From the NCBI GenBank assembly GCA_021432605.1, contig MU271157.1:62001-126000 (forward strand): a stretch of 64,000 nt of DNA. Reading direction: 5' to 3'. Numbering within the stretch: position 1 is the stretch's first letter; every line of letters begins with the position of its first letter. Of the stretch, positions 1 through 64,000 are shown piece after piece. The DNA comes from Coniochaeta sp. PMI_546 (taxonomy: Eukaryota; Ascomycota; Sordariomycetes; Coniochaetales; Coniochaetaceae). The notes beneath the pieces were generated by a model. The model searched no databases. It saw only the letters and a program-made list of their open reading frames with translations, and was not told the origin of the DNA. The translations under genes and the position numbers were made by a program.

Positions 1-941
1 GAGTAGAAACTGGTTGCAGAGGGGAGGATGGGCAGTGATCGGTGATCTTATAGAGATCATGGCAAGAGATGTCGGTTCCGTGATCGAGGGCTTGAATTGC
101 ATAGTTAGGACGATCAGAGCAACTGTGCCTCCTTGCCGAGCATGAACTTGCCTCGTTGCGGCCCCTGAATGACGAAATCATGTTTTGAGTTCTTTCGTCC
201 CATATTGGAGCTGGGTAAACATGTGTGCAAGCGACGTGTGTCATCCCAACTGAAGATCAACGAGAGCCTCCGAGATTCCGAGTCCATCTTTTTGGTCTAC
301 TTAGACATTGGCTGTACCGCATATCAGCCCAGTCAATGATGACTCTTGCCGCTCGAAGCAATCTCAATTTCGATACTCAATTGTGCACTCCTATCACTAG
401 TCCACAGCAAGACAGACTTTAGTGCTTTTTAAAAAATCCCAAGGTACAGCCTGCCCAGTTGATATGTCGTTCCGGATAATTGAGCTTTGTGGTTGATGGC
501 TTTCAGGTTTGATTTGCCGGATCCGGGCGGTGATGATCGCCAGGTTGAAACAATCTCAACACCAGCCGGGAGCAGATGCAAGCAGCCGGGCAGAAATGTC
601 CATGCGTTCGATGTCGTCCGCACAGAAGATTTGGATGTCGCGACAATGATTTGTGCCTGCAGAGCAAATGCCGTGTATTCCCGACGCCTGGGCGAGATAT
701 GCTCCAGCTTGCATCGAGACACAGCCAGCGACACCAGATGGTCTCGATGCATGACCAACCTGAGAGATGTGAAGAGGACTCTGAAGCATATGTCTATTGC
801 TAGTTATGCTTATAGAATAATTGTGTTGGGACCGAATCTTGTGGCTGAGAATGATCCGCTCAAAGTATCAATGACAGCCAAGGAATGACCTGAATTGGCT
901 TGCTCGTAGAGACATCCTTGCGGCCATCGATACTTAAATCC
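1..941. other. Left-edge region without a supported gene
   Basis: No convincing gene. An open stretch of 133 codons on the plus strand (487-888) starts at a non-ATG codon and overlaps an open minus-strand frame of 109 codons; neither shows a recognisable domain or splice-supported continuation. The right end of this stretch is the 3' flank of the epimerase-like gene that ends at 942. Confidence 0.5.
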
Positions 942-2179
942 TCACTTTCGATCCTTGGAATTCTTTGACTCCGCTAAGACCATCTGGAACTCCTCCTTGA
1001 TGCTATCCTTCCAGTCGGTCTCAGTCTTCTTGGGCTTCCATCCTAGTTCCCGGCTCCTCTCGGCGGACGTCATTGACCTGACGATGATCAGCTTATGATT
1101 TTGGGACATCAGTGATCAATAGTCGTACTTACGTGGAAGCAAACCCAAGCTCGGCCAACTGAGCGTTCCCACCGTGCCACTTTTCCCCGGCTTCCTCCAG
1201 AGAGACAGCCACCGCCGTTGGCGTCTCAAAAGCACCATGCTCATAGCCGGCCTTTCCAATGGCTTGGGCAACTTCCAGCCAGCTATGTCTTCCAACGCCA
1301 TTGAAGTAAAATCCTTGCTTTCCAGATCCAATATCCTCTCCGGCCAGGGCCTTGGCTAGTATAATCTCGTACAAGTCCACTAAATCGTCGATATGAACAT
1401 GATCCCACACCCCGCTACCTTCACCAGCATACTGCGCAACTCCGCTCTCAATGGCTTTCCTCATCATCAGCGGGACTTGTATCGAGAGTTTGTTAAAGGC
1501 GCCGGAGCCCACTCCGTAGATAGTGGGACACATGAGGATGTAGGTCTTGACGCCGGTCTCCTTACCTGTCTCGACGACAATTATGTCGCTGGTACGCTGC
1601 AGGTAAGGCTCGAGTGCCTCTCGTTCCTTGAGGTACGAGTATATGTCTTCTTTATCGGAGAACACACGTCCTTCCGGGTGAACATACTTCTTAGTGATGG
1701 GGTAGTCGCCGAGGTTGGATGTTCCAGAGGTCTAACAGTGCCTTGTAAGCTTCAAGCCGAGTCATCGCGATCATAGGGGTTCAAGCTTACATGAATATAG
1801 TGTACTTCCTCGCCTGTTGCTTTCTTTCGCTCAGCTAGACCGAGAATCAAGGCCTTGGCGGACCCGGGGTGGTAGCTAACAGCCGTGTGGATGACGATGT
1901 CATGCTCGCTTGCAATCCTCTCTAGAAACTCCGAGTCTTCAAAATCCTTGAAGAGGATTGGATTGACGCCCGTGGTGCTCAATATATCGGCCTGGGTCTG
2001 TTTTCGGACCAGGGCAGAGATGCTCAGTTTCCTGACCAAAGGGTTGGACGATGCCCGGAGTCTGGCCAGGACTGACCCGCCTCTGACTGCTGTTAGCCTC
2101 AAGTGTCACAGAACCAAGGTGTGTACAACCCTTACATGTAACCCGTCGCGCCAGTGATCAAGAGTTTCGTGGTTGCCAT
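942..2179 (-). CDS. NAD(P)-dependent epimerase/dehydratase-family protein (extended SDR fold)
   Basis: Four exons read on the minus strand: 2136-2179, 1791-2082, 1133-1731 and 942-1077, giving about 356 aa. The N-terminus MATTKLLITGATGYIGG carries the Rossmann-fold glycine motif (GATGYIGG), restored only by joining exon 1 to exon 2 (donor GTAAG, acceptor CAG). Further on are a NAD-pocket stretch (IVIHTAVSYHPGSA), an atypical segment where the SDR active site falls (HYIHTSGTS, joined across intron 2), and ILMCPTIYGVG followed by WDHVHIDDLVDLY, which are hallmark segments of extended SDRs. The C-terminus (SRELGWKPKKTETDWKDSI) is the usual helix of nucleoside-sugar-epimerase-like enzymes. Substrate is unknown; fungal members are often labelled NAD-dependent epimerase/dehydratase or NmrA-like. 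Likely cytosolic; no signal peptide. All phases agree across the three introns, so the model is strong. Confidence 0.88.
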
Positions 2180-3627
2180 TGCTGGATGTCAAGAACTCAG
2201 GGCAAGAAATGCGGACGAGGTGCTTTGACTGGCTACTACGTCTATGATGAGAAATCCAGTACTCAGCGTTCCTTGTACGGATCAATGATGATTATTGTAC
2301 TATTCTAGGTTCTGAAGTATCGCTCCTGTAGCGGCAAACCGTCTCGGCCCTATATGGCCAAAAGGCGATGATCTGTCCATACACGGAAGTTTGGACATCC
2401 TCCCCAGATGACCGATGGAAAGGTGCCTGAGCCAGATATCCTAACTGATCCTAGACAGTACCGGCTAGCACATGTCTTCGACGCGTATCAGCGTATCCGG
2501 AGCTATGACAGGCTAGACCTGGACTATGTCCGAGAAGCATCGGACATAACCGCGGCGACAAGAACCACACACATCGGTGCAAATTCAATTGGAGCTGATG
2601 AGACCATATCTGGTGTTAACCAGCGATATTTCGTACCCGTCTGATACTGCCTGACAATACGAAGAAGTGCGCACTTTGCACGTGGATCAGGCTGGCCTGG
2701 GACGAGACAGACGCACACTCGAAGGTCAGTCGAACTGAAAAGTCTCACCACGACTGTTCAGCTCTCAACGTTCATCACCACCTATTATGCCCAATCTTAT
2801 CACATACAAAGCAATAGACCTCGATATCTTCGAGGGATCTTGCGCCGGCAACGCGAAAAATCCGGCGTCGAGCTTTCGTACATGACGCCGAAGAGGTCCC
2901 GGAAAGTTCTTTGGGGTAATATAATGCAGAGCTTACAACACCCCGTGGTCTAATGATGTTTCCCACGAGACACAAGAGATATGCATAACCTTGGATCCAT
3001 CACGAATATGGCAGCTGCCACTCTTGCAACTCGAAGGAATGGCCGCGAATGTTGACTATCAAGGCCCGGATACCCCGGTCGACGGGTTCAAGCGCGACTC
3101 CATCCCAGCGCTAACCCGAAGCAGACTAGCCTCCCGCTCCCGAGCTCTTGGCCCTTGAGTTGCCGAGACAGATTGGTGTCCAGATTGGTAGCGCGCGCCC
3201 ACCACTTGTTTGGCGTGCCTGACCCCTGGGAATCACTGGGATCGACTCTCTTGTCCAGCCCCTGTCCACGGTAAGACCAAAAGGGTCCAAGTGTATCCAA
3301 CTTTGGCAAATGAGGCTCACCAACAACGGCCACAATGTTCGGCCGGTACTCGCAGCCTCGCCTGCCACAACCCCCTCTCTTGTGTTTCTCTGCATTTTTT
3401 TGCTTGCGTATCCCGAGCCCTTAATAGTTTGCCTTAATTGAGCGATTGCAGCTCGTTTTCCTGTCACGATGCTTTAACAGTTTGTCTTCTAGCCGCGAGC
3501 CTCGTCCATTTCAGCCCCCAAGACCCGCGGTTCTCGAGCACCTCTCCCTCCCCGAGTCGCAGCGTTGCCTGCCCGACGGCGGCACTGCCAAACACCGTTC
3601 ACAGCAACTGCCGTTCAATTTTTCGAC
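2180..3627. other. Divergent intergenic region
   Basis: It lies between the epimerase-like gene (minus) and the modin-like gene (plus), so it probably holds both promoters. Short open frames here (for example 3126-3467 minus and 3210-3437 plus) lack start context and homology. The last 250 bases before 3628 are pyrimidine-rich (runs such as ctcgagcacctctccctcc), as expected for a fungal 5' leader. Confidence 0.5.
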
Positions 3628-5802
3628 ATGGAGAAACGCGACAGTAGTAGCGATGCCCAGCAGACCATCCTGGGCGTCGTAGCCCTGGTTGTCTCGGTGG
3701 TTGCTCTCTTTGGAACAATTCTCCAGGTCGCCCAACAATACTATTCCTCCGCCGCCGGGTACGCAGAGTGCGGGGAGAGTGTGATGGGGCTTTGGCATAC
3801 GAGCAAGAAACGCAGGTTCCGTCCATACGAGCTACGATTCGAGGTTCAATTCGAGACTCCCGTCATCTTCGTCTCCCCGCCCACCAACAAGAAAGGCCCC
3901 GTCAAGGATGCCCCAATATACTTCATCGATGGGTCTCCGGAGAGTCTGCAAAATACTCGCACGCTTTTGCCGACGGACGATCGAAAACACCGCGATGAGC
4001 TGGTCTTCCGTGCCAAGCAAGTACACACAGCCGACAATGAGCGCGCTACATGGGTGATGATGCTGTCAGAGCTGCAGTCCATGGAGAAGGAGAGCCAAGA
4101 CTGGCAGAGGACCCAATATGGGCAAAGCCCACCCACCAGTCAGCCACAGGCCCAATTCATCCAGCATACACTTGCTGTAGCTCTCCAGTCAAAGAAGCGG
4201 AGCTGGGACACTATGCCGAGCAACGTCAAGAAGCCGTATGCGACGACTGCCATGTGCCACTTGTTGGAGATCGCCGCAATGCTCGGGCTGCATTGGAAGG
4301 AGTTCAATCGCTCTACCGACAGATACCGTGCCGAGGGCAACGGCTATATACTGACAGGGTCCAAAGTTGACGACCTTGGCTTGATGTTCACGTTCCAGAT
4401 ATATGGCAAGAGTCGCTTCCACGAGAACCGTGTCATCCCTGTGGATGAAGTCAAAGAGCTGTGCTGCGGGTATATATCGACGATTTTCCGCAAAGATATG
4501 GATGGCCGACGTCTAGAGTTAACAGAGGAGGAGCCGCAGGATCTTAGCATTCTCCAAGTTGGGAGTCCTAACGATCTCGCGGAGGCCATGGTGCTGATCG
4601 GTTGTAATACTAATACGGCAAATTACTTCCGGTCCGACAAGACCAAACATGGTCATCTCTTTCCAGGCAAGGACTTCCACCTTACGCTCTCATCAGTTCC
4701 GTGAACTAACACGTCGAGGACAGTGGCCTTCGAGCTGGTCGGTATGCTGAGCAAAAGCCTGCATATTCCCAACAGCTGCTTTCGCATGCTACCAAACCCA
4801 ACGCCATATCACTGGGACAAGAAGTTCTTCTCCCTGCGAAAGCTGCTGCAAGAGTACAAGAAGAAGGTCCAAGACGACGACATCACTTTGCAAACCGAGC
4901 AAGTCCGTCGTTTGGCTCGGCTTGCGGAGAAGGTGGAAGGCGAGCTTCGGCCCGGCCCTCAGGACTTCAGCATTCCGCTCCTTGACATGCTGCACAGTGC
5001 CATCGACGAGTGTGATGTATTTTTAAGGGAGCATATATCTCGTGAGCTTGTCACCATGGTATTACGCGAGCATTTCCAGGAGATTCTGCGCATGGTCAAT
5101 GAAGACCCTGCGGATACTACGGCAAACACCACAACGGGCAACAATACTGACGGAGGCCAAGGACCGCAGTCAGCCACGAGCCCAGCTGGCACAACTACGT
5201 CACCTACATCACCCGCCGGCGGAGGAACACCACAAGGAGGATCAGGTTCGCGTCCGCCTCGTTTCGACGATCTCAACTCCGCATCTCCCGAGGAGAAGCA
5301 GGAGAAGTTCATGGACATTTACTTCTCCGTCGTCCTACCGCGCGTCATGCGCCAAGCAGTCGAGGCCTTCCGCCGTCGTAAGACGACGCGCTACGCGCCT
5401 TCGCACCACGGCCGCGACACTTCCACCGGGAGCGCGTACTCTGCCGCTGCCACTCCCGCTCAGTCCCCGGGCGCCAGACCAGCTCCGACACCGGTGGTCC
5501 ACGAGACGCAGAGCCACAGTTCGGGAAATATGTTGCACGTGGGACTACACATACAGATCGACGATAGCCCCGCGTACGAGCTCAATCATATGAGAAGCAA
5601 CAGTGACAGTCACGACGGTGCGGGGCGCAAGCCGCTGAGGAAAGCCGATACCGAGACACTGGATACGCAGGCGAATAATATTTGGTGCACACTCTTGTTC
5701 AGGATGTTGTGCTGGTTGCTGCTGCATGACTTTCACAAGAAGGATGTGCAGATCTCCAAGAGCGAGTTGCTGGGCAGTCGGCTGCCTGTTTATATCGCTT
5801 GA
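3628..5802 (+). CDS. Modin-like fungal membrane-anchored protein
   Basis: Two exons, 3628-4666 and 4724-5802, giving about 705 aa. I chose the ATG at 3628 (MEKRDSSSDAQQ), just before a single strong membrane segment at about residues 13-36 (TILGVVALVVSVVALFGTIL). Then comes a conserved-looking block (AAGYAECGESVMGLW, ELRFEVQFETPVIFV) that I associate with fungal proteins annotated modin; that name is from memory and tentative. The second half has a helical region (LLQEYKKKVQ), a Thr/Gly/Pro/Ser-rich disordered stretch (about residues 485-540) and a C-terminal hydrophobic segment (NIWCTLLFRMLCWLLLHDF). The intron is of the GC-AG class: donor CCAG/GCAAGG, branch-like GAACTAACACG, acceptor GACAG. 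Splicing this way gives GHLFPVAFELVGML, whereas reading through meets a stop at 4702. Function unknown. Confidence 0.75.
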
Positions 5803-7423
5803 CGGCTGAGGTGCCGCAAGGTGGGAGATATCCTCAGGAGTGAATGAAATGCTGTGGACATACCTAACATGATACGGCTGCATTTGAAAACGGACATCAA
5901 AAGGGGTTGATATATAACGTGCATCTTCAAGGGCAACGGCTGGGTCAACTTTGGGCAGGCTAAGTTGACTACGAGGACCTGGCGAGGCCATGAGCATTGA
6001 TTTGCATTCGATTGGACATTGACGGATACCACATGACTTGGGAGATTTAATCGCATGTACGAAGTAATAGCATCAAAAATGCCACAAGTTTCCGTATTCG
6101 GACGCCGAAGGCAGTCGAGGCCTTGCGTAAGAGAATCCCTAGCATGGCCTTTTGTTTCGGTGGCAGAGATTGGAGGGTCGGTTGCGTTGCTCTGCTGGCG
6201 CCTGTTGTCGGTCGCCTGTTGAAATACTTGACACTTTGCCGCGCTGCTGGGCGATGGTTTTATTCAATGGTTCATCTTGAATCTTTAACATCATCCAGTC
6301 TCATGTTTTAATCTATGGTACCTTACAATATTCTAATTTGACACAGAATCACGAACATTCAAACCAACTGAAGCTCGTCGCAGCAACCGCGAACTGACGA
6401 CAGCACCTGGCAGCCTGCGGGCCCTGCGGAGCGGCGAACCTGAACCAGGGTAAGTAAAATCAAAGGGTCCACCTGAGCTGCTCACTGCAGCTTTGTGCTT
6501 GGCATTTGCAGCCTGCCGGGGACATCGTCGGCCCACAGTGGTAGTGGTAGTGTAATCACTGGGAATGAAGTAAGCGTGCATTACACCTGCATCACGCCGC
6601 AGAGGGTTCAGCCTGCTTCAACATCCATTGCGCCCAATTGCTTGCTCGCCTCCCCGAAGCTGCACACTTTAGGGCGTATTCGATCGACCCGACCAGGAAG
6701 CACGAGGCCAGCAAGGGCGGCTGCTCCCTTTTGGGCATTAGTGAGAGCTACCAGAGCTACCAACCGACGAAAGCTCAACCCCAGCCGCACTGGACCATCC
6801 TCGTCGTCCTCAAAAGAGGAGTACCACTTGAACTTGTACGGCTACTCGGTCTTCTTCCTTCCCTTTCTTCATTTGACGTTCTGGAGTCGAGCACTTCTGC
6901 GTATAGAGAGGCGCGCATCTTCAAGGGACTCGAGGAGCGCATCATCACAAAGCTGCTCTCCCTTACCAACACTCCAAGTCACACGACCCTCGAGAAGCCG
7001 TCATTTCAGACCTCGACAGTTGTCTGTCTCCTGTTCACCGCACACCAATTCATTGCCATCATTCACTGTTCATCTCTCAGATAACTCTCTGCTCTACTAT
7101 AAAGGGACGCCTCTGCTCGATCCTCTCTGTTGCGAACCAACGTTGCCCCTACCCCGAACGGCGACACATCTTTCTCCGGACAGCGAGCCGCCCGTTGAAC
7201 CATAACAACGTCTGTCGTCAAGACGAACATTGCGGTATATCCGACTATTTACATCGCTGTCCTTGCCCATCGACGCACCTCATTCCTAAGCGCCGGCTCA
7301 ACCACTGCGGTGTCGAGGCTACCCCAGCCTGTATCCAAAAACTTCAATCCAACTTTATCTGTCTCGCCTGGCAGGTGACTTTGCCTGCCCCGATAGTCGC
7401 AAACCATACCGCGAACATATCAG
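5803..7423. other. Intergenic region and probable 5' leader of the BLM10 gene
   Basis: No gene supported. From about 6,830 the sequence becomes C/T-rich with many short open frames (for example 6495-7205 plus, serine/proline-rich from pyrimidine-rich DNA), the usual look of a long fungal 5' untranslated leader. A GTAAGT-like donor near 6450 could begin a leader intron, but no acceptor can be chosen with certainty. Confidence 0.45.
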
Positions 7424-10400
7424 ATGGACGACATGCTGGAGCCGCTCTCAGCTGCGGCTGCGGCCCTCGGGGCGTCAGCCGCCAACGCAGCTTCACAGTT
7501 CCAGGGCCTCCTTAGCTCTGTCGATACAATATCGAGAGCCACCTCACCTGGCCTGCCCGCTTTAGGTACCCCAGATGAAGACGACAGGAACCGATACCGA
7601 CCACGGACATTCAAATACTTCCGGTTAATGCCCTTCGAGGTTGAGGAGGAATCATCTCGGGATGCAGCGCTCCAAAGCATCCTCAAGAATCTATACACAG
7701 CCATCATGGCCGAGGATTTCTCCCCAGGCGCCCTGCATTGGACCAGGGAGCTGCAGGGGTGGCTGAACCTCAAGTTCGAGATGACACGAGAGCTACGGGC
7801 GAAATTAGCGCAGCTCTACTATCATCTCGTTCTGGCCCCTGGCCTCGATTCGGTCACCGCAGACAGGTTCTGCAAGATGCTTATTACGTTGACTCGGAAG
7901 AAACACTACCTCAAACCAGGCGAAGATCTAACCCTTGACTGGAGGCCGATATGGAAGGAGCTTAAGGGGCTCGTTCTTCCCTCCGAGAGCCCCTCGCATC
8001 AAGGAAGCCGGAGACGGTCTAACAAGCATCTCCTCAAACTTTGCCTGCACGCAAACTCCTATTTCGATCCCAAAGATAGGCGGGAGATGCTGGAGGAGAT
8101 CCTCCCCTACTTTAGCACCTCAGACCTGACGAACGCGTACATCGTTGCTGGAGCCATAAACATTCTGATTCCCACTGGGCCTGCGCCCCCTACAGAGCCT
8201 CAGTCCCAGCCCTCAGACTTTGTCCCAACTTTCTTCCACATATGGTCGTTGATGACTCGCTCCAAGACAATGGATGTGTGCTGGATCGACGTCTACTCTC
8301 GAATGGCAAGGGACTATCTATCTTGCACCCACGTTCCATTTTCGGGACACGGCATTTTTACCAAGGAGCAGTCGGACCTGATCTTCACAGCCATCCTTCG
8401 GCTGACTGAGATCCCCGTGGGCCAGGCCAACTCGCCGTACGCAACTATTGATTACTCGTCCGGGCTTGGTGTGTTCCTGGAGAAGGACAAGAAGAAGTAC
8501 CCTGTTCCATACATGATTGCACGGTGGATCGCGAGTTCGCTATCACCCCTGTGTCTGACGCAGGAGAGCTCCGTCCTCTCCAACCTTGAGGGGCTGATAG
8601 AGTCAATCGATACGTTTTTTCACCCTTCCAACCAAGGAAGTTGGACGAGTTTCCTCGCCCAGTTGACCTACTTCCTTACGGACATCTTCGTGTCGCGCTG
8701 GAACCGTGAGCAAAGCGGTGAACTCGACGTTCCTCCCGAACGGCGGATTAATGGTGAGCTGAAGAGACGCTTTGTCCTAGCTCTGCGAGAAGTCACCTTT
8801 ATGGGCCTCTTCGCCAAGTCCTCCAAGGTCGTCAATTATTACTACTCTACCCTTCAGGGATTGACATACCTTGAGCCGGAGCTCATGCTCCCTGGGGCGT
8901 TGCAGCGGTTCTATCCCAGTCTGCAGGGCTTGGTAGAAGTACACCGTACAACATCGAGTCTCTGTGGTCTGCAGATGATCGCCAATATCATGTCAAAGCA
9001 GAAGGGCTTCCGTTGCCATATTACGGCTCTCCTCGCGTTGGCCTTGCCAGGCATCGATGCGAACGACCTCAACAAGACACAGTACACTTTGAACTTTATC
9101 CAGAGTGTGGCATACAGTATCCCATTTGAGTCTCTTATCAAGGAACACGATGAGGTGCAAGACACCAGTCTCGCTCAGCAGTGGGTTCAGGGTGAGATGG
9201 AGCGCATGGAGCACGAAGGCCAGGATGTCCAGATCGACTACAAGACCGAGCTGTCTGACGAAGTAGAAGCCAGCATCCTTCGGTCTTCTACGGCCGGCTT
9301 CGGAGAGTTTGTTCTAGCTTTGCTGGGTAAAGTTTTCACACTTCTGGAAAACTTGCCAGACGCGTCGCACATACGGTCCAACACGCCCGAGGAGAATGTC
9401 ATCAATACTCTTCCGGCAGCATTTACGCCTTTGTTCGCGACACTATCCCCCGAGCTCTTTGATCTGGTCCTAGACAAGTTGGCGACGTTCGTTTCAAACC
9501 ATGTCGTCCACCAAGCTCGCGATGCCATGGCGTGGATATGTAACGCGCTCTGCAAGGTTAACCCCGAAAAGACGCTGAAGGTCTTCATCCCGATGCTGAT
9601 CGTCAACATCCGCAACGAGATCGATCATAATGGCGCGGCTTCAGACAGGAGCAGCGGCACAGAAGTACTTCCTCGGGACAGAGCCTTGGTCTGGCACGTC
9701 AGCATGCTCAGTATGTGTGTCGTGCATGTCGGCAGCGAGGTTCTCAAGTACAAGTCTGAACTTCTCGGCATTGCTCAGTATATGCAGGATCATTGTCGGG
9801 GTCTGCCGACCATTCACATCTCGAACTTTATCCACCACCTTCTGCTCAACCTGACGCACACGTACCCGATCGATAACGCGCTGTACGAGCCTGATGTTGT
9901 CAAACGAGGCCTGGACGTTGACGACTGGGGCCGCATCACTGAGCCAGATGACCTGACTATCCGATGGCATCGGGCTTCACCAGCCGAGCTGCAGTTCGCG
10001 GTCGAGCTCTTTGAGAGTCAGACCAAATCCGCTTCTCAGAAGCTAGAAGACCTGATGAGCGATAACCCTCCCGTCACCCGGAAGGGCAAGAACAAAGAAT
10101 GGTCTGATGAGCTGTCCAGGAGCCTGGCCGCCCTGCGTCTAGTTATTTCCGGCGTTGCGACGCTTTTTGACCCTGAGCGAGCGTCTGGGGACACAAGAAG
10201 GACCTCGATCGTGAACGGGAGTGGACCAATAGGCACGGATGAGGATACTCTGATGGAGGAGGACGATAACCCGCTCGCCGAGGTAGCGGACGACGAAGAG
10301 CTCAGACGGCAATTCCGATACCCTGCCGGCTACCTCCTCGATCCAGAGAGCCCATTGTATGCCCGCATCCATGACATCCGGGAAGACATCGGCCGCCTAC

Positions 10401-13372
10401 TGTCGCGGACTCACTCCTTCCTCAATGCCAGTCAAGAAGATGACGTGTCGTGTTTCACACACCTGTATTCGGCTTATCGAACATGGATCACCGATGTTGG
10501 AATCGAACGATCTGCTCATCCCTTCGAACGTCTAGTACGCCTTTACAAGGCTGACATCGCGCCGTTCAAGATTAGCGGATTACGGAAAGCTTACCCGAGG
10601 CCTCTGCTCATCAAGCGCGCCGATGCATATCAGCTGCAGCGTGTGAAGTATAATGCCGTGCATCGGAAGAAGAGTGAACTCGACAAACAACTTCTTCTCG
10701 ACCTGGCAGAGTCATGCGTATCCTCGTATGCCGATGTCCGTCGTGTCGCCCAAAGCGCTCAGGACTCTTCGCTCAAGGTGCTGATTGGTGGCCGGACTCT
10801 TGTCGTCCCTGTCATCCTCGAGCGGTTCCGCATGGCGCTTGACAGTAACGACCACGATCGAATCAAGGGAGCTATGTATACGCTCTTGTTCTCGTCGCTT
10901 ATTAAAACGTTGATGCGTGACTGGCGGTTCGCCCCTGATCTGATGCGTCTGTACATCCAGACGGCCAGCGTCGACAAGCAATCCATCCAGAACCTGGGGG
11001 GCACAGCGCTATATCCTCTGCTGGAATTCGGCAGGCCCTTCGAGCGGATGGTCATCTTCGACAGAAGTATTGTGGAGTCGATCAAGCCTGAGGAAGACTG
11101 CACGGCTCCTATCGAGAGGCGGCATGCGTTCATCGTCGACCGGCGAAAGAAGGTCGAGGAGAAGAAGGCCAAGCTCGGTATCGAGCTGACCGAACTGGCA
11201 AGGACTTCGCACTGGAAGGTAGCAAACCGATGCGCGATCTTTGCATCCAATCTCTGTGTCAGGTTCGATACTCTAGCTCCTAGCGAGTTCATCGACTTGG
11301 TGGCGAATGGCACCAATGACCCTCACCCTGGTCTGCGGTCCAACTACCAGTCTGCCTTCTCCAGCATCTGCTCTGCGATCGACATGCGAGCTATATACGG
11401 CCATGATTACAAGAATTTCCTGCTCGAAAAGGAGTCATACAGTGACAAGTTCAAGGTTGATGTCCCGTCGGACGATCCCAACTGGACAGATCGCTACCTA
11501 GCCTCGTTCGAGAAGTTTGACGGTGCGGAATACTTTGTTGACAGCGACCACCCTGGCTGGCTCGTCTGGGGCAAGAACTTCACGGCTGCTACGTCCAATC
11601 CAGAACCGTTCTTGGGCTACGACGAGCTCGAAACTAAAGCAAGGACCCAGATCGGCAAGATCCTGACGAAGGATTGGTTCAAGAAGCAATTCGACTATCT
11701 CAAGCAGGAGCCCAGGGACTCCGGAGCAGACAGATTCCGCATGCAGAACGTCATCCTGCTCATGCATGTTCTCGACCTGGTCAACTACGGCGTGACCGAG
11801 GTGACCTTTGACGAGATCAAAGAGCTCGTGAGGGACGTCTACGGCGATGGGAGCGACAAGCACCAGCACCGGGCTACAGCAGAGATCCTTGGTGCCATGT
11901 TGTCGGGCACCAGCGATGACCCGCGCGAGTATCGGGAGGCGAATTGGAGCTTTGCCGCACCAATGCTGCTTAAGATCATAGCTGACGATCTGACTCCGGA
12001 CAATCTTCAGTACTGGCTAACCTGTCTCCATCAGACGATCGATGCGAGGGATCCCCGAAGGTCCAAGGAGCTCATGCAGGCTCTCAGCGCCTTCAGGTTG
12101 GACATCTCATCCAATGCAGCCTTCAAGGACTCATCCAAGGTCCAGCTGCTGGAATTCTGTGTCAACGATGCCGGGTGGCATTTCCGCCACGAGAAGCCCA
12201 TTTTGGAGGACTTCCTTGCCCACGTCGACCACCCCTATAAGACCGTCCGGGAGTCGATTGGCAGAGTGATTGCCACGATCTACCGCACTCGTTACCACGA
12301 ATCGTTTCCCAACGTCCCCGCGCTTCTAGAGGCGAACAAGGCAGATTCATCGATCGGCATCCGCCCCTACAAGCCGACAGAGGAGTTCGCTCGTACCATC
12401 ACAGAGATCTTCCAGCGCCTCGAGAAGTGGCGGCATGAACGCGCACCGGGCCAGCAGACACCCTCGAGCTACACCTCGGGCTCCAAGACCGTGCTCATCT
12501 GGCTGGACAGCATGCTCAGCTCTCAAGAGTGCACCCAGCTAGTCCCCTTCTTCCCCGAGCCCTTCATGGACGAACTCCTGCACATGATGGACATCAAGGA
12601 AGACCCGGAGCTGATGAAACTCGCCTACCACGTCTACCGCCACCTGCCCAACATCCCGCTGCGCGCAGGCGAGGACGAGGCCTTCATCTCCGCCCTGATC
12701 CGCATCGGCAAGAGCGCCAGCTCGTGGCACCAGCGCCTGCGGGCCCTCATCAACATGCAGGTGATATACTTCCGGCGGCTCTTCCTCACGGGCGCCAGGC
12801 AGCGCGAGATGCTCTTCGACGCCGTGGGGGACATGCTGGGCGACGTGCAGCTCGAGGTCCGCGACGCGGCCAGCGCGACGCTGGCGGGCATGATCCGGTG
12901 CTCGCCCGAGGCGATCCGGCGGCCCATCATCGAGACCCTGCGGGCGCGGTTCGAGACCGAGCTGCGTCGCAACCCGATGCCGAGGAAGAAGGTGCCGGGC
13001 ACGGAGACGCCGGTCGACGCGCACAGGCAGATCCTCAGGCGGCACGCGGCCGTGCTGGGGCTCGGGGCGCTGATTGAGGCGTTCCCTTATGCCACGCCGC
13101 CGCCGAAGTGGATGCCGGGCGTGCTCGCGCATCTGGCCACGCGGGCGGCGAGTGATCCGGGTATTGTGGGGAAGACGGTCAAGGGGATCCTGGCGGAGTT
13201 TAAGAAGACTAGGCAGGATAGTTGGGCTGCTGATCAGAAGGTTTGTTTTTACTTATTTTGGGGGGATTTGGTACTGAGGGATTTTGGCAATTTGCTAACG
13301 GTGCTACAGTATTTCACGCAGGAACAGTTAGAGGATCTGGAGGGGGTGCTGTGGAAGAGTTACTTTGCGTAG
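7424..13372 (+). CDS. BLM10: Proteasome activator BLM10 / PSME4 (PA200) homologue
   Basis: Two exons, 7424-13240 and 13310-13372, giving about 1,959 aa, the usual size for filamentous fungi. BLM10/PA200 is a HEAT-repeat solenoid that caps the 20S proteasome without ATP, opens the gate, and acts in nuclear protein turnover and proteasome assembly. The sequence shows long alpha-helical HEAT-like repeats throughout, an N-terminal RPRTFKYFRLMPFEVEEE segment and the C-terminal DUF3437-type block ending EQLEDLEGVLWKSYFA. The last residues (YFA) occupy the place of the HbYX-type docking tail (YYA in yeast), here with Phe at the penultimate position. A 69-nt intron (13241-13309, donor GTTTGT, branch TTGCTAACG, acceptor TACAG) has no in-frame stop, so a naive reading adds 23 spurious residues (VCFYLFWGDLVLR...). 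Removing it gives DQKYFTQEQLEDLEG. The start ATG at 7424 begins MDDMLEPLSAAAAALG. Confidence 0.93.
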   Translation: MDDMLEPLSAAAAALGASAANAASQFQGLLSSVDTISRATSPGLPALGTPDEDDRNRYRPRTFKYFRLMPFEVEEESSRDAALQSILKNLYTAIMAEDFSPGALHWTRELQGWLNLKFEMTRELRAKLAQLYYHLVLAPGLDSVTADRFCKMLITLTRKKHYLKPGEDLTLDWRPIWKELKGLVLPSESPSHQGSRRRSNKHLLKLCLHANSYFDPKDRREMLEEILPYFSTSDLTNAYIVAGAINILIPTGPAPPTEPQSQPSDFVPTFFHIWSLMTRSKTMDVCWIDVYSRMARDYLSCTHVPFSGHGIFTKEQSDLIFTAILRLTEIPVGQANSPYATIDYSSGLGVFLEKDKKKYPVPYMIARWIASSLSPLCLTQESSVLSNLEGLIESIDTFFHPSNQGSWTSFLAQLTYFLTDIFVSRWNREQSGELDVPPERRINGELKRRFVLALREVTFMGLFAKSSKVVNYYYSTLQGLTYLEPELMLPGALQRFYPSLQGLVEVHRTTSSLCGLQMIANIMSKQKGFRCHITALLALALPGIDANDLNKTQYTLNFIQSVAYSIPFESLIKEHDEVQDTSLAQQWVQGEMERMEHEGQDVQIDYKTELSDEVEASILRSSTAGFGEFVLALLGKVFTLLENLPDASHIRSNTPEENVINTLPAAFTPLFATLSPELFDLVLDKLATFVSNHVVHQARDAMAWICNALCKVNPEKTLKVFIPMLIVNIRNEIDHNGAASDRSSGTEVLPRDRALVWHVSMLSMCVVHVGSEVLKYKSELLGIAQYMQDHCRGLPTIHISNFIHHLLLNLTHTYPIDNALYEPDVVKRGLDVDDWGRITEPDDLTIRWHRASPAELQFAVELFESQTKSASQKLEDLMSDNPPVTRKGKNKEWSDELSRSLAALRLVISGVATLFDPERASGDTRRTSIVNGSGPIGTDEDTLMEEDDNPLAEVADDEELRRQFRYPAGYLLDPESPLYARIHDIREDIGRLLSRTHSFLNASQEDDVSCFTHLYSAYRTWITDVGIERSAHPFERLVRLYKADIAPFKISGLRKAYPRPLLIKRADAYQLQRVKYNAVHRKKSELDKQLLLDLAESCVSSYADVRRVAQSAQDSSLKVLIGGRTLVVPVILERFRMALDSNDHDRIKGAMYTLLFSSLIKTLMRDWRFAPDLMRLYIQTASVDKQSIQNLGGTALYPLLEFGRPFERMVIFDRSIVESIKPEEDCTAPIERRHAFIVDRRKKVEEKKAKLGIELTELARTSHWKVANRCAIFASNLCVRFDTLAPSEFIDLVANGTNDPHPGLRSNYQSAFSSICSAIDMRAIYGHDYKNFLLEKESYSDKFKVDVPSDDPNWTDRYLASFEKFDGAEYFVDSDHPGWLVWGKNFTAATSNPEPFLGYDELETKARTQIGKILTKDWFKKQFDYLKQEPRDSGADRFRMQNVILLMHVLDLVNYGVTEVTFDEIKELVRDVYGDGSDKHQHRATAEILGAMLSGTSDDPREYREANWSFAAPMLLKIIADDLTPDNLQYWLTCLHQTIDARDPRRSKELMQALSAFRLDISSNAAFKDSSKVQLLEFCVNDAGWHFRHEKPILEDFLAHVDHPYKTVRESIGRVIATIYRTRYHESFPNVPALLEANKADSSIGIRPYKPTEEFARTITEIFQRLEKWRHERAPGQQTPSSYTSGSKTVLIWLDSMLSSQECTQLVPFFPEPFMDELLHMMDIKEDPELMKLAYHVYRHLPNIPLRAGEDEAFISALIRIGKSASSWHQRLRALINMQVIYFRRLFLTGARQREMLFDAVGDMLGDVQLEVRDAASATLAGMIRCSPEAIRRPIIETLRARFETELRRNPMPRKKVPGTETPVDAHRQILRRHAAVLGLGALIEAFPYATPPPKWMPGVLAHLATRAASDPGIVGKTVKGILAEFKKTRQDSWAADQKVCFYLFWGDLVLRDFGNLLTVLQYFTQEQLEDLEGVLWKSYFA
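13241..13309 (+). other. Stop-free 69-nt intron near the 3' end of BLM10
   Basis: Donor AG/GTTTGT, branch-like TTGCTAACGG 18-26 bases before the acceptor CTACAG/T. The length is a multiple of three and contains no stop, so retention would yield a protein with a 23-residue hydrophobic insert just before the docking tail. Confidence 0.82.
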
Positions 13373-16173
13373 ACATGGCGGCGAGGGTTGGGGTTTTTTT
13401 GAGGGAGGAAGTCTCGTCTCGTCATGTGGTAGAGCCAGGGTAAGCGATGCGTCGCCAAACGTGCACACACGGGGACGAGAGACACGGGTCAAGGTGACAC
13501 AGCGATGTTCTCGGACGTGATGGGGGATTAATGGCTATCTACAAGGGGACATACGGGTGTCTGGGCTGTTTCTGGTAGGTTATTTAGATGGGTAGCACCT
13601 TACGAGAGGTGTCGAGTCGAGGCCGGCTACCTGTGAGTGAGTGATATAGGCGCAAAGCATTGTTGATATTTCCACTCTTTGCCATACCCGTTATGTATAT
13701 CTAGGCAACAATGGGCAAATATTAGTGATGTTAGTGCCTTGCACCTACGTCGAAGGGAGTTCGACTCGTCCATGCGCGACATGGTGCAATATGCTCATTG
13801 CGAAAATAGCAATTGTGAGACCACAGTGTAATGCAGTCCTACTTTTTCGGAGAGATATTGAAGCCAGGAAATGTATTTTCATCTGCTGCAAGTATGCCGG
13901 GCGAGGTGTGTTAGGAGCGATGCCCGGGACTCGTCATGCATATCACCAGGCTCGGATGCTCGAGTAGCATTGCCAGCCGCTTCCTATTTCCATCCGCCGC
14001 TGTTGATATATGCTTCAACATGAGCGTAGTAAACAATCCACCATAGTAGCATGCCGTCTCGGCGACCCCACGAGCCGCTGCAGCTTAGTATTCGAAACGA
14101 CCGACAGTCATGTTGAAGATCCGGTTGCTACTCGGCTGGCAAAACTCGAATTAGTTGCCGTCATAACCGTACCAAGCTCTCATTGCAACAGGAGCACATA
14201 TACCGGAATTGGTCTGGGGAAGTTGAGCTTAGGGTGTTGCAGGCATTCACAAGTTTAAACGCCGCATGCTTGCTTGCCGCGGACGAGGGGTCTGTGCACA
14301 CCTATTTCTGGCTCGGCATCTGGAGCTCCCAGATTGGCGTCGTATCAGACCGCGATTCGCTGCGCGCCTAACCGCCGCCCATGTTGCGAATCGCCTAGAC
14401 TGCACAACGTTGGCCGTATGGCAACGGATTTGTTCAATCGACGCCTGTACAGAATCCTTCAATCCATCGCACGAGTTTCATGCGTTGCCCTGAAGAAGCG
14501 ATGGCGCTTGCCTGCTGCTGAGAAAGCCATGAGACCGAGACCAGACGCGCGGCAGATTCAGATGGTTCTTCCTCTTGTGAATCTTGTCTGGTCTTGCTCC
14601 TACTGGCCAGATTCTAGGCAGTGGGTTGATTCTCGGTCCAGGGAGCAGGACCGTAGGTTGGTCGTGTTTGACATAGCCGCCTCAGCCTCAAACAAAGCGC
14701 GCGATAGTGAACACGTCAAGGATCTCCGGCAGCTTAACATCTAGCGAGTTCATGTTGAGCGATTATGCCCAGGCCGATCTTGGGTAGTCGGTCAGAAACG
14801 TTGAAGGTAGCGTAGAAGGTCTTGCTCTGGCCGGCTCCCTCAGAAATTTTGGAGGAGGCCTTTGTCGGGACAATCTGAGGCCTGTAGTATCAGGCCCTCA
14901 TCATCCCAGAGCGAAGGCATACGAGAGGCAACCGAGTCGTCGAAAACTATCCAATGTGTAACTGTCCCACTAGGAACCGGGTGCCCTGTATAGCTGGATG
15001 TTGTTGGCGTTGATCTTGGCCAGCGATCTTCGCACGCAGCTTGACGATTGTGGCTGAAGAGCGCCACACCTCTGGACCCCAGATTACTAACGTTAGCCCC
15101 CTGCTAGCGCTGCCGTCTTGCCGAGACGAGTTTGCGGAGATCAGCGCTGCAAGTCATGAGCCACACTTACCGCAATAGGCATAGCCTGAGGGCTCTCATG
15201 ACAAGGGTCTCGTGCAAGGACAGGTTTTCCGCGGGGCATGACTGAAGTGACTGAGCAAAGCAAGCTGATGTTTGTCGTACAGACTTCCACAAACATCGAG
15301 TCCTTGCTTCTACATCGTGTACGATGAAGCGAAAAGATGGGGGAGCCGATGACATGAGCAGATCTCGGATTCCACAGCCGAAACGGTTCAGTACTACCTC
15401 ACCCGACACATGCTGAGATGCTGTACGCCAGTGCGGTTGCGCTTCACTGGCTTCGTATGTATACACAACACACAAGAATACAAGAATAAAACATTGCAAG
15501 AGGGCGAGACCTTCAAAGCCCCAGATTTGCGCCCGATCAACAAATTCTGTGAATCGAGCTCGTAGTACTGGGGACAGAATATCTTTCCTATTCGACTCGT
15601 CCCATGAGTATCTGGGACGCTCAGCCACTCAAAGTCAGCCGGAGTTGTTCGTTCGGTTGACTTTTTACACGACCGGATTGGTCGACATGGCCGGTTCTCG
15701 ATCTGCAGGAAAATCTTGATGCGGCCTCCTCCCAGACGGCGATTGGCCGGCACTCGTGTCGGGTTTCAGACCGCCACAGCCAATCACGGCATACGCAGCG
15801 CGGAAACCTGCAATTGACCCTTCGACCTTGTTGAACCGTCTCCGGAAACTCGGAGCTTTTTTTTTCTTTCTTTTCTTCTTCAGCGGTCGAACTGCCTTTG
15901 CATCCGGAACGGGGCAAGACGGCCGACCAGAGTGGCGGAGCGTCTACACTACGCATATCCTTTGGAACCGATGCTGCCGGTCTTTGTGCTTTCGTGCTCC
16001 CTCTCCCAAGGGCTGCATGACGAAATGAGGAAGTTCAGGCCATCAGGGATTTCCGACCGTGCTAGTGCATGGAGGAGATGAGGACTTTCCTGATCGACCT
16101 CAATACATAACACTGCCCTTCATCCCTTTCCGCTGCAGTCGTCAAGGAGAGGGCTACTGTAGTACTGTCATGC

Positions 16174-16184
16174 GGGGGGGGGGG
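16174..16184. repeat. Poly-G tract (11 G)
   Basis: Uninterrupted run of 11 G on the plus strand inside the gene-poor region. A second run of the same length lies at 26184-26194. Confidence 0.9.
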
Positions 16185-18957
16185 ACACTAACGCGTCCCA
16201 GTGCACTGGCCAGCTGGACATGCCACATGGACCCCCCGCCCGATTCCGCCCGTGGCGGGGTGGTGCACCGGGCAGGTGGAGGGGCTACCGTATCGCGAGT
16301 TGACAGAGCTCGTGCGGAAAGGAGAGTAGTGGCTAGTGTCAAGTGATTCTCGTGATTTGCGGTAAGAAAGATTTGGGTTTTGAGGGGAGGGGATCAGATC
16401 ACCTGTAATGATGTGTCGTTTGCAGGCATCTTGAAACACCAAGATGTTCGGACGATCCCCCTCGCACATCTACTGCCCAAGATTCCTTTTGCAAATCATC
16501 ATACAACATGATCTACGAGTCGATTGCCTGATTATTCCGTGGTTGACAATTCCTGAGGCACGGTCGGCCCCAAGACAATCTTTCGTCTTCATCCCTAGAC
16601 TTAGAACTACGAGTCTGGGTTCTGCTATCCGGGGTGTTGCTACGGAGCACATGCCTGAACCAGCGCCATGATAAAGTGGTTGCATTAGGCCGCCAGACAT
16701 ACCAGCTGAGGGGTCTAGTACACAGTAGTCCAACGGAAGTCAACTGTTATACGTGTAGGTCATACTAGTAGCAGACAATGTGGCTTCGTGGTACCCGCAC
16801 ATGACTCGCCGTGTTCCGTTGCCGAGTCAAGAGTTCAATATTCCGGAGTCAAGGCCCACTGCATTCCGTGACTCAGTTCTGCCACCTCCCGGTTTGCAAA
16901 GCGCAAAGCAACTGCTATGAGGATCTACTAGCCAGGCAACCAGCGCAGACCAAGAGGGGGGGCATCGATGTGCTGATTCTCGAGTGCATTGCAGATTATC
17001 ACATGTGAACGCTGTGGCCTCTTGACAAGCTGCCACGACGACATCAAGGACCAGCATTTGCATCTCTCTAAATTTCGTTTCGTTTCACCGCCGTTGAGGC
17101 GTCGACTGGCAGCCACATTTTCAGGGGATATGGAGGTTCAAGGGGTTATGCAAGCCGGATATGCAAGATTGATTGGATTTCGACGTGGTCGTTTATCGGG
17201 CATGTCAAATTGCCCCCTGTCCATCCAGATCTCAAGTGTTGTGGAGGGTTCGTCGGGTGTCACCGCTGCACCAGGGCCCTGATCGACGGTCCTGCCAGCT
17301 GAAAGTCACCTGTGGCCGTGGAGTTGTAGCGGCCTCAACCATAGTGTATCATGAACTGTCAGCATCTCAGCAGGATAGGAGCTCAGGGCATGACATCAAA
17401 GCAACAGACGTAGACAAGTGTTTAGAGTCAACCGGTACAGACGGGCAATTGCGTGATCCTGCGCTCGCGACATCATGACTCAAAAACAAACGTCAGGTCA
17501 ACGCGGCATGATATGGTCGTACATTCAGAGACCTGTAGTGCATGACACCAAGTATTAATCTTCAACAACGAAAGGCCCTAGCAAGAACCATGATGATAAT
17601 ATCGAAAAGCACAGCCTTGGCTTGGAACGTTGGACCAGGTCTCGGGACACTCATTGCTTGAGGCCTCACTGTGCCGGTTTGTTTGTTTTGCATCAGCCGT
17701 CAGATGATTGTTACGGTGCCGTCGCTGCTGGCCACCGTGTTCAGGACTGTTTGAGGCCGCGTTGCTGGCCATCACAACAACAACCCGTTAGATTCGGGGC
17801 TATGTCAAAATATTGCGATCCGTAGGCTTCGCGGTGATGCGCTGGTTAGTCCCGCTAGACAGACGCGCGTGTACAAACCAGAAGCTCTAAGAAAAGCACT
17901 TCAGGCTTTTGCTGACCCGTCGAGTATCGGGTACGAGTGGATGAGATCATGTAGCAGATGCACGGCTGGGTGCCAAATAGCCCAATCATTAGATGAACTA
18001 CCCTCGACAAGAGTTATCTGGATGCGCTGGAAGCACCTTGTCCAGACGCCCCAAGAGCTTGGTCATCTCTCCAGGCTTCCTGAATGCTGCCGTGCCAGGT
18101 GGCAGCGGTGAATTACTCGTGGTTTCGAGGATTTGAGAGGGCTTGCAGCAAGCGCGACGGCCAAAAAGCGATCCCCGTCGCTTGTTTCATGTGTCGACGG
18201 TCTGGCAGCCAATAGGCCGGCGGGGTCCCAATCGTTCGTTCATCTAGGGGGTCATGCAGGGCCCTAGCCCACTGGGTAGAAGGCATGGCGACAGCAATAA
18301 CAAATCGATAGCCACTCAAATCATGGAGACAGCAGCCCCTCAGGAAACGGGGACCCCCTGCCGCGGGTTTCGAACGTAGACGAACCAGTCGTCGACTCGC
18401 TGCCGGCGGGAGAAACGGGTTTGATGTCTAATTGTTCGCGTCCAGTTGGAGTCGAGCTCACCGCTGTTACGCGGCTTTGGATGGTTGATCAACGGCCAAA
18501 GATATGGCCCTCGAAGGAGTGCTTACAGTAACAGGGACCTCTCGACGCCAAGCTTTGGGCTTTCGTTGACATGCAAAGGCTCCTAGACTAAGAAGTGTCT
18601 TGACGTTGCTAAATAAGAATCATCCACATCCTCCCTCGACAGTTTCTGAATCTGGAGGATTTGAACACCTCATTCCAGCTTCTTTCCATTCCTCGTTAAA
18701 GGACAAGACATCTCGCGCGGAGCGTTACCGTTATTGGACTCGGCAATACCCCCCCTTGGTGCTCCGTGCCTTGTGTGTATATCTCATACAGCCCTGAACA
18801 GCCCTGGACAGCCCCACGAAGCTACGATAGTTCCCTCGGAGTACTCCCGATATTACGAGTCTCGAAGTTGGGTTCGCTTCCAAGTTTCTCAGGTAGAGCA
18901 AGATAGACTCTTTGCTCCCTTCTTAACGGCAGACGGAAATCGCCTTCATTTCGATTC

Positions 18958-18981
18958 ACACACACATACACACACATACAC
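18958..18981. repeat. CA-rich microsatellite
   Basis: CACACACATACACACACATACACC; an imperfect dinucleotide repeat in the probable leader or promoter of the cyclin gene. Confidence 0.8.
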
Positions 18982-20578
18982 CAGCTTGAGCCCTGGACTC
19001 GCTGGCATTCGCAGGACGATATCATCTTCAATAATTCCACTTGGCCTACCTTACCCAATACCCTTTTCTCGGCCTAACATCCTCCCTTTGGCGAAACGGG
19101 AACGCGTTAAGGGAAACCGGGAACTCGTTCAGGGCAATTCAATTCAACCTCAAAGTCGATCTATATAACCCTTTCGGTCTGCAGCAGTTGATTTTTGCCT
19201 TGTTCGACAGTGTGCCTGACACAGCAATACCAAGAAGCCTTGCAGCACATCTGCACTCATTCATTGCATTGTACTCGAGGCATCTCCTCAGGCATCTTTT
19301 CGACAATTGACAGTGCCTTATTGTTTGCGCTCTTTCACAGGTAAGCAGCCAATACATCCTCCTTAAATTCCAGCCCAGATACCCAATCAAAGACTCTGTA
19401 TCACCTGCTCGTTTCGCCTTGGCCAGCACAGGGCACTTCTGCAGCGCTGCAGGCAACCTTACAATGGCTGCACTGCACCTCAGGGCGACTACTCAAACAA
19501 GAAGCCATCGCGGCTTGGCTCCTGCCGCAACCAGCAATCTGGCACGACCCTTCAAAGCGACCTCGAAGCGTGTCGCTTCAATCTCCTTCCTGGCGCGGAC
19601 TCGCAGCTTTGATGCACTTTGGGATGCACTTGATGCATCTCGATGCAGGTGCTTGCAGCCCATGCTTGGTGTGCTTTGGTGCTCGGTTGCTGGTTGCTGT
19701 CACGATGTCATTTCAGCCAGATTAAGTTATTGAGCTGTCGCATCGGAGCGCATCCCAGCCGTAGCAAAAAATAACTGACAGACTTTCCCAAGACAGTCAC
19801 TCGATCTATTCACAGCTCCCGTCGTCAAAGTTGAGAATTCTGCCGGATCGAAATACCCCGTGCACCACTTAATTCGACGCCCTTGATTCAGATATCGAGT
19901 CGAGCCTAGCAACGCCAATAATCGAACTCCGCTATCAAATACTCGTCTCCATCCACTGCCGGATCCAGGCACTACCCCGGATTTCCCTTCTCAGCACTCG
20001 TCTCCCTTGCTCGAGAGTTCCAGGTCACTTCACATTACACTACGTGTACAAGCCACAGTCATCTTGCCATCGGCCGCGTAACCCGCCCTGCGTCGACGAC
20101 ACAGAATCAAACAAAACCGGACATTCATCATCTTTGCGGACCCGGTTGATCACGGGATTCCTCGCTCATCCACCGGGTGTTTGCCACACATTTCGGTTTA
20201 TTTAAGTTTTTGGACCTGCCTCCCAGTTCCTGCTTCTTCCCTTGGATTCCTTTGGTGCAGGACAGTTCCCGAGGTAAATCCAGTCGGGTTCAGCAAGACA
20301 CGCAGACACGCTCAACAGACCCATTTTTTACAGGGACCCCTGCCGGACTTGTCCGCAAGCCACCCACCCAAGGCCAACCCAACAGTACCCGCTGTGCCGA
20401 TCTCGACTAGCCAAGCCTAATCCAAAGACTGGGTCACCCTGGTCCATTTGATCCAGGCCTGTCTCGCCTCTTGCGCCAGCCAAAAGTACCACCACCACCA
20501 CCCCCCCCTGTCCGCCTGAGCCGGCCACCTCCTGGCACTTGACGCCTTCGCTCAGCCTCGTGGTCGACGAACGTCACC

Positions 20579-20612
20579 CTCACTTGTCCACTTGTCCACT
20601 TGCCCACTTGCC
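20579..20612 (+). repeat. Short tandem repeat, CACTTGTC-like unit
   Basis: Four consecutive near-identical octamers (CACTTGTC, CACTTGTC, CACTTGCC, CACTTGCC) in the pyrimidine-rich stretch upstream of the cyclin gene. Confidence 0.75.
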
Positions 20613-21059
20613 AGAAAGCCTCCGAGACACGCAGGCATCCTTAAAGCCCAGCCAGGAGCCTCGAGACTCGTTTCGCTCTCAAAACCACCTTGCTCCGCAC
20701 CCCAGCCCTTTCAGGAAGCGAAGCATCAATCATCATCAGCACATTTGCTGGCCCGAGGGACTTGACCACCACCCTTCCCATTGATGCACATTGGAACTGC
20801 ACATGAACTACGCCTCATATTAACTCGACACCATACCTGACCATCTTATTGTTCCCTCGGACAAGGGTGCATCTATTGTTTAATTCATTCTTTCTGGATT
20901 ATAATAATTTGGCCATCCCACGCCATCGCACTCTCAACTTTCCCCACACCACCACTTACACTTACACCGGTCCTCAACCTCAACCTCAACCTCAGCTCTT
21001 CCGACTACCCATCCTAGCTCTCACCACCACCACCACAACAACACAACAACAGAGCAAAC

Positions 21060-22310
21060 ATGGACTCATTATCAGGACTCAGCATGTCTGAGCTCAACGC
21101 GGCAGCACTCGAACAATTCGTGTACCAGCCCGTAAGCCGGACAATGATCACATACCTCGCCGAGGCCGCCTTCTCCGTCATCCAGTGCGACCCGAACATG
21201 ATGCCGCCCCCGGCAACCGAGACTCGGACCACCACCCCCAACTCACATCTCCCGCCAACACCACCACGGTCGCCGCTGCCAAGAGCCGTCCGCCACGACG
21301 ACGGCCCTCTACCTGGACTCGAGGAGTTCATCACCCAGCTCGTGGTATCATCCAACGTCCAGGTCCCGACGTTAATGTCCACCCTCGTCTACCTCAACCG
21401 CCTAAAGTCCCGCCTGCAACCCATGGCCAAGGGACTCCGGTGCACGACGCACCGCATCTTCCTGGCCTCCCTCATCCTCTCGGCCAAGTACCTGAACGAC
21501 AGCAGTCCCAAGAACAAGCACTGGGCCAGCTACAGCGTCATCCAGACCGAGGCCTACAACTTCGGCTTCAGCCGCACCGAGGTCAACCTGATGGAGAAGC
21601 AGCTCCTCTCCCTCCTCAGCTGGGACCTCAGGATAACCGAGTCCGACCTCTACCGCGAGCTGGAACCCTTCCTCGCCCCAATCCGCCAGGACATCGCGGA
21701 CCGCCACGTGCGCCGGCAGAGGCGCAAGGCCGAGGAGCGGGCCCGCCGCAAGCGCGAGGAGGCAGAGGCCTGGATCGCAGTGCACCAGCCCGCCAGCATC
21801 GCCCGGAAGGCAGTCCGCTACCCCACACCCCCTTCGTCGCGGGACGCCTCGCGCTCGCCCGTCCGCGACCTCTCGCCGCCGCCCCCGGCACTCAGCTACA
21901 GCTCCAGCACCTCCTCCTACGCCAGCAGCGTCACCTCCTCATCCTCCTCCTCATCGAGATTACAATCCCGCGCCGCCACACCGCTCTCGGACCCGGAAGT
22001 CGACGACCCAAAGCCATACGTGTACGACCCCGAGGCCGCGGCGGCGATGGTGTCGGGCCTCTACGACTCGCCGGTCGAGATCGTGGTCTCAGACAACAAC
22101 AGCAAGGCACCGCCCCAGGTGCCAGCCAAGGACGCCGGGATCTACGCGCACAAGAGAGGGGTTAGTGGTAGTCGTAGCCTGCTGCCCTACGAGATTAGCG
22201 CCGAGGAGCTGCGGGACATGCACGAGGTTGGTGGTAGGCAGGTGGCCAAGCGGGTGAGGGGGGTGTTTGGGCGGGTTTTCGGAGGCAATGGCGGGGTTGC
22301 TGTGCGATAG
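21060..22310 (+). CDS. PCL-type (Pho85-class) cyclin, G1/S-associated
   Basis: Single exon, 416 aa, ATG at 21060 ([20 protein letters not shown]). Residues about 85-205 form a cyclin box: [53 protein letters not shown] and [20 protein letters not shown] are typical cyclin helices of the PCL1/PCL2 / fission yeast Pas1 group. These bind a Pho85-class CDK and act in G1 progression and morphogenesis. The N-terminal block [18 protein letters not shown] is also characteristic. After the box come a basic, coiled segment rich in Arg/Glu ([21 protein letters not shown] begins about residue 219), then a Ser/Pro-rich disordered tail with possible CDK sites ([11 protein letters not shown]). No intron. 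It shares this window with CDK1, but PCL cyclins partner Pho85 rather than CDK1. Confidence 0.85.
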
Positions 22311-22661
22311 ATTACCCACCAGGGAGGTTTTTTTTTACGCGAACTAAGATGGGAGGGAGGAGGAGGAGTAATGGACGGACGGACTGGTATTGCATGGTAC
22401 TTTGGGCGTTTTACTACTCTTTTTTGGGAGCTCAAAACGAGGACTTGTACAGGTCTCTTTCTCGGCATTGGGAGGGTTCTATTTCCTACATTGCATGAGG
22501 GGGAGAAATGGGATAGAATCAAGGAAGGGAAGGGGAATAGGTTGAGACCTTTGTTACCCATCGGCGACTTTGAATAGTCGGTCTTGTTGGAACATTGGAC
22601 TTTTTATTTTTTGCAGGGCGTCCTCTTTTGTCTTTACCAATACCACTGGACACATTGCCTG

Positions 22662-22690
22662 CATCATCATCATCATCATCAACATCATCA
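22662..22690. repeat. CAT/ATC trinucleotide microsatellite
   Basis: Runs of CAT with one AAC interruption, about nine units, in the cyclin 3' flank. Confidence 0.85.
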
Positions 22691-25254
22691 TAGCATTACG
22701 GTACCTGTTTGACTCAAGCAGATGTCGAGCTTTGCTTCCCCTTGGCCTGTTGGCTGGGGGAGCATTGTAATGGGGAATAATATCACCATTCCAACCGCAA
22801 AAAAAAATCTTTGCCAAGTTCCAAATTGTCTCTTTTCTCGCACGTGGTCACTGGCATTTACTTGACATCGGGGAGTGCGGGAACATTGCTGATGGAGGCC
22901 AGGGATCGACAATTTGTGTCTTGCGCGGCCGGGCCTTTTGCATGGAATGTGGGATGTGGAATAGGTAGCGAACATAGTGCTTCGGGGCGAGTGATAGCAT
23001 AGCAACGCATAGGCAAGGACGGCGATCTTCTCTCTCTTGCGGCCCGCATTTCGTGCAGCTGTGGAGATCTAAGGTCCGGTACCTTGGAGTGTAGAGTACT
23101 AAATTGGATTCCCGCAGTCGCATTGCAAGCATACGTATATCCCGTCCCTCCTGATGTTGGAAAGGGGCAAATGCGGTGGTTCGTGCTGGTTTCCGATGCA
23201 TGAATGGCTAAAGTGAAAGGGGCCGCCTGGGTTGAGACGGGCACTTCTACCAACACGGCCCAAAGTCGCGACCGGCGGACAACACATCACTTAACACGAC
23301 ACATCATACAATGGCGAGATATGGATTATGACGGGCACCAGCCACCCGATTAATGTGCTGTTGATAATTGACTCACAGGGCGATTGGAACTTATTGGGTG
23401 TTTACGATAAGTTGGTCGTCTCTCCGAGGGCCTGGTGGTGGCTGGCCGTCCATTGACCGTCTATGTGAGTGAACCACCCCGTCTCGGAAACGGTTATCTG
23501 CATGAATGTCGAATCTGCGCCCGGACCCATGGTAACCCACCGATCTACGAGGTATGCACGCCTCAACTATTGTTCTTGACGAGAAACAAAGCGATTGTGG
23601 CTGGCGACAAGCGATGTCCCTCTCCTTGCCTTACTTGATCTACCTTCAAGCGATTGGAGATGGGTCTCCTGCAAGTCGTCTACGCGCAGCCACCCATCGC
23701 GAAAAGACCAAAGCAACATGACAGCTCGGAGCGTACAAAAACAGCATACCCATCCGTATTCGCACGTCCCGCCGCCGAGATGCAATTGCCATCAGACCCG
23801 GAGGGCATCACCGGACGGCGCGACTGGATGGGTTTGGCCGAGTCGGCCAGACATGCAGCATCTCGTTTACAAGTTTTGTGAAAGATGATTCCTACCAGCC
23901 TACTTGGCCACCGAGTCTCTAGCCTTGACCTGTGAGCTGTCGATAAAATGAGACATGAGGGCGACATCGAAACATCACTGCCTGTGGTGCTGCGGCCAAT
24001 GAGAGGGTGCCTTTGCGTTGCTGCAATAGGGGCTGGTCAGTTTGCCAGGTTTGGACCCATGGTATGGGCAGTAAAGACTGCAGCGATATGAGGCTGAAAT
24101 CAGATGTCAAAAGACGCATACTGTCCTCATTCCCACGGCGTTGCGTAGTGTAGGTACGTTGGTCGTGAGGCTCGTCGATACATACCCCTGGCTCTCAAAG
24201 TAGGTATATTTTTGGCGCATGGCTTACCTGATCAGCCTTGGGGTTGGCAGTTGCGTGCAGGGGTATGGATTAGAGTCCTTCGTGACGAGGTCTGCCTGTA
24301 CCACCTGGGTGCCGAGGCGTCGCTGAGTGAGGCTGCATCGTGACCACCGTTGTTTGTTTCGAGTCTGCCTGTGACATGTGTAAATTCTCAATCCTGTTCG
24401 TTGATTCTTCTATGCCCGTTGCAATGCAAGCATTTCGGGACGGCCGCTGAAGACACTCAACAGCAGATGAGAGGAGATGCTGACAGGATCCGGCAGACCG
24501 AGACCAACCATCGCCAACAGAGAAGGGATCGAACAATACGCCCAAGTGGCTTCATCTGATCAAGCCAACCAGATCTTCCGTCCACAAATCTGTCAAACGA
24601 AGCTGACCTGACAGTCGGTGACGTAGGCTGAGAGCAAGGCTCTCGTTCCCCTAACCCATCAGCCCACCAACCAACCAACAGCCAGTATCCTCCCCCAGAC
24701 TCGACTCTCCCCAACTGGCGGACAGCCCATCGCTTCCGAACCAGTAGGATGGCGCGGACTATTTGCTGACGGACACCATTCATTCTGGCATCCAGGCAGT
24801 TCCAGAATATTCCCACCTGCATCGAAGGCTTCGCCGACATTCGAGAGGGCATGTCCATCGTTATTCCCGTAGGTTGATCATTTCTGCCCCCTCGGCTCCG
24901 GGGCGGAGATGCACAAAAGGGAGGGGCACACGACCAGCAGGCTCTGCTCCCGCAGTGCATGCGCATGTTTCCCATCCTCAAATCCTCGGAAGCTGTCGTG
25001 ACTGGACAGGACCGACCGAACCGTTGGGCAGAGAAGGCCTCGGAGCGGTCAGGGTTCGGCATCTCGCCTCAGCACTTGGGCGGCAACGCACAGCCACAGC
25101 CACTCTCCACAGGGTTACATTGCCGAATGGGGTAAGCGGATCAGTGCAACGCCCCCACTTGCCATGTGGCTGCTTTTTCTGCCCTGGCATGCGTGGCTGC
25201 CGTGTGCAAGCCACATCGGGGGCTCGCGTCTTCAGGCTCCGCGATGGGCTTATT

Positions 25255-26028
25255 TCAAGGTAAGCTCAGAGAGAAAGGACATGCGGTGTTTTGTTCTTGT
25301 CCGTTATTGTTAACACGTGTATAATAGTGATTGATACTGTAGCTGAGAATATGTAGCAGGGATGAGATCAGATGACACTTTCCAAGTTCCAGAAGGTGCC
25401 TGAGCTGCGACATCACAGAGAAAACACCGCCTCGATAATGGGCCCTTGATTCGTCAACTCCTCCACTTCTTGTATCTAGGCCTGCTAGGCCGTCGTGTAT
25501 CGTACACGTTGTGTTGTGTTTCAAGAAATGAGGCAAAACAGTGACGCGGCTTTCGTATATCAGACTTGGAGGCTTTGGGAAACGAGTTCCCATATGCGTA
25601 CATGGATCATGGCGGCCCATGGTCCCCTGCGCTCCGCCATTATTGGCATCATCGTCGACAGCATGAGGTCTAACAGTTGTTGGCCGTACGTACTCACGGC
25701 GAGAGACTACAGCGGACAGCGAGAGGCACCTGGCATACGCACGCCAGCCAAGCCCTATGAGCAAGGAGTGGCAAATATCAAGACCTGGTCTGTCGAGACA
25801 ACTAGTAGACGCCGCAGAGCGGAATAAACCAGAGAGAGCGAGAAGCTCTTCCTCGACCAACCCCCTGTCAACCACAATAGTTCCACAAGTTATGTTCTTG
25901 TGGATCTTCCATGGCTCGTTGTGTAGTAGTCCAGATGTTTGGCATGATTGTAGGACGCGATAGTGGCATCCATCCATCTTGACAGCCTCGATACGAAGGC
26001 AAGAGTTCATGGAAATCCGTTTTCTCAT
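25255..26028 (-). CDS. Orphan open reading frame of unknown status
   Basis: An uninterrupted ATG-started frame of 257 codons (MRKRISMNSCLRIEAVKMDG...). I recognise no domain. The composition (many Cys, His, Arg and Ser, little patterning) is more like chance translation than a folded protein, though one hydrophobic patch (LIGLGWRAYARCLSLSAVV) is present. There is no obvious partner exon on either side. Listed only because frames of this length are uncommon in the surrounding desert; most likely not a gene. Confidence 0.15.
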   Translation of the reverse strand: MRKRISMNSCLRIEAVKMDGCHYRVLQSCQTSGLLHNEPWKIHKNITCGTIVVDRGLVEEELLALSGLFRSAASTSCLDRPGLDICHSLLIGLGWRAYARCLSLSAVVSRREYVRPTTVRPHAVDDDANNGGAQGTMGRHDPCTHMGTRFPKPPSLIYESRVTVLPHFLKHNTTCTIHDGLAGLDTRSGGVDESRAHYRGGVFSVMSQLRHLLELGKCHLISSLLHILSYSINHYYTRVNNNGQEQNTACPFSLSLP

Positions 26029-26183
26029 TTTACCTCCAGACCATGCATGCAGCTTCCTTCATGTGTTCTACCAATACAACGGTCCGTAACAAAAGAAAGG
26101 TGTTCACTAACTTCCGAACCTACCAGCAACAGTGACGATATCAGCAAAAGAGCCAACACACCCCGAGCCAGCAGCAGGTATCC

Positions 26184-26194
26184 GGGGGGGGGGG
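26184..26194. repeat. Poly-G tract (11 G)
   Basis: Second uninterrupted run of 11 G in the window (context TCC-G11-AAATC). Confidence 0.9.
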
Positions 26195-26834
26195 AAATCA
26201 AAAACAACGCATGCCGTCCCTGCCCTGTCCTAGTGCACGTGAAATTCAACGCCTGTTATACGCCACTGTTCCATACACAATGAAGAAAATCCGACCTCCG
26301 AACAGTATCCAGAAAGCACACGGTTAAGCATGCTTTCCAGTCCACCCCCTCCCCTCCCCCCTGAGAGCCCATTTCCAACAGCCGTAAATGACCGTCTCAA
26401 AGAGAACACACTTGATAAGACCATAAGCGCGAAAAGAGCAATGCCGAGGCGTGGAGGTTTGTCTACCTCCCGATGAAGTCAGTGTAGTCCACCTGGTCGA
26501 GGTTGCGGGGCATCTCGTTCTGGCGTCTATGGACGTACAGCGCTCCCGGATACATGCTGACCAGGGCACGCTGCTGCCGGACCGGCTGGGGCACCGGCAT
26601 CCGACCATGCTGAGGCTGAGGCCTGCCGTGAAGGTTGAGGAACTCCTCAAAGGACTGGGAAGGCGGACCGGAACAGGTGAACGTCTCCTCCCCGCCGCTG
26701 CTGATTCCGCCGTGGTTGGCCCTGCCATCGCCGACAGCACCGTGATACCCCGGATGGAAGACAGTAGGTGGGCCGGCAAAACCCTGAACCTGAGGACCGC
26801 CCATCGACCTCACCGCAACAGCAGGCGCGCGGTT

Positions 26835-27956
26835 CTAGTGGTAGCCATTGCTGTAGGCGTTGGTGCGTGGGAAGTCCTCAAAGTAGGGGTGGTTGCAGGC
26901 CTGCTTGGCTGAGATGCGGCCGGCCGGGTCATAGATGAGCAGCATCTCGAGGAGGTCGAGACCCTGCTCGTCGAGATTGGCACACAGCGGGTTGTTCATG
27001 TCGCGCTGCCACTTGGGGAAGGAGGCCTTGAAGTCGGGGTACGAGGTAACACCCGGCCAGACTTCCTCAGTCGGGGTCCCGAGTAGACTGTTTGCATTAA
27101 CCAGTGTCAGTTTCATGTACCCCAGCTTACGTCCGGGAGCCGATTGGAGATAGCAGCAACGTGACATACCGGAAAATCTTGAAGATCTCGTCAATCTCAG
27201 AGTCACCAGGGAAGAGCGGCTTGCGGGTGCACATCTCGGCAAAGATGCATCCAGCGGACCACATGTCGACTCCAGTCGAGTACTGGCGGCCGCCAAGAAG
27301 AATCTCGGGAGCGCGGTACCACAGAGTGACGACTTCGTGGGTGTAGGTGCGGAGAGGGACACCGAAGGCGCGAGCAAGACCGAAATCGGCGAGCTTCAGG
27401 TTTCCGTCGCGGTCGATAAGCAAGTTCTGCGGCTTCAGATCGCGGTGCAGGATACGGTGACTGTGGCAGTACCTGATACCCTTGCACAGCTGGCTCATGA
27501 ACTTCTTGATAATAGCATCGCCCAAACCGAGTCCGTACAGCTGAGCGCCCGTGCCCTCGGGCAGCGCTTTTCCTCGTCCGCCATCGGAGACAGGCAGTGA
27601 CTCCATGTACTTCTTGAGATCCAGGTCAAGAAACTCCATAACAAGGTAAAGTTTGTGTCCGTCGGCGTGGACGATGTTGAAGAGACGGACAATGTTGGCA
27701 TCGCGCATCTCCTTCAGCAAGGAAATCTCGCGGATGGCGGTCGACGGAACACCCTCGTCCTCGGCCTCGAGTCGGATCTTCTTGAGGGCCACGATACGGC
27801 CCCCATTGGCGAGGTCTCGAGCCTTGTAGACGACACCATATGTGCCTAAGAGACGAGAGCAACAATTTTCAATGAGCAATTGACCTATGGCGAAAACCGA
27901 CAGAAAAAGAACTGCTTACCTTCGCCGATCTTTTCAAGCTTCTGGTAGTTCTCCAT
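26835..27956 (-). CDS. cdc2: Cyclin-dependent kinase 1 (CDC2/CDC28 homologue)
   Basis: Three exons on the minus strand: 27920-27956, 27170-27845 and 26835-27087, giving 321 aa, the normal size. [20 protein letters not shown] shows the Gly-rich loop with inhibitory Thr14/Tyr15 (joined across intron 1). [16 protein letters not shown] carries the diagnostic PSTAIRE cyclin-binding helix (about residues 46-52). HRDLKPQN is the catalytic loop, DFGLARAF the Mg-binding DFG, and [16 protein letters not shown] the activation segment with its T-loop Thr. [17 protein letters not shown] closes the kinase fold. The protein ends SNGYH, resembling the NGFH end I recall from Neurospora. Both introns have GTAAGC/GTATGT donors and keep phase. 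This is the master mitotic/S-phase kinase, acting with B-type cyclins in nucleus and cytoplasm. It is transcribed divergently from the ALKBH1-like gene. Confidence 0.96.
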
Positions 27957-28707
27957 GTTAACTGATGTTTTTCCTGTCGAAAGGCTGATCTGCCGTAATT
28001 GTCGCGTAATTGTCGATCTTTGTATCGTAGCGACCGTAGAGGGTAGAGTCGGTGACAAAGTCGTCCCTCAAAGATGGTTCAATGTGAGGCCTCGAAGATT
28101 GGCGGCTACGCGGGGTAGGATACGAAAGAAGCGATCGGCGACAACGAAAAGGGATAAAAGAGATCCGGAGAGGCAATGCAAAGCAGTACCACTATGCTTG
28201 CATCGTCGTCGAAAAATGACTTACAAGCTGGATTGGTACGAGTGGCCGGCGATCGAGAAGTAAGCTGACACTTCTGGCCGTGGTTTCGGTTGTCGAATGG
28301 CGGATTGATGTTGATGTTTTGGTGTTGATGGACCCTGCAAATTAATTCGGGTGGGATGTTTACCAGTGCAACCAAACAGGTCCCAGGAGAGTGGTCTCCA
28401 GGCGCGTTGCCGATCTTGCAGCTGGCGCGTCGTCTTATCGACCCCTTATCGGCAAGCCTCCCCTCTATTGACTCGACTACACTTAAGAAGCCCTCGGTGG
28501 GGGCCGCCAACGACGCTAGTGAAGTGGGATGCCGTACCTGCCAACTTGATGAAGTCTGCAACTCGAATTTCTAGGTGACATCTTGGACAACTCTTACACT
28601 GACATATATCCCGGAAAGTCGTCATAATTCAGAAGAAAAGAGCATTCACCCTTTTTGAAAGACAGCTCTGTTCAAGCGGCATTTTTGAGAGTCAAGTGTG
28701 GAGGTGG
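27957..28707. promoter_or_regulatory. Divergent promoter of cdc2 and the ALKBH1-like gene
   Basis: About 750 bp separate the two start codons, which face apart. A minus-strand frame open over 28106-28561 (ends non-ATG) and small plus frames are present, but nothing resembles a domain, so I read this as shared promoter plus 5' leaders. CT-rich stretches occur on both sides; no clear TATA box. Confidence 0.55.
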
Positions 28708-29840
28708 ATGAACATGACGGTCGACATCGCTTCACTGGATGCTCACGAGCAGCCATCAGACGAACTTCGGGCAAAATGGAAGGCATACTCAAAGACCGAA
28801 GCATCAGATCTTTCAGCACACGACATTGATGATCTGAGGGTCCCGGAAAAGGCTGCAGGATTTGTGCTCGCCGGACAGATTCCAACAGACCAGCTCAAAG
28901 CCTCTTTTAACCATCTCTCATCAGACATCACCTCCGGGTTGGAGCTGAGAGATGTTCCCATTTACTACCACCCTTTACTCCCTGGTCAGTGACGAGCATC
29001 TCGCTCACCCGAACCACTGGCAAATATTCATCGGCATCCGGTTCTAATCAGCTTCCAGGTCTACTCATTGTACCATCAGTGGTACCACCAGAGCTACAAA
29101 AGATCTTGCTGGAGCGCATCATCCACCGTGATTTGAGCAATCCGAGACATCAGACCAGCCTACATCTCCACTGGAAGCTCCCATACCCTGAAAGGACAGA
29201 AGGTCGCGATGAGCTGGCCTCATCATTCTTCTCATATCCGCCGGAGTCAGACGTTAAGTTTGAGCCGAAGAACCCCGACCTCCACAGACCACTATCTATG
29301 AAGCAGGTCATGGATCGCCGTCTCCATTGGGTGACGCTCGGAGGCCAGTACGACTGGACCAACAGGGTGTATCCAGGAGAGGAACCCCCTGAGTTCCCGC
29401 GCGACATCTCTGCGTTTCTGGAGACTTTATTCCCCGAAACCCTCGCCCAGGCCGCAATCGTAAACTTCTACACACCAGGAGATACCATGATGATGCACCG
29501 AGACGTGTCTGAGGAAACTGACAAAGGACTCATCAGCATCAGCATTGGCTGCGACTCGCTCTTCATGATCGCCCCCAACGACGTTGGCAAGATGTCCGAG
29601 GAAGAGAAGAACTCGCTGCCGGGGGGCAAGGACCACCTGATTCTTCGCCTTCGCTCCGGAGACGCCATTTACATGACCAACGAGTCTCGATTTGCTTGGC
29701 ATGGTGTGCCCAAGGTTCTCAAAGGCACCTGCCCTACTTACTTGGAAGACTGGCCCGCTGAGGATGGCAAGTTTGAGGAGTGGAGGGGATGGATGAAGAA
29801 CAAGAGGATCAATATCAACGTGAGGCAGATGAGAGATTGA
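28708..29840 (+). CDS. ALKBH1-type Fe(II)/2-oxoglutarate dioxygenase (AlkB family)
   Basis: Two exons, 28708-28984 and 29059-29840, giving 352 aa; start MNMTVDIASLD (another in-frame ATG at 28714). The intron has donor G/GTCAGT, branch TTCTAATC and acceptor TTCCAG, and joins YYHPLLPG to LLIVPSVVPPELQ in frame. The C-terminal domain has the double-stranded beta-helix of AlkB enzymes: iron ligands His239 and Asp241 (MMHRDVSEE), distal His about 307 (RFAWHGVPKVLKGTCP) and the 2-oxoglutarate-binding Arg motif at the end (INVRQMRD). The NFYTPGDTMMMHRD stretch is typical. Long N-terminal helices and the LHWVTLGGQYDWT segment fit the ALKBH1 subfamily (S. pombe Abh1-like), whose human member acts on tRNA m1A and other methylated bases; the substrate here is unknown. 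Convergent with the Zn2Cys6 gene, only 87 bases apart. Confidence 0.9.
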
Positions 29841-29927
29841 TCAAAATGGTACACTATGATACAAGAGTGGATATCTTGACGCCATCTCGCCAAACACTGA
29901 CAACCATGTCACGCCAACGGCAAGCGA

Positions 29928-31526
29928 CTAGAATAGATCGGCACTCAGTCCTCTGGCCTTGAGCTCAGCCAACGTCAGCTTCTCCATTGTCGCCGCTCGC
30001 TCCACAGCCCACCACGTCTTTTCGAAGCGCAACAACCGATTAGCAGCCCGGTATGTGTGGTAAAGCACGACAAGAGCCCTCGAGTCGTTCTCCAATATCA
30101 GCGGCAGGAACGGACCGATACACAGGGTCGGAAAGGAGAAGCAATATCTCTCTATATCCAGGTGTCTTGCCTCAGGAAGCGGCACCATCTCTGCGCCGTC
30201 TTCGGGTATCAAGGAAATCAGAACGGAAAGACGTTGTGCGATCCGCTCGTATATGGTTCTGGCCGTCAAGCCATCCAGGAAATACCTCATTGACCTTGCC
30301 GAATCGTTGGTGCGCTCGATGACTCGCTGTAGGTAGTGATCCTCGTATGATGTTGGGGCTCTCCCACAACTTTCCGTCCACTCAGGCACCGGCGCTGCAG
30401 GCGATGCGGCAGCAGACGACGACGCACATGCCGCAGGGGATAGGCCAGGGCTCATGTCGAGGTTCAGTTCATACGGTCCTGGCGAAGACCCATGGGTGCT
30501 CGGAGATGGAGGTTGAGTAGGGGAACTTTGGTATCTCGGATCGTCGTACAAGCGAATCAGGCGTTTCATAATCCCTCGCCAATCTGTGCCTCTCTTGTCT
30601 GCTTCTTCCTGGAGATTGTCGCATGGGTGATATCGGCCGACTTTGATAAATGGACTGTCGCGCTCCTTGAAGATCGGGAAGGCACTGAAAAACACCTGGC
30701 GGACACCGGAGCCCAGTAAAAACAGCAGGTCCATTGACATATCGAGACCACCCGCATCAGGATCTGCAAGGATCCTCTGGCCTTCGAGGAAGCCGAGCTC
30801 CGTCCACGCAACGTAGTTGATCAGGACAGATGTGCCCAGACGAGCCTCGCAGTTGTCGGTGGTGATCGGCGCGTCCAACGTCCCTCGGAATGACTGGGTG
30901 CTCTGGTTCAGCAACAAGATTGCCGCCTCTGCGTATCGAGGATCCTGGGGCTGCAAGACCGACTTGTGTTTGGCTGCTGTCGCTAGTATGGCGTGCATGA
31001 GATACTCATGCTGGTGCCCTGATCAGTCCTGCTATCCAATCCTAACGAACCTACGGAAGACATACCTTGAATGACTCCTGCAGCATCGTCTCCCATATTT
31101 CCGGGAAAGTAAGAGTGAACTGAGTGACCTTTTCGAAATGATGGAACAGCTCAATGTGGAGAGTGTTGACATGCTGTAAGGGGTTGATGGGCTGCTCTGG
31201 TGCTTCGACTCTGGCTGGAGGGCGAGGATCTGGGCGTTCACACTTCTCTCTGCGGTTTACACAATGGCCGCAGGGGAGCCGCTCATCGCACTTTAGACTC
31301 CACGTCAATTGCAAATTAACTATCGAGCTCATTGTCGAGCTCCATGTTATACGCGTCTTACCTTCACTCTTCGCCTCTTGCATGCTAAACAACCATTTCT
31401 GCTCTTGGTATGCGGTCTCTTGGCCCGTTCTCTCTCGTGCCGCCCCTGTGACCCGACCACGGCCTGGTCTCCCTCAAGGAAGAGGAAGAGGTTGGAGAAC
31501 TTCTCGAGGTCGCTCGTCCGCATCAT
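29928..31526 (-). CDS. Zn(II)2Cys6 fungal-specific transcription factor
   Basis: Three exons on the minus strand: 31362-31526, 31066-31290 and 29928-31010, giving about 490 aa. The zinc cluster C-x2-C-x6-C-x5-C-x2-C-x6-C (residues 46-72: CLACKRRRVK then CDERLPCGHC and VNRREKC) is interrupted by the first intron exactly between VK and CDE, a common position in this family. After it come a helical region starting HVNTLHIELFHHFEKVT and a long fungal-specific regulatory domain (HEYLMHAILATAAKH across intron 2), like the Upc2/sterol-uptake or DUF3468 class. A Ser/Pro/Ala-rich insert lies at about residues 295-345. The start is less certain: two adjacent ATGs (31526, 31523) precede 45 residues without known motif. 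Nuclear DNA-binding regulator; target genes unknown. Confidence 0.88.
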
Positions 31527-32785
31527 ACAAATAATTGGGAGCAATCAGTGGAAAAGACGAACATGCACAGCTCCAAATCCTGGAATGACTAAGGACGCGG
31601 CGTCTACTTTATGTACTACATAGTAAGTTGCTAGCAACCAAGCCTTACAAGTCTTCCATGGAGCCTAGCGTCGTGGAGGAATGATCGCCGGCAGGGGGTG
31701 GAGTGATTCCAGGACGCTGATTCGACTGCGCCGCCTGACAAAACGCAAGCAGCGTCGTGGCTCGCTTTCCCATTTGGGAATGCGAAACCATCGATCCGAT
31801 CGTTAAGGCTTACGTAGTGTAGGCATGTTTCGGAAGGGTTAGGGTTACTGCCTGCTGCGCTGAAGACCACCACGACATGCACCCATCGTCGCGTCCTAAG
31901 AGTTGTGGCGGTTATTATGTCTATACGATTACAAGGAACGTTGAATTGATGTTGGAAATATTGGTTGAGCTTGCCACGGTCTCGTAACCAAAGATAGCAC
32001 TGCGGCGTGCGGCAGACGTGCCCTGCAGGTTGGTAGGATATGTGTGGCGGTCGAGAAGAACCATATCCATCAAAAACATACATTGCTCTGGGGCATTGGC
32101 TTCTGATTGCGCTGCTGGTGTTTTGCACGTTACATCGGGCTCAACAATGAAGCACATTGTAGTCGAGGTGGCGGTACCTTTGTGCAAGCAAACCAAGACT
32201 CCAACACCTGATAGTTGGTCACGGCAGCTGCTCATCATCGGCAGCCGGATGTGCACCTCAGAGCCTAGCGGATATAGAACTACTATGTCGCCGCTGATGA
32301 CGCTGAGAACCTGATTGTGTCAGAGGATATCTAGAAGTCATGGGCCGAAGAATCATTGATTAGGCCGGCGTGAAGACCACGGCTGCGAGAGGACAACAAT
32401 TCTCTACTGTTACAACTTCAAACTCATCAGTATCGTAGAGGATACTTTCTATCAAACATAGATCAGTTGAAGCGGCTAAGACCTCTCAATGCCGTAAACT
32501 TGTGGAGCGTCTCGACCTCGAAGACCCGTAAGCGTCAACTGAATCCTCTAAATATGAGGTGCTGGCGATAAGAGCACTGCTAAATATAAGATCCATGGCA
32601 GGAACATTGAATCCAAAGGCGAAACGTCGACAGGAAGAGAGTCTTTTGACAGCAGATGTGCAGTCGACTCACCAAACTTGAAGATCACCATTCGCAACTG
32701 GAGGGAGGACACATTTTTGCAACAATACGATAAGCCAGCCGATAACATTATATAAAGATTCAACATTTAACTTGTTAAGAACATG
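31527..32785. other. Gene-poor stretch with one possible minus-strand exon
   Basis: Between the Zn2Cys6 gene and the small hydrophilic-protein gene. The only structured coding-like signal is the minus-strand candidate exon at 31921-32310, listed separately. The rest is A/T-richer with multiple stops in all frames. Confidence 0.45.
31921..32310 (-). CDS. Possible exon(s) of an unrecognised minus-strand gene
   Basis: Opens directly after an AATCAG acceptor-like site at 32311 and runs 129 codons. The translation has a beta-rich, patterned start (VLSVISGDIVVLYPLGSEVH, then IRLPMMSSCRDQLSGVGVL), several Cys and an end without domain. A possible first exon (ATG at 32748, MLSAGLSYCCKNVSS...) ends at a GTGAGT donor near 32,670 and has a TATATAA-like element just upstream, but I cannot connect the two exons with certainty. 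No family recognised. This could be a lineage-specific gene or a decayed one. Confidence 0.25.
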   Translation of the reverse strand, partial: VLSVISGDIVVLYPLGSEVHIRLPMMSSCRDQLSGVGVLVCLHKGTATSTTMCFIVEPDVTCKTPAAQSEANAPEQCMFLMDMVLLDRHTYPTNLQGTSAARRSAIFGYETVASSTNISNINSTFLVIV

Positions 32786-33209
32786 TCACTCCTCCTCCAA
32801 CTCGGCCTTTTTCTTAGCTTCACTCTTGTGATGCGGCACTCCTTTCTCAGGCTCATTCTTTGACCCTGCCTCATTCTCGTATTCACCTCCCTGAGCTTCA
32901 TATTCCTTGGCCAATTTCGAGGCCTATAGTAGAATCCCGACGTCAGTGATTACAATAACTTGCAACAGCTCATCTGAGGAAGCTAGGCAATGGCGTTGCA
33001 AACATACCTTCCATGCTGCCCACTGGCCTTTGCCGCTGCCGTCCTTGTTTGTCTCCTGCTTGATCTCTGTAATAGAATAGCATGTGTCAGTAACTTTACC
33101 AGGATTCTTAGGAGAGATAGGAGGTAATGGTATAGGTATACTCCGACGAACCTTCCTTGAGCTGCTCGCGCAACTCTGGATCTGTGGGTGTTCCCTTGCT
33201 GCTTGGCAT
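32786..33209 (-). CDS. Small conserved-looking hydrophilic protein (84 aa)
   Basis: Three small exons on the minus strand (33152-33209, 33008-33066, 32786-32923) that join in phase to 84 aa: start MPSSKGTPTDPELREQLKE, middle KQETNKDGSGKGQWAAWK, end AKKKAELEEE. Donors GTTCGT and GTATGT and acceptors TTACAG and TATAG flank each exon. Exons 1 and 2 hold only 58-59 bases, so frame finders miss the gene. It is almost entirely charged and polar, probably disordered. The GKGQWAAWKASKLAKEYE core resembles short uncharacterised fungal proteins I remember, but I can name no function. Confidence 0.72.
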
Positions 33210-34017
33210 CTTGTGTATATTTGGTTTGAAGATGCTATTTTCGTGTATGTTTTTTTGTGGTTCACATCGATCTATTTCGCGGATTTCAGGTTTAAGGGAT
33301 TAAATATATGTGTGGACCTGGATGTTCGTGTTGACGCGAACAACGGCCCCGATCTTTGTACGTCTATGACGTTGTGGCGTGGTGTGTCGCATCGACGTTT
33401 AAGCTCAGAGCTAAGCCTCTTCCGCAAGTGTAAGACAACAACATCTGTCACACACACAAATGATTACCCGGGCGGCAGTGAGATCCCAATTATCTTGCAA
33501 CCTAAATGGTAATTGCTCACGTGCCATATAGTCCTTGGTTGCAATACAATAGTGGATAGCTTTTAAGTTGCTGGCCGGCCTTTTTCTATCTGACTTCGTC
33601 GCCTCTGTGACCTCCATCCTAGACCAAGCTCATAGTTCAATATCAATTCGATGAAAATTCGATGAGAAGGACTACGATCTCGTACATTGCAACTGTAGGC
33701 CGGCGTCTAGTCTGGCTGTCTATAGACGGCAACCACTGTCAGATGTAGTTGAGCACACATGTTCCACGTCAAATTCTTCCCGTCTTACCAGGCTTAGCTC
33801 CTGACAGCTTCCTAAGCCCGATTTGTCACCATGGTATTCTTTGGAGAACGAGGCACCTTTGTCTGGAGGCTGAAGTTCCCTAACCAAGTGCTCATATTTA
33901 CAGATGCATGCAAGCAGACCGAACTGCTTTCGAACTGGCTGCAAAAGCGCAGTCTCTACTTACCAGCACATCCGTCAAGATAACACACATACATACAACC
34001 GTCTCTGTCCATCTCCC
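33210..34017. other. Intergenic region without visible gene
   Basis: Probably the promoter of the small protein gene on the left and the 3' flank of the large minus-strand secreted gene on the right. Open frames are shorter than 75 codons and overlap each other. Confidence 0.5.
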
Positions 34018-37000
34018 CTACCTCTGCCCATTCGCCTGTATCTGTTTAAAGATAGCATCCCGATAAGCAATCATCCCCGACGTGCGCGGGTGAAACGTCT
34101 TGACCTGGCGCGTGGGCGCATACCACGGCACGTCCTGGCTGTTAAAGTTGCCGCTCGAGAGGTCCGCGTTGGCGCGGCCGAAGCGCTGGGCCTCGGGCCC
34201 GTCGGGCGCGTCCCGCACCGTCTGCGCCAGGTTGCACATGGCCACTGCGTACGGGTCCGGGTTGGCGCCCAGCGTCGTGTTGCACGAGTTGGCGTCCGGC
34301 AGCGCGATGGGGCCCTGCGCGAACATGGCCTGCAGCTCCGCCGCCTCGGCCGCGGCGGCGTTCGGGTCGCCCGCGTCCGGCCACGCGCTGAGGAAGAACC
34401 ACGTGTCGCTGCGGGAGGAGTCGGGCTCGTGCACGCCTTCCTCGCACCATCGGTGCAGACCGTCGCTGAAGGCCGGCACGACGTCTACGAAGTGCACTTG
34501 GTTGCCGCCCTGGGCCGTGTTGGCGTCGGAGATGGCGTCTTGGATGACGCTGTTGAGCTGCCGCACTAGGTCGTCCAGCTCCTTGCGCAGGTCCCGGGTG
34601 AGGTAGACGATGCGGTTGAACGGCCAGTCGCTGGGCGGCTTGTACCCGCCGAACAGGTAGTGGAATGACGACTGGTCGCAGTCGGTTGTCTCCTCGTTGA
34701 AGAAGACGGGGTAGCCCGCCACGTACATGTTCAAGTCCCGGCGGCCGGACTTGCGCAGGATGCGCAGGTAGCCGTCCTTGAGCCGCGCGCGCAGGCCGTT
34801 GTCGCTCATGTCGTTCATGTGGTCTCGCGCCTTGTTCTCGGCGTCGACGCACCACTTGCGGTTGACAGACCCAAACGGCTGGGCTGTGTTAGGTGTAATG
34901 ACGCAGTAGTAGACGAGGTCCGCGAAGCCGAGGTCGTTGCCGCCCATAGTGAGCGTCGCCACAGTGACCTGCGCCGCGTTGCCCCAGGCGTCGATCTTGT
35001 TGTACAGGCCGTCGGTGGTATCTCCCGAGCACGACCGCCGCTCGTAGCTGATAGACTTGTCATTGAGCAATTGGTAGATCAGATCGCCGTAGTTGTTGGA
35101 GCCGACCCGACATTTGTCACCACTGGTGGTGCCTGTACCCATGCCGCTAGCATACGAGTCGCCGAAATGCGCATAGCCCGTGATACCACTGGCGCCTTCA
35201 TCGTTGCCGTCCCAGACAATGAAATCGTTGATGTAGGGGCAGGAGTTGGCCCGGGGCTTCGACTGATGGACGGCAAGCGTGCCGGGTTCGTGAAGGGTCT
35301 GATTAAGCCGGCGGCTGTCATGGGGATGGCGAGCCTCTTTAGGTGCTGTTATCGGTTCAAGTTTCCGCTTGCGAGTCTTCACTATAGCAACCGCCTCTGC
35401 CGCGAGAGCAGTGGTCTCTCTCTCCGCAGACTCGTTCACGGCAGCAGAATTTCTTGTCTGGGCTCGAGCTGCTAACGTGACCGGCTGAGGGTAGGGAATG
35501 GCCCGGTTACACTGCCTGCTGAAATAAACGCCAGCAGCAACATGCGAGTAAGTGTCGGCGTTCCTAGCACTCATGTCGCCGTTACAGAATCCCTCGCCAC
35601 CAGCCTGATTGGGGCAGATCGCGGGGGTGAATGTGCCATCACTTCGCTTCTTCAAACCGCCGTATGGGACGCAGGAGCGGTCAAATAGACCAAGAGGAAG
35701 ATTCGTACAGGACGTGTAGCCGTACGCGACATCAATAGAACTTTTCGTAATGATGTAGTCAGTTACTAGCAGCGAAAGGAGACCGGAAAGCTAGGAAAGG
35801 AGGAAGGAATGGAAGGAGGAGGCAAGTCGAAAAAAGCAGCACATACGGAGGACCATCACGCATAGTGTAGTAGGTGTGAGATGCTTCGTGCACGATAATG
35901 GCGGCTCTCGTAAACTGCGCATCACGGAGATTAATGGAGTTGCACTCGTTCAGGACTTCGTCCGAATTCTTGACCCTGGGGTCATTGAAGAACTTGGCAC
36001 AGAAGTTCATGATCTGTGTGCCATCGTTCATGGAGGCGTACCATCCTCTCTCCCAGCAGGCTTCTTTTGTCTCGTCACAGGACACCGAGAATGTATAGGT
36101 AGACGACCTGCCCGACAGCACTGTGCAAGAGGTCGTATGTCAGGACTTGAGTCACCTGGCTGGCCAAATGGAGGATAACTCACTGTCGGCCATGCGCCGG
36201 TAGGTCTCTGTAATATCTCCCGCAAAGCTGGCTTGATTCCGCAGGTTTTGCGAGAAGAAATGGTTGAAGTAGTCGCCCTCCTGGAGGTGATCGCGCGTGG
36301 CAAGTGCCATGTCGTAGGCGTTGGACATCTCGCGCCGTAGGATGACCTTCCACGCATTACTGCATGTGTTGTCGCTGAAGTTGATGGGCACCGACTGAGT
36401 GCACGGTGGAGGGCAGCTTTCATAGTATGGCAATCCAGGATCCGCTGCAAATGGTTGTCATTGTCAGCGATGAACAAGCAACTGGCCAGTCATCCAGTAG
36501 CAAGAAGGCGGAATAGTATGCTTGGGAGCGTCATCTTACTAATGGGACCGTCGTCTCCCCCAGCTGCTCCGCATTCATTGAAGTAAGTGTTTGCCTATGT
36601 CAACGTAAATAACAAGTCAGTCGGAATGGTTGGGACAATGTTGCAGCAAAGATAAGACATACTTCGTTGGTTGCAGGTACAACATGTACCAAGTCGGCTC
36701 GTCCTAAGCCACCCTGATTTGTAAAGTGCTGTGTATAAGAGTGTTAGCGAGCCGTGAAGACCATTGGAGACACGGGTTATCAGGAGACCGACAACCTACC
36801 ATAGTCTCGCCTCGGCTGATAGAGGCATAGAGTATCCCACGGTTGGTCCACTGGAACGAGCTGCCCCCAGGACCACCACCAACACCTTGGAATCCATTAT
36901 TGGTGTAAACTGTTCCCGCGCCTGTGTATTTGTTGAGCCAAATGATATCGGCCCGTCCCGACCTCTCCACGTCGGCGAAACGGAGGTTGGCACGGTCCCT

Positions 37001-40000
37001 ACAGTAGGCGCAAGTACCTGATTAGCTTTGCCATAAAAGTAGAGTCAATGGAGGTACATAGAATCGAACATCACGGGAAACTAACCATGCTTCTGCAAAC
37101 TTGATTTGCCCAACATTCATCAGACCAGACGCGCGATTGAGCCAGCCAGTGATACGTCCGGTTGTCTCGAGACATAGGATGTCCGCTCGTCCGTCGCCGC
37201 TATACGCTGATCAGTAATGTACTATGAATGTAGAAGAAGAATGTCATAGGAGATTCAAACCACAAGAGGACTGACTTCTGCGTCGGGGATGAGGCAACTC
37301 GGGACTGGACTTACTCGACATCTGCAAGGCGCATACCGCGGTCAAAGATTGACACACCCCATCCTTGAGTACACCCGGGGGAAGCGACAACTCCTCTATT
37401 GGCGAATGTGATGGACTTGGCCGCCTGGTCGTACTGGTTCTCGTACAGCGTCAAAGCGCCGCTCGCTTTATTCTGCACTAGAACATCGCATCTGCCATTT
37501 CCAGTCCAGTCGGCCAGGTGGATACCGACACGGGGCCCAGGTACGGAGAAAGAGATGCTTGTGTCGTGTCCCCAGTTCGGGGGCGAGTGTATGTTCGTGT
37601 TGATCTCGTCCACGTTTCCGGCGTCGTATATCCACACGAGGTCGTCCGAGCCAGTGCCGCGCATGTCACAGTAAAAGCTGCCGTCTCCCTTGCGCTTTGT
37701 ACCGCCTGAGCCAGTGTTCCTCCACACGCGCACATCATTCCACTCGTCTTCTTCGACGAGATAGATGTAGTCGAGACGGTTGGAACCAAGGATTTTCCCA
37801 AACTTGATTCGATTTTTCAGCCCAGACACAGCTTGGCCCACGTGTGTTAAGCCAGCTGAACGCCATTGGGGAACCTGTATGCGCGCATCGAGTTAACAGT
37901 GGTCCGTGTCGTGGGTGTGTACGACACCAGGGCGATGTCGAGCCTTACAATGGTATTCCCATCACCTCTTTGGTTGATCCAAGTCTGGACGCTGCCGGTG
38001 TCACTAACGTACATGAAATCGGCTCGGAAACTGGAAGTCAAGTGACATTGTCAGACAGTGCCATAACGGGGAGTAACGCTCGCAAAAGGCCATGTAACTC
38101 ACTCTCCATTGATATCGCCTGTTCGACATTTCCGAGAATTGATTAGCGCACAGGTCTGATGAATCCAAGGACATCTTCCGGATGTCCAATGTAGATGATG
38201 ATGACGGTAATAGAGGAACCTGAAAGCAGGGGGCAAACGGGTCTAAAGGAGAGCGGCTTTCCCAGTAGAGCAAGGGAGATGTACGTACCAAGAACCATTC
38301 TTGAAGGGTCCATCTTTTCGTCCCACCCAAACACAAGGTCTCTAATGGTGTTTCCCGCCTCAAAGCCTTGCCAGAAATGTTCATCCCCCTGACCGCCATT
38401 TCTGGAACACCTGCAAGAAAGAACATTCAGCATCAGGGGCAGTTCTGGGTCGATAGCCCACCGTTCGGTCACCATGAGGTACCTGCTTTAGTCTGAGAAC
38501 TTACTTGACGTTGTACGGAGTCAAGATACAGAAATCCGCCCTTCCATCTCCGTCGATATCTGTCGTAGTCAGTCAGCTACGCATAGCACAGGAGAAATCC
38601 CGGTGGGAGGTAGGTCATCGTCAACCGCCTTACCCGCGAATCGGAAATCTTGCTGGGTATAATCCCAAAACTCAGGTCCGGCGCCCCCGATAATCTGTTG
38701 ACACACAACCAATGTCAGTGGGACATGGAATTGACAACCTTAATTCCTCCAAGGAGATGCTGGTACTTGCCTGTCCCACATACTCGAATTGAGGCGGGTT
38801 GCCTGCTCGATTCAGGGAGAGCGTCACGGCACCATCGTACCTGAGACAAAAGAAGTCGTCTGCAAAGGATCAGTGGCCGACCAAACAATATCTGGTGGTG
38901 ACACCCCGACAAGCCTTACCTAGTCCGTCGCCGTTCTGCATATCAGGAGACGCTGTGGTTAGTCGACGGAAATGCATAAGCTGATGGTCAGGAACTGAGG
39001 AACCTACAAAGTCACCCCAGGTGTACCCGTCTGCTCGAAGCCAATCATTAGCAGCCGTTCTCAGTTGAGGAATCACAGGGGTGTCATATGCGACTATCCC
39101 GTTTCGCTACTTACGTGCGTCAGATCCCGGTTCACAGTGCTGATCAATGTCAAACTGCTGCGAGGTGTCGAACTCGCCATTGCCCTTGTTGCGGCGAACA
39201 TGCCAGAGCGTGTTGTATTCGCCGTTATTCCAGGCGCGAACCCAGTCGTCCAGCGCGTCTTTGCGCTGTGCGTTTGGATCAGTCTTGATGAGATTGGCGA
39301 AGAACATGCGGAAGGGGATGAGATCGTTGAGGCCAGGCGAGTCCCCCTTGTACTCGATTCGAGCACTGATGAGATTGCCAAGAGGCTCAGAGCTGTGAAC
39401 GTAGTTGCCGTCATCGTGCCCGCTTCCTTGTTGCGTCCTTATGGGTCCTCTCGCGGTACCTGCGACCTTTCTGCACGAATTGGCGCTGGTGGCATCATTG
39501 GGGCCGTCGGGCGAGGGCGGTTGAATGACATCTTCCAGCTTGCTGATGGCGTCCCACCACACAGCCGCAAACAACTTGTAGCCTTGGTCATTAGGGTGCG
39601 TGTCGTCGTGCAGAAGATCCAGGCCCATTGCGGAATTGATATCAGCGAGTCCAATCCTACGACCTGCAAATGAGTTTTCGACCAGGTCTCTGTCTGCTGA
39701 CTGACAAATGAAGCGCAGACATTGTTCTTGCCGCTGGGGACCAAAGTTGAGAGGATAACAGTTACGCCGTCAATACTGTCGAAAACCCCATTGATCATCG
39801 CCTTCATGTCTCGTGCAGCATTGGCTCCGTCACCTGTGTCGCCACAGTCGTTTCTAACTCATGTGTTAGCCTACCACATGTTGCCTCCCGTTAAAGCTTA
39901 CAAGGTACGAAAGGTATCCGTGCTGGCCACTTACGTTCCAGCGTTGATAAGGACGAGGTTTGGCTTCAGATAGGCCGACTTTTGAAACTGATTATAGACT

Positions 40001-40552
40001 GAATTGATGACATAGCCTGGCCATCCCTCGTTATCCTATTGCCCCAAGGCACCGAGTGCCCCTGGTGTCAGCCAGTGGACACATCTTGAACGTGCTCTAG
40101 GAGAATACAGGGGGTTGAGCACTAAAACTTACATTATCGGCCATCGCTCCGTTCCGCTTGGACCCAACCATGTTGACTTTCCAACCTTTCCAGCGCAGTT
40201 GCTGGCGCAGAGACTTTCGGTATCCAGTCTCGTCTGTCGAGCCTTGGCCCTGTGTGATGGACGCGCCGAGTGGCATTACCCGGAGATAAAAGTCTTTGGC
40301 AGCCCGGTTAACCAGAGTATTATCCCCAAGACTGGCATTGCCGTATTGATTAAGTGCAACATCCGGAAGGGTCCCTCCGTAAGGGGGAATGGTGTCTGAA
40401 AAGGAGTTGTCAAGGTACTCGACGTCAGGCAAGGGTGCTTCGGGGTCGGCTTTGGGGCGGTCCCAAGATACGGCGCCGACGAATTGGCTAGTGAAAGGGA
40501 TGATGCTCACTGTCACATGAGCAACAAACAAACTCCGCATCGTGAGCAGCAT
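34018..40552 (-). CDS. Four-module secreted protein: SGNH/CE3-like esterase, FG-GAP/VCBS repeats, aspzincin-like metallopeptidase, SGNH/SEST-like lipase
   Basis: About 19 exons on the minus strand: 40133-40552, 39935-40035, 39115-39853, 39008-39030, 38920-38935, 38771-38859, 38634-38694, 38505-38559, 38289-38410, 38103-38118, 37949-38030, 37315-37874, 37086-37199, 36800-36998, 36663-36728, 36540-36594, 36184-36444, 35847-36120 and 34018-about 35765; roughly 1,630 aa. Signal-like N-terminus (MLLTMRSLFVAHVTVSIIPF). Module 1: GASITQG (Ser98), INAGTNDCG and LLHDDTHPNDQGYKLFA, the SGNH catalytic blocks. Module 2: repeated Ca-binding motifs (NGDGLDDF, DIDGDGRADF, GDINGD, DGDGRADI, ERSGRADI), as in FG-GAP/VCBS propellers. 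Module 3: zinc motif IIVHEASHTYY, then TDYIITKSSIDVAYGY and ARNADTYSHVAAGVYF, aspzincin-like. Module 4: HFGDSYASGMG, TLTMGGNDLGF and TFHPRTSGM, an SGNH/SEST-type triad. Exon phases tie modules 2 and 3 together (GPITDPGLPYYESC). Two joins fail: near 39,694 a one-base slip (VSQQ then RDLVENSFAGRRIGLAD in another frame), and at the 35847/35765 intron the phases disagree. So the gene may be decaying, mis-sequenced or unusually spliced. Confidence 0.75.
38103..38118 (-). other. 16-nt microexon encoding a Ca-binding GDINGD motif
   Basis: Acceptor AACAG and donor GTGAGT enclose exactly 16 bases. They complete the Gly codon of the previous exon and begin the Asp codon of the next (VLG/DING/DFRADF). 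A second 16-nt microexon (38920-38935, NGDGL) does the same at another repeat. Confidence 0.75.
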
Positions 40553-40664
40553 TGTGACTATTGAAGAGAGGTCTGCTCAACAACGCTCCAGTCCGAAGCG
40601 AGAGCAGTGAACCTGAAGTCACGTATATTGGCCATTCAGCCCGTGATCAGCCTCATACATACTG

Positions 40665-40677
40665 ATATATATATATT
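40665..40677 (-). promoter_or_regulatory. TATA-like element upstream of the large secreted gene
   Basis: Alternating AT run (ATATATATATATT) about 113 bases upstream of the ATG at 40552, a plausible core promoter distance. Confidence 0.45.
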
Positions 40678-40960
40678 TACATGTAACTGAGATTCAGCAG
40701 TGATTGATACCCCAGCACTATCAGCCCATCGCCAGTTTGATCATTAGAAAGCATAGGCTCAAGGGCTGTCATGTCCGAGTCGTCTACTCAGTCCGAGTGC
40801 TCTATTCTAGACCGAGTCGTCTAGCGCTTATTCCAGTCTACAGGGTAACTCTGCGACTCTGAGACTCTATAGAGACCTGGATCCACCTCGGGGCCCGAGG
40901 CTTCCTCCTGTAGAATCTAGTTCCCCTAGCCGCTGAGATATTGCCCATAAAAAGGAGGCC

Positions 40961-41162
40961 AAGTTATGCCAAGAGTCGTTGCGGGACGAAGCCGAGATGA
41001 GTACGGTGCTGTCAGCGGGGATAACAATACCGGATTCGGTCACTTGGGACTTGTAGGGACTTAGGGTCACAATGCTTACTTGCCAAGAGTCTGCGCAGGA
41101 CGAGAACAAGATGAGTTCATTGCTAGCTGCGGAGATAAAGGTGCCTGATTTGGTTTGGGACT
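40961..41162 (-). repeat. Two divergent copies of a ~90-bp unit that are parallel at protein level
   Basis: The minus strand carries two copies in the same reading frame: SQTKSGTFISAASNELILFS-SCADSW and SQVTESGIVIPADSTVLISA-SSRNDSW, 42 codons apart. DNA identity is low but the protein pattern (SQ-x-SG-I-x-A-L-S-DSW) is kept, suggesting an old coding duplication, perhaps the remnant of a gene. An acceptor-like TTTAACAG precedes the first copy. Confidence 0.5.
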
Positions 41163-41688
41163 GTTAAAGCCCATGGATTATCCGGTTGACTGACCATCAG
41201 TCGCAAAATGACTATTTGATAGAGTCTAATGTGGAGGGCGCCGACCAAACGGAACGATGTCCACGCGACAGCTAAGTTACATTGTAACTTATGCCAGTGA
41301 AAGCTGGAAGCAATGGCGGGTTGAAAGGGCCGAAGATTCGGTGAACGAACTAGACCTACAGTCAGGCTTTTAATAGCACACTTCTGTTTTTTACAGTCCG
41401 AAAGAGGAAGGAGTTGAAGCCTTCCTTATGCTTCTTCACCAAAGTAATCCCTCGGTAACTCTAGTCAGGCTGTACCAAGTCCATGCCGCAACCTGCCTAT
41501 GATCATTGTACTCGTTTTGCATTTGCAATCATCGTGAACAACATGAGCCAGGCCTTGTCACCTTTCATCCGGGTAGGGGGCAAAGACTCAAAGTAACTGA
41601 ACCCACAGCATGCTTCCTAGCCTGTGACACCACTACCCTATAACACTAGACTTGTCCAAGAACTTGGGGAACATATTACTCACTCTGC

Positions 41689-43152
41689 TTGTCCAATAGC
41701 CCAGAAACGCCCCGCCTCTTTCTCCAGGTGAAAGGCCGCCCTCAGCTGTCGCTTACGCTCCCGTATCGCATTGAATTCACCCTCCGCCGGGCCAAAAAGG
41801 ACTGCTCCGACAGGCCTTGCATCATCCGATGGAGCCCGACCATCGACGGCTTCTCCTCAGCAGGCCTCATACTGCTCCACGAGGACAACACCGCCACCGG
41901 CGGCTTTGAGCCTTGCGCAGTCGACCAGAGCGGGCTCTCGGAACCATCCGACCAAGACGCCATCGTCGTGGACCACCACGGCCGGGACAAGTTCCTCTGG
42001 GAGCTCGCGCCCGGCGCCGAGGTGCGTTTCGCGGTATGTCTGCCGGCACGCTACTACGCGGCCATGGTGGCCGACGAGACGTACACGCTGCTGTACACCG
42101 GCGGCGAGGTGGCTTTGTGGGATTTTGGCACAATTCAAGAGCATCATGGCCAGCTGATGAAGGCACGATCTCCCAGTCTGAGGATACCTGGTGGTGCGCG
42201 CATCTCGTTCACAGCAAGGACGGAGAAGACGCAATGGCCCGGGCGCGCGGCGTACGAGGCCGAGAACGGGTTCGACATGGCGAATCTGGCCGAGCAGCGC
42301 TGGCGGCAACAGGAGGCGCGGAAGAGCATGCGGATTCAGGAGGGGATGGCGGAGCCGATTGGGCCCGATGAGCGAGTGTGAGTTATCAATTTCCCAAGTT
42401 TCCCAGTTTCCGTTCAGATATAATACTTGACGGACGAGAGAGCTGTTGAGGACTTCAGTACAGAAACTAACGCACAATGGCCATCGCGCTTCCACAGTCC
42501 AGGAACGCCGATTCTTTATCTAACGCTGGAGTGCGCGCCGACAGTGTCTCGCAACAGGGATTTCGCCGTGACAGTCAAGGTTACATACAACGGCGAGGTT
42601 TGCAGGTCCGAAGGCGGCAGCGCAAGCCTGACAACGACAAGAACACCACGACCCATCACATTCCGCTCCTGGGCCATCGTGGGCCTCGATGGCCCGCGCG
42701 AGGGATTTCGGCTGTATCGTCAGCGCCGCTCCGGCAACGACAACGACAGCGACAGCTGCAGGGCCTGGGAATGGGAAGCTTGCGACCTGCATGAAGACGG
42801 CGAGCAAGGGTTCAACATCTACGACGGGCCCGACGTGCCCGTTAGGGTGACTGAGCACAAACACTTCACGACTCTGCGGCCGGGTGAGTCGTGGACCACG
42901 TCCATCTCGTTGCAGGCGCAGGCTTGGAGCCGCCTGCCACGCGACATGGTGCCGGGCGACAGGTTTCTCTACGGGTTCATGGGCGCCGTGGTAGATTGGT
43001 GGGATTGGGGTGGTGCCGAGGATCATGCCGACACGGTCGTCATGCTTCCTTCTTGGACTGCGGGCAGGGTTGTTGACCCTGGCGATAATGGGGGGCGGCC
43101 GAAGTTGGTGGTGCCTTATGCGGAGCCAGTTGAGTTCAAGGTGGTAGAATGA
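41689..43152 (+). CDS. Uncharacterised fungal protein with two beta-rich halves
   Basis: Two exons, open frame 41689-42377 and 42498-43152, at least 447 aa. The intron (donor GT/GTGAGT, branch GAAACTAACGC, acceptor TCCACAG) joins DERV to PGTPILYLTLECAP in frame. No in-frame ATG lies close to the 5' end of the open frame, so the start is unresolved: translation may begin at the ATG at 41543 (MSQALSPFIR) with an intron from 41573 to an acceptor at 41649, phase 0. Both halves begin alike (PRLFLQVKGRPQLSLTLPYR and PILYLTLECAPTVSRNRDF) and look like immunoglobulin-like beta domains, hinting at an internal duplication. Acidic and Trp-rich C-terminal half (VVDWWDWGGAEDHADTVV). No signal peptide or membrane segment. 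Function unknown. Confidence 0.68.
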
Positions 43153-43374
43153 GTAGAGGCAAATTGAGGATGGACAGGTTCAAATAGTAGCAATTTTCTT
43201 TTTATTCTGCCTCTCATTACAGTACCTCTAGATTGTTTACCATAAATGATTATTCCTCCTCAGGGCAGCGGTGATGTAGATTGTACAGTACTGATCTGCT
43301 ATAAACATGAACCTTGACAAGGTGCCTCCAATTCACGGCTGCACCCCCCATGTGCGCTGCATCACTCAACCTGT

Positions 43375-44378
43375 TCAACTTCCCAGCAAAGGAGCTGTTT
43401 CTCCAGCAGGCACTCCAGGAGGACTCCCATCCCGTCCATGCCGCACCGCGAGCCAGAGCAAGAAGGCCTGGACGATAGCAAAGACGGCGTGATCAAGGGC
43501 CACAAACCCAACGAGCTGGTACCACGTCTTAAGCACGTTCCAGTTCACAAGACCTGCGCCAAGCTCCTCCCACGGGAAGACAAGCCGCCCCAACCACGTG
43601 GGAGCAAGTAGCGCGAAAATGACTGCCTGCGCGGCCAGACCTACGAGGCTCAGAGCGCCGGGGCCTGAGCCCGGCGGCCGCGCGATGATGGTCTGGGCCT
43701 GGATGTACGGGGCGGCGAACCCGAGCATGGTCACGATGAAATTGACCAGGAAGATGTGAGCGCCGCTGAAAAAGGCGAGGCCCCATTTGTGGTACTGGTC
43801 AGCCGGGTCGTCGAGGGCGGCATCAACGAACAATGGGACGAGCGAGATGAGCAGGAAGGAGACGTAAATGGCCGAGACGGTAGTGCGGCTGTCACGGTCG
43901 CGGTCCGAAGGGTAGGCGAGGCATGCGGTGAATCTGGAATGGGCACCCGGTCAGCACTTATGGTAAGGTTGGTGGTTACCAACCCGAATGTTGTGTCGGG
44001 ACATGTACAAACATACAGCAAAAGCCATAGCACCCATATCAACGCAAATTGGGCCAGATCGATGCTGTCGCCGACATTTGGGGGATTGTGAACGAAGAAC
44101 TGGGACCCCTCGACCCGGTTGTTCACGACATAAAAGAAAGAGATTGTGAAGAGCTCTGTGGCAACGATGAGATTACAGAGGACATAGTAAAGTGATATGC
44201 CGGAGCTGTCTCTCCGCATCCAGAGCAGCCGAAGCTGGGGTTGGAACGACGCAAAGCTTAGAAGAAGGAGGGCACTGTATTTGGGAATGTAAGTATCGTG
44301 TCGATTGGAAAGAATAAGCCTGGAGGGGGAGGGCGGGAAGAGTACTCACATCCTGAGCCAGTTAGGCACTACTGCCAT
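43375..44378 (-). CDS. PQ-loop family multi-pass membrane protein
   Basis: Three exons on the minus strand: 44350-44378, 43984-44274 and 43375-43933, giving 292 aa. The start is MAVVPNWLR in a 29-base first exon; exon 2 opens IALLLLSFASFQPQLRLLW, whose PQLRLLW with following RRDSSGIS is the PQ-loop signature (proline-glutamine in a helix-loop of cystinosin/SWEET-like transporters). About seven hydrophobic helices follow (LYYVLCNLIVATELFTISFF, FALIWVLWLLLYVCTC, TVSAIYVSFLLISLVPLF, IFLVNFIVTMLGFAAPYI, GLAAQAVIFALLAPTWL and others). The tail GETAPLLGS ends in a dileucine-type sequence common in vacuolar/lysosomal proteins. Likely endomembrane; substrate unknown. Convergent with the preceding gene, 222 bp apart. 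Confidence 0.83.
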
Positions 44379-44757
44379 CGTAGGGGGACCGTACTCGCAA
44401 AGTGAATAACTCCCGCCGTTGCGCTAATCGCTTATCAGGGCGGTGAGGTTAAGTTGGCGTACTCACTGATGTTGATCTGATCTTGGTTGAAAAAGGACCT
44501 CGAAGAGAGACACTGGGGATTATGTTTTGTCTGACTGGTTCGAATGATAGAAGTCAGTGCCTGCCTTAAATAATAAATGGGAGGCTCGGCGCAACGCTGC
44601 CCCAATTCGTGCCACTGTCAGACACAGCAGGGTTTAATTGACGAACCACAAAGGAGGACTTGACCACCCCACTAGCACCTAATTGTGGTCGATGATAGAG
44701 CAGAAGTACCTATTATTTTGGTAGATTTTAGCGTCTGCCTGCTATTAACGCTCACTT
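44379..44757. other. Short intergenic region
   Basis: Promoter of the PQ-loop gene and 3' flank of the VOC gene; both lie on the minus strand. No coding signal. Confidence 0.5.
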
Positions 44758-45333
44758 CTAATGTTTGCAAACAGCCTCCAACCTCCAACCATCCGGAGAA
44801 ATGACAAATGCAGCATAGTAGTGCGGACCATATCGAGATCTGACTCCAGGCTTGCCATCACATGTTCCGCCAAAAGCAAGCGCGTGTTGATGAAAGTCAT
44901 CCACTGCCTGTCGGGTGGGTGCGTTGAAGGCAACGTGACAACCTCGTCCTGGGGCATGCGCCTCGTCGCCGTACTCAAAGATGTTCAAGAGCTCCTGCGT
45001 CTCGTCTGGGCCGTAGCCCAATGTCCTTATCCTGGAACTCGGGCCGTCTGCCTCACTGTCGTACACCAGTTTCAAGCCTAGAGGTTTGAGAGCTGAGTAG
45101 AAGATCTTCGCCCGGTCGTAGTCCTTGACACCGATGGAGATGTGACCTAGTAATGACCTTGCTCGTGGTGGTTGAGTATCTTGTTTGGACCTGGCAGGTT
45201 CTTTTTCCGTGCCCAGCCATTGTTCATCAGAGCTCATGGAATCGTCATTTCGCAGCTCCGGTGGGGCTTCCAAGCTATCAACTTGGAAAGGGTTTTTATC
45301 CTTCTTAGGGGCGCCAGCGTTGTTCACACTCAT
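44758..45333 (-). CDS. VOC-superfamily (glyoxalase/bleomycin-resistance fold) protein
   Basis: Single exon, 191 aa, ATG at 45333 (MSVNNAGAPKKDKNPFQ). After a polar, probably disordered N-terminus of about 60 residues, the VOC fold starts at GHISIGVKDYDRAKIFYSAL, with first metal-ligand-type His in GHISIG. The second beta-alpha-beta module contains GCHVAFNAPTRQAVDDFHQH and ends DGWRLEAVCK with the usual Glu. These short single-VOC fungal proteins are generally annotated glyoxalase/dioxygenase-like with unknown substrate. The N-terminal extension is longer than in typical members; an alternative start at the Met of MSSDEQWLG (residue 33) is possible. No targeting signal visible. Confidence 0.82.
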   Translation of the reverse strand: MSVNNAGAPKKDKNPFQVDSLEAPPELRNDDSMSSDEQWLGTEKEPARSKQDTQPPRARSLLGHISIGVKDYDRAKIFYSALKPLGLKLVYDSEADGPSSRIRTLGYGPDETQELLNIFEYGDEAHAPGRGCHVAFNAPTRQAVDDFHQHALAFGGTCDGKPGVRSRYGPHYYAAFVISPDGWRLEAVCKH

Positions 45334-45839
45334 GGCTGCAAGGAGGAGACTGAATAAGAGCGATCAGACAAGCTTGGACTTTGTCGAAGAGGAGTCTATG
45401 TTGGAAGGGGTGATCTGAGGTTGGGACCAGGAAATGGTACACAGGTAAGGTAAATTCGTCAGTGGCGCTAGGTCCCTTTTGGGACAGAGAACCTGCACGA
45501 ATTAACACGTCTTACTTACCTTACATTATATCCTATGAAGTGCTACAATACCTTACGTAACTGAACAGAAGGATGCAGAGCTGCTGGTCAACATGTTACT
45601 CGTTTGTTATCTTCACATATCACAGCTCATGGTCTGAAGACGAGACTGCTGCCTTTTGAACCTAGAGTTAGAAAGGTTGGCCTGAAGGGAAGCACATATA
45701 CTTGAACATGAGCTGATTCTATATTTCCGCTTATATATATCACATTTGCAATTGTTGATGAATGTGGCTGAAAGCTGACAACAGGATGTTACGGGTCCGG
45801 AGGTCGTCGTGTCAATGACACGATCGTTCAAGGTGACCC
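45334..45839. other. Intergenic region
   Basis: Promoter of the VOC gene and 3' flank of the bisphosphatase gene. Moderately A/T-rich, no coding signal beyond chance frames under 80 codons. Confidence 0.5.
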
Positions 45840-46829
45840 TCACCCGACCAGGGACTTTATCGCAAACTCAACCTCGTCCTGATTGCCACAGAGCAGTCCT
45901 CCACGTTCGTCCTCATTCTCCACTGCCCGCGCCAGAATATCCTTCCCGTCAACCGGATCAACAGCCCTGCCCCCAGCACATTCAATGATGAGAGCAATTG
46001 GACAGAGCTCATACAGTCGCCGCAGCTTGGCCCCCTTGCCGCCCACAACAGGTGATATGTACACACCATGACCTTTCACGAGCATGTGTATCACATCCGG
46101 CACCAGGCCACCACTGTAGCGAAGCGTGTACTTCTCCTTGATAAAGTGCGTGATCAGGCCCATATACCTCTCGTCATCCGCCGCAGCACGAAGGTTGGCA
46201 GGGGCGAAGTAGCGGGTCGCGTATGGAGGCGGCGACAGTTTGACCTCGGAACGGACAAGGGAGACAGCCAGTGGGACGCCTGGAGACAAGCCTACTTCAA
46301 AAATTGCCGGCCTGCTCCCTGGAACGCGGAGAGCGACTACTGCCGTTGTTCTCGGGCCCAAGACGCCCAGTATCGCCGCGATCTGTTTTGAGGCGGGGGC
46401 TTGACCGAGCGCCGTCGCCCCTTCCCAGATGCCGATGATGGTGCCCACGGTCCAGTTCGGAGCGATGATGGAGCTGCCGTCGAGAGGATCGAAGGCGATC
46501 GTATACTTCTCTGTGGAGCTGGATGTTTTTGGTGGCTCTGAAAGGCGCTCGACCGGGTCTTCCTCGCTGCTCGCCGCCACGATGGAAGGGCAGTTTGCAA
46601 TGGCAGAGCGCATGATGCTCTCAGCCGCCACGTCAACATTCAGTTGGTCATCGCCAAAGGCGTTGGAGGTGCCGACTTGTGATACTTGGTGTGCCTCCTG
46701 GAGAACCCTGGCGACACCGGCGATGCCCTCTATCAGAGTTGGGATGACGGACTCCCGTAGCTCAGTATGATCTGGCGATGGGAGCAAAGCCTTCAACTGA
46801 TCTTCCAGACCAACTTGAGGGGAACTCAT
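45840..46829 (-). CDS. Sedoheptulose-1,7-/fructose-1,6-bisphosphatase family enzyme (SBPase-like)
   Basis: Single exon, 329 aa; ATG at 46829 (MSSPQVGLEDQLKALLPSPD). The frame stays open upstream, but only from non-ATG codons. Family motifs: AFGDDQLNVDVAAE (metal/phosphate region), ASSEED at residues 87-91, and the class-1 signature IAFDPLDGSSI at about 111-121 (Asp114, Asp117 and Ser119-120). Also VGTIIGIW, GVLGPRTTAVVAL, RYSGGLVPDVIHML and the closing GGRAVDPVDGKDIL. The EED and GPRTT arrangement is nearer to plant/cytosolic SBPases than to yeast gluconeogenic FBP1, so I favour an SBPase-like assignment; a role in non-oxidative pentose phosphate/riboneogenic flux is inference. No transit peptide visible, so cytosolic. 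Intronless, unlike most neighbours. Confidence 0.86.
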   Translation of the reverse strand: MSSPQVGLEDQLKALLPSPDHTELRESVIPTLIEGIAGVARVLQEAHQVSQVGTSNAFGDDQLNVDVAAESIMRSAIANCPSIVAASSEEDPVERLSEPPKTSSSTEKYTIAFDPLDGSSIIAPNWTVGTIIGIWEGATALGQAPASKQIAAILGVLGPRTTAVVALRVPGSRPAIFEVGLSPGVPLAVSLVRSEVKLSPPPYATRYFAPANLRAAADDERYMGLITHFIKEKYTLRYSGGLVPDVIHMLVKGHGVYISPVVGGKGAKLRRLYELCPIALIIECAGGRAVDPVDGKDILARAVENEDERGGLLCGNQDEVEFAIKSLVG

Positions 46830-48017
46830 TCTGTTGTGTGCGTCTGAGCCCTCAAGCGTGTCTTCAGTGCGATGTATCCTCGTTCTCGTGCTCCTGCTGG
46901 AAGCCGAACAATATTGGTGATACAACGGTCGCGCTGCGATGGAGAAGAACTGGCGCCGGCCTACCTATCATAAAACCGTCAACACACAGTATGACTCGGA
47001 TAGAAACAGAATAACATACTTTCTGTATAGTTTCGCCTTACTCTTGACCTTGGAGGGAAAACACGTGGTTGAGGGAAGACCAGAAGACGTTGCCAAAAAT
47101 GGGTCATTTTCGCTATTTAATGTGGGTCTTGAGCGATTTCCCTACCTTAGCACACGCCGTCTCTTCCAGCTTTCTTCACAACAACATCAAGGAAGCGACA
47201 AGACCCAGTCGACACGCCATTCCAGGTAATAGTAGCATTCTAAGACGCTGAAATCATCTCGATGATTGCCACGGCAGCCGGTACATCTCCTGCTGCCAAC
47301 TCATCTCCTGCAGTGGCTTTTCTCGCAACTCCGCTGCCTCATGGTCAGGCACAATGTTTATCTGACGAAATCGGGCATGTCATCCAGTTCGCACCACCAT
47401 AGCCAAGTCGACATGTACCCGCTGCGAGCTACTTGAACAGAATCTTGTGCCTCGACGGTCTTGACGGAGAGTAGGGAAGATCTGCTAGGCATGATCCCAG
47501 CAAGGTCTTCGGCTGTTAGGCACTAGGCACATATATATATATATATATATATTGTCGCTGGTGGCTCGCGACGGTATCATTCTATCTCGTGTTAACTTCT
47601 CTACTGATGCTCCGAAGTGCAAGCTGGTACAACACAAGTTTATCGCTTCAAAACAAGTGTTTGATGTTGATGATAGCTGTTGTCTCTTAGGTGATGTTTC
47701 TTTCCGTTCATCAAAGCACGAGGACGATGGTCAGTCGAAAGCTCGAGTTATCGACCGATTTCCTGTCTTCCGTTGAAATCGTTAGTGAATGAGTGGCATA
47801 AACCTACAAACAATCTGGATCAACGACCAACACAGAAATGGGGTGGGCACGTCGTGGTACGTAGGTTCGAGGCAGAGTTCTCCGATGCACAACCACTCAT
47901 CACTATGTACAGATTCCTAACAACATCTCAGCTAGTAGCAGCATAACTATGTGCAGTGTCAATATAAACAGTGAAGATTCAAGTCACCCCTTTTCACACC
48001 TCCGAGCCATCGGTCCC
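46830..48017. other. Intergenic region with an AT microsatellite
   Basis: Holds the bisphosphatase promoter, an (AT)11 tract at 47531-47552 and the 3' flank of the acetylxylan esterase gene. No supported gene; the plus-strand frame 47949-48323 is an antisense shadow of the esterase CBM. Confidence 0.55.
47531..47552. repeat. AT dinucleotide microsatellite
   Basis: Perfect (AT)11. Confidence 0.95.
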
Positions 48018-49049
48018 TCAGTTCAAGCACTGCGAGTACCAAGCATTCGAGACCTTGCACGTGCCCGCCGAACAGCAAGTCGGTCCTGTCCAGCCCTGAC
48101 CGCCGCACTGGCCCCAGAGAGCCGAGCAGCCACTCGTCGGTGGTGGGGTCTGGCCCGAACCGGGAGAAGTGGTGGTGCTTGTGGGAGTCGAGCCGCCGCC
48201 GCCTCCGCCACTTGTGGCGCTGAGCTTGCTCTTGATGAAGGCAAGCGCCTGCTGCCCGTACTCCGAGCCGTAGCCTTGGTGCACGTTGGCGTCGTTTCCT
48301 GTGCAGCAGTAGGGGTCGGCTGAGTCGCAGTACGACTGAATCTTGCTGGCGTTGGGGCAAACGAAGCCTGAGGGGCGGGCATCGAACTGTGTTTATGTCA
48401 GTCAAGGCGTCAAAACTGGGAACATTGTGGTGATGCTTACGCCATTGGTCTGGCAAGTGCCAACATTGTATGGCAAGCCCTTGACGTATCTCGGGTCTCC
48501 CATGAAGATGGCGGCCTTGACCATGTTGACGGCTGCGGCTGTGAGGGGCACGGCAGTGCTAGTGATGCCGGCCCCGGAGTCACCACCTCCGCAGAGAGCA
48601 TTGTCCATGATTTGACCACCCTAGTCCACGAGTCAGTGACCACGATCTCAAAGGTGCGGCAGCCATTACTCGAGACTCACCTGTGAGTATCCGACGAGCA
48701 CCAACTGCGTGTTGGGGCACTTTTGGTTGAAGCTGTTCACAGCTGATGCCACGGCAGCAGTTCCCTGCTTGGCCGAGTCACCGTAGGCGATACCGCCGCA
48801 TGAGGCCTGACCACCGCAGGCAGGGTAGACGATAGCCTCGGCGGTCGAGCCTGGATACGCCTGGAGGACAAGGTTCACGACCGTTGCGGATGAACCGTAG
48901 CCAGGTCCCACGGTTGTCTCACGAGCACCGAAGACGTGGACTCCAGGGCATGAAGACTGACGCTCCTCGATCTCGACCGGGGTGGCACCGGCAAGCATGG
49001 CTGCGCGAGCCAGAAGGAGGAGATACGCGGTCTTTGCGTTGGGCCACAT
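48018..49049 (-). CDS. CE5 acetylxylan esterase/cutinase-fold enzyme with C-terminal CBM1
   Basis: Three exons on the minus strand, 48681-49049, 48441-48620 and 48018-48386, giving 305 aa. Signal peptide at residues 1-22 ([20 protein letters not shown]), then a short pro-stretch ending EERQ. The CE5 core starts [19 protein letters not shown]. The catalytic Ser is Ser122 in GYSQG, split by the first intron between Gln and Gly. Asp207 (DPYCC) and His219 ([10 protein letters not shown]) complete the triad; paired Cys as in the family. A Gly/Ser/Thr/Pro linker (about 233-268) leads to a fungal cellulose-binding CBM1 at 270-305 ([19 protein letters not shown] ... WYSQCLN). The architecture matches Trichoderma AXE1: a secreted enzyme deacetylating xylan while anchored to cellulose. 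A TATA-like box sits about 115 bases upstream. Confidence 0.95.
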
Positions 49050-50464
49050 TTCTGCGGTTGTTTGGCGATTGATGCTGGAGACAAAGACTTTTGCTGTGAG
49101 GATGATGTGCTCGTGAATGATGCCTTGGCACTTCTAAAACTCTGGGAGGGCGCACATGGCCTCTATATAGGTGTGGCAGCGCAGCAACCGAGCGCCAAGT
49201 GATATCTACATGAAGGCTTGTTGTTCGCGTTGCCACGATCTTAGTCTGCATAGAGCGTGGTACGCTAGGAGAAAGTCGACGACACCGGTTGCATTCCGCT
49301 GCTCCGCACTGGGAGGCGAGAACGAGCGCGGAGATGAAAAGTATTTCACGCCCAAAACCAGCAGAGTCTGGGTACTAGTTTTCGGGTGGCTGTTTCTACC
49401 ATCCGTGCCCTTGAGCCGGTGAGGTCAGGCGTCATGTTTCGAATACCAATAATCGCCGATGTTTAACCCTGGTTATGTCCCCCTGCTCCCTGGAAGCTAG
49501 GTCGGACACATCTAGCTTTTGGGGTAACGCTTAGTCGACTAAGCGTTCTGATAGGACATAATTACCCACGTCGAAGCCAGGTCATCGAAGTCCCATGATG
49601 TCGCTGGAGTAGCAGCGCTACCTCGACTGACACAAACCCGGTATGCGGGCATGCGCCACGCCGCCATGGCCGCATACCCATGAATCTCTCAGGGTGTGGG
49701 CCAGGCTAAAATCCTTAGAGCCGCCCGCCGGTCCCCGTAACCGGGTATTCTGATATTGGTCATTTTCGAGTAGATTCGACTTCCATGCAGTGGAAGCCTC
49801 CTTTCTTGGAAGCATTCGAAGATCTTTGCGGGGACGACCAGCATTCTCCGGCAATTTAGCCTGATTTATGCAGCCCTCCAATGCCACTTACACGTGGAGT
49901 GATGTTGCGTCCGACCCTATTCTCGGAAGCCCTCCGACTGCCGAATTGGGCGTTCGGTACATTCTCCGGGTTTCTTTTCAGCCTCAGCGCGCCTCGCCCA
50001 TGTACAAGCCTATAGATAGCTGTATGTACCGTGGTTTTGGGGGAAATACGGATGTTTCCGGTGGTCTCAATACCTTCCGTCAGTATTCACTAACTTTTGA
50101 TCCTGAGCTTAGGTGGTCCTTTGTAAGAATGAACGCTGTCATGCTGCTATGCTGGAGACTATGAGTGCTTGTTGGGTCCTAGAACGACGTGGAAATAGGA
50201 CTTATGGCCATTAGGCGCGTAGATAGAGGACAAGCACTATTAATCATGCATTGAACGAACGGGTAGCATACTAAGCATAACCTCGCTAGCGGCAAGACGT
50301 ATGCTATAGTTAGACGTGGGCGTGAAGCGTGATCTAATGGCTCAAGTCTGCCATTCAGTTTTCATTGATTGAGTTGGGATCTACCTCTAGCTATCTCGAA
50401 TTAAGCTCCCTGAACATGTGATCATCGTTTTTCTGCTAGTTTTGCCTGTCCACATTCCCAAGTC
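49050..50464. other. Intergenic region without supported gene
   Basis: Contains the esterase promoter on the left. An ATG-started plus-strand frame of 98 codons (49868-50164, MQPSNATYTWSDVASDP...) shows no domain or signal peptide, and the rest has stops in every frame. Confidence 0.5.
49162..49169 (-). promoter_or_regulatory. TATA-like box of the acetylxylan esterase gene
   Basis: CTATATAG about 113-120 bases upstream of the esterase ATG, a typical distance for a regulated secreted-enzyme gene. Confidence 0.55.
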
Positions 50465-51139
50465 CTACGTACACGTAGGCGCGGAAGACAAATGTTGGCA
50501 TAGGTCTGGGCTGCCATCATCACGACAGAGACGGCCTTCGTTGCCGGGACAGCTCAAGGCGCCCGCCGAGTTGACGAAAAGATGGTCTTCTGTATGGCAC
50601 TTCAGTAAAAAGCTCTGGCCACACTACAGTATATCAAACAGGTTCACTTACGCAAATTCACCTCAACAGGAACCGTTATGACGTTGTCCCCTGTCAGCAT
50701 GGCGCAGTCGCAGAACAACCATCCGGCTCGTCGAGGGTCGTTGGCGCGGCAGTTCTTGCAAGTGTTGGCGAAGTGCCCGTCGCCATTGGCGGGAACGAGC
50801 TGGCCCCCGAGATTGTTGTTGTAGCAGCGGTTCAACCACATGTAGGTGCAGACGACATTCTTGCGCTCGTCCATGCAATTTCCCTCGGCCGATAGAGCCC
50901 AGTTTAGGCCATCTTGTACCCCGTTGAAGGTGGCACCGATGGAGAATGCTGTTGATGTTAGTTGTGTAACGGCACATTAGGTTCGTGATGGGAGGGTATA
51001 ATTTACTTTGACACTCGTTGAAGAAGTGAGCCACGTCACTGGTATTGCTAGCACCGCGGTCGATCACGAAAGCAGATGTTACCGCGCACCCGGCAGCGAG
51101 GATGCCAACGGCACACTTGATTCGTGTCTTCTGGAACAT
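50465..51139 (-). CDS. Secreted CVNH (cyanovirin-N-like) domain protein
   Basis: Three exons on the minus strand, 51007-51139, 50652-50948 and 50465-50589, joining in phase to 184 aa. A signal peptide is visible (MFQKTRIKCAVGILAAGCAV, cleavage about residue 23). The mature protein is Cys-rich (about 14 Cys). Its C-terminal half has the CVNH pattern: FANTCKNCRANDPRRAGWLF, a Cys-rich strand, then ITVPVEVNLQDHLFVNSAGA followed by LSC, equivalent to the SSIDLN-N-G-L-C block of fungal cyanovirin homologues. The last exon was found only by joining C/AA across an intron with donor GTAAGT and acceptor TACAG; without it the domain is truncated at LRK. CVNH proteins bind mannose-rich glycans; in fungi the role is unknown. 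Introns 1 and 2 have a CTAAC branch and GTAAAT/GTAAGT donors. Confidence 0.78.
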
Positions 51140-51933
51140 GGCGATTGATGTACGGAAGGCTGAGTGTTTCCTTAGGACAGAAAGGATGGAGTTGTGTGAA
51201 GGTGGAGGATCAGTTTGAAGATCGTGGGATGAGGAGCAAGGAGCAAGGTGGAAGCTTTCGAATAGTGGAAGCAAACCGCCGTCTATTAGAGAATTGTAGA
51301 TCCTGCGAATTGGTCTACCCAACAAAGTGGAGGTGATTCACTTTGTGACAAAGCTGAGTCAAGGCTTGTTGAGTATCACTACCTTAGGGGTTGTGAATCA
51401 CACCGGCCTAGTTCTGGTCTACAGACTACAGAGGGAGCAAAAACAAAGATTCAACAATGGTGACTAAGATCCATGTCATGTTGACATATGCGCGGTATCT
51501 TCGTTGATAGTGTGTTCGGCCCTGCCATGATACAGGTTTAGGTAGCAAAAAGCTTAACGAGCTGGGACGGTCACTTTCTACAACTGTCGATCGTGCGCGA
51601 CTGGCTTGAAAATCACAGCCCAAGCGAGGCAAATCCGCTTGGATATCCAAAGCAATTTTCTTGAGCGACTTGAAACTTTGTCTGCGCTCTTGGCTGTCGC
51701 TAGTTCACGTTTAGATATAGACTAAGGATGCCTACAGGTCTTGCGGGTGTCTGGCGCTGACATGAGGGATGGGCAAGCAATGGTAATGAAAGAAGCAAGT
51801 CAGGCGACTGTCTGCATCATTGGCTTGGACGGCATCAAGTAAGAAATATACATATGGCATCGTACACATGGAATATCTCGCCAATCGCGAGGTTACTTAA
51901 TCTTCCTAAGCAGCACTTTCCCTCGGCAGTTGC
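51140..51933. other. Intergenic region
   Basis: Promoter of the CVNH gene and 3' flank of the ML-domain gene. A 74-codon minus frame (51426-51650) shows nothing recognisable. Confidence 0.5.
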
Positions 51934-52708
51934 TCATCGTGGCCAGGTGCAGTTACTCCAGGGACCTTTCGGATATTTCTCCTCCTTGGAAGGGTCTTCC
52001 CACCTCAGGCAAACCTCGGCGGTCAGGCAGTAAATTCGCCGGCCGTCGGCCGTCCTCGCGTCAAGAGTGGCGTTGTACCAGCCCTGTGCCAAGTCAGTAA
52101 CTCTTCGTGTTCATGTTCATTACAGAAGCGAGGCGTACAGGAGAGCCCCTGAGCAACCAGGGGGATATCCACATGAACGTGGTCGCTAGTGCCCAGCCGT
52201 CTACCGGTGGGCAAGTCACATTCCTCTTGTGCCTGCCTGTAGGCTGCATGATGTCGTGCAGCTCACAGAAATTCAGATCCATGCTCGCGCTGTCGGTCTC
52301 CCCGGGCGGATAGCCGTACATTTCACAGTGAGAGCCGCAGTCGACCGTCCAGGTAAGAGTCGCGTTTTCCGTCCAGGTCTGTGTGCCTCGGAAAGTGCCG
52401 TAGATGTTGATGTAGAACTCATCGTCCCTGAAAAGTCGATCAGTCGGCACGCCACCTGCAAATAGGTAGGCCTGACAATAAACTTACATATATAGGGGCT
52501 GTTTGGTGAGTTCCACCCAGGTGACGTTGAAGAGGTCGGTCGGGCTCGACTCCTTGCAGAGACTCATCGGGGTGCCGCCGGGCAGCTCAGGTCTCTCTGC
52601 CAGCCGCGAGGTGGAGGCGTCGTTCTCATGGCCTCCGCCCAAGAACTTTTGGAGTCGCGGAGAGAGGGATAAGGCCGTGACGGCATCCGCGAGTAGAAGT
52701 AGCCGCAT
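51934..52708 (-). CDS. Secreted ML (MD-2-related/NPC2-like) lipid-recognition protein
   Basis: Three exons on the minus strand, 52488-52708, 52139-52427 and 51934-52083, giving 219 aa. The short hydrophobic start MRLLLLADAVTALSLS may be a signal peptide. After a variable N-terminus comes SLCKESSPTDLFNVTWVEL, then LYMDDEFYINIYGTFRGTQT, NATLTWTVDCGSHCEMYG, LNFCELHDIMQPTGRHKRNV and TCPPVDGWALATTFMWISPW, and the last exon gives GWYNATLDARTADGRRIYCL. Paired Cys, the TCPP-type turn and the strand pattern resemble fungal NPC2/phosphatidylglycerol-transfer-like ML proteins, which bind sterols or phospholipids. The assignment rests on pattern memory. The third-exon donor (CCT/GTACGC) is the weakest join. 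Likely secreted or vacuolar. Confidence 0.66.
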
Positions 52709-53125
52709 CGTCGACGACGTGATGATGGTATTGTATTGGAGGACACTGCTGACGCGGCAGACAGTAGATAGGAGACAGAAAGCCGTTGGAACGTCGACAA
52801 GCAGGTCGTTGTTGAGAACGACGGGCTTATGGAAAGTGAGGTGGTGGGCTTGATTGCCAGGCCACAGTGGGGTCACGAGCATTTCCTGGCTGTTAGGACG
52901 GCTGTTGGGGGTGGCAGGTGGCGCTGCACTTACACGAAACACCAACGCCGGGGCTGCAGCCAGTCACGGAGCAAAGACTTGGAGCAGCCCTATCAGAACC
53001 AACAGGCGAAAGAAGGCGCCTACCTAAGTATACTATTGCAATATTAGGCAACCATACTGCTTCGCTGGGTCGTCGTGTCGGGCCAACGGCTCCAGGTAAC
53101 CTTAGAAGTTTAGAACTCACTGAAG
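52709..53125. promoter_or_regulatory. Divergent region between the ML gene and a weak plus-strand candidate
   Basis: About 417 bases of G/C-rich sequence between two starts that face apart. It may also hold a first exon of the plus-strand candidate, because a signal-peptide-like frame (LLGRLLGVAGGAALTRNTNA) lies near 52,890. Confidence 0.35.
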
Positions 53126-53650
53126 ATGGAGGCCGGGCCTACAGGCCCAGGGACCGGCCACCCCCCGCCGAGCATCCGCGACAACGGCACGGGGCTTCTC
53201 GACGCACTTCGCAACGAGTGCGGTGTCGTTACCGACTGGAAGTTCGATCCCAGCACGCCCGTTGATGGCGGTGGCTTCCAGTGGTACGCCGCCGGCAGCC
53301 TGGTTATCGGCAAGCGGAGCTGCGCCGGCACCGCCATCATGAAAGCCGGCGCCGACCGGGTGGGCAACTGCCATGGCGCCGGGAGGCGCCGGGGTGTTGG
53401 CGGCAACGGCGGCGAGGTCGAGGGCCGCACTATATACAGACGGGTCAATATCGACAAGTGGCCCGGCTACGGCGGTCAGGCCATGCACGATTTCAGTCAG
53501 TCTGGAACAGCCATCAAGGGGAAGAGAGCAACCGCGAAGGGGATAGGGACGACATCGAGTGCGGCAAAGGCGGTGACTGCAAAGACATTGGTTACCACGA
53601 TGCGGGCGAAGACGACGGGCACATCGTCGAAGACGACTGGGAAGGGATAG
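53126..53650 (+). CDS. Candidate gene with a patterned GLLDALRNECGVVTDW block
   Basis: ATG-started frame of 174 codons. Residues about 22-85 look like a real fold fragment (GTGLLDALRNECGVVTDWKF, GGGFQWYAAGSLVIGKRSCA, then AIMKAGADRVGNC). This Cys-paired layout recalls small secreted proteins of plant-associated fungi, from memory only. After GNCHGAG the translation becomes Gly/Arg/Thr/Lys-rich and low in structure, so the true reading may change frame through an intron, and no signal peptide is present at the ATG. A long open minus-strand frame covers the same DNA because it is G/C-rich. Treat as tentative. Confidence 0.35.
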   Translation: MEAGPTGPGTGHPPPSIRDNGTGLLDALRNECGVVTDWKFDPSTPVDGGGFQWYAAGSLVIGKRSCAGTAIMKAGADRVGNCHGAGRRRGVGGNGGEVEGRTIYRRVNIDKWPGYGGQAMHDFSQSGTAIKGKRATAKGIGTTSSAAKAVTAKTLVTTMRAKTTGTSSKTTGKG

Positions 53651-54218
53651 GCCCGAGGTTGCTGCGATGGGGAAGGTACATAGTTCGTTTCGGTGCACGG
53701 TCGGTCGTTGAACGTAGGAGTGTTTGGATTGTCTTGACATCTGGATATGTACAGTATGTATCTTTGCAGGCTGCGTTTGTTACTTGTTTATGTATGTTCT
53801 TGGGTAGCTTTGTAAGTTGGATGCGGTTACTTTGTTTTCAGTGTATAAGCAGGGACGGGATGGCGAGCGATTGTAGCTTAGGATATAGTCATCCCACTTC
53901 GGCAACTGGTGCTTACTCGGCCTATAGTAGTGCAATAAGTGGTCGTACTCACACCGTTCATTAGTGGTTGTATCTCTTCTGACATATACATCTGCGAACT
54001 AAGTAGCCAAGGGAGCAGAAAGGGAAGCATGTATGGCCGAGTCCTGCCTCCAACTCGACGTCAACCAAGAGTGAAGCTATATCCTCACAAGGCGTACTGC
54101 TATATGCACTTGTAGAGGACCGGTACGCTCAATTGATCCCCCATCACACGTAGTCTGGAGCAGATGCAAACCTTTTACTTGTTACTCCTGATTCTCTTCC
54201 CAGAGTAGAGCCTAGAGT
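53651..54218. other. Intergenic region
   Basis: 3' flanks of two facing genes. A/T-rich in the left part; no coding signal. Confidence 0.5.
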
Positions 54219-56681
54219 TTAACTAGACGGGACAGCAGCAAGTATGCTCCATAAGTGGTCCTTCGTCCCATTGTCTTCGAACTGAACAACATTGGCGCTA
54301 TTGGCCGTCGACATACCGTCCACCCCAGCCACAAGCCCGCTGTTCTTATTCTGGATCAGAAACAGACCGTCCTTGTTGGACTTCACTCGCCAGAGATGGT
54401 CGTCCGTTCCGCTGTCCTGATATTGCTGAAGATGCGCACTATTGGCCTGTGAGGCCCCTTCTACCGCCAGCAGGAGTCCACTGTTGAGATTTCTAATCTT
54501 GAACCATCCACCAGTCGCCTTCACAAACTCCCAGAGATGATCACGAGTGCCGTTATCATCGTACTGCTGGATGTTGGCGCTGTTGGCTTTTGATGCGTTC
54601 TCGACGCCCATGAGTTTGCCGCTGTTTTCGTTCCGGAGCTGGAATATTGCAGCGGTCCAGACCTCGAACTCTGAAAGACCCCATCCTGTTCCGCCACCGG
54701 CGTTGGGCGCAACGACTCGTAGCTGTGAGGTGGTGATCGTTGAAAAGGTGATTTGGGTCTGCGTGTTTGATGTCGAGGCCGCTGCGCTCCGCTGTTGGCC
54801 GGGGACCGTAGTCCAGGTGTTACCGGCCAGGTACTGGAGGTCATATCGCGAGGGAAGTCTAACACCGCCGCCATCGTCGTAAAAGTACAAATGGACGTTA
54901 GAGACTGCCTGCGGCCGTCGAAAGTCTACGCCAAAGTAATCTTGCGAATTTGGGCTATTGTACGAGGTCCATCGGCTGTTCTGGGGAACAGCGTTGCGGA
55001 AGACAATGCCGTCGATCGCATTCCACACATTGTCAACTGGCGAGGTATAGGACGCAAAAGGCGTTGTTCCCTGTGAGAATCTTTGACTGTTGGCTGCGAT
55101 GTTAACCTGAGAACTGATAGCTTGGCTGATTGGGCGGCCGACATTGACGGTCAGCACACCCAGCGTGTCGCGGTTGCCAGCGAGGTTTCCGTCCACGAAA
55201 ACTCTTAATCCGGTGCCCTGTCCGTAACGCTGGCCGGTCCTGTCCCATAAAACTGTCACAGTATGCCCATGGTACGCAACGTTCTCCAAGGCGAAGTAGT
55301 CCCAAGAGGACGGTATCAGAGGGTTGACCTTCAATGTATCATCTGCTTGCCCGCGCAAGCCGAGGAGGCCCGCAATGATATTATCGATAAAGGTAGAATG
55401 GTTGTAATCCTCACTATGATTGAAGGAATCATACAGCCAGCGATCTGCGTCGGGATCGTGAGCCTCGGCAATATAGGGCTTGCCATTCTTATGCTGTGTG
55501 GCAGCGTAGCCGAGAAGAAGACCGAAATAGTCGGCCGCGGATATGTATGATTGAGCTGGATAATCGTGTAGCACGTTTTCCACTGCGTTGAGGGTCTGAG
55601 AAGTGGCAAACGGCCATGATGGACCATTCCATTGGAGGCAATTAGCGCTCTGGTTCATAAACCATGGACTTCGTCGCTCCGCTGTAGTAGGACCGTAAGC
55701 AGAGGCAAAGCCCTGCGGATCCTTCAGCTGGGCAAAAGCAGCGATATTAGATGCTTGCGGCATGTTAAACATCCATGGTACATAACCCATGATCTCACGT
55801 GTAGTAAGGAGCTGCCCTGAAGGGTTGTTATCACGCGCCCGGTGCATGAAGAATTGGCGCTGGCTATCCCACAGATATTTCTGGAGGGCACTCTGTAGGG
55901 CGTCGGCCCGTCCCGAGTACTCGCTGGCTAGGGCATTCTGACCATTCAAGGCGGCGAGAGATGCGATAGCCCGTGCATCTCCATACTGGTAGGCGTTGAT
56001 CGTCGGTCTGTACCCATCGCCACCGTGATACGGGTCGCTCGACTCGTAGGAAGCAGCTGTGCATTCGGTAGCGTCCCAGACAGGGACCTGCCAATAAAGC
56101 CCAAGGTCCGCGTTGAAGTGATTGTCCCAGCCACGATATTGTTTGACAAGATTGTCCAGCTGACCAACCGCGAATTCTCGATCCCCAGTGACGAGGTACT
56201 GACGCCACACAGCGCTAGCTGCCCAGAAACTGTACTCATGCGCCCAGTCAGAGGTATCAGTGTTGACATCTTCGGTTTGCGGCTTGCTAAACTGCCCTGG
56301 ACCAGCTAGCCAGTAATTGACGACGTCCTTACCGTAATTCTGGTTCCGTAGCCATCGCCCTTCGTTGATATGGTGTCCCGCTGCGGCTACAACGCCCCCA
56401 TACGGCGCGCCATAGCTGACTGGCTGCAGAAACTCGCTGGATAGATAGCCATACTGGCTACTTGTGTAGGTGAGATGTTCTTTGTAGGTTTGACAACGGT
56501 AGTAGTAGACTTCCTGGATCTGCTGGTTGGGAACCTCAAGGAAGGGGATATTCTGCTCATACCAATCAGGATCCTCGAACCCAGCTAGGAGCTGACCGTG
56601 ATTCAAGAAGTTGGTGGCTGTAGAACGGCCCAAGACAGTGACAGTGGCGATGCCAATGAGTCGCACTCTGCAAGTCTTCAT
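54219..56681 (-). CDS. Secreted (alpha/alpha)6-barrel glycosidase (MGH1/GH63-like) with discoidin-like and ricin-type lectin domains
   Basis: Single uninterrupted frame of 820 aa, ATG at 56681. The N-terminus MKTCRVRLIGIATVTVLGRS may be a signal peptide. Residues about 50-440 resemble the catalytic (alpha/alpha)6 barrel of GH63/mannosylglycerate-hydrolase-like enzymes: EVYYYRCQTYKEHL, DWAHEYSFWAASAVWRQYLV, GYVPWMF, NGPSWPFATSQTLNAVENVL and DYNHSTFIDNIIAGLLGLRG. A beta-domain follows (LKVNPLIPSSWDYFALENVA). Residues about 550-660 resemble a discoidin/F5-8C carbohydrate-binding domain (VHLYFYDDGGGVRLPSRYDL to GWGLSEFEVWT). Residues about 665-815 form a ricin-type beta-trefoil with three repeats (IFQLRNENSGKLMGVENAS, FKIRNLNSGLLLAVEGASQA, FLIQNKNSGLVAGVDGMSTA), each ending in DHLW. 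Predicted extracellular glycan hydrolase; substrate unknown. No intron in 2.46 kb, unlike most neighbours. Confidence 0.85.
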   Translation of the reverse strand: MKTCRVRLIGIATVTVLGRSTATNFLNHGQLLAGFEDPDWYEQNIPFLEVPNQQIQEVYYYRCQTYKEHLTYTSSQYGYLSSEFLQPVSYGAPYGGVVAAAGHHINEGRWLRNQNYGKDVVNYWLAGPGQFSKPQTEDVNTDTSDWAHEYSFWAASAVWRQYLVTGDREFAVGQLDNLVKQYRGWDNHFNADLGLYWQVPVWDATECTAASYESSDPYHGGDGYRPTINAYQYGDARAIASLAALNGQNALASEYSGRADALQSALQKYLWDSQRQFFMHRARDNNPSGQLLTTREIMGYVPWMFNMPQASNIAAFAQLKDPQGFASAYGPTTAERRSPWFMNQSANCLQWNGPSWPFATSQTLNAVENVLHDYPAQSYISAADYFGLLLGYAATQHKNGKPYIAEAHDPDADRWLYDSFNHSEDYNHSTFIDNIIAGLLGLRGQADDTLKVNPLIPSSWDYFALENVAYHGHTVTVLWDRTGQRYGQGTGLRVFVDGNLAGNRDTLGVLTVNVGRPISQAISSQVNIAANSQRFSQGTTPFASYTSPVDNVWNAIDGIVFRNAVPQNSRWTSYNSPNSQDYFGVDFRRPQAVSNVHLYFYDDGGGVRLPSRYDLQYLAGNTWTTVPGQQRSAAASTSNTQTQITFSTITTSQLRVVAPNAGGGTGWGLSEFEVWTAAIFQLRNENSGKLMGVENASKANSANIQQYDDNGTRDHLWEFVKATGGWFKIRNLNSGLLLAVEGASQANSAHLQQYQDSGTDDHLWRVKSNKDGLFLIQNKNSGLVAGVDGMSTANSANVVQFEDNGTKDHLWSILAAVPSS

Positions 56682-57534
56682 CTTTCGTCCTGCTGCTATG
56701 AGGCAGACTCAGGTGCCGCGACCTCCGGGGAGGCAACGTGCCGTGATGACCGTGTCATCATATATGGACCGCGTCCCAGGGACGGTGTCTCTCGGCCAAA
56801 TAAAACCTGCCAAAATCAAGGTAGTCTCCGGGCTCATCACACCTTCCAGTATAAGGTATATCGGGAGTGCGGGGCTCGTTTTCAATTGTGTAAGAATACG
56901 CCTTAAGCGACTTGTAAGGTGACACCAGGTAACTAAATAGCTGCAGTGAGACTCAGGCCACCTAGCAGTGCGGTATATGCGATTGGATGCGGCCTCTGAG
57001 TCCCACTATGGAGCAGGCATACACGCATATACCACTATAAGGTGTGCTGGGCACCCCGGACCAAGTCCAACCGTCCGAATGCTTGAGGCCGGATCTTCGT
57101 AGAAGGATTCGCTTCGGATATCTAGAATATATGCAGAGAAATGCTTACCGCAAGTTGGTACGAGTCACCATCGGCTGCCATGACTTTCCATCCGGCGCCC
57201 AGCCGTAGTAAGAGCTCTGAAGACTAGAGATCGTACATTGCGATGGACAGGCCCAGACTGAGCGTTGAAGTTGCTGTAGCTGTATTAACCGTTACTGTTG
57301 AAGGCACAGTAATTGCGTAGCATGCGACCAAGATCGCGCATAGGACCTCGTTTGAAAGTGTTCGGTAGTCATGGCATTGCGAGTCTCGGTCCCTACTGTT
57401 GAACTATTTTGCAATTGCCAAACGCTGTCTCGACCATTAGTAAACCACTTGTTTATTAGCAGCAAGCTTGGCCTTGAATCACCGATAGATAGGGGTCTGC
57501 AAAATTACGAAGAGTGGCAGCCACACTTCTAGCT
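56682..57534. other. Intergenic region
   Basis: Glycosidase promoter on the left and transporter 3' flank on the right; plus-strand frames at 56598-56922 run antisense into the glycosidase start. Nothing else seen. Confidence 0.5.
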
Positions 57535-59283
57535 TTACCGGTTCTGCTTCTCTCTTCTCTCCCTTGCGAGCCTCCATTTCGTCCCTTTTGTGCGGATCGT
57601 GACTGTCAGAGCAACACCAACCACTAAACATACACCGGAGAGCAACGTAAAGAAGGGACCAGGCCCCATGACTGCCATCAAGGGTTCCATGATCGCAACG
57701 CCGGAAGCGGCCAGAAAACACCGTGTCAAGTTGCCAGCCGCGGAAGCCGTGCCCGGGGACTCCCTGTGTATCTCAACCGTGAGAGTGTTCCATGACTGCG
57801 TCGATTAGCGAAATTGTGTGGGACATACCCTGCCGCCACAGTACTGACCTGCACATAACCAGACAAGCCCTGGAGAAACTGGAATATCAGGGGAACCGCA
57901 GGATGCTATCACCGCATCAGCAACAAGGTTCATCTTGTTCCTACTTTCCCAGCAACTCACCACACGGTAGTGAACAGCCCAACCGTATGCAAGAGCCCAA
58001 CTGCACTGTAGAGCTTGGAATACCCAGGCCATCCGAGCTCTAGCTCGCTCGATGGGGAATTTAGATAGGTCATCTCCTCGAATGTGATCCACTTCCCATC
58101 CGATTTCCTTTGCTGTCATTTTGTAATTCCAGTCCATGATTATGGCTTTTGAATGTATCAGCAAGGCCTTGGATATTCGGCGGGAGGGCTCACCTTGCAA
58201 TTGGCTCCCACAGAAGACTCCGCAACCTAATGCAAGATAACACAGACCAATATCGGACTCATTGTACCCATAAGCCGCCCTGTATAAAGCTGGTAGGGAT
58301 GCCTGGGAGACATAGTACATCATATAGAACGTCGCCGCAGCTAGAAGAACGCAAAACGTATCTTTCTGGAACACCAGCACAACGGACTTCAACGGGTTTG
58401 GAGTCACAGACCTTACTCTATGCCAAACCGAAGGATACACACCGATCGGTCGATGGCCATACACATCCGCCATGGGCACAAGAAACGGCAGCACGGGCCT
58501 GTTCAGACCCTTTGCAGTGACCGATCCGTTGCCCACAATCTTCCTGTTTGTCTCTGGCAGAAACAGCACCACTGCAAGCAGAAAGAAACCACCGACCATA
58601 GTCAGGATCCAAAATATCCAACGCCAACCAGCATGATAGCATACTGGCCCGCCAATGACCGGCGCAATCACTGGTCCGAGGTTAAGCATCATCATGGTCG
58701 GTGCCATGATACGCCCCCGCTCAGCCGGCGCAGCGATATCCGCCACCACGGCGTAGCCGATGCTCACGCTCACACTGCTGCCGAAGCTCTGCAGCATGCG
58801 CAGGACCAGGAGCGCCGCGTAACTGTCTTGCACTGCGAGTCCAATGCTCGAACCCACGAATAGGCCGAAGGTGAGGATGTAGACCGGTCTTCTACCTATG
58901 CGGTCAGACAGCTGGCTGAAGAATGTGGGCGCTATGCCTTGTATGACGATGTACGCTGTTATGGTGAGGTTCATGAGTTCCAATGTGGTGTGAAACTCTT
59001 TCTGCAGTATCGGCACGCAGGGCAGGTAGATGTTGGCTGTTAGAGGAGAGAACATCGTCGCTGTGCCGACTATGATGGCGACAAAGGTGCGTTGCCATGG
59101 ACTAAGTAGAGTGTAGCGATTGATCTCTGATTCTGGTGGTATGTTCTGCTTTTCAATCGGCGTTGACACGCGAGGCGCCTCGGTCTTGGAAACGGAAAGA
59201 GGGGTCTCGACATTCTCAACCACTGGGGGCGCATCAGACGCGGAACTATCATATTTCTCACGTGTTGAAATTGAGTTGGCCAT
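57535..59283 (-). CDS. MFS multidrug transporter, DHA1 (drug:H+ antiporter-1) family
   Basis: Four exons on the minus strand, 58194-59283, 57961-58145, 57849-57905 and 57535-57795, giving 530 aa. A cytosolic N-terminus of about 60 residues (Ser/Pro/Glu-rich) precedes the first membrane helix (FVAIIVGTATMFSPLTANIY). The loop 2-3 MFS motif is QLSDRIGRRPVYILTFG; then RMLQSFGSSVSVSIGYAVVA and the antiporter motif C region LNLGPVIAPVIGG. The central loop and second six helices follow, with the DHA1-type segment DWNYKMTAKEIGWEVDHIRG and DLSKFPIERAR. Correct splicing is needed to restore helices 10-12: HPAVPLIFQFLQGLSGYVQ sits in a 57-base exon and joins SWNTLTVEIHRESPGTASA. Predicted plasma-membrane exporter; substrate unknown. 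All phases agree. Confidence 0.92.
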
Positions 59284-60043
59284 TCTTTTGACCTCGAACG
59301 CTTCGTGGTCGAGGAGGAAAAAACAGTGGTGTTATTGCTTAATAGGTATTGAACGGTGGGCATGTGGTTTATCGGAATTGTGAAGTCCTCCCTTGTAGAA
59401 AGTGTGCAGGCTATCGTATGCAAGCTTAGTCATAATGTTGATGAGAGGTATCGTAGAACGTTGTTGGACACGGAGACATGTGCCACCCCTCGACTGACAC
59501 GATGATGCTGCCTAGCAAGACGGTAGGAGAAGGGTGTGTCTAAAAAGTTCTCAGCTAGTGCCTGGTGTCTACGATCGTCAAATCTAGTATGTCACCCGGA
59601 GAGCATTGGAAAGAGCGTAGTCCCATGATATAGGCTGGATATCACTTGAATAGAAAGCTTCTTTGGGTATCCTAACGACCTGCATAGTGATAAACGTCCC
59701 GATTACACATCCTCATCAGTATAAGACACCTTGAAATGCCAGTTTCATGACGCCCACCTTGAAGATCCAGAGCAGAAACATTATCCTCATCCTGCGGGCG
59801 ACTGCAAGGCTATAAGAGACACGAACCAAATGCTTCTAGGCTCTACTGTGATGTAAGTAGCTGTCGTAGTTCATCAAGGCCCTCATCAGTTCGTGCGCCA
59901 CAAGCGGGACAATACTCGCCCATGAAGATGAAGTTTTTGTCCATATGGTGGAGTGGTATATGTGGCACATCAAACTCACTAGGCTACTGTGCAGCCCACC
60001 CAGGTGCTAGATGCTTCGTCTGGGTGAAGACTACAACTCGCTT
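59284..60043. other. Intergenic region
   Basis: Transporter promoter on the left and 3' flank of the NACHT-WD40 gene on the right. No coding signal beyond chance frames. Confidence 0.5.
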
Positions 60044-63000
60044 TCACCGCAATGGCAGCTCTGCCTGGAATTTCAAGCCATTTTTAACAATCGATAAGTC
60101 GCCATGCAAGCAAAACACGACATCATCGTCGCAGGTTATTGCCGGAAGGATCTCATCTGTACGGCGTGTGAGCTCTCCTGGCACGAAGAAATGTCTGGTA
60201 TACTGCGAGTATTCTTGCGGGTTGTCGTTGTTCAACTCGACAGACGATATCCAGGAGTCCGCATGGAGGAAAATGGCGCGCTTGCCATTGCTGGACATGC
60301 CAATGAAGCGATCGCATTCGCTGGGCAACATATGTGCAAATGGCTGAAGGGTCATATTGCCGAGATCCCATCCAGACTGAGATAATTCTTCGGGTGTCCT
60401 GAAGAAGTACAGCTTTGAACTGGAGACGTGGCTAGCTTGGTGGCGGACGGCCAGCAGTAGAGTTTGCGCTTTGCGGACAAATGTCGCCGAGTCAAAACTA
60501 GTCGGCGCGCATCCATCTCCTGAATTATACTCGAGTGTAATGATGCTGCTAAACATACTTTCAACCGTTAAGGACGGGAAATTTGGCGCCGAGTACCGTT
60601 GGAGCTGAGAATTGTCCACCAGCATAAACTCATCAAATTTGCTTGGGCCGTCCGGTGTGAGCCACCTCCAAGCGCACCGGTCCTCGTGAGTGAAGACTCG
60701 TGAACCGACAACCTCACCGTCCTGTGCCAAATAGACATGATCAGATTCAGTCGTTGACACGAGAAGGAACTTCCCGGATGGACTAAAAAGTAGTTGCCGA
60801 ATTGGGGCGTGCAGCCGCATCGAGGCTGCCATGGTTCTGACTCGGACTGCCGTTTGGTCTTTGAGATCCAAGCTCCATACCTGGACGAAGGAATTGACAT
60901 CGCACGATGCAATCAAATCTGTGTTGCTGGTGGCGATCTCCTTCACATAGGCCTGATGTGGATGCCTATATAGTATTGTGCCCTTGACACCCGTCTTTGA
61001 ATAATAAGCAAGAACTCCACCTTGATTGTTGGAGGAGAAAACAATCGGAAGACTTCGGTGAGCATGGATAGCCGTAATCTTCGCACCTCGCACACTTTCG
61101 TACTTGCCCTCGACGACGGCGAGGGCCGAATGATCAATCTCGCTGGTGCTAGCTTCCTCGTCAATTGTCTTGCGTACTAGCGTAGCCGGTGACCATATGC
61201 GCATGTCAGAGTCGGTCACATCGATGATATTTGCTCCATCGGATGTAAAAGTAAGAGACCGAAAGGAGAGAGCCGGCGTTTGCACCTGGTACAGAGGTGT
61301 AAGGGATTCGAAGTCTAATACGCGTAAGGTGCCTCGCACATCGACGGTGGCGAGTGTGTTACCGTTCGGTGAGCAAGCGATGGAAGCATAATTGTTGTGC
61401 TTCCCCGGGTTCGGATCGAAGTACTGGATCAGAGATCCGGACCACGAGTCAAATAAGCCCAAGGGAGAACCGCCATATGCGACAAGGACTAGCGAGACGT
61501 TCGGGTTCGGGTTGAAAAGTACGTGGTTCGCAACTCCATTGTTTTCATCCATGGCCCAGCCAATGAACACCTTTTGCTTGAAGTCCCATAGGCAAACCGG
61601 GCCGGTGCGATAGCCTAGTGCAAGCACTTCCATGTCCGGTGACATAGAGACGAAACCGGGAGCCCGGAACGGGACAGTTCGATAATCAACGCCTTGGGCG
61701 TCCTCTAGGTCCGGCTGTTGATAGGGATAATTGTGCTGTTCAAGCAGCTTTCCAGTTGTTAAATCCCATGTCAGGCCTCTCCCGCCCTCTGTAATGCCTA
61801 TGAGCTCCGTAGACGTCGACGCAAGGAAAAGGCACCGAGACCGCAATCGCGTCTCCCAAATGACCTCTCCCTTGCGACTCCATAGCGTCAGGAACTTGTT
61901 GCTGCATCCAGCCACGTAACCGGCGGGTTCCACGAAATGAAGTAAATCTATTGGATACTTTGTCAAGATTGTGCTTTCGTGCTGGAAACTCCGGTGATGA
62001 AAGAGGACAACGTCGCCACATTCCATCCCGACCGCGAGTTGGGTGACACCGCAAGCGACGGCAGAGGCTGTTCGGTCTTTGAAATCGATCGTGGCAATAC
62101 AGTCATCCCAGTCCGTTGTTTTGGCTCCTAGCAGGGCCAACCCGTCCGGACTCCTCCCGAATGACTTAAATACCACAGTATTGGTTGGGCAGAGAGGCGG
62201 AATGAGGAAATATATGGACGATGGGGAAGCCAATAAGGCCTTCCCAAACTTGGTCGCTAGCCTGCTCAGGCTCACTGACCACCCTTCGACTGTCTTGGCC
62301 TGCAATTGTTGATTCAGTGGTGAAACGTGTTTAGCTCGTCGTTCCAAAAATGCTGTGAGATCCTTCGCCGCCCGAATCAAGCCATGCAGATCGCCCCTGG
62401 TGGCTTGGAGATCTATCCATGTCATGATATTTGACCTGAAGAAGCGATCAAGTTCTATGAGTATCCTGGCAGACTCTGACGGAGCACCATGCACGTGCTC
62501 GGAGAAGTGCGACATAGCGTACTTTAGTAATCCTTCCGAGACATGCCTCTTATCCGTAAGAAAACGGCGGTGACGCGGCGGAGCAAGGGCGCGACTGCAC
62601 AGAAGTTGGAGGCACGTCAATGCGATAAGTTCATGTGCTGCAGCCCTCGTGACCTGGAACTCTCCAGCGGAGCTTGACAGGATGAACTCGCGGGCAGTTG
62701 CGTGCACAATGTGGACCAAGTCTGTTTGTTTGTCGATGTAGACAAGCTGCCCGCAGAGAACCTCTATAGCGGCGGAAATGCTTGGAAAACTAGTTTGGGT
62801 TTCCAAGTCGAGGGCTTGCGACAGGTCAAGAGTGCTAAGTGGGCGAGCTGCTGAAACAACCCAGCGGAGTATGACCTTGGATATATGCTTCTCGCGCTCG
62901 TTCTCGGCCATCTTAGCCACTATTCTTTCGTAGTAAGGCGTCATTCCTTTCGGTATGCCAGCCAGGACCTCTGTCATGCTCTTCGTAGCGGTTAACATCC

Positions 63001-64000
63001 GCAGCTCGTCCATAACAAGACGAACCCAGAGGAAAGAGCCGCTTGACTTGGCTAAGATTTGTTGCATTAGATCAGCCTTCTCGAAAGCTGATTCGACGAC
63101 CAACTCAGTCATTCGGCTTGAGATATACCGTTCGATGTCCTCCATAGTGTTGTTGATGGGTATGTCAACTGTTGTGAGCTGTGACTGGAATGGAACAAGA
63201 AGTCGACGAATTTCGGGGTATTTGCGGCTTGTTAGAAATATTTGGAGAGGGAACTTGGGTTTGTCTGCTTTCAGGAGAGTGAAGAGCTCGTTGTACTTCA
63301 GGCATTCGTCGACGGCATCGATGACCCAATATTGTGCATTAAAAACGGAAGCCTGGAGTCAGGTATTGATTAGCTAGAGCAAGGGACCAACAATCGACAA
63401 AACGCTTGCCTCACCTGGAATATACAACCTCTGAATATTTTGGCCCAGATGGTCCGGCTGTCGTCCTGATCAAATGTGAGGCCGTCTTGATAAGCTCGAA
63501 GAAGCATTGCTCGAATTGAGGCGTCGGACGTAGCCATTTGGTACGCGATGGACCTCAAGAAGCCCCCCAATGTCCGATTCTCCATGTGGAAATAGTAACT
63601 GGAGCACTGCAGCCTGTGTTCCTTCAAGTGGGAGACAACATGTCCCGCTAGTACTGTCTTGCCCGTGCCGGGATTAGCACTCACCCAGTAGAGCGCAGGG
63701 TCACGACGTCCATCTTTCGTGGACATGTCAGTAATGGAATCTCTCCAGTCCCTGAAGTCTTCGCGCTCGTTGATCCACTCGCAAGATCCTTCGACCTTGT
63801 CACAAAAGTCGTCTGGCTGCCCCGGTACCCCTAGGACGGCTCGAAGTATTCGAAGATGTTCCCGGGCCTCATTCTGCTTCTTCAGCACAACTTGATCCTG
63901 TCAGTGAGAAATACTGATAATTGTCATAATAATATTGAAACTCATACCACTGCGTAGCAAATCATCGATTGCCGACCCCAGACTATCTCGAAGTTTGATA
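60044..64000 (-). CDS. NACHT-WD40 STAND (NOD-like) receptor, N-terminus beyond the window
   Basis: Exons on the minus strand: 60044-63352, 63415-63897 and a partial one from about 63948 to the window edge; at least 1,260 aa present. NACHT domain: Walker A in WVSANPGTGKTVLAGHVV and Walker B in QYWVIDAVDECLKYNELF (joined across the 62-base intron with donor GTGAGG), then FLTSRKYPEIRRLL. Winged-helix-like region LRWVVSAARPLSTLDLSQAL and LVHIVHATAREFI. The C-terminal half (about 650 residues) is a degenerate WD40-like propeller (VSMSPDMEVLALGYRTGPVC, ASIACSPNGNTLATVDVRGT, RQLLFSPSGKFLLVSTTESD). Such STAND proteins mediate fungal nonself recognition and cell-death signalling; the N-terminal effector domain lies outside. 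The join to the edge exon is uncertain: LRDSLGSAIDDLLRS looks right but is one base out of phase with the next exon. Confidence 0.87.

What the first reader, a model, noticed from the sequence alone, without database searches (positions are those of the whole stretch)
34018..40552. One gene joins two different SGNH hydrolases, an FG-GAP/VCBS propeller and an aspzincin-like metallopeptidase
Exon phases connect all modules on one strand without room for promoters between them. The join GPITDPGLPYYESC ties the propeller to the peptidase, and the last exon carries both the end of the peptidase and the whole second lipase. Having two unrelated SGNH triads (GASITQG/HDDTHP and GDSYASG/GGND/HPRTSG) flank a propeller and a zinc peptidase is a striking architecture for a secreted fungal protein. 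It suggests one molecule that binds a surface, cleaves an ester and cleaves protein.
Basis: partly seen in the sequence, partly recalled or inferred. Interest (0 to 1): 0.82.

Follow-up and report, generated by a model that had tools for sequence, protein, structure and literature searches.

The report
Fungal four-module secreted hydrolase gene
One fungal gene appears to encode a large secreted protein that strings together two esterase modules, a propeller scaffold and a zinc-peptidase module, an unusual combination of ordinary enzyme families, though the first esterase's reading frame looks interrupted in this sequence.

Summary
A hand-curated spliced model on the minus strand, 40552..34018, has 20 exons and 1,636 aa. 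An automatic splice-aware score is 226.6 on this strand, 13.4 on the other and at most 19.9 in 30 shuffles. Pfam finds two GDSL/SGNH stretches, FG-GAP repeats and Aspzincin_M35 above its cut-off.

One gene fits best. SGNH1's end and the first FG-GAP repeat share exon 4. The peptidase end and SGNH2 share exon 20. The only intron between modules is 95 bp, and no convincing separate start with a signal peptide was found.

Two corrections. SGNH1's frame changes at about 39770-39685, bridged only by a poor intron that removes a segment its relatives keep, so SGNH1 may be broken or misassembled. SGNH2 resembles Streptomyces Ser-His dyad enzymes, not triads.

Parallels exist. SGNH plus FG-GAP is found in actinobacteria, and one bacterial protein of 42 checked carries two different SGNH modules plus FG-GAP. 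None of 39 related ORFs has HExxH. No fungal collection was available, so conservation and novelty in fungi are untested. Moderate interest.

The parts
34018..40552 (-). whole gene model, 20 exons, 1,636 aa
   Evidence: curated model; automatic spliced-ORF score 226.6 versus a maximum of 19.9 in 30 shuffles
40472..40552 (-). N-terminal hydrophobic segment, likely signal peptide (about aa 1-27)
   Evidence: most hydrophobic 15-residue stretch of the protein starts at aa 8; cleavage site inferred by eye, no signal-peptide predictor run
39515..40288 (-). SGNH1, CE3-like esterase module, about aa 89-265 (GAS Ser98, Gly147, Asn175, Asp235/His238); exons 1-4
   Evidence: Pfam Lipase_GDSL_2; PDB 2vpt E 3e-10; motif positions; alignment
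39685..39770 (-). frame discontinuity inside SGNH1; doubtful intron 3 (39765..39701)
   Evidence: coding signal moves from one frame to another; the model lacks 25 alignment columns that three relatives have
36540..39280 (-). FG-GAP propeller, about aa 344-884, nine FG-GAP-type loops plus one degenerate loop counted by eye; exons 4-17
   Evidence: Pfam FG-GAP_3 8.6e-25, 5 stretches; repeat starting in exon 4; loop motifs
36445..36539 (-). intron 17 (95 bp), between propeller and peptidase; joins ...GDDGPI to TDPGLPYYESC...
   Evidence: search for alternative starts
35494..36444 (-). aspzincin (M35)-like zinc peptidase module, about aa 885-1145 (HEASH 1049, DVAYG 1066, NADTY 1123); exons 18-20
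   Evidence: Pfam Aspzincin_M35 32.8 and 34.4 bits, cut-off 30; motifs
35194..35493 (-). linker, about aa 1146-1245, rich in Ala, Arg, Pro, Thr, Glu, with basic pairs at aa 1187 (KTRKRKLE) and 1206 (SRRL)
   Evidence: continuous open frame within exon 20, coding signal positive
34021..35193 (-). SGNH2, lipase/phospholipase-like module, about aa 1246-1636 (GDSYASG Ser1258, SCSGD, GGND, HPRTSG His1613)
   Evidence: PDB 4hyq phospholipase A1 E 3.4e-10; Lipase_GDSL 24.7 bits, cut-off 23.6
34018..35740 (-). exon 20, carries peptidase end, linker and SGNH2
   Evidence: no Met codon between aa 1119 and aa 1263

Best explanation
A single fungal gene encodes a secreted, modular hydrolase: signal peptide, CE3-like SGNH esterase, FG-GAP propeller, aspzincin-like zinc peptidase, flexible charged linker, and an SGNH lipase/phospholipase-like module. 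Most likely the propeller is a metal-stabilised scaffold or binding platform that holds the peptidase, and the upstream esterase if it is intact, at an extracellular polymer or cell surface. The second lipase hangs on a flexible tether, so ester and peptide bonds in the same material are cut together. Shown: the modules, their order, and continuity at sequence level. Inferred: secretion, calcium binding, catalysis, substrate and joint action. The first esterase may be inactive in this sequence because its frame is interrupted.
For: Gene model and motifs. Automatic spliced-ORF score far above 30 shuffles. Pfam hits for all module types. PDB relatives 2vpt and 4hyq, 5mal. SGNH1 end and first FG-GAP repeat share exon 4, peptidase end and SGNH2 share exon 20. 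No Met codon between aa 1119 and aa 1263, so no start inside the linker. Six in-phase single-exon alternative starts for the peptidase were enumerated (ATG in 37400-36445, donors GTA/GTG only); all need introns of 407-911 bp and one has a hydrophobic start. The model frame scores best of three in 39 of 41 40-codon windows; exceptions are the windows from aa 801 and aa 841. Bacterial proteins carry the SGNH-FG-GAP pair, and one carries two SGNH modules plus FG-GAP.
Against: No transcript data and no fungal homologue could be examined. SGNH1 has a frame discontinuity. In-frame Met codons at aa 924 and 930 lie just before the Pfam aspzincin match (937-1077), and Met 1119 lies before the linker, so a shorter, leaderless product is possible in principle; alternative spliced starts for SGNH2 were not enumerated. 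The aspzincin score is only just above cut-off, and no convincing PDB sequence match supports it (best E 0.098, to a hydroxynitrile lyase). Structure prediction of exon 20 from the single sequence failed (mean pLDDT 31.9). GC3 rises from about 0.59 to 0.91 in the second part of SGNH2, which could hint at a separate history, although peaks of 0.97-0.98 also occur in two of ten other window ORFs.
Confidence: 0.6

Rival explanations
1. Two adjacent genes: an SGNH1-propeller gene ending near intron 17 and a peptidase-SGNH2 gene starting after it; the single ORF is a modelling artefact.
For: Intron 17 is the one module boundary that is not inside an exon. Reading through intron 17 reaches a stop soon. 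In-frame Met codons at aa 924 and 930 lie before the Pfam aspzincin match. No transcript evidence.
Against: The gap is 95 bp and splice sites and phase fit. A start at aa 924 or 930 would have no signal peptide. Of six in-phase spliced starts the only hydrophobic one (ATG 36897) needs a 407-bp intron with donor GTGGAC.
Confidence: 0.12
2. Decaying gene: the first esterase is frameshifted, so the locus is a pseudogene or yields a truncated protein and the modular enzyme is no longer made here.
For: Frame change at about 39770-39685 without a good intron; a segment kept by three relatives is lost in the only spliced bridge. Two large conserved ORFs nearby read without a break (proteasome activator 7397-13366, FBPase 45846-46964), which argues against poor sequence quality in general.
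Against: The 1,433 codons after the break stay open with coding bias across 17 exons, which old decay would have eroded. A single assembly error is equally possible.
Confidence: 0.2
3. Polyprotein: one secreted precursor is cut at basic sites in the linker (and perhaps elsewhere) by a Kex2-type protease, releasing the lipase from the scaffold-peptidase.
For: Basic pairs KTRKRKLE (aa 1187) and SRRL (aa 1206) lie in the linker between two modules.
Against: Two of 11 KR/RR sites fall in the linker; by length alone P is about 0.14. Kex2 specificity is recalled, not tested.
Confidence: 0.08

Closest known systems
Spongiactinospora sp. TRM90649 protein in L008 (815-5404, 1,530 aa)
   Same: Two different SGNH modules plus FG-GAP repeats in one protein: an N-terminal one with GDSYISG and GGND (GDSL_2 38.1 bits, cut-off 32.9), a CE3-like one (aa 699-886) and FG-GAP_3. 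SGNH2 matches the L008 protein at 24% identity over 202 aa (L008 aa 465-627, the end of its N-terminal module), E 3.3e-5 in a 42-protein set.
   Different: Order is SGNH-SGNH-propeller; no HExxH; no aspzincin hit in the whole ORF (E up to 1e-4) or in the two flanking pieces (E up to 0.1).
Actinobacterial SGNH (CE3-like)-FG-GAP proteins, e.g. Streptomyces clavuligerus WP_009999315.1
   Same: A CE3-like SGNH module followed by FG-GAP repeats; tblastn covers aa 7-677 of a 792-aa query at 24.4% identity, E 7e-18.
   Different: None of 39 related ORFs from genome contigs has HExxH; no aspzincin hit in the three plasmid proteins scanned.
CE3 esterases (CtCes3-1, PDB 2vpt)
   Same: SGNH1 block residues; best PDB hit, E 3e-10. 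The name CtCes3-1 for 2VPT is from a passage of PMC9487903.
   Different: Here GAS in place of GDS, fused to other modules, and interrupted in frame.
Aspzincin / M35 deuterolysin peptidases (PF14521)
   Same: HExxH and a downstream DxxYG, plus an NADxY stretch.
   Different: The GT of the published GTXDXXYG motif (PMC3938660, one passage) is absent: the sequence reads PSIDVAYG. The module is internal to a large protein.
Streptomyces SGNH phospholipase A1 (4hyq) and lipase (5mal)
   Same: GDSY(A/S)SG, GGND and the N-terminal half; E 3.4e-10 and 3.5e-5; no Asp at -3 of the His, as in the dyad enzymes (PMC10779480, passages).
   Different: Larger, tethered to a peptidase; the C-terminal His region did not align in the PDB search.

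Membership tests
CE3 / GDSL-2 SGNH esterase (SGNH1) | profile match and SGNH block residues | tested here: met
   Lipase_GDSL_2 43.3 bits, cut-off 32.9, on aa 1-203; block residues aligned with 3 Streptomyces proteins
CE3 / GDSL-2 SGNH esterase (SGNH1) | uninterrupted SGNH module in one reading frame | tested here: not met
   frame discontinuity about 39770-39685; the model lacks 25 alignment columns that all 3 relatives have. Not filed as a working CE3 enzyme
FG-GAP/VCBS beta-propeller | several FG-GAP repeats above cut-off | tested here: met
   FG-GAP_3 87.6 bits, cut-off 26.9, 5 stretches
FG-GAP/VCBS beta-propeller | closed propeller fold and calcium binding | not testable with these tools
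Aspzincin M35 | profile match above cut-off | tested here: met
   32.8 bits (whole protein) and 34.4 bits (module alone, first letters mistyped), cut-off 30
Aspzincin M35 | HExxH plus GTXDXXYG third ligand | tested here: inconclusive
   HEASH and DVAYG present, GT absent (motif from PMC3938660)
SaPLA1/SrL-type SGNH (SGNH2) | sequence similarity, GDS nucleophile, GGND | tested here: met
   4hyq E 3.4e-10; motifs
SaPLA1/SrL-type SGNH (SGNH2) | catalytic His without a block V acid (dyad) | tested here: inconclusive
   QVKTFHP has no Asp at -3 (sequence), but that region did not align to 4hyq. Dyad described in PMC10779480 (passages) and, for SsEst, PMC9487903 (passage)
SaPLA1/SrL-type SGNH (SGNH2) | esterase/phospholipase activity | not testable with these tools
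   needs assay
Tc toxin B subunit (weak hit only) | TcdB_toxin_midN profile above cut-off | tested here: not met
   21.8 bits, cut-off 24.8, no stretch passing on its own; best explained by generic FG-GAP loops, since 13 of 39 bacterial relatives hit it too

The most novel reading that the evidence does not exclude
A previously undescribed fungal secreted polyenzyme in which one propeller carries a peptidase and one or two esterases, possibly released as separate enzymes by cleavage of the basic linker: a single-gene, fixed-ratio secreted hydrolase set, assembled from module types that some actinobacteria also join.
Probability: 0.12. Interest if true: 0.58.

Novelty: new variant of a known kind. 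Interest (0 to 1): 0.36.

Why it matters
If the full architecture is expressed, it is a natural example of coupling protein cleavage and ester cleavage on one secreted scaffold in a fungus, a eukaryotic parallel to actinobacterial SGNH-FG-GAP proteins, one of which also carries two SGNH modules. It would give a direct test of whether FG-GAP propellers act as docking platforms for secreted enzymes. A gene with 20 exons, some of 16 bp, and a GC-AG intron is also easy to split in automatic annotation (inference).

Tried and rejected
Foreign origin of SGNH2 from its GC3 (0.91 in its second part): no conclusion drawn, because two of ten other window ORFs have GC3 peaks of 0.97-0.98.

Separate starts for the peptidase or SGNH2: none convincing. 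Leaderless starts at in-frame Met codons (aa 924, 930, 1119) are not excluded. Alternative spliced starts for SGNH2 were not enumerated.

Bacterial protein with the peptidase joined to SGNH-FG-GAP: not seen. Plasmids gave no match to the peptidase at E 0.1. 0 of 39 related ORFs have HExxH. PF14521 was found in 0 of 6 genomes of relatives and in 1 of 396 genomes of the phylum of one relative; in neither search did any of the 14 control genomes ring, so absence is not shown. The one hit, L046, has Aspzincin_M35 at 140.1 bits with Ig-like domains and no FG-GAP hit up to E 0.1.

Viral contigs: SGNH2 and peptidase queries found no relative; the SGNH1-propeller alignment found three loci, not examined further. 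Phages: none for SGNH2. Plasmids for SGNH2: 7 records, actinobacteria, partial cover, no place covering 80%. Structure prediction of exon 20 from the single sequence was useless (mean pLDDT 31.9), so no fold search was run. NCBIfam gave only a weak acetylxylan esterase hit for SGNH1, 26.3 bits against a cut-off of 700, and none for the other two queries.

Literature, one open-licence library only. No paper held all terms of 'FG-GAP'+'SGNH'+'fungal', 'FG-GAP'+'GDSL'+'fungi'+'secreted', 'SGNH hydrolase'+'FG-GAP' or 'metallo-endopeptidase'+'FG-GAP'. 'FG-GAP'+'fungal'+'esterase' gave 3 papers, seen as passages, none describing this architecture in those passages; 'FG-GAP'+'acetylxylan esterase' gave 1 of the same. 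Searches were seen as listings; from them PMC12924839 and PMC3938660 and PMC10779480 and PMC9487903 were searched for terms. In PMC12924839 the terms architecture, multidomain, SGNH, FG-GAP, VCBS and fusion do not occur.
Full report
Gene model. The minus strand from 40552 to 34018 was modelled first by a splice-aware dynamic programme and then by hand from three-frame translations. The curated result has 20 exons (16 to 1,723 bp) and 19 introns (60 to 170 bp); one intron is GC-AG (38770..38695, GCAAGT...ACAG), the others GT-AG. The protein has 1,636 aa. The programme with a free start scores 226.6 on the gene strand (1,617 codons; its path differs from the curated model at several introns and runs past 34018), 13.4 on the other strand, and at most 19.9 (mean 7.2) in 30 dinucleotide shuffles. 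In 39 of 41 windows of 40 codons the curated frame has the best codon score of the three; the exceptions start at aa 801 and aa 841. The codon scores were trained on long ORFs of the same window.

Modules. Pfam on the whole model: FG-GAP_3 8.6e-25 in 5 stretches; Lipase_GDSL_2 1.2e-17 in 2 stretches; Lipase_GDSL 4e-11 in 2 stretches; Aspzincin_M35 1.1e-7, 32.8 bits, cut-off 30. A TcdB midN hit is below cut-off and is what generic FG-GAP loops give: 13 of 39 bacterial relatives show it too, and a PDB search of the propeller gave weak YenB hits at E 0.027. Scanned alone, the upstream part of SGNH1 scores 43.3 bits (cut-off 32.9), the peptidase 34.4 bits (cut-off 30), and SGNH2 32.3 bits for Lipase_GDSL_2 (cut-off 32.9, just below) and 24.7 for Lipase_GDSL (cut-off 23.6, above). 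PDB sequence search: SGNH1 hits 2vpt at 3e-10; SGNH2 hits phospholipase A1 4hyq at 3.4e-10 and lipase 5mal at 3.5e-5; the peptidase has no convincing hit (best E 0.098).

One gene or several. SGNH1's end and the first FG-GAP repeat share exon 4: in a 180-aa piece covering the boundary Pfam finds two FG-GAP_3 stretches, the best beginning at about aa 355, before the exon's end at aa 398. The peptidase end, the linker and SGNH2 share exon 20. Only intron 17 (95 bp) separates two modules. Enumerating single ATG exons upstream (37400-36445, donors GTA or GTG) that could splice in phase to exon 18 gave six candidates; all need introns of 407-911 bp, two have 7-base first exons, and one has a hydrophobic start, with donor GTGGAC. 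Between aa 1119 and aa 1263 there is no Met codon, so no start lies in the linker. In-frame Met codons inside the peptidase (aa 924, 930, 1119 and others) leave leaderless shorter products possible in principle. The most hydrophobic 15-residue stretch of the protein is at aa 8, which fits one signal peptide.

Correction 1, the first esterase. Three-frame translation and codon scores show the coding frame changing between about 39770 and 39685. The segment VTVILSTLVPSGKNN lies in one frame and by eye matches a stretch that three Streptomyces relatives have where the model has a 25-column gap; the continuation to DDTHP lies in another frame. The model bridges this with a 65-bp stop-free intron whose donor is GTAACT. 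I therefore do not claim a working SGNH1. It may be an assembly error, a recent break or an unusual splice.

Correction 2, the second lipase. SGNH2 has GDSYASG, GGND and HPRTSG but no Asp three residues before the His. Passages of PMC10779480 describe Ser-His dyads in SaPLA1 and SrL and no third charged residue in SsEst; a passage of PMC9487903 says the same of SsEst. SGNH2 is best seen as that kind, though its His region did not align to 4hyq. BLASTP finds no significant similarity between the upstream part of SGNH1 and SGNH2.

Relatives. In plasmid records the SGNH1-propeller part matches 24 records, 20 of them Streptomyces, with the best place in each under 60% identity; 16 of the 20 rows shown are S. 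clavuligerus. Three such proteins scanned by Pfam have GDSL plus FG-GAP (3 of 3). Of their 39 ORFs, taken in the frame of the match start, 34 match GDSL_2, 20 match FG-GAP_3 and none contains HExxH. Of nine scanned one by one, six have GDSL plus FG-GAP and three have trypsin plus FG-GAP without GDSL. In those three (L011, L018, L028) an ORF with a PLGDSIT motif starts next to or overlaps the end of the trypsin-FG-GAP ORF, so peptidase-FG-GAP and SGNH genes are neighbours there.

A bacterial two-SGNH parallel. The L008 protein (1,530 aa) has two GDSL_2 stretches. Its N-terminal 689 aa alone score 38.1 bits, cut-off 32.9, and carry GDSYISG and GGND. This is 1 of 42 proteins with a GDSYxSG motif. 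SGNH2 matches L008 at E 3.3e-5 (24% over 202 aa), the best of that set; the 13 other rows are E 0.024 or weaker. So two different SGNH modules with a propeller are not unique to this gene; the added aspzincin and the order are what set it apart among what I could search.

The peptidase in bacteria. PF14521 was found in 0 of 6 genomes of relatives and in 1 of 396 genomes of the phylum drawn, with the caution that no control genome rang; the one hit (L046) has no FG-GAP match.

Composition. GC3 is about 0.59 in SGNH1 and the propeller and 0.907 in the second part of SGNH2, but two of ten other ORFs in the window have peaks of 0.97-0.98, so I draw no conclusion about origin.

Mechanism and scores. 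The most likely reading is a secreted, scaffolded hydrolase with a peptidase and a tethered lipase, and possibly a second esterase. Gene unity I put near 0.85; secretion about 0.85; SGNH2 catalysis about 0.7; peptidase catalysis about 0.65; SGNH1 catalysis about 0.35. These are judgements, not computed values. No fungal collection was available, so the architecture may be common in fungi. Hence 'new variant of a known kind' and moderate interest.

Noticed in passing
39685-39770: Frame discontinuity inside the first esterase module, bridged only by a doubtful stop-free 65-bp intron.
   Followed up: partly
38695-38770: A GC-AG intron (GCAAGT donor) and, in the same gene, two 16-bp exons (38935..38920, 38118..38103).
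   Followed up: no
L008 815-5404: Spongiactinospora protein with two different SGNH modules and FG-GAP repeats.
   Followed up: partly
L011, L018, L028: Streptomyces proteins joining trypsin and FG-GAP repeats, each next to or overlapping an ORF with a PLGDSIT SGNH motif.
   Followed up: partly
54225-56708: ORF (minus strand) joining an MGH1-like glycoside hydrolase, F5/8 type C and ricin-B lectin domains; another modular enzyme.
   Followed up: no
60050-63358: ORF (minus strand) with NPHP3-like, winged-helix and WD40/beta-propeller matches, of fungal NLR-like build (label recalled).
   Followed up: no
7397-13366: Proteasome activator PSME4/Blm10 ORF with GC3 rising to 0.98 near its 3' end; a cyclin ORF at 21018-22304 also peaks at 0.97.
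   Followed up: no
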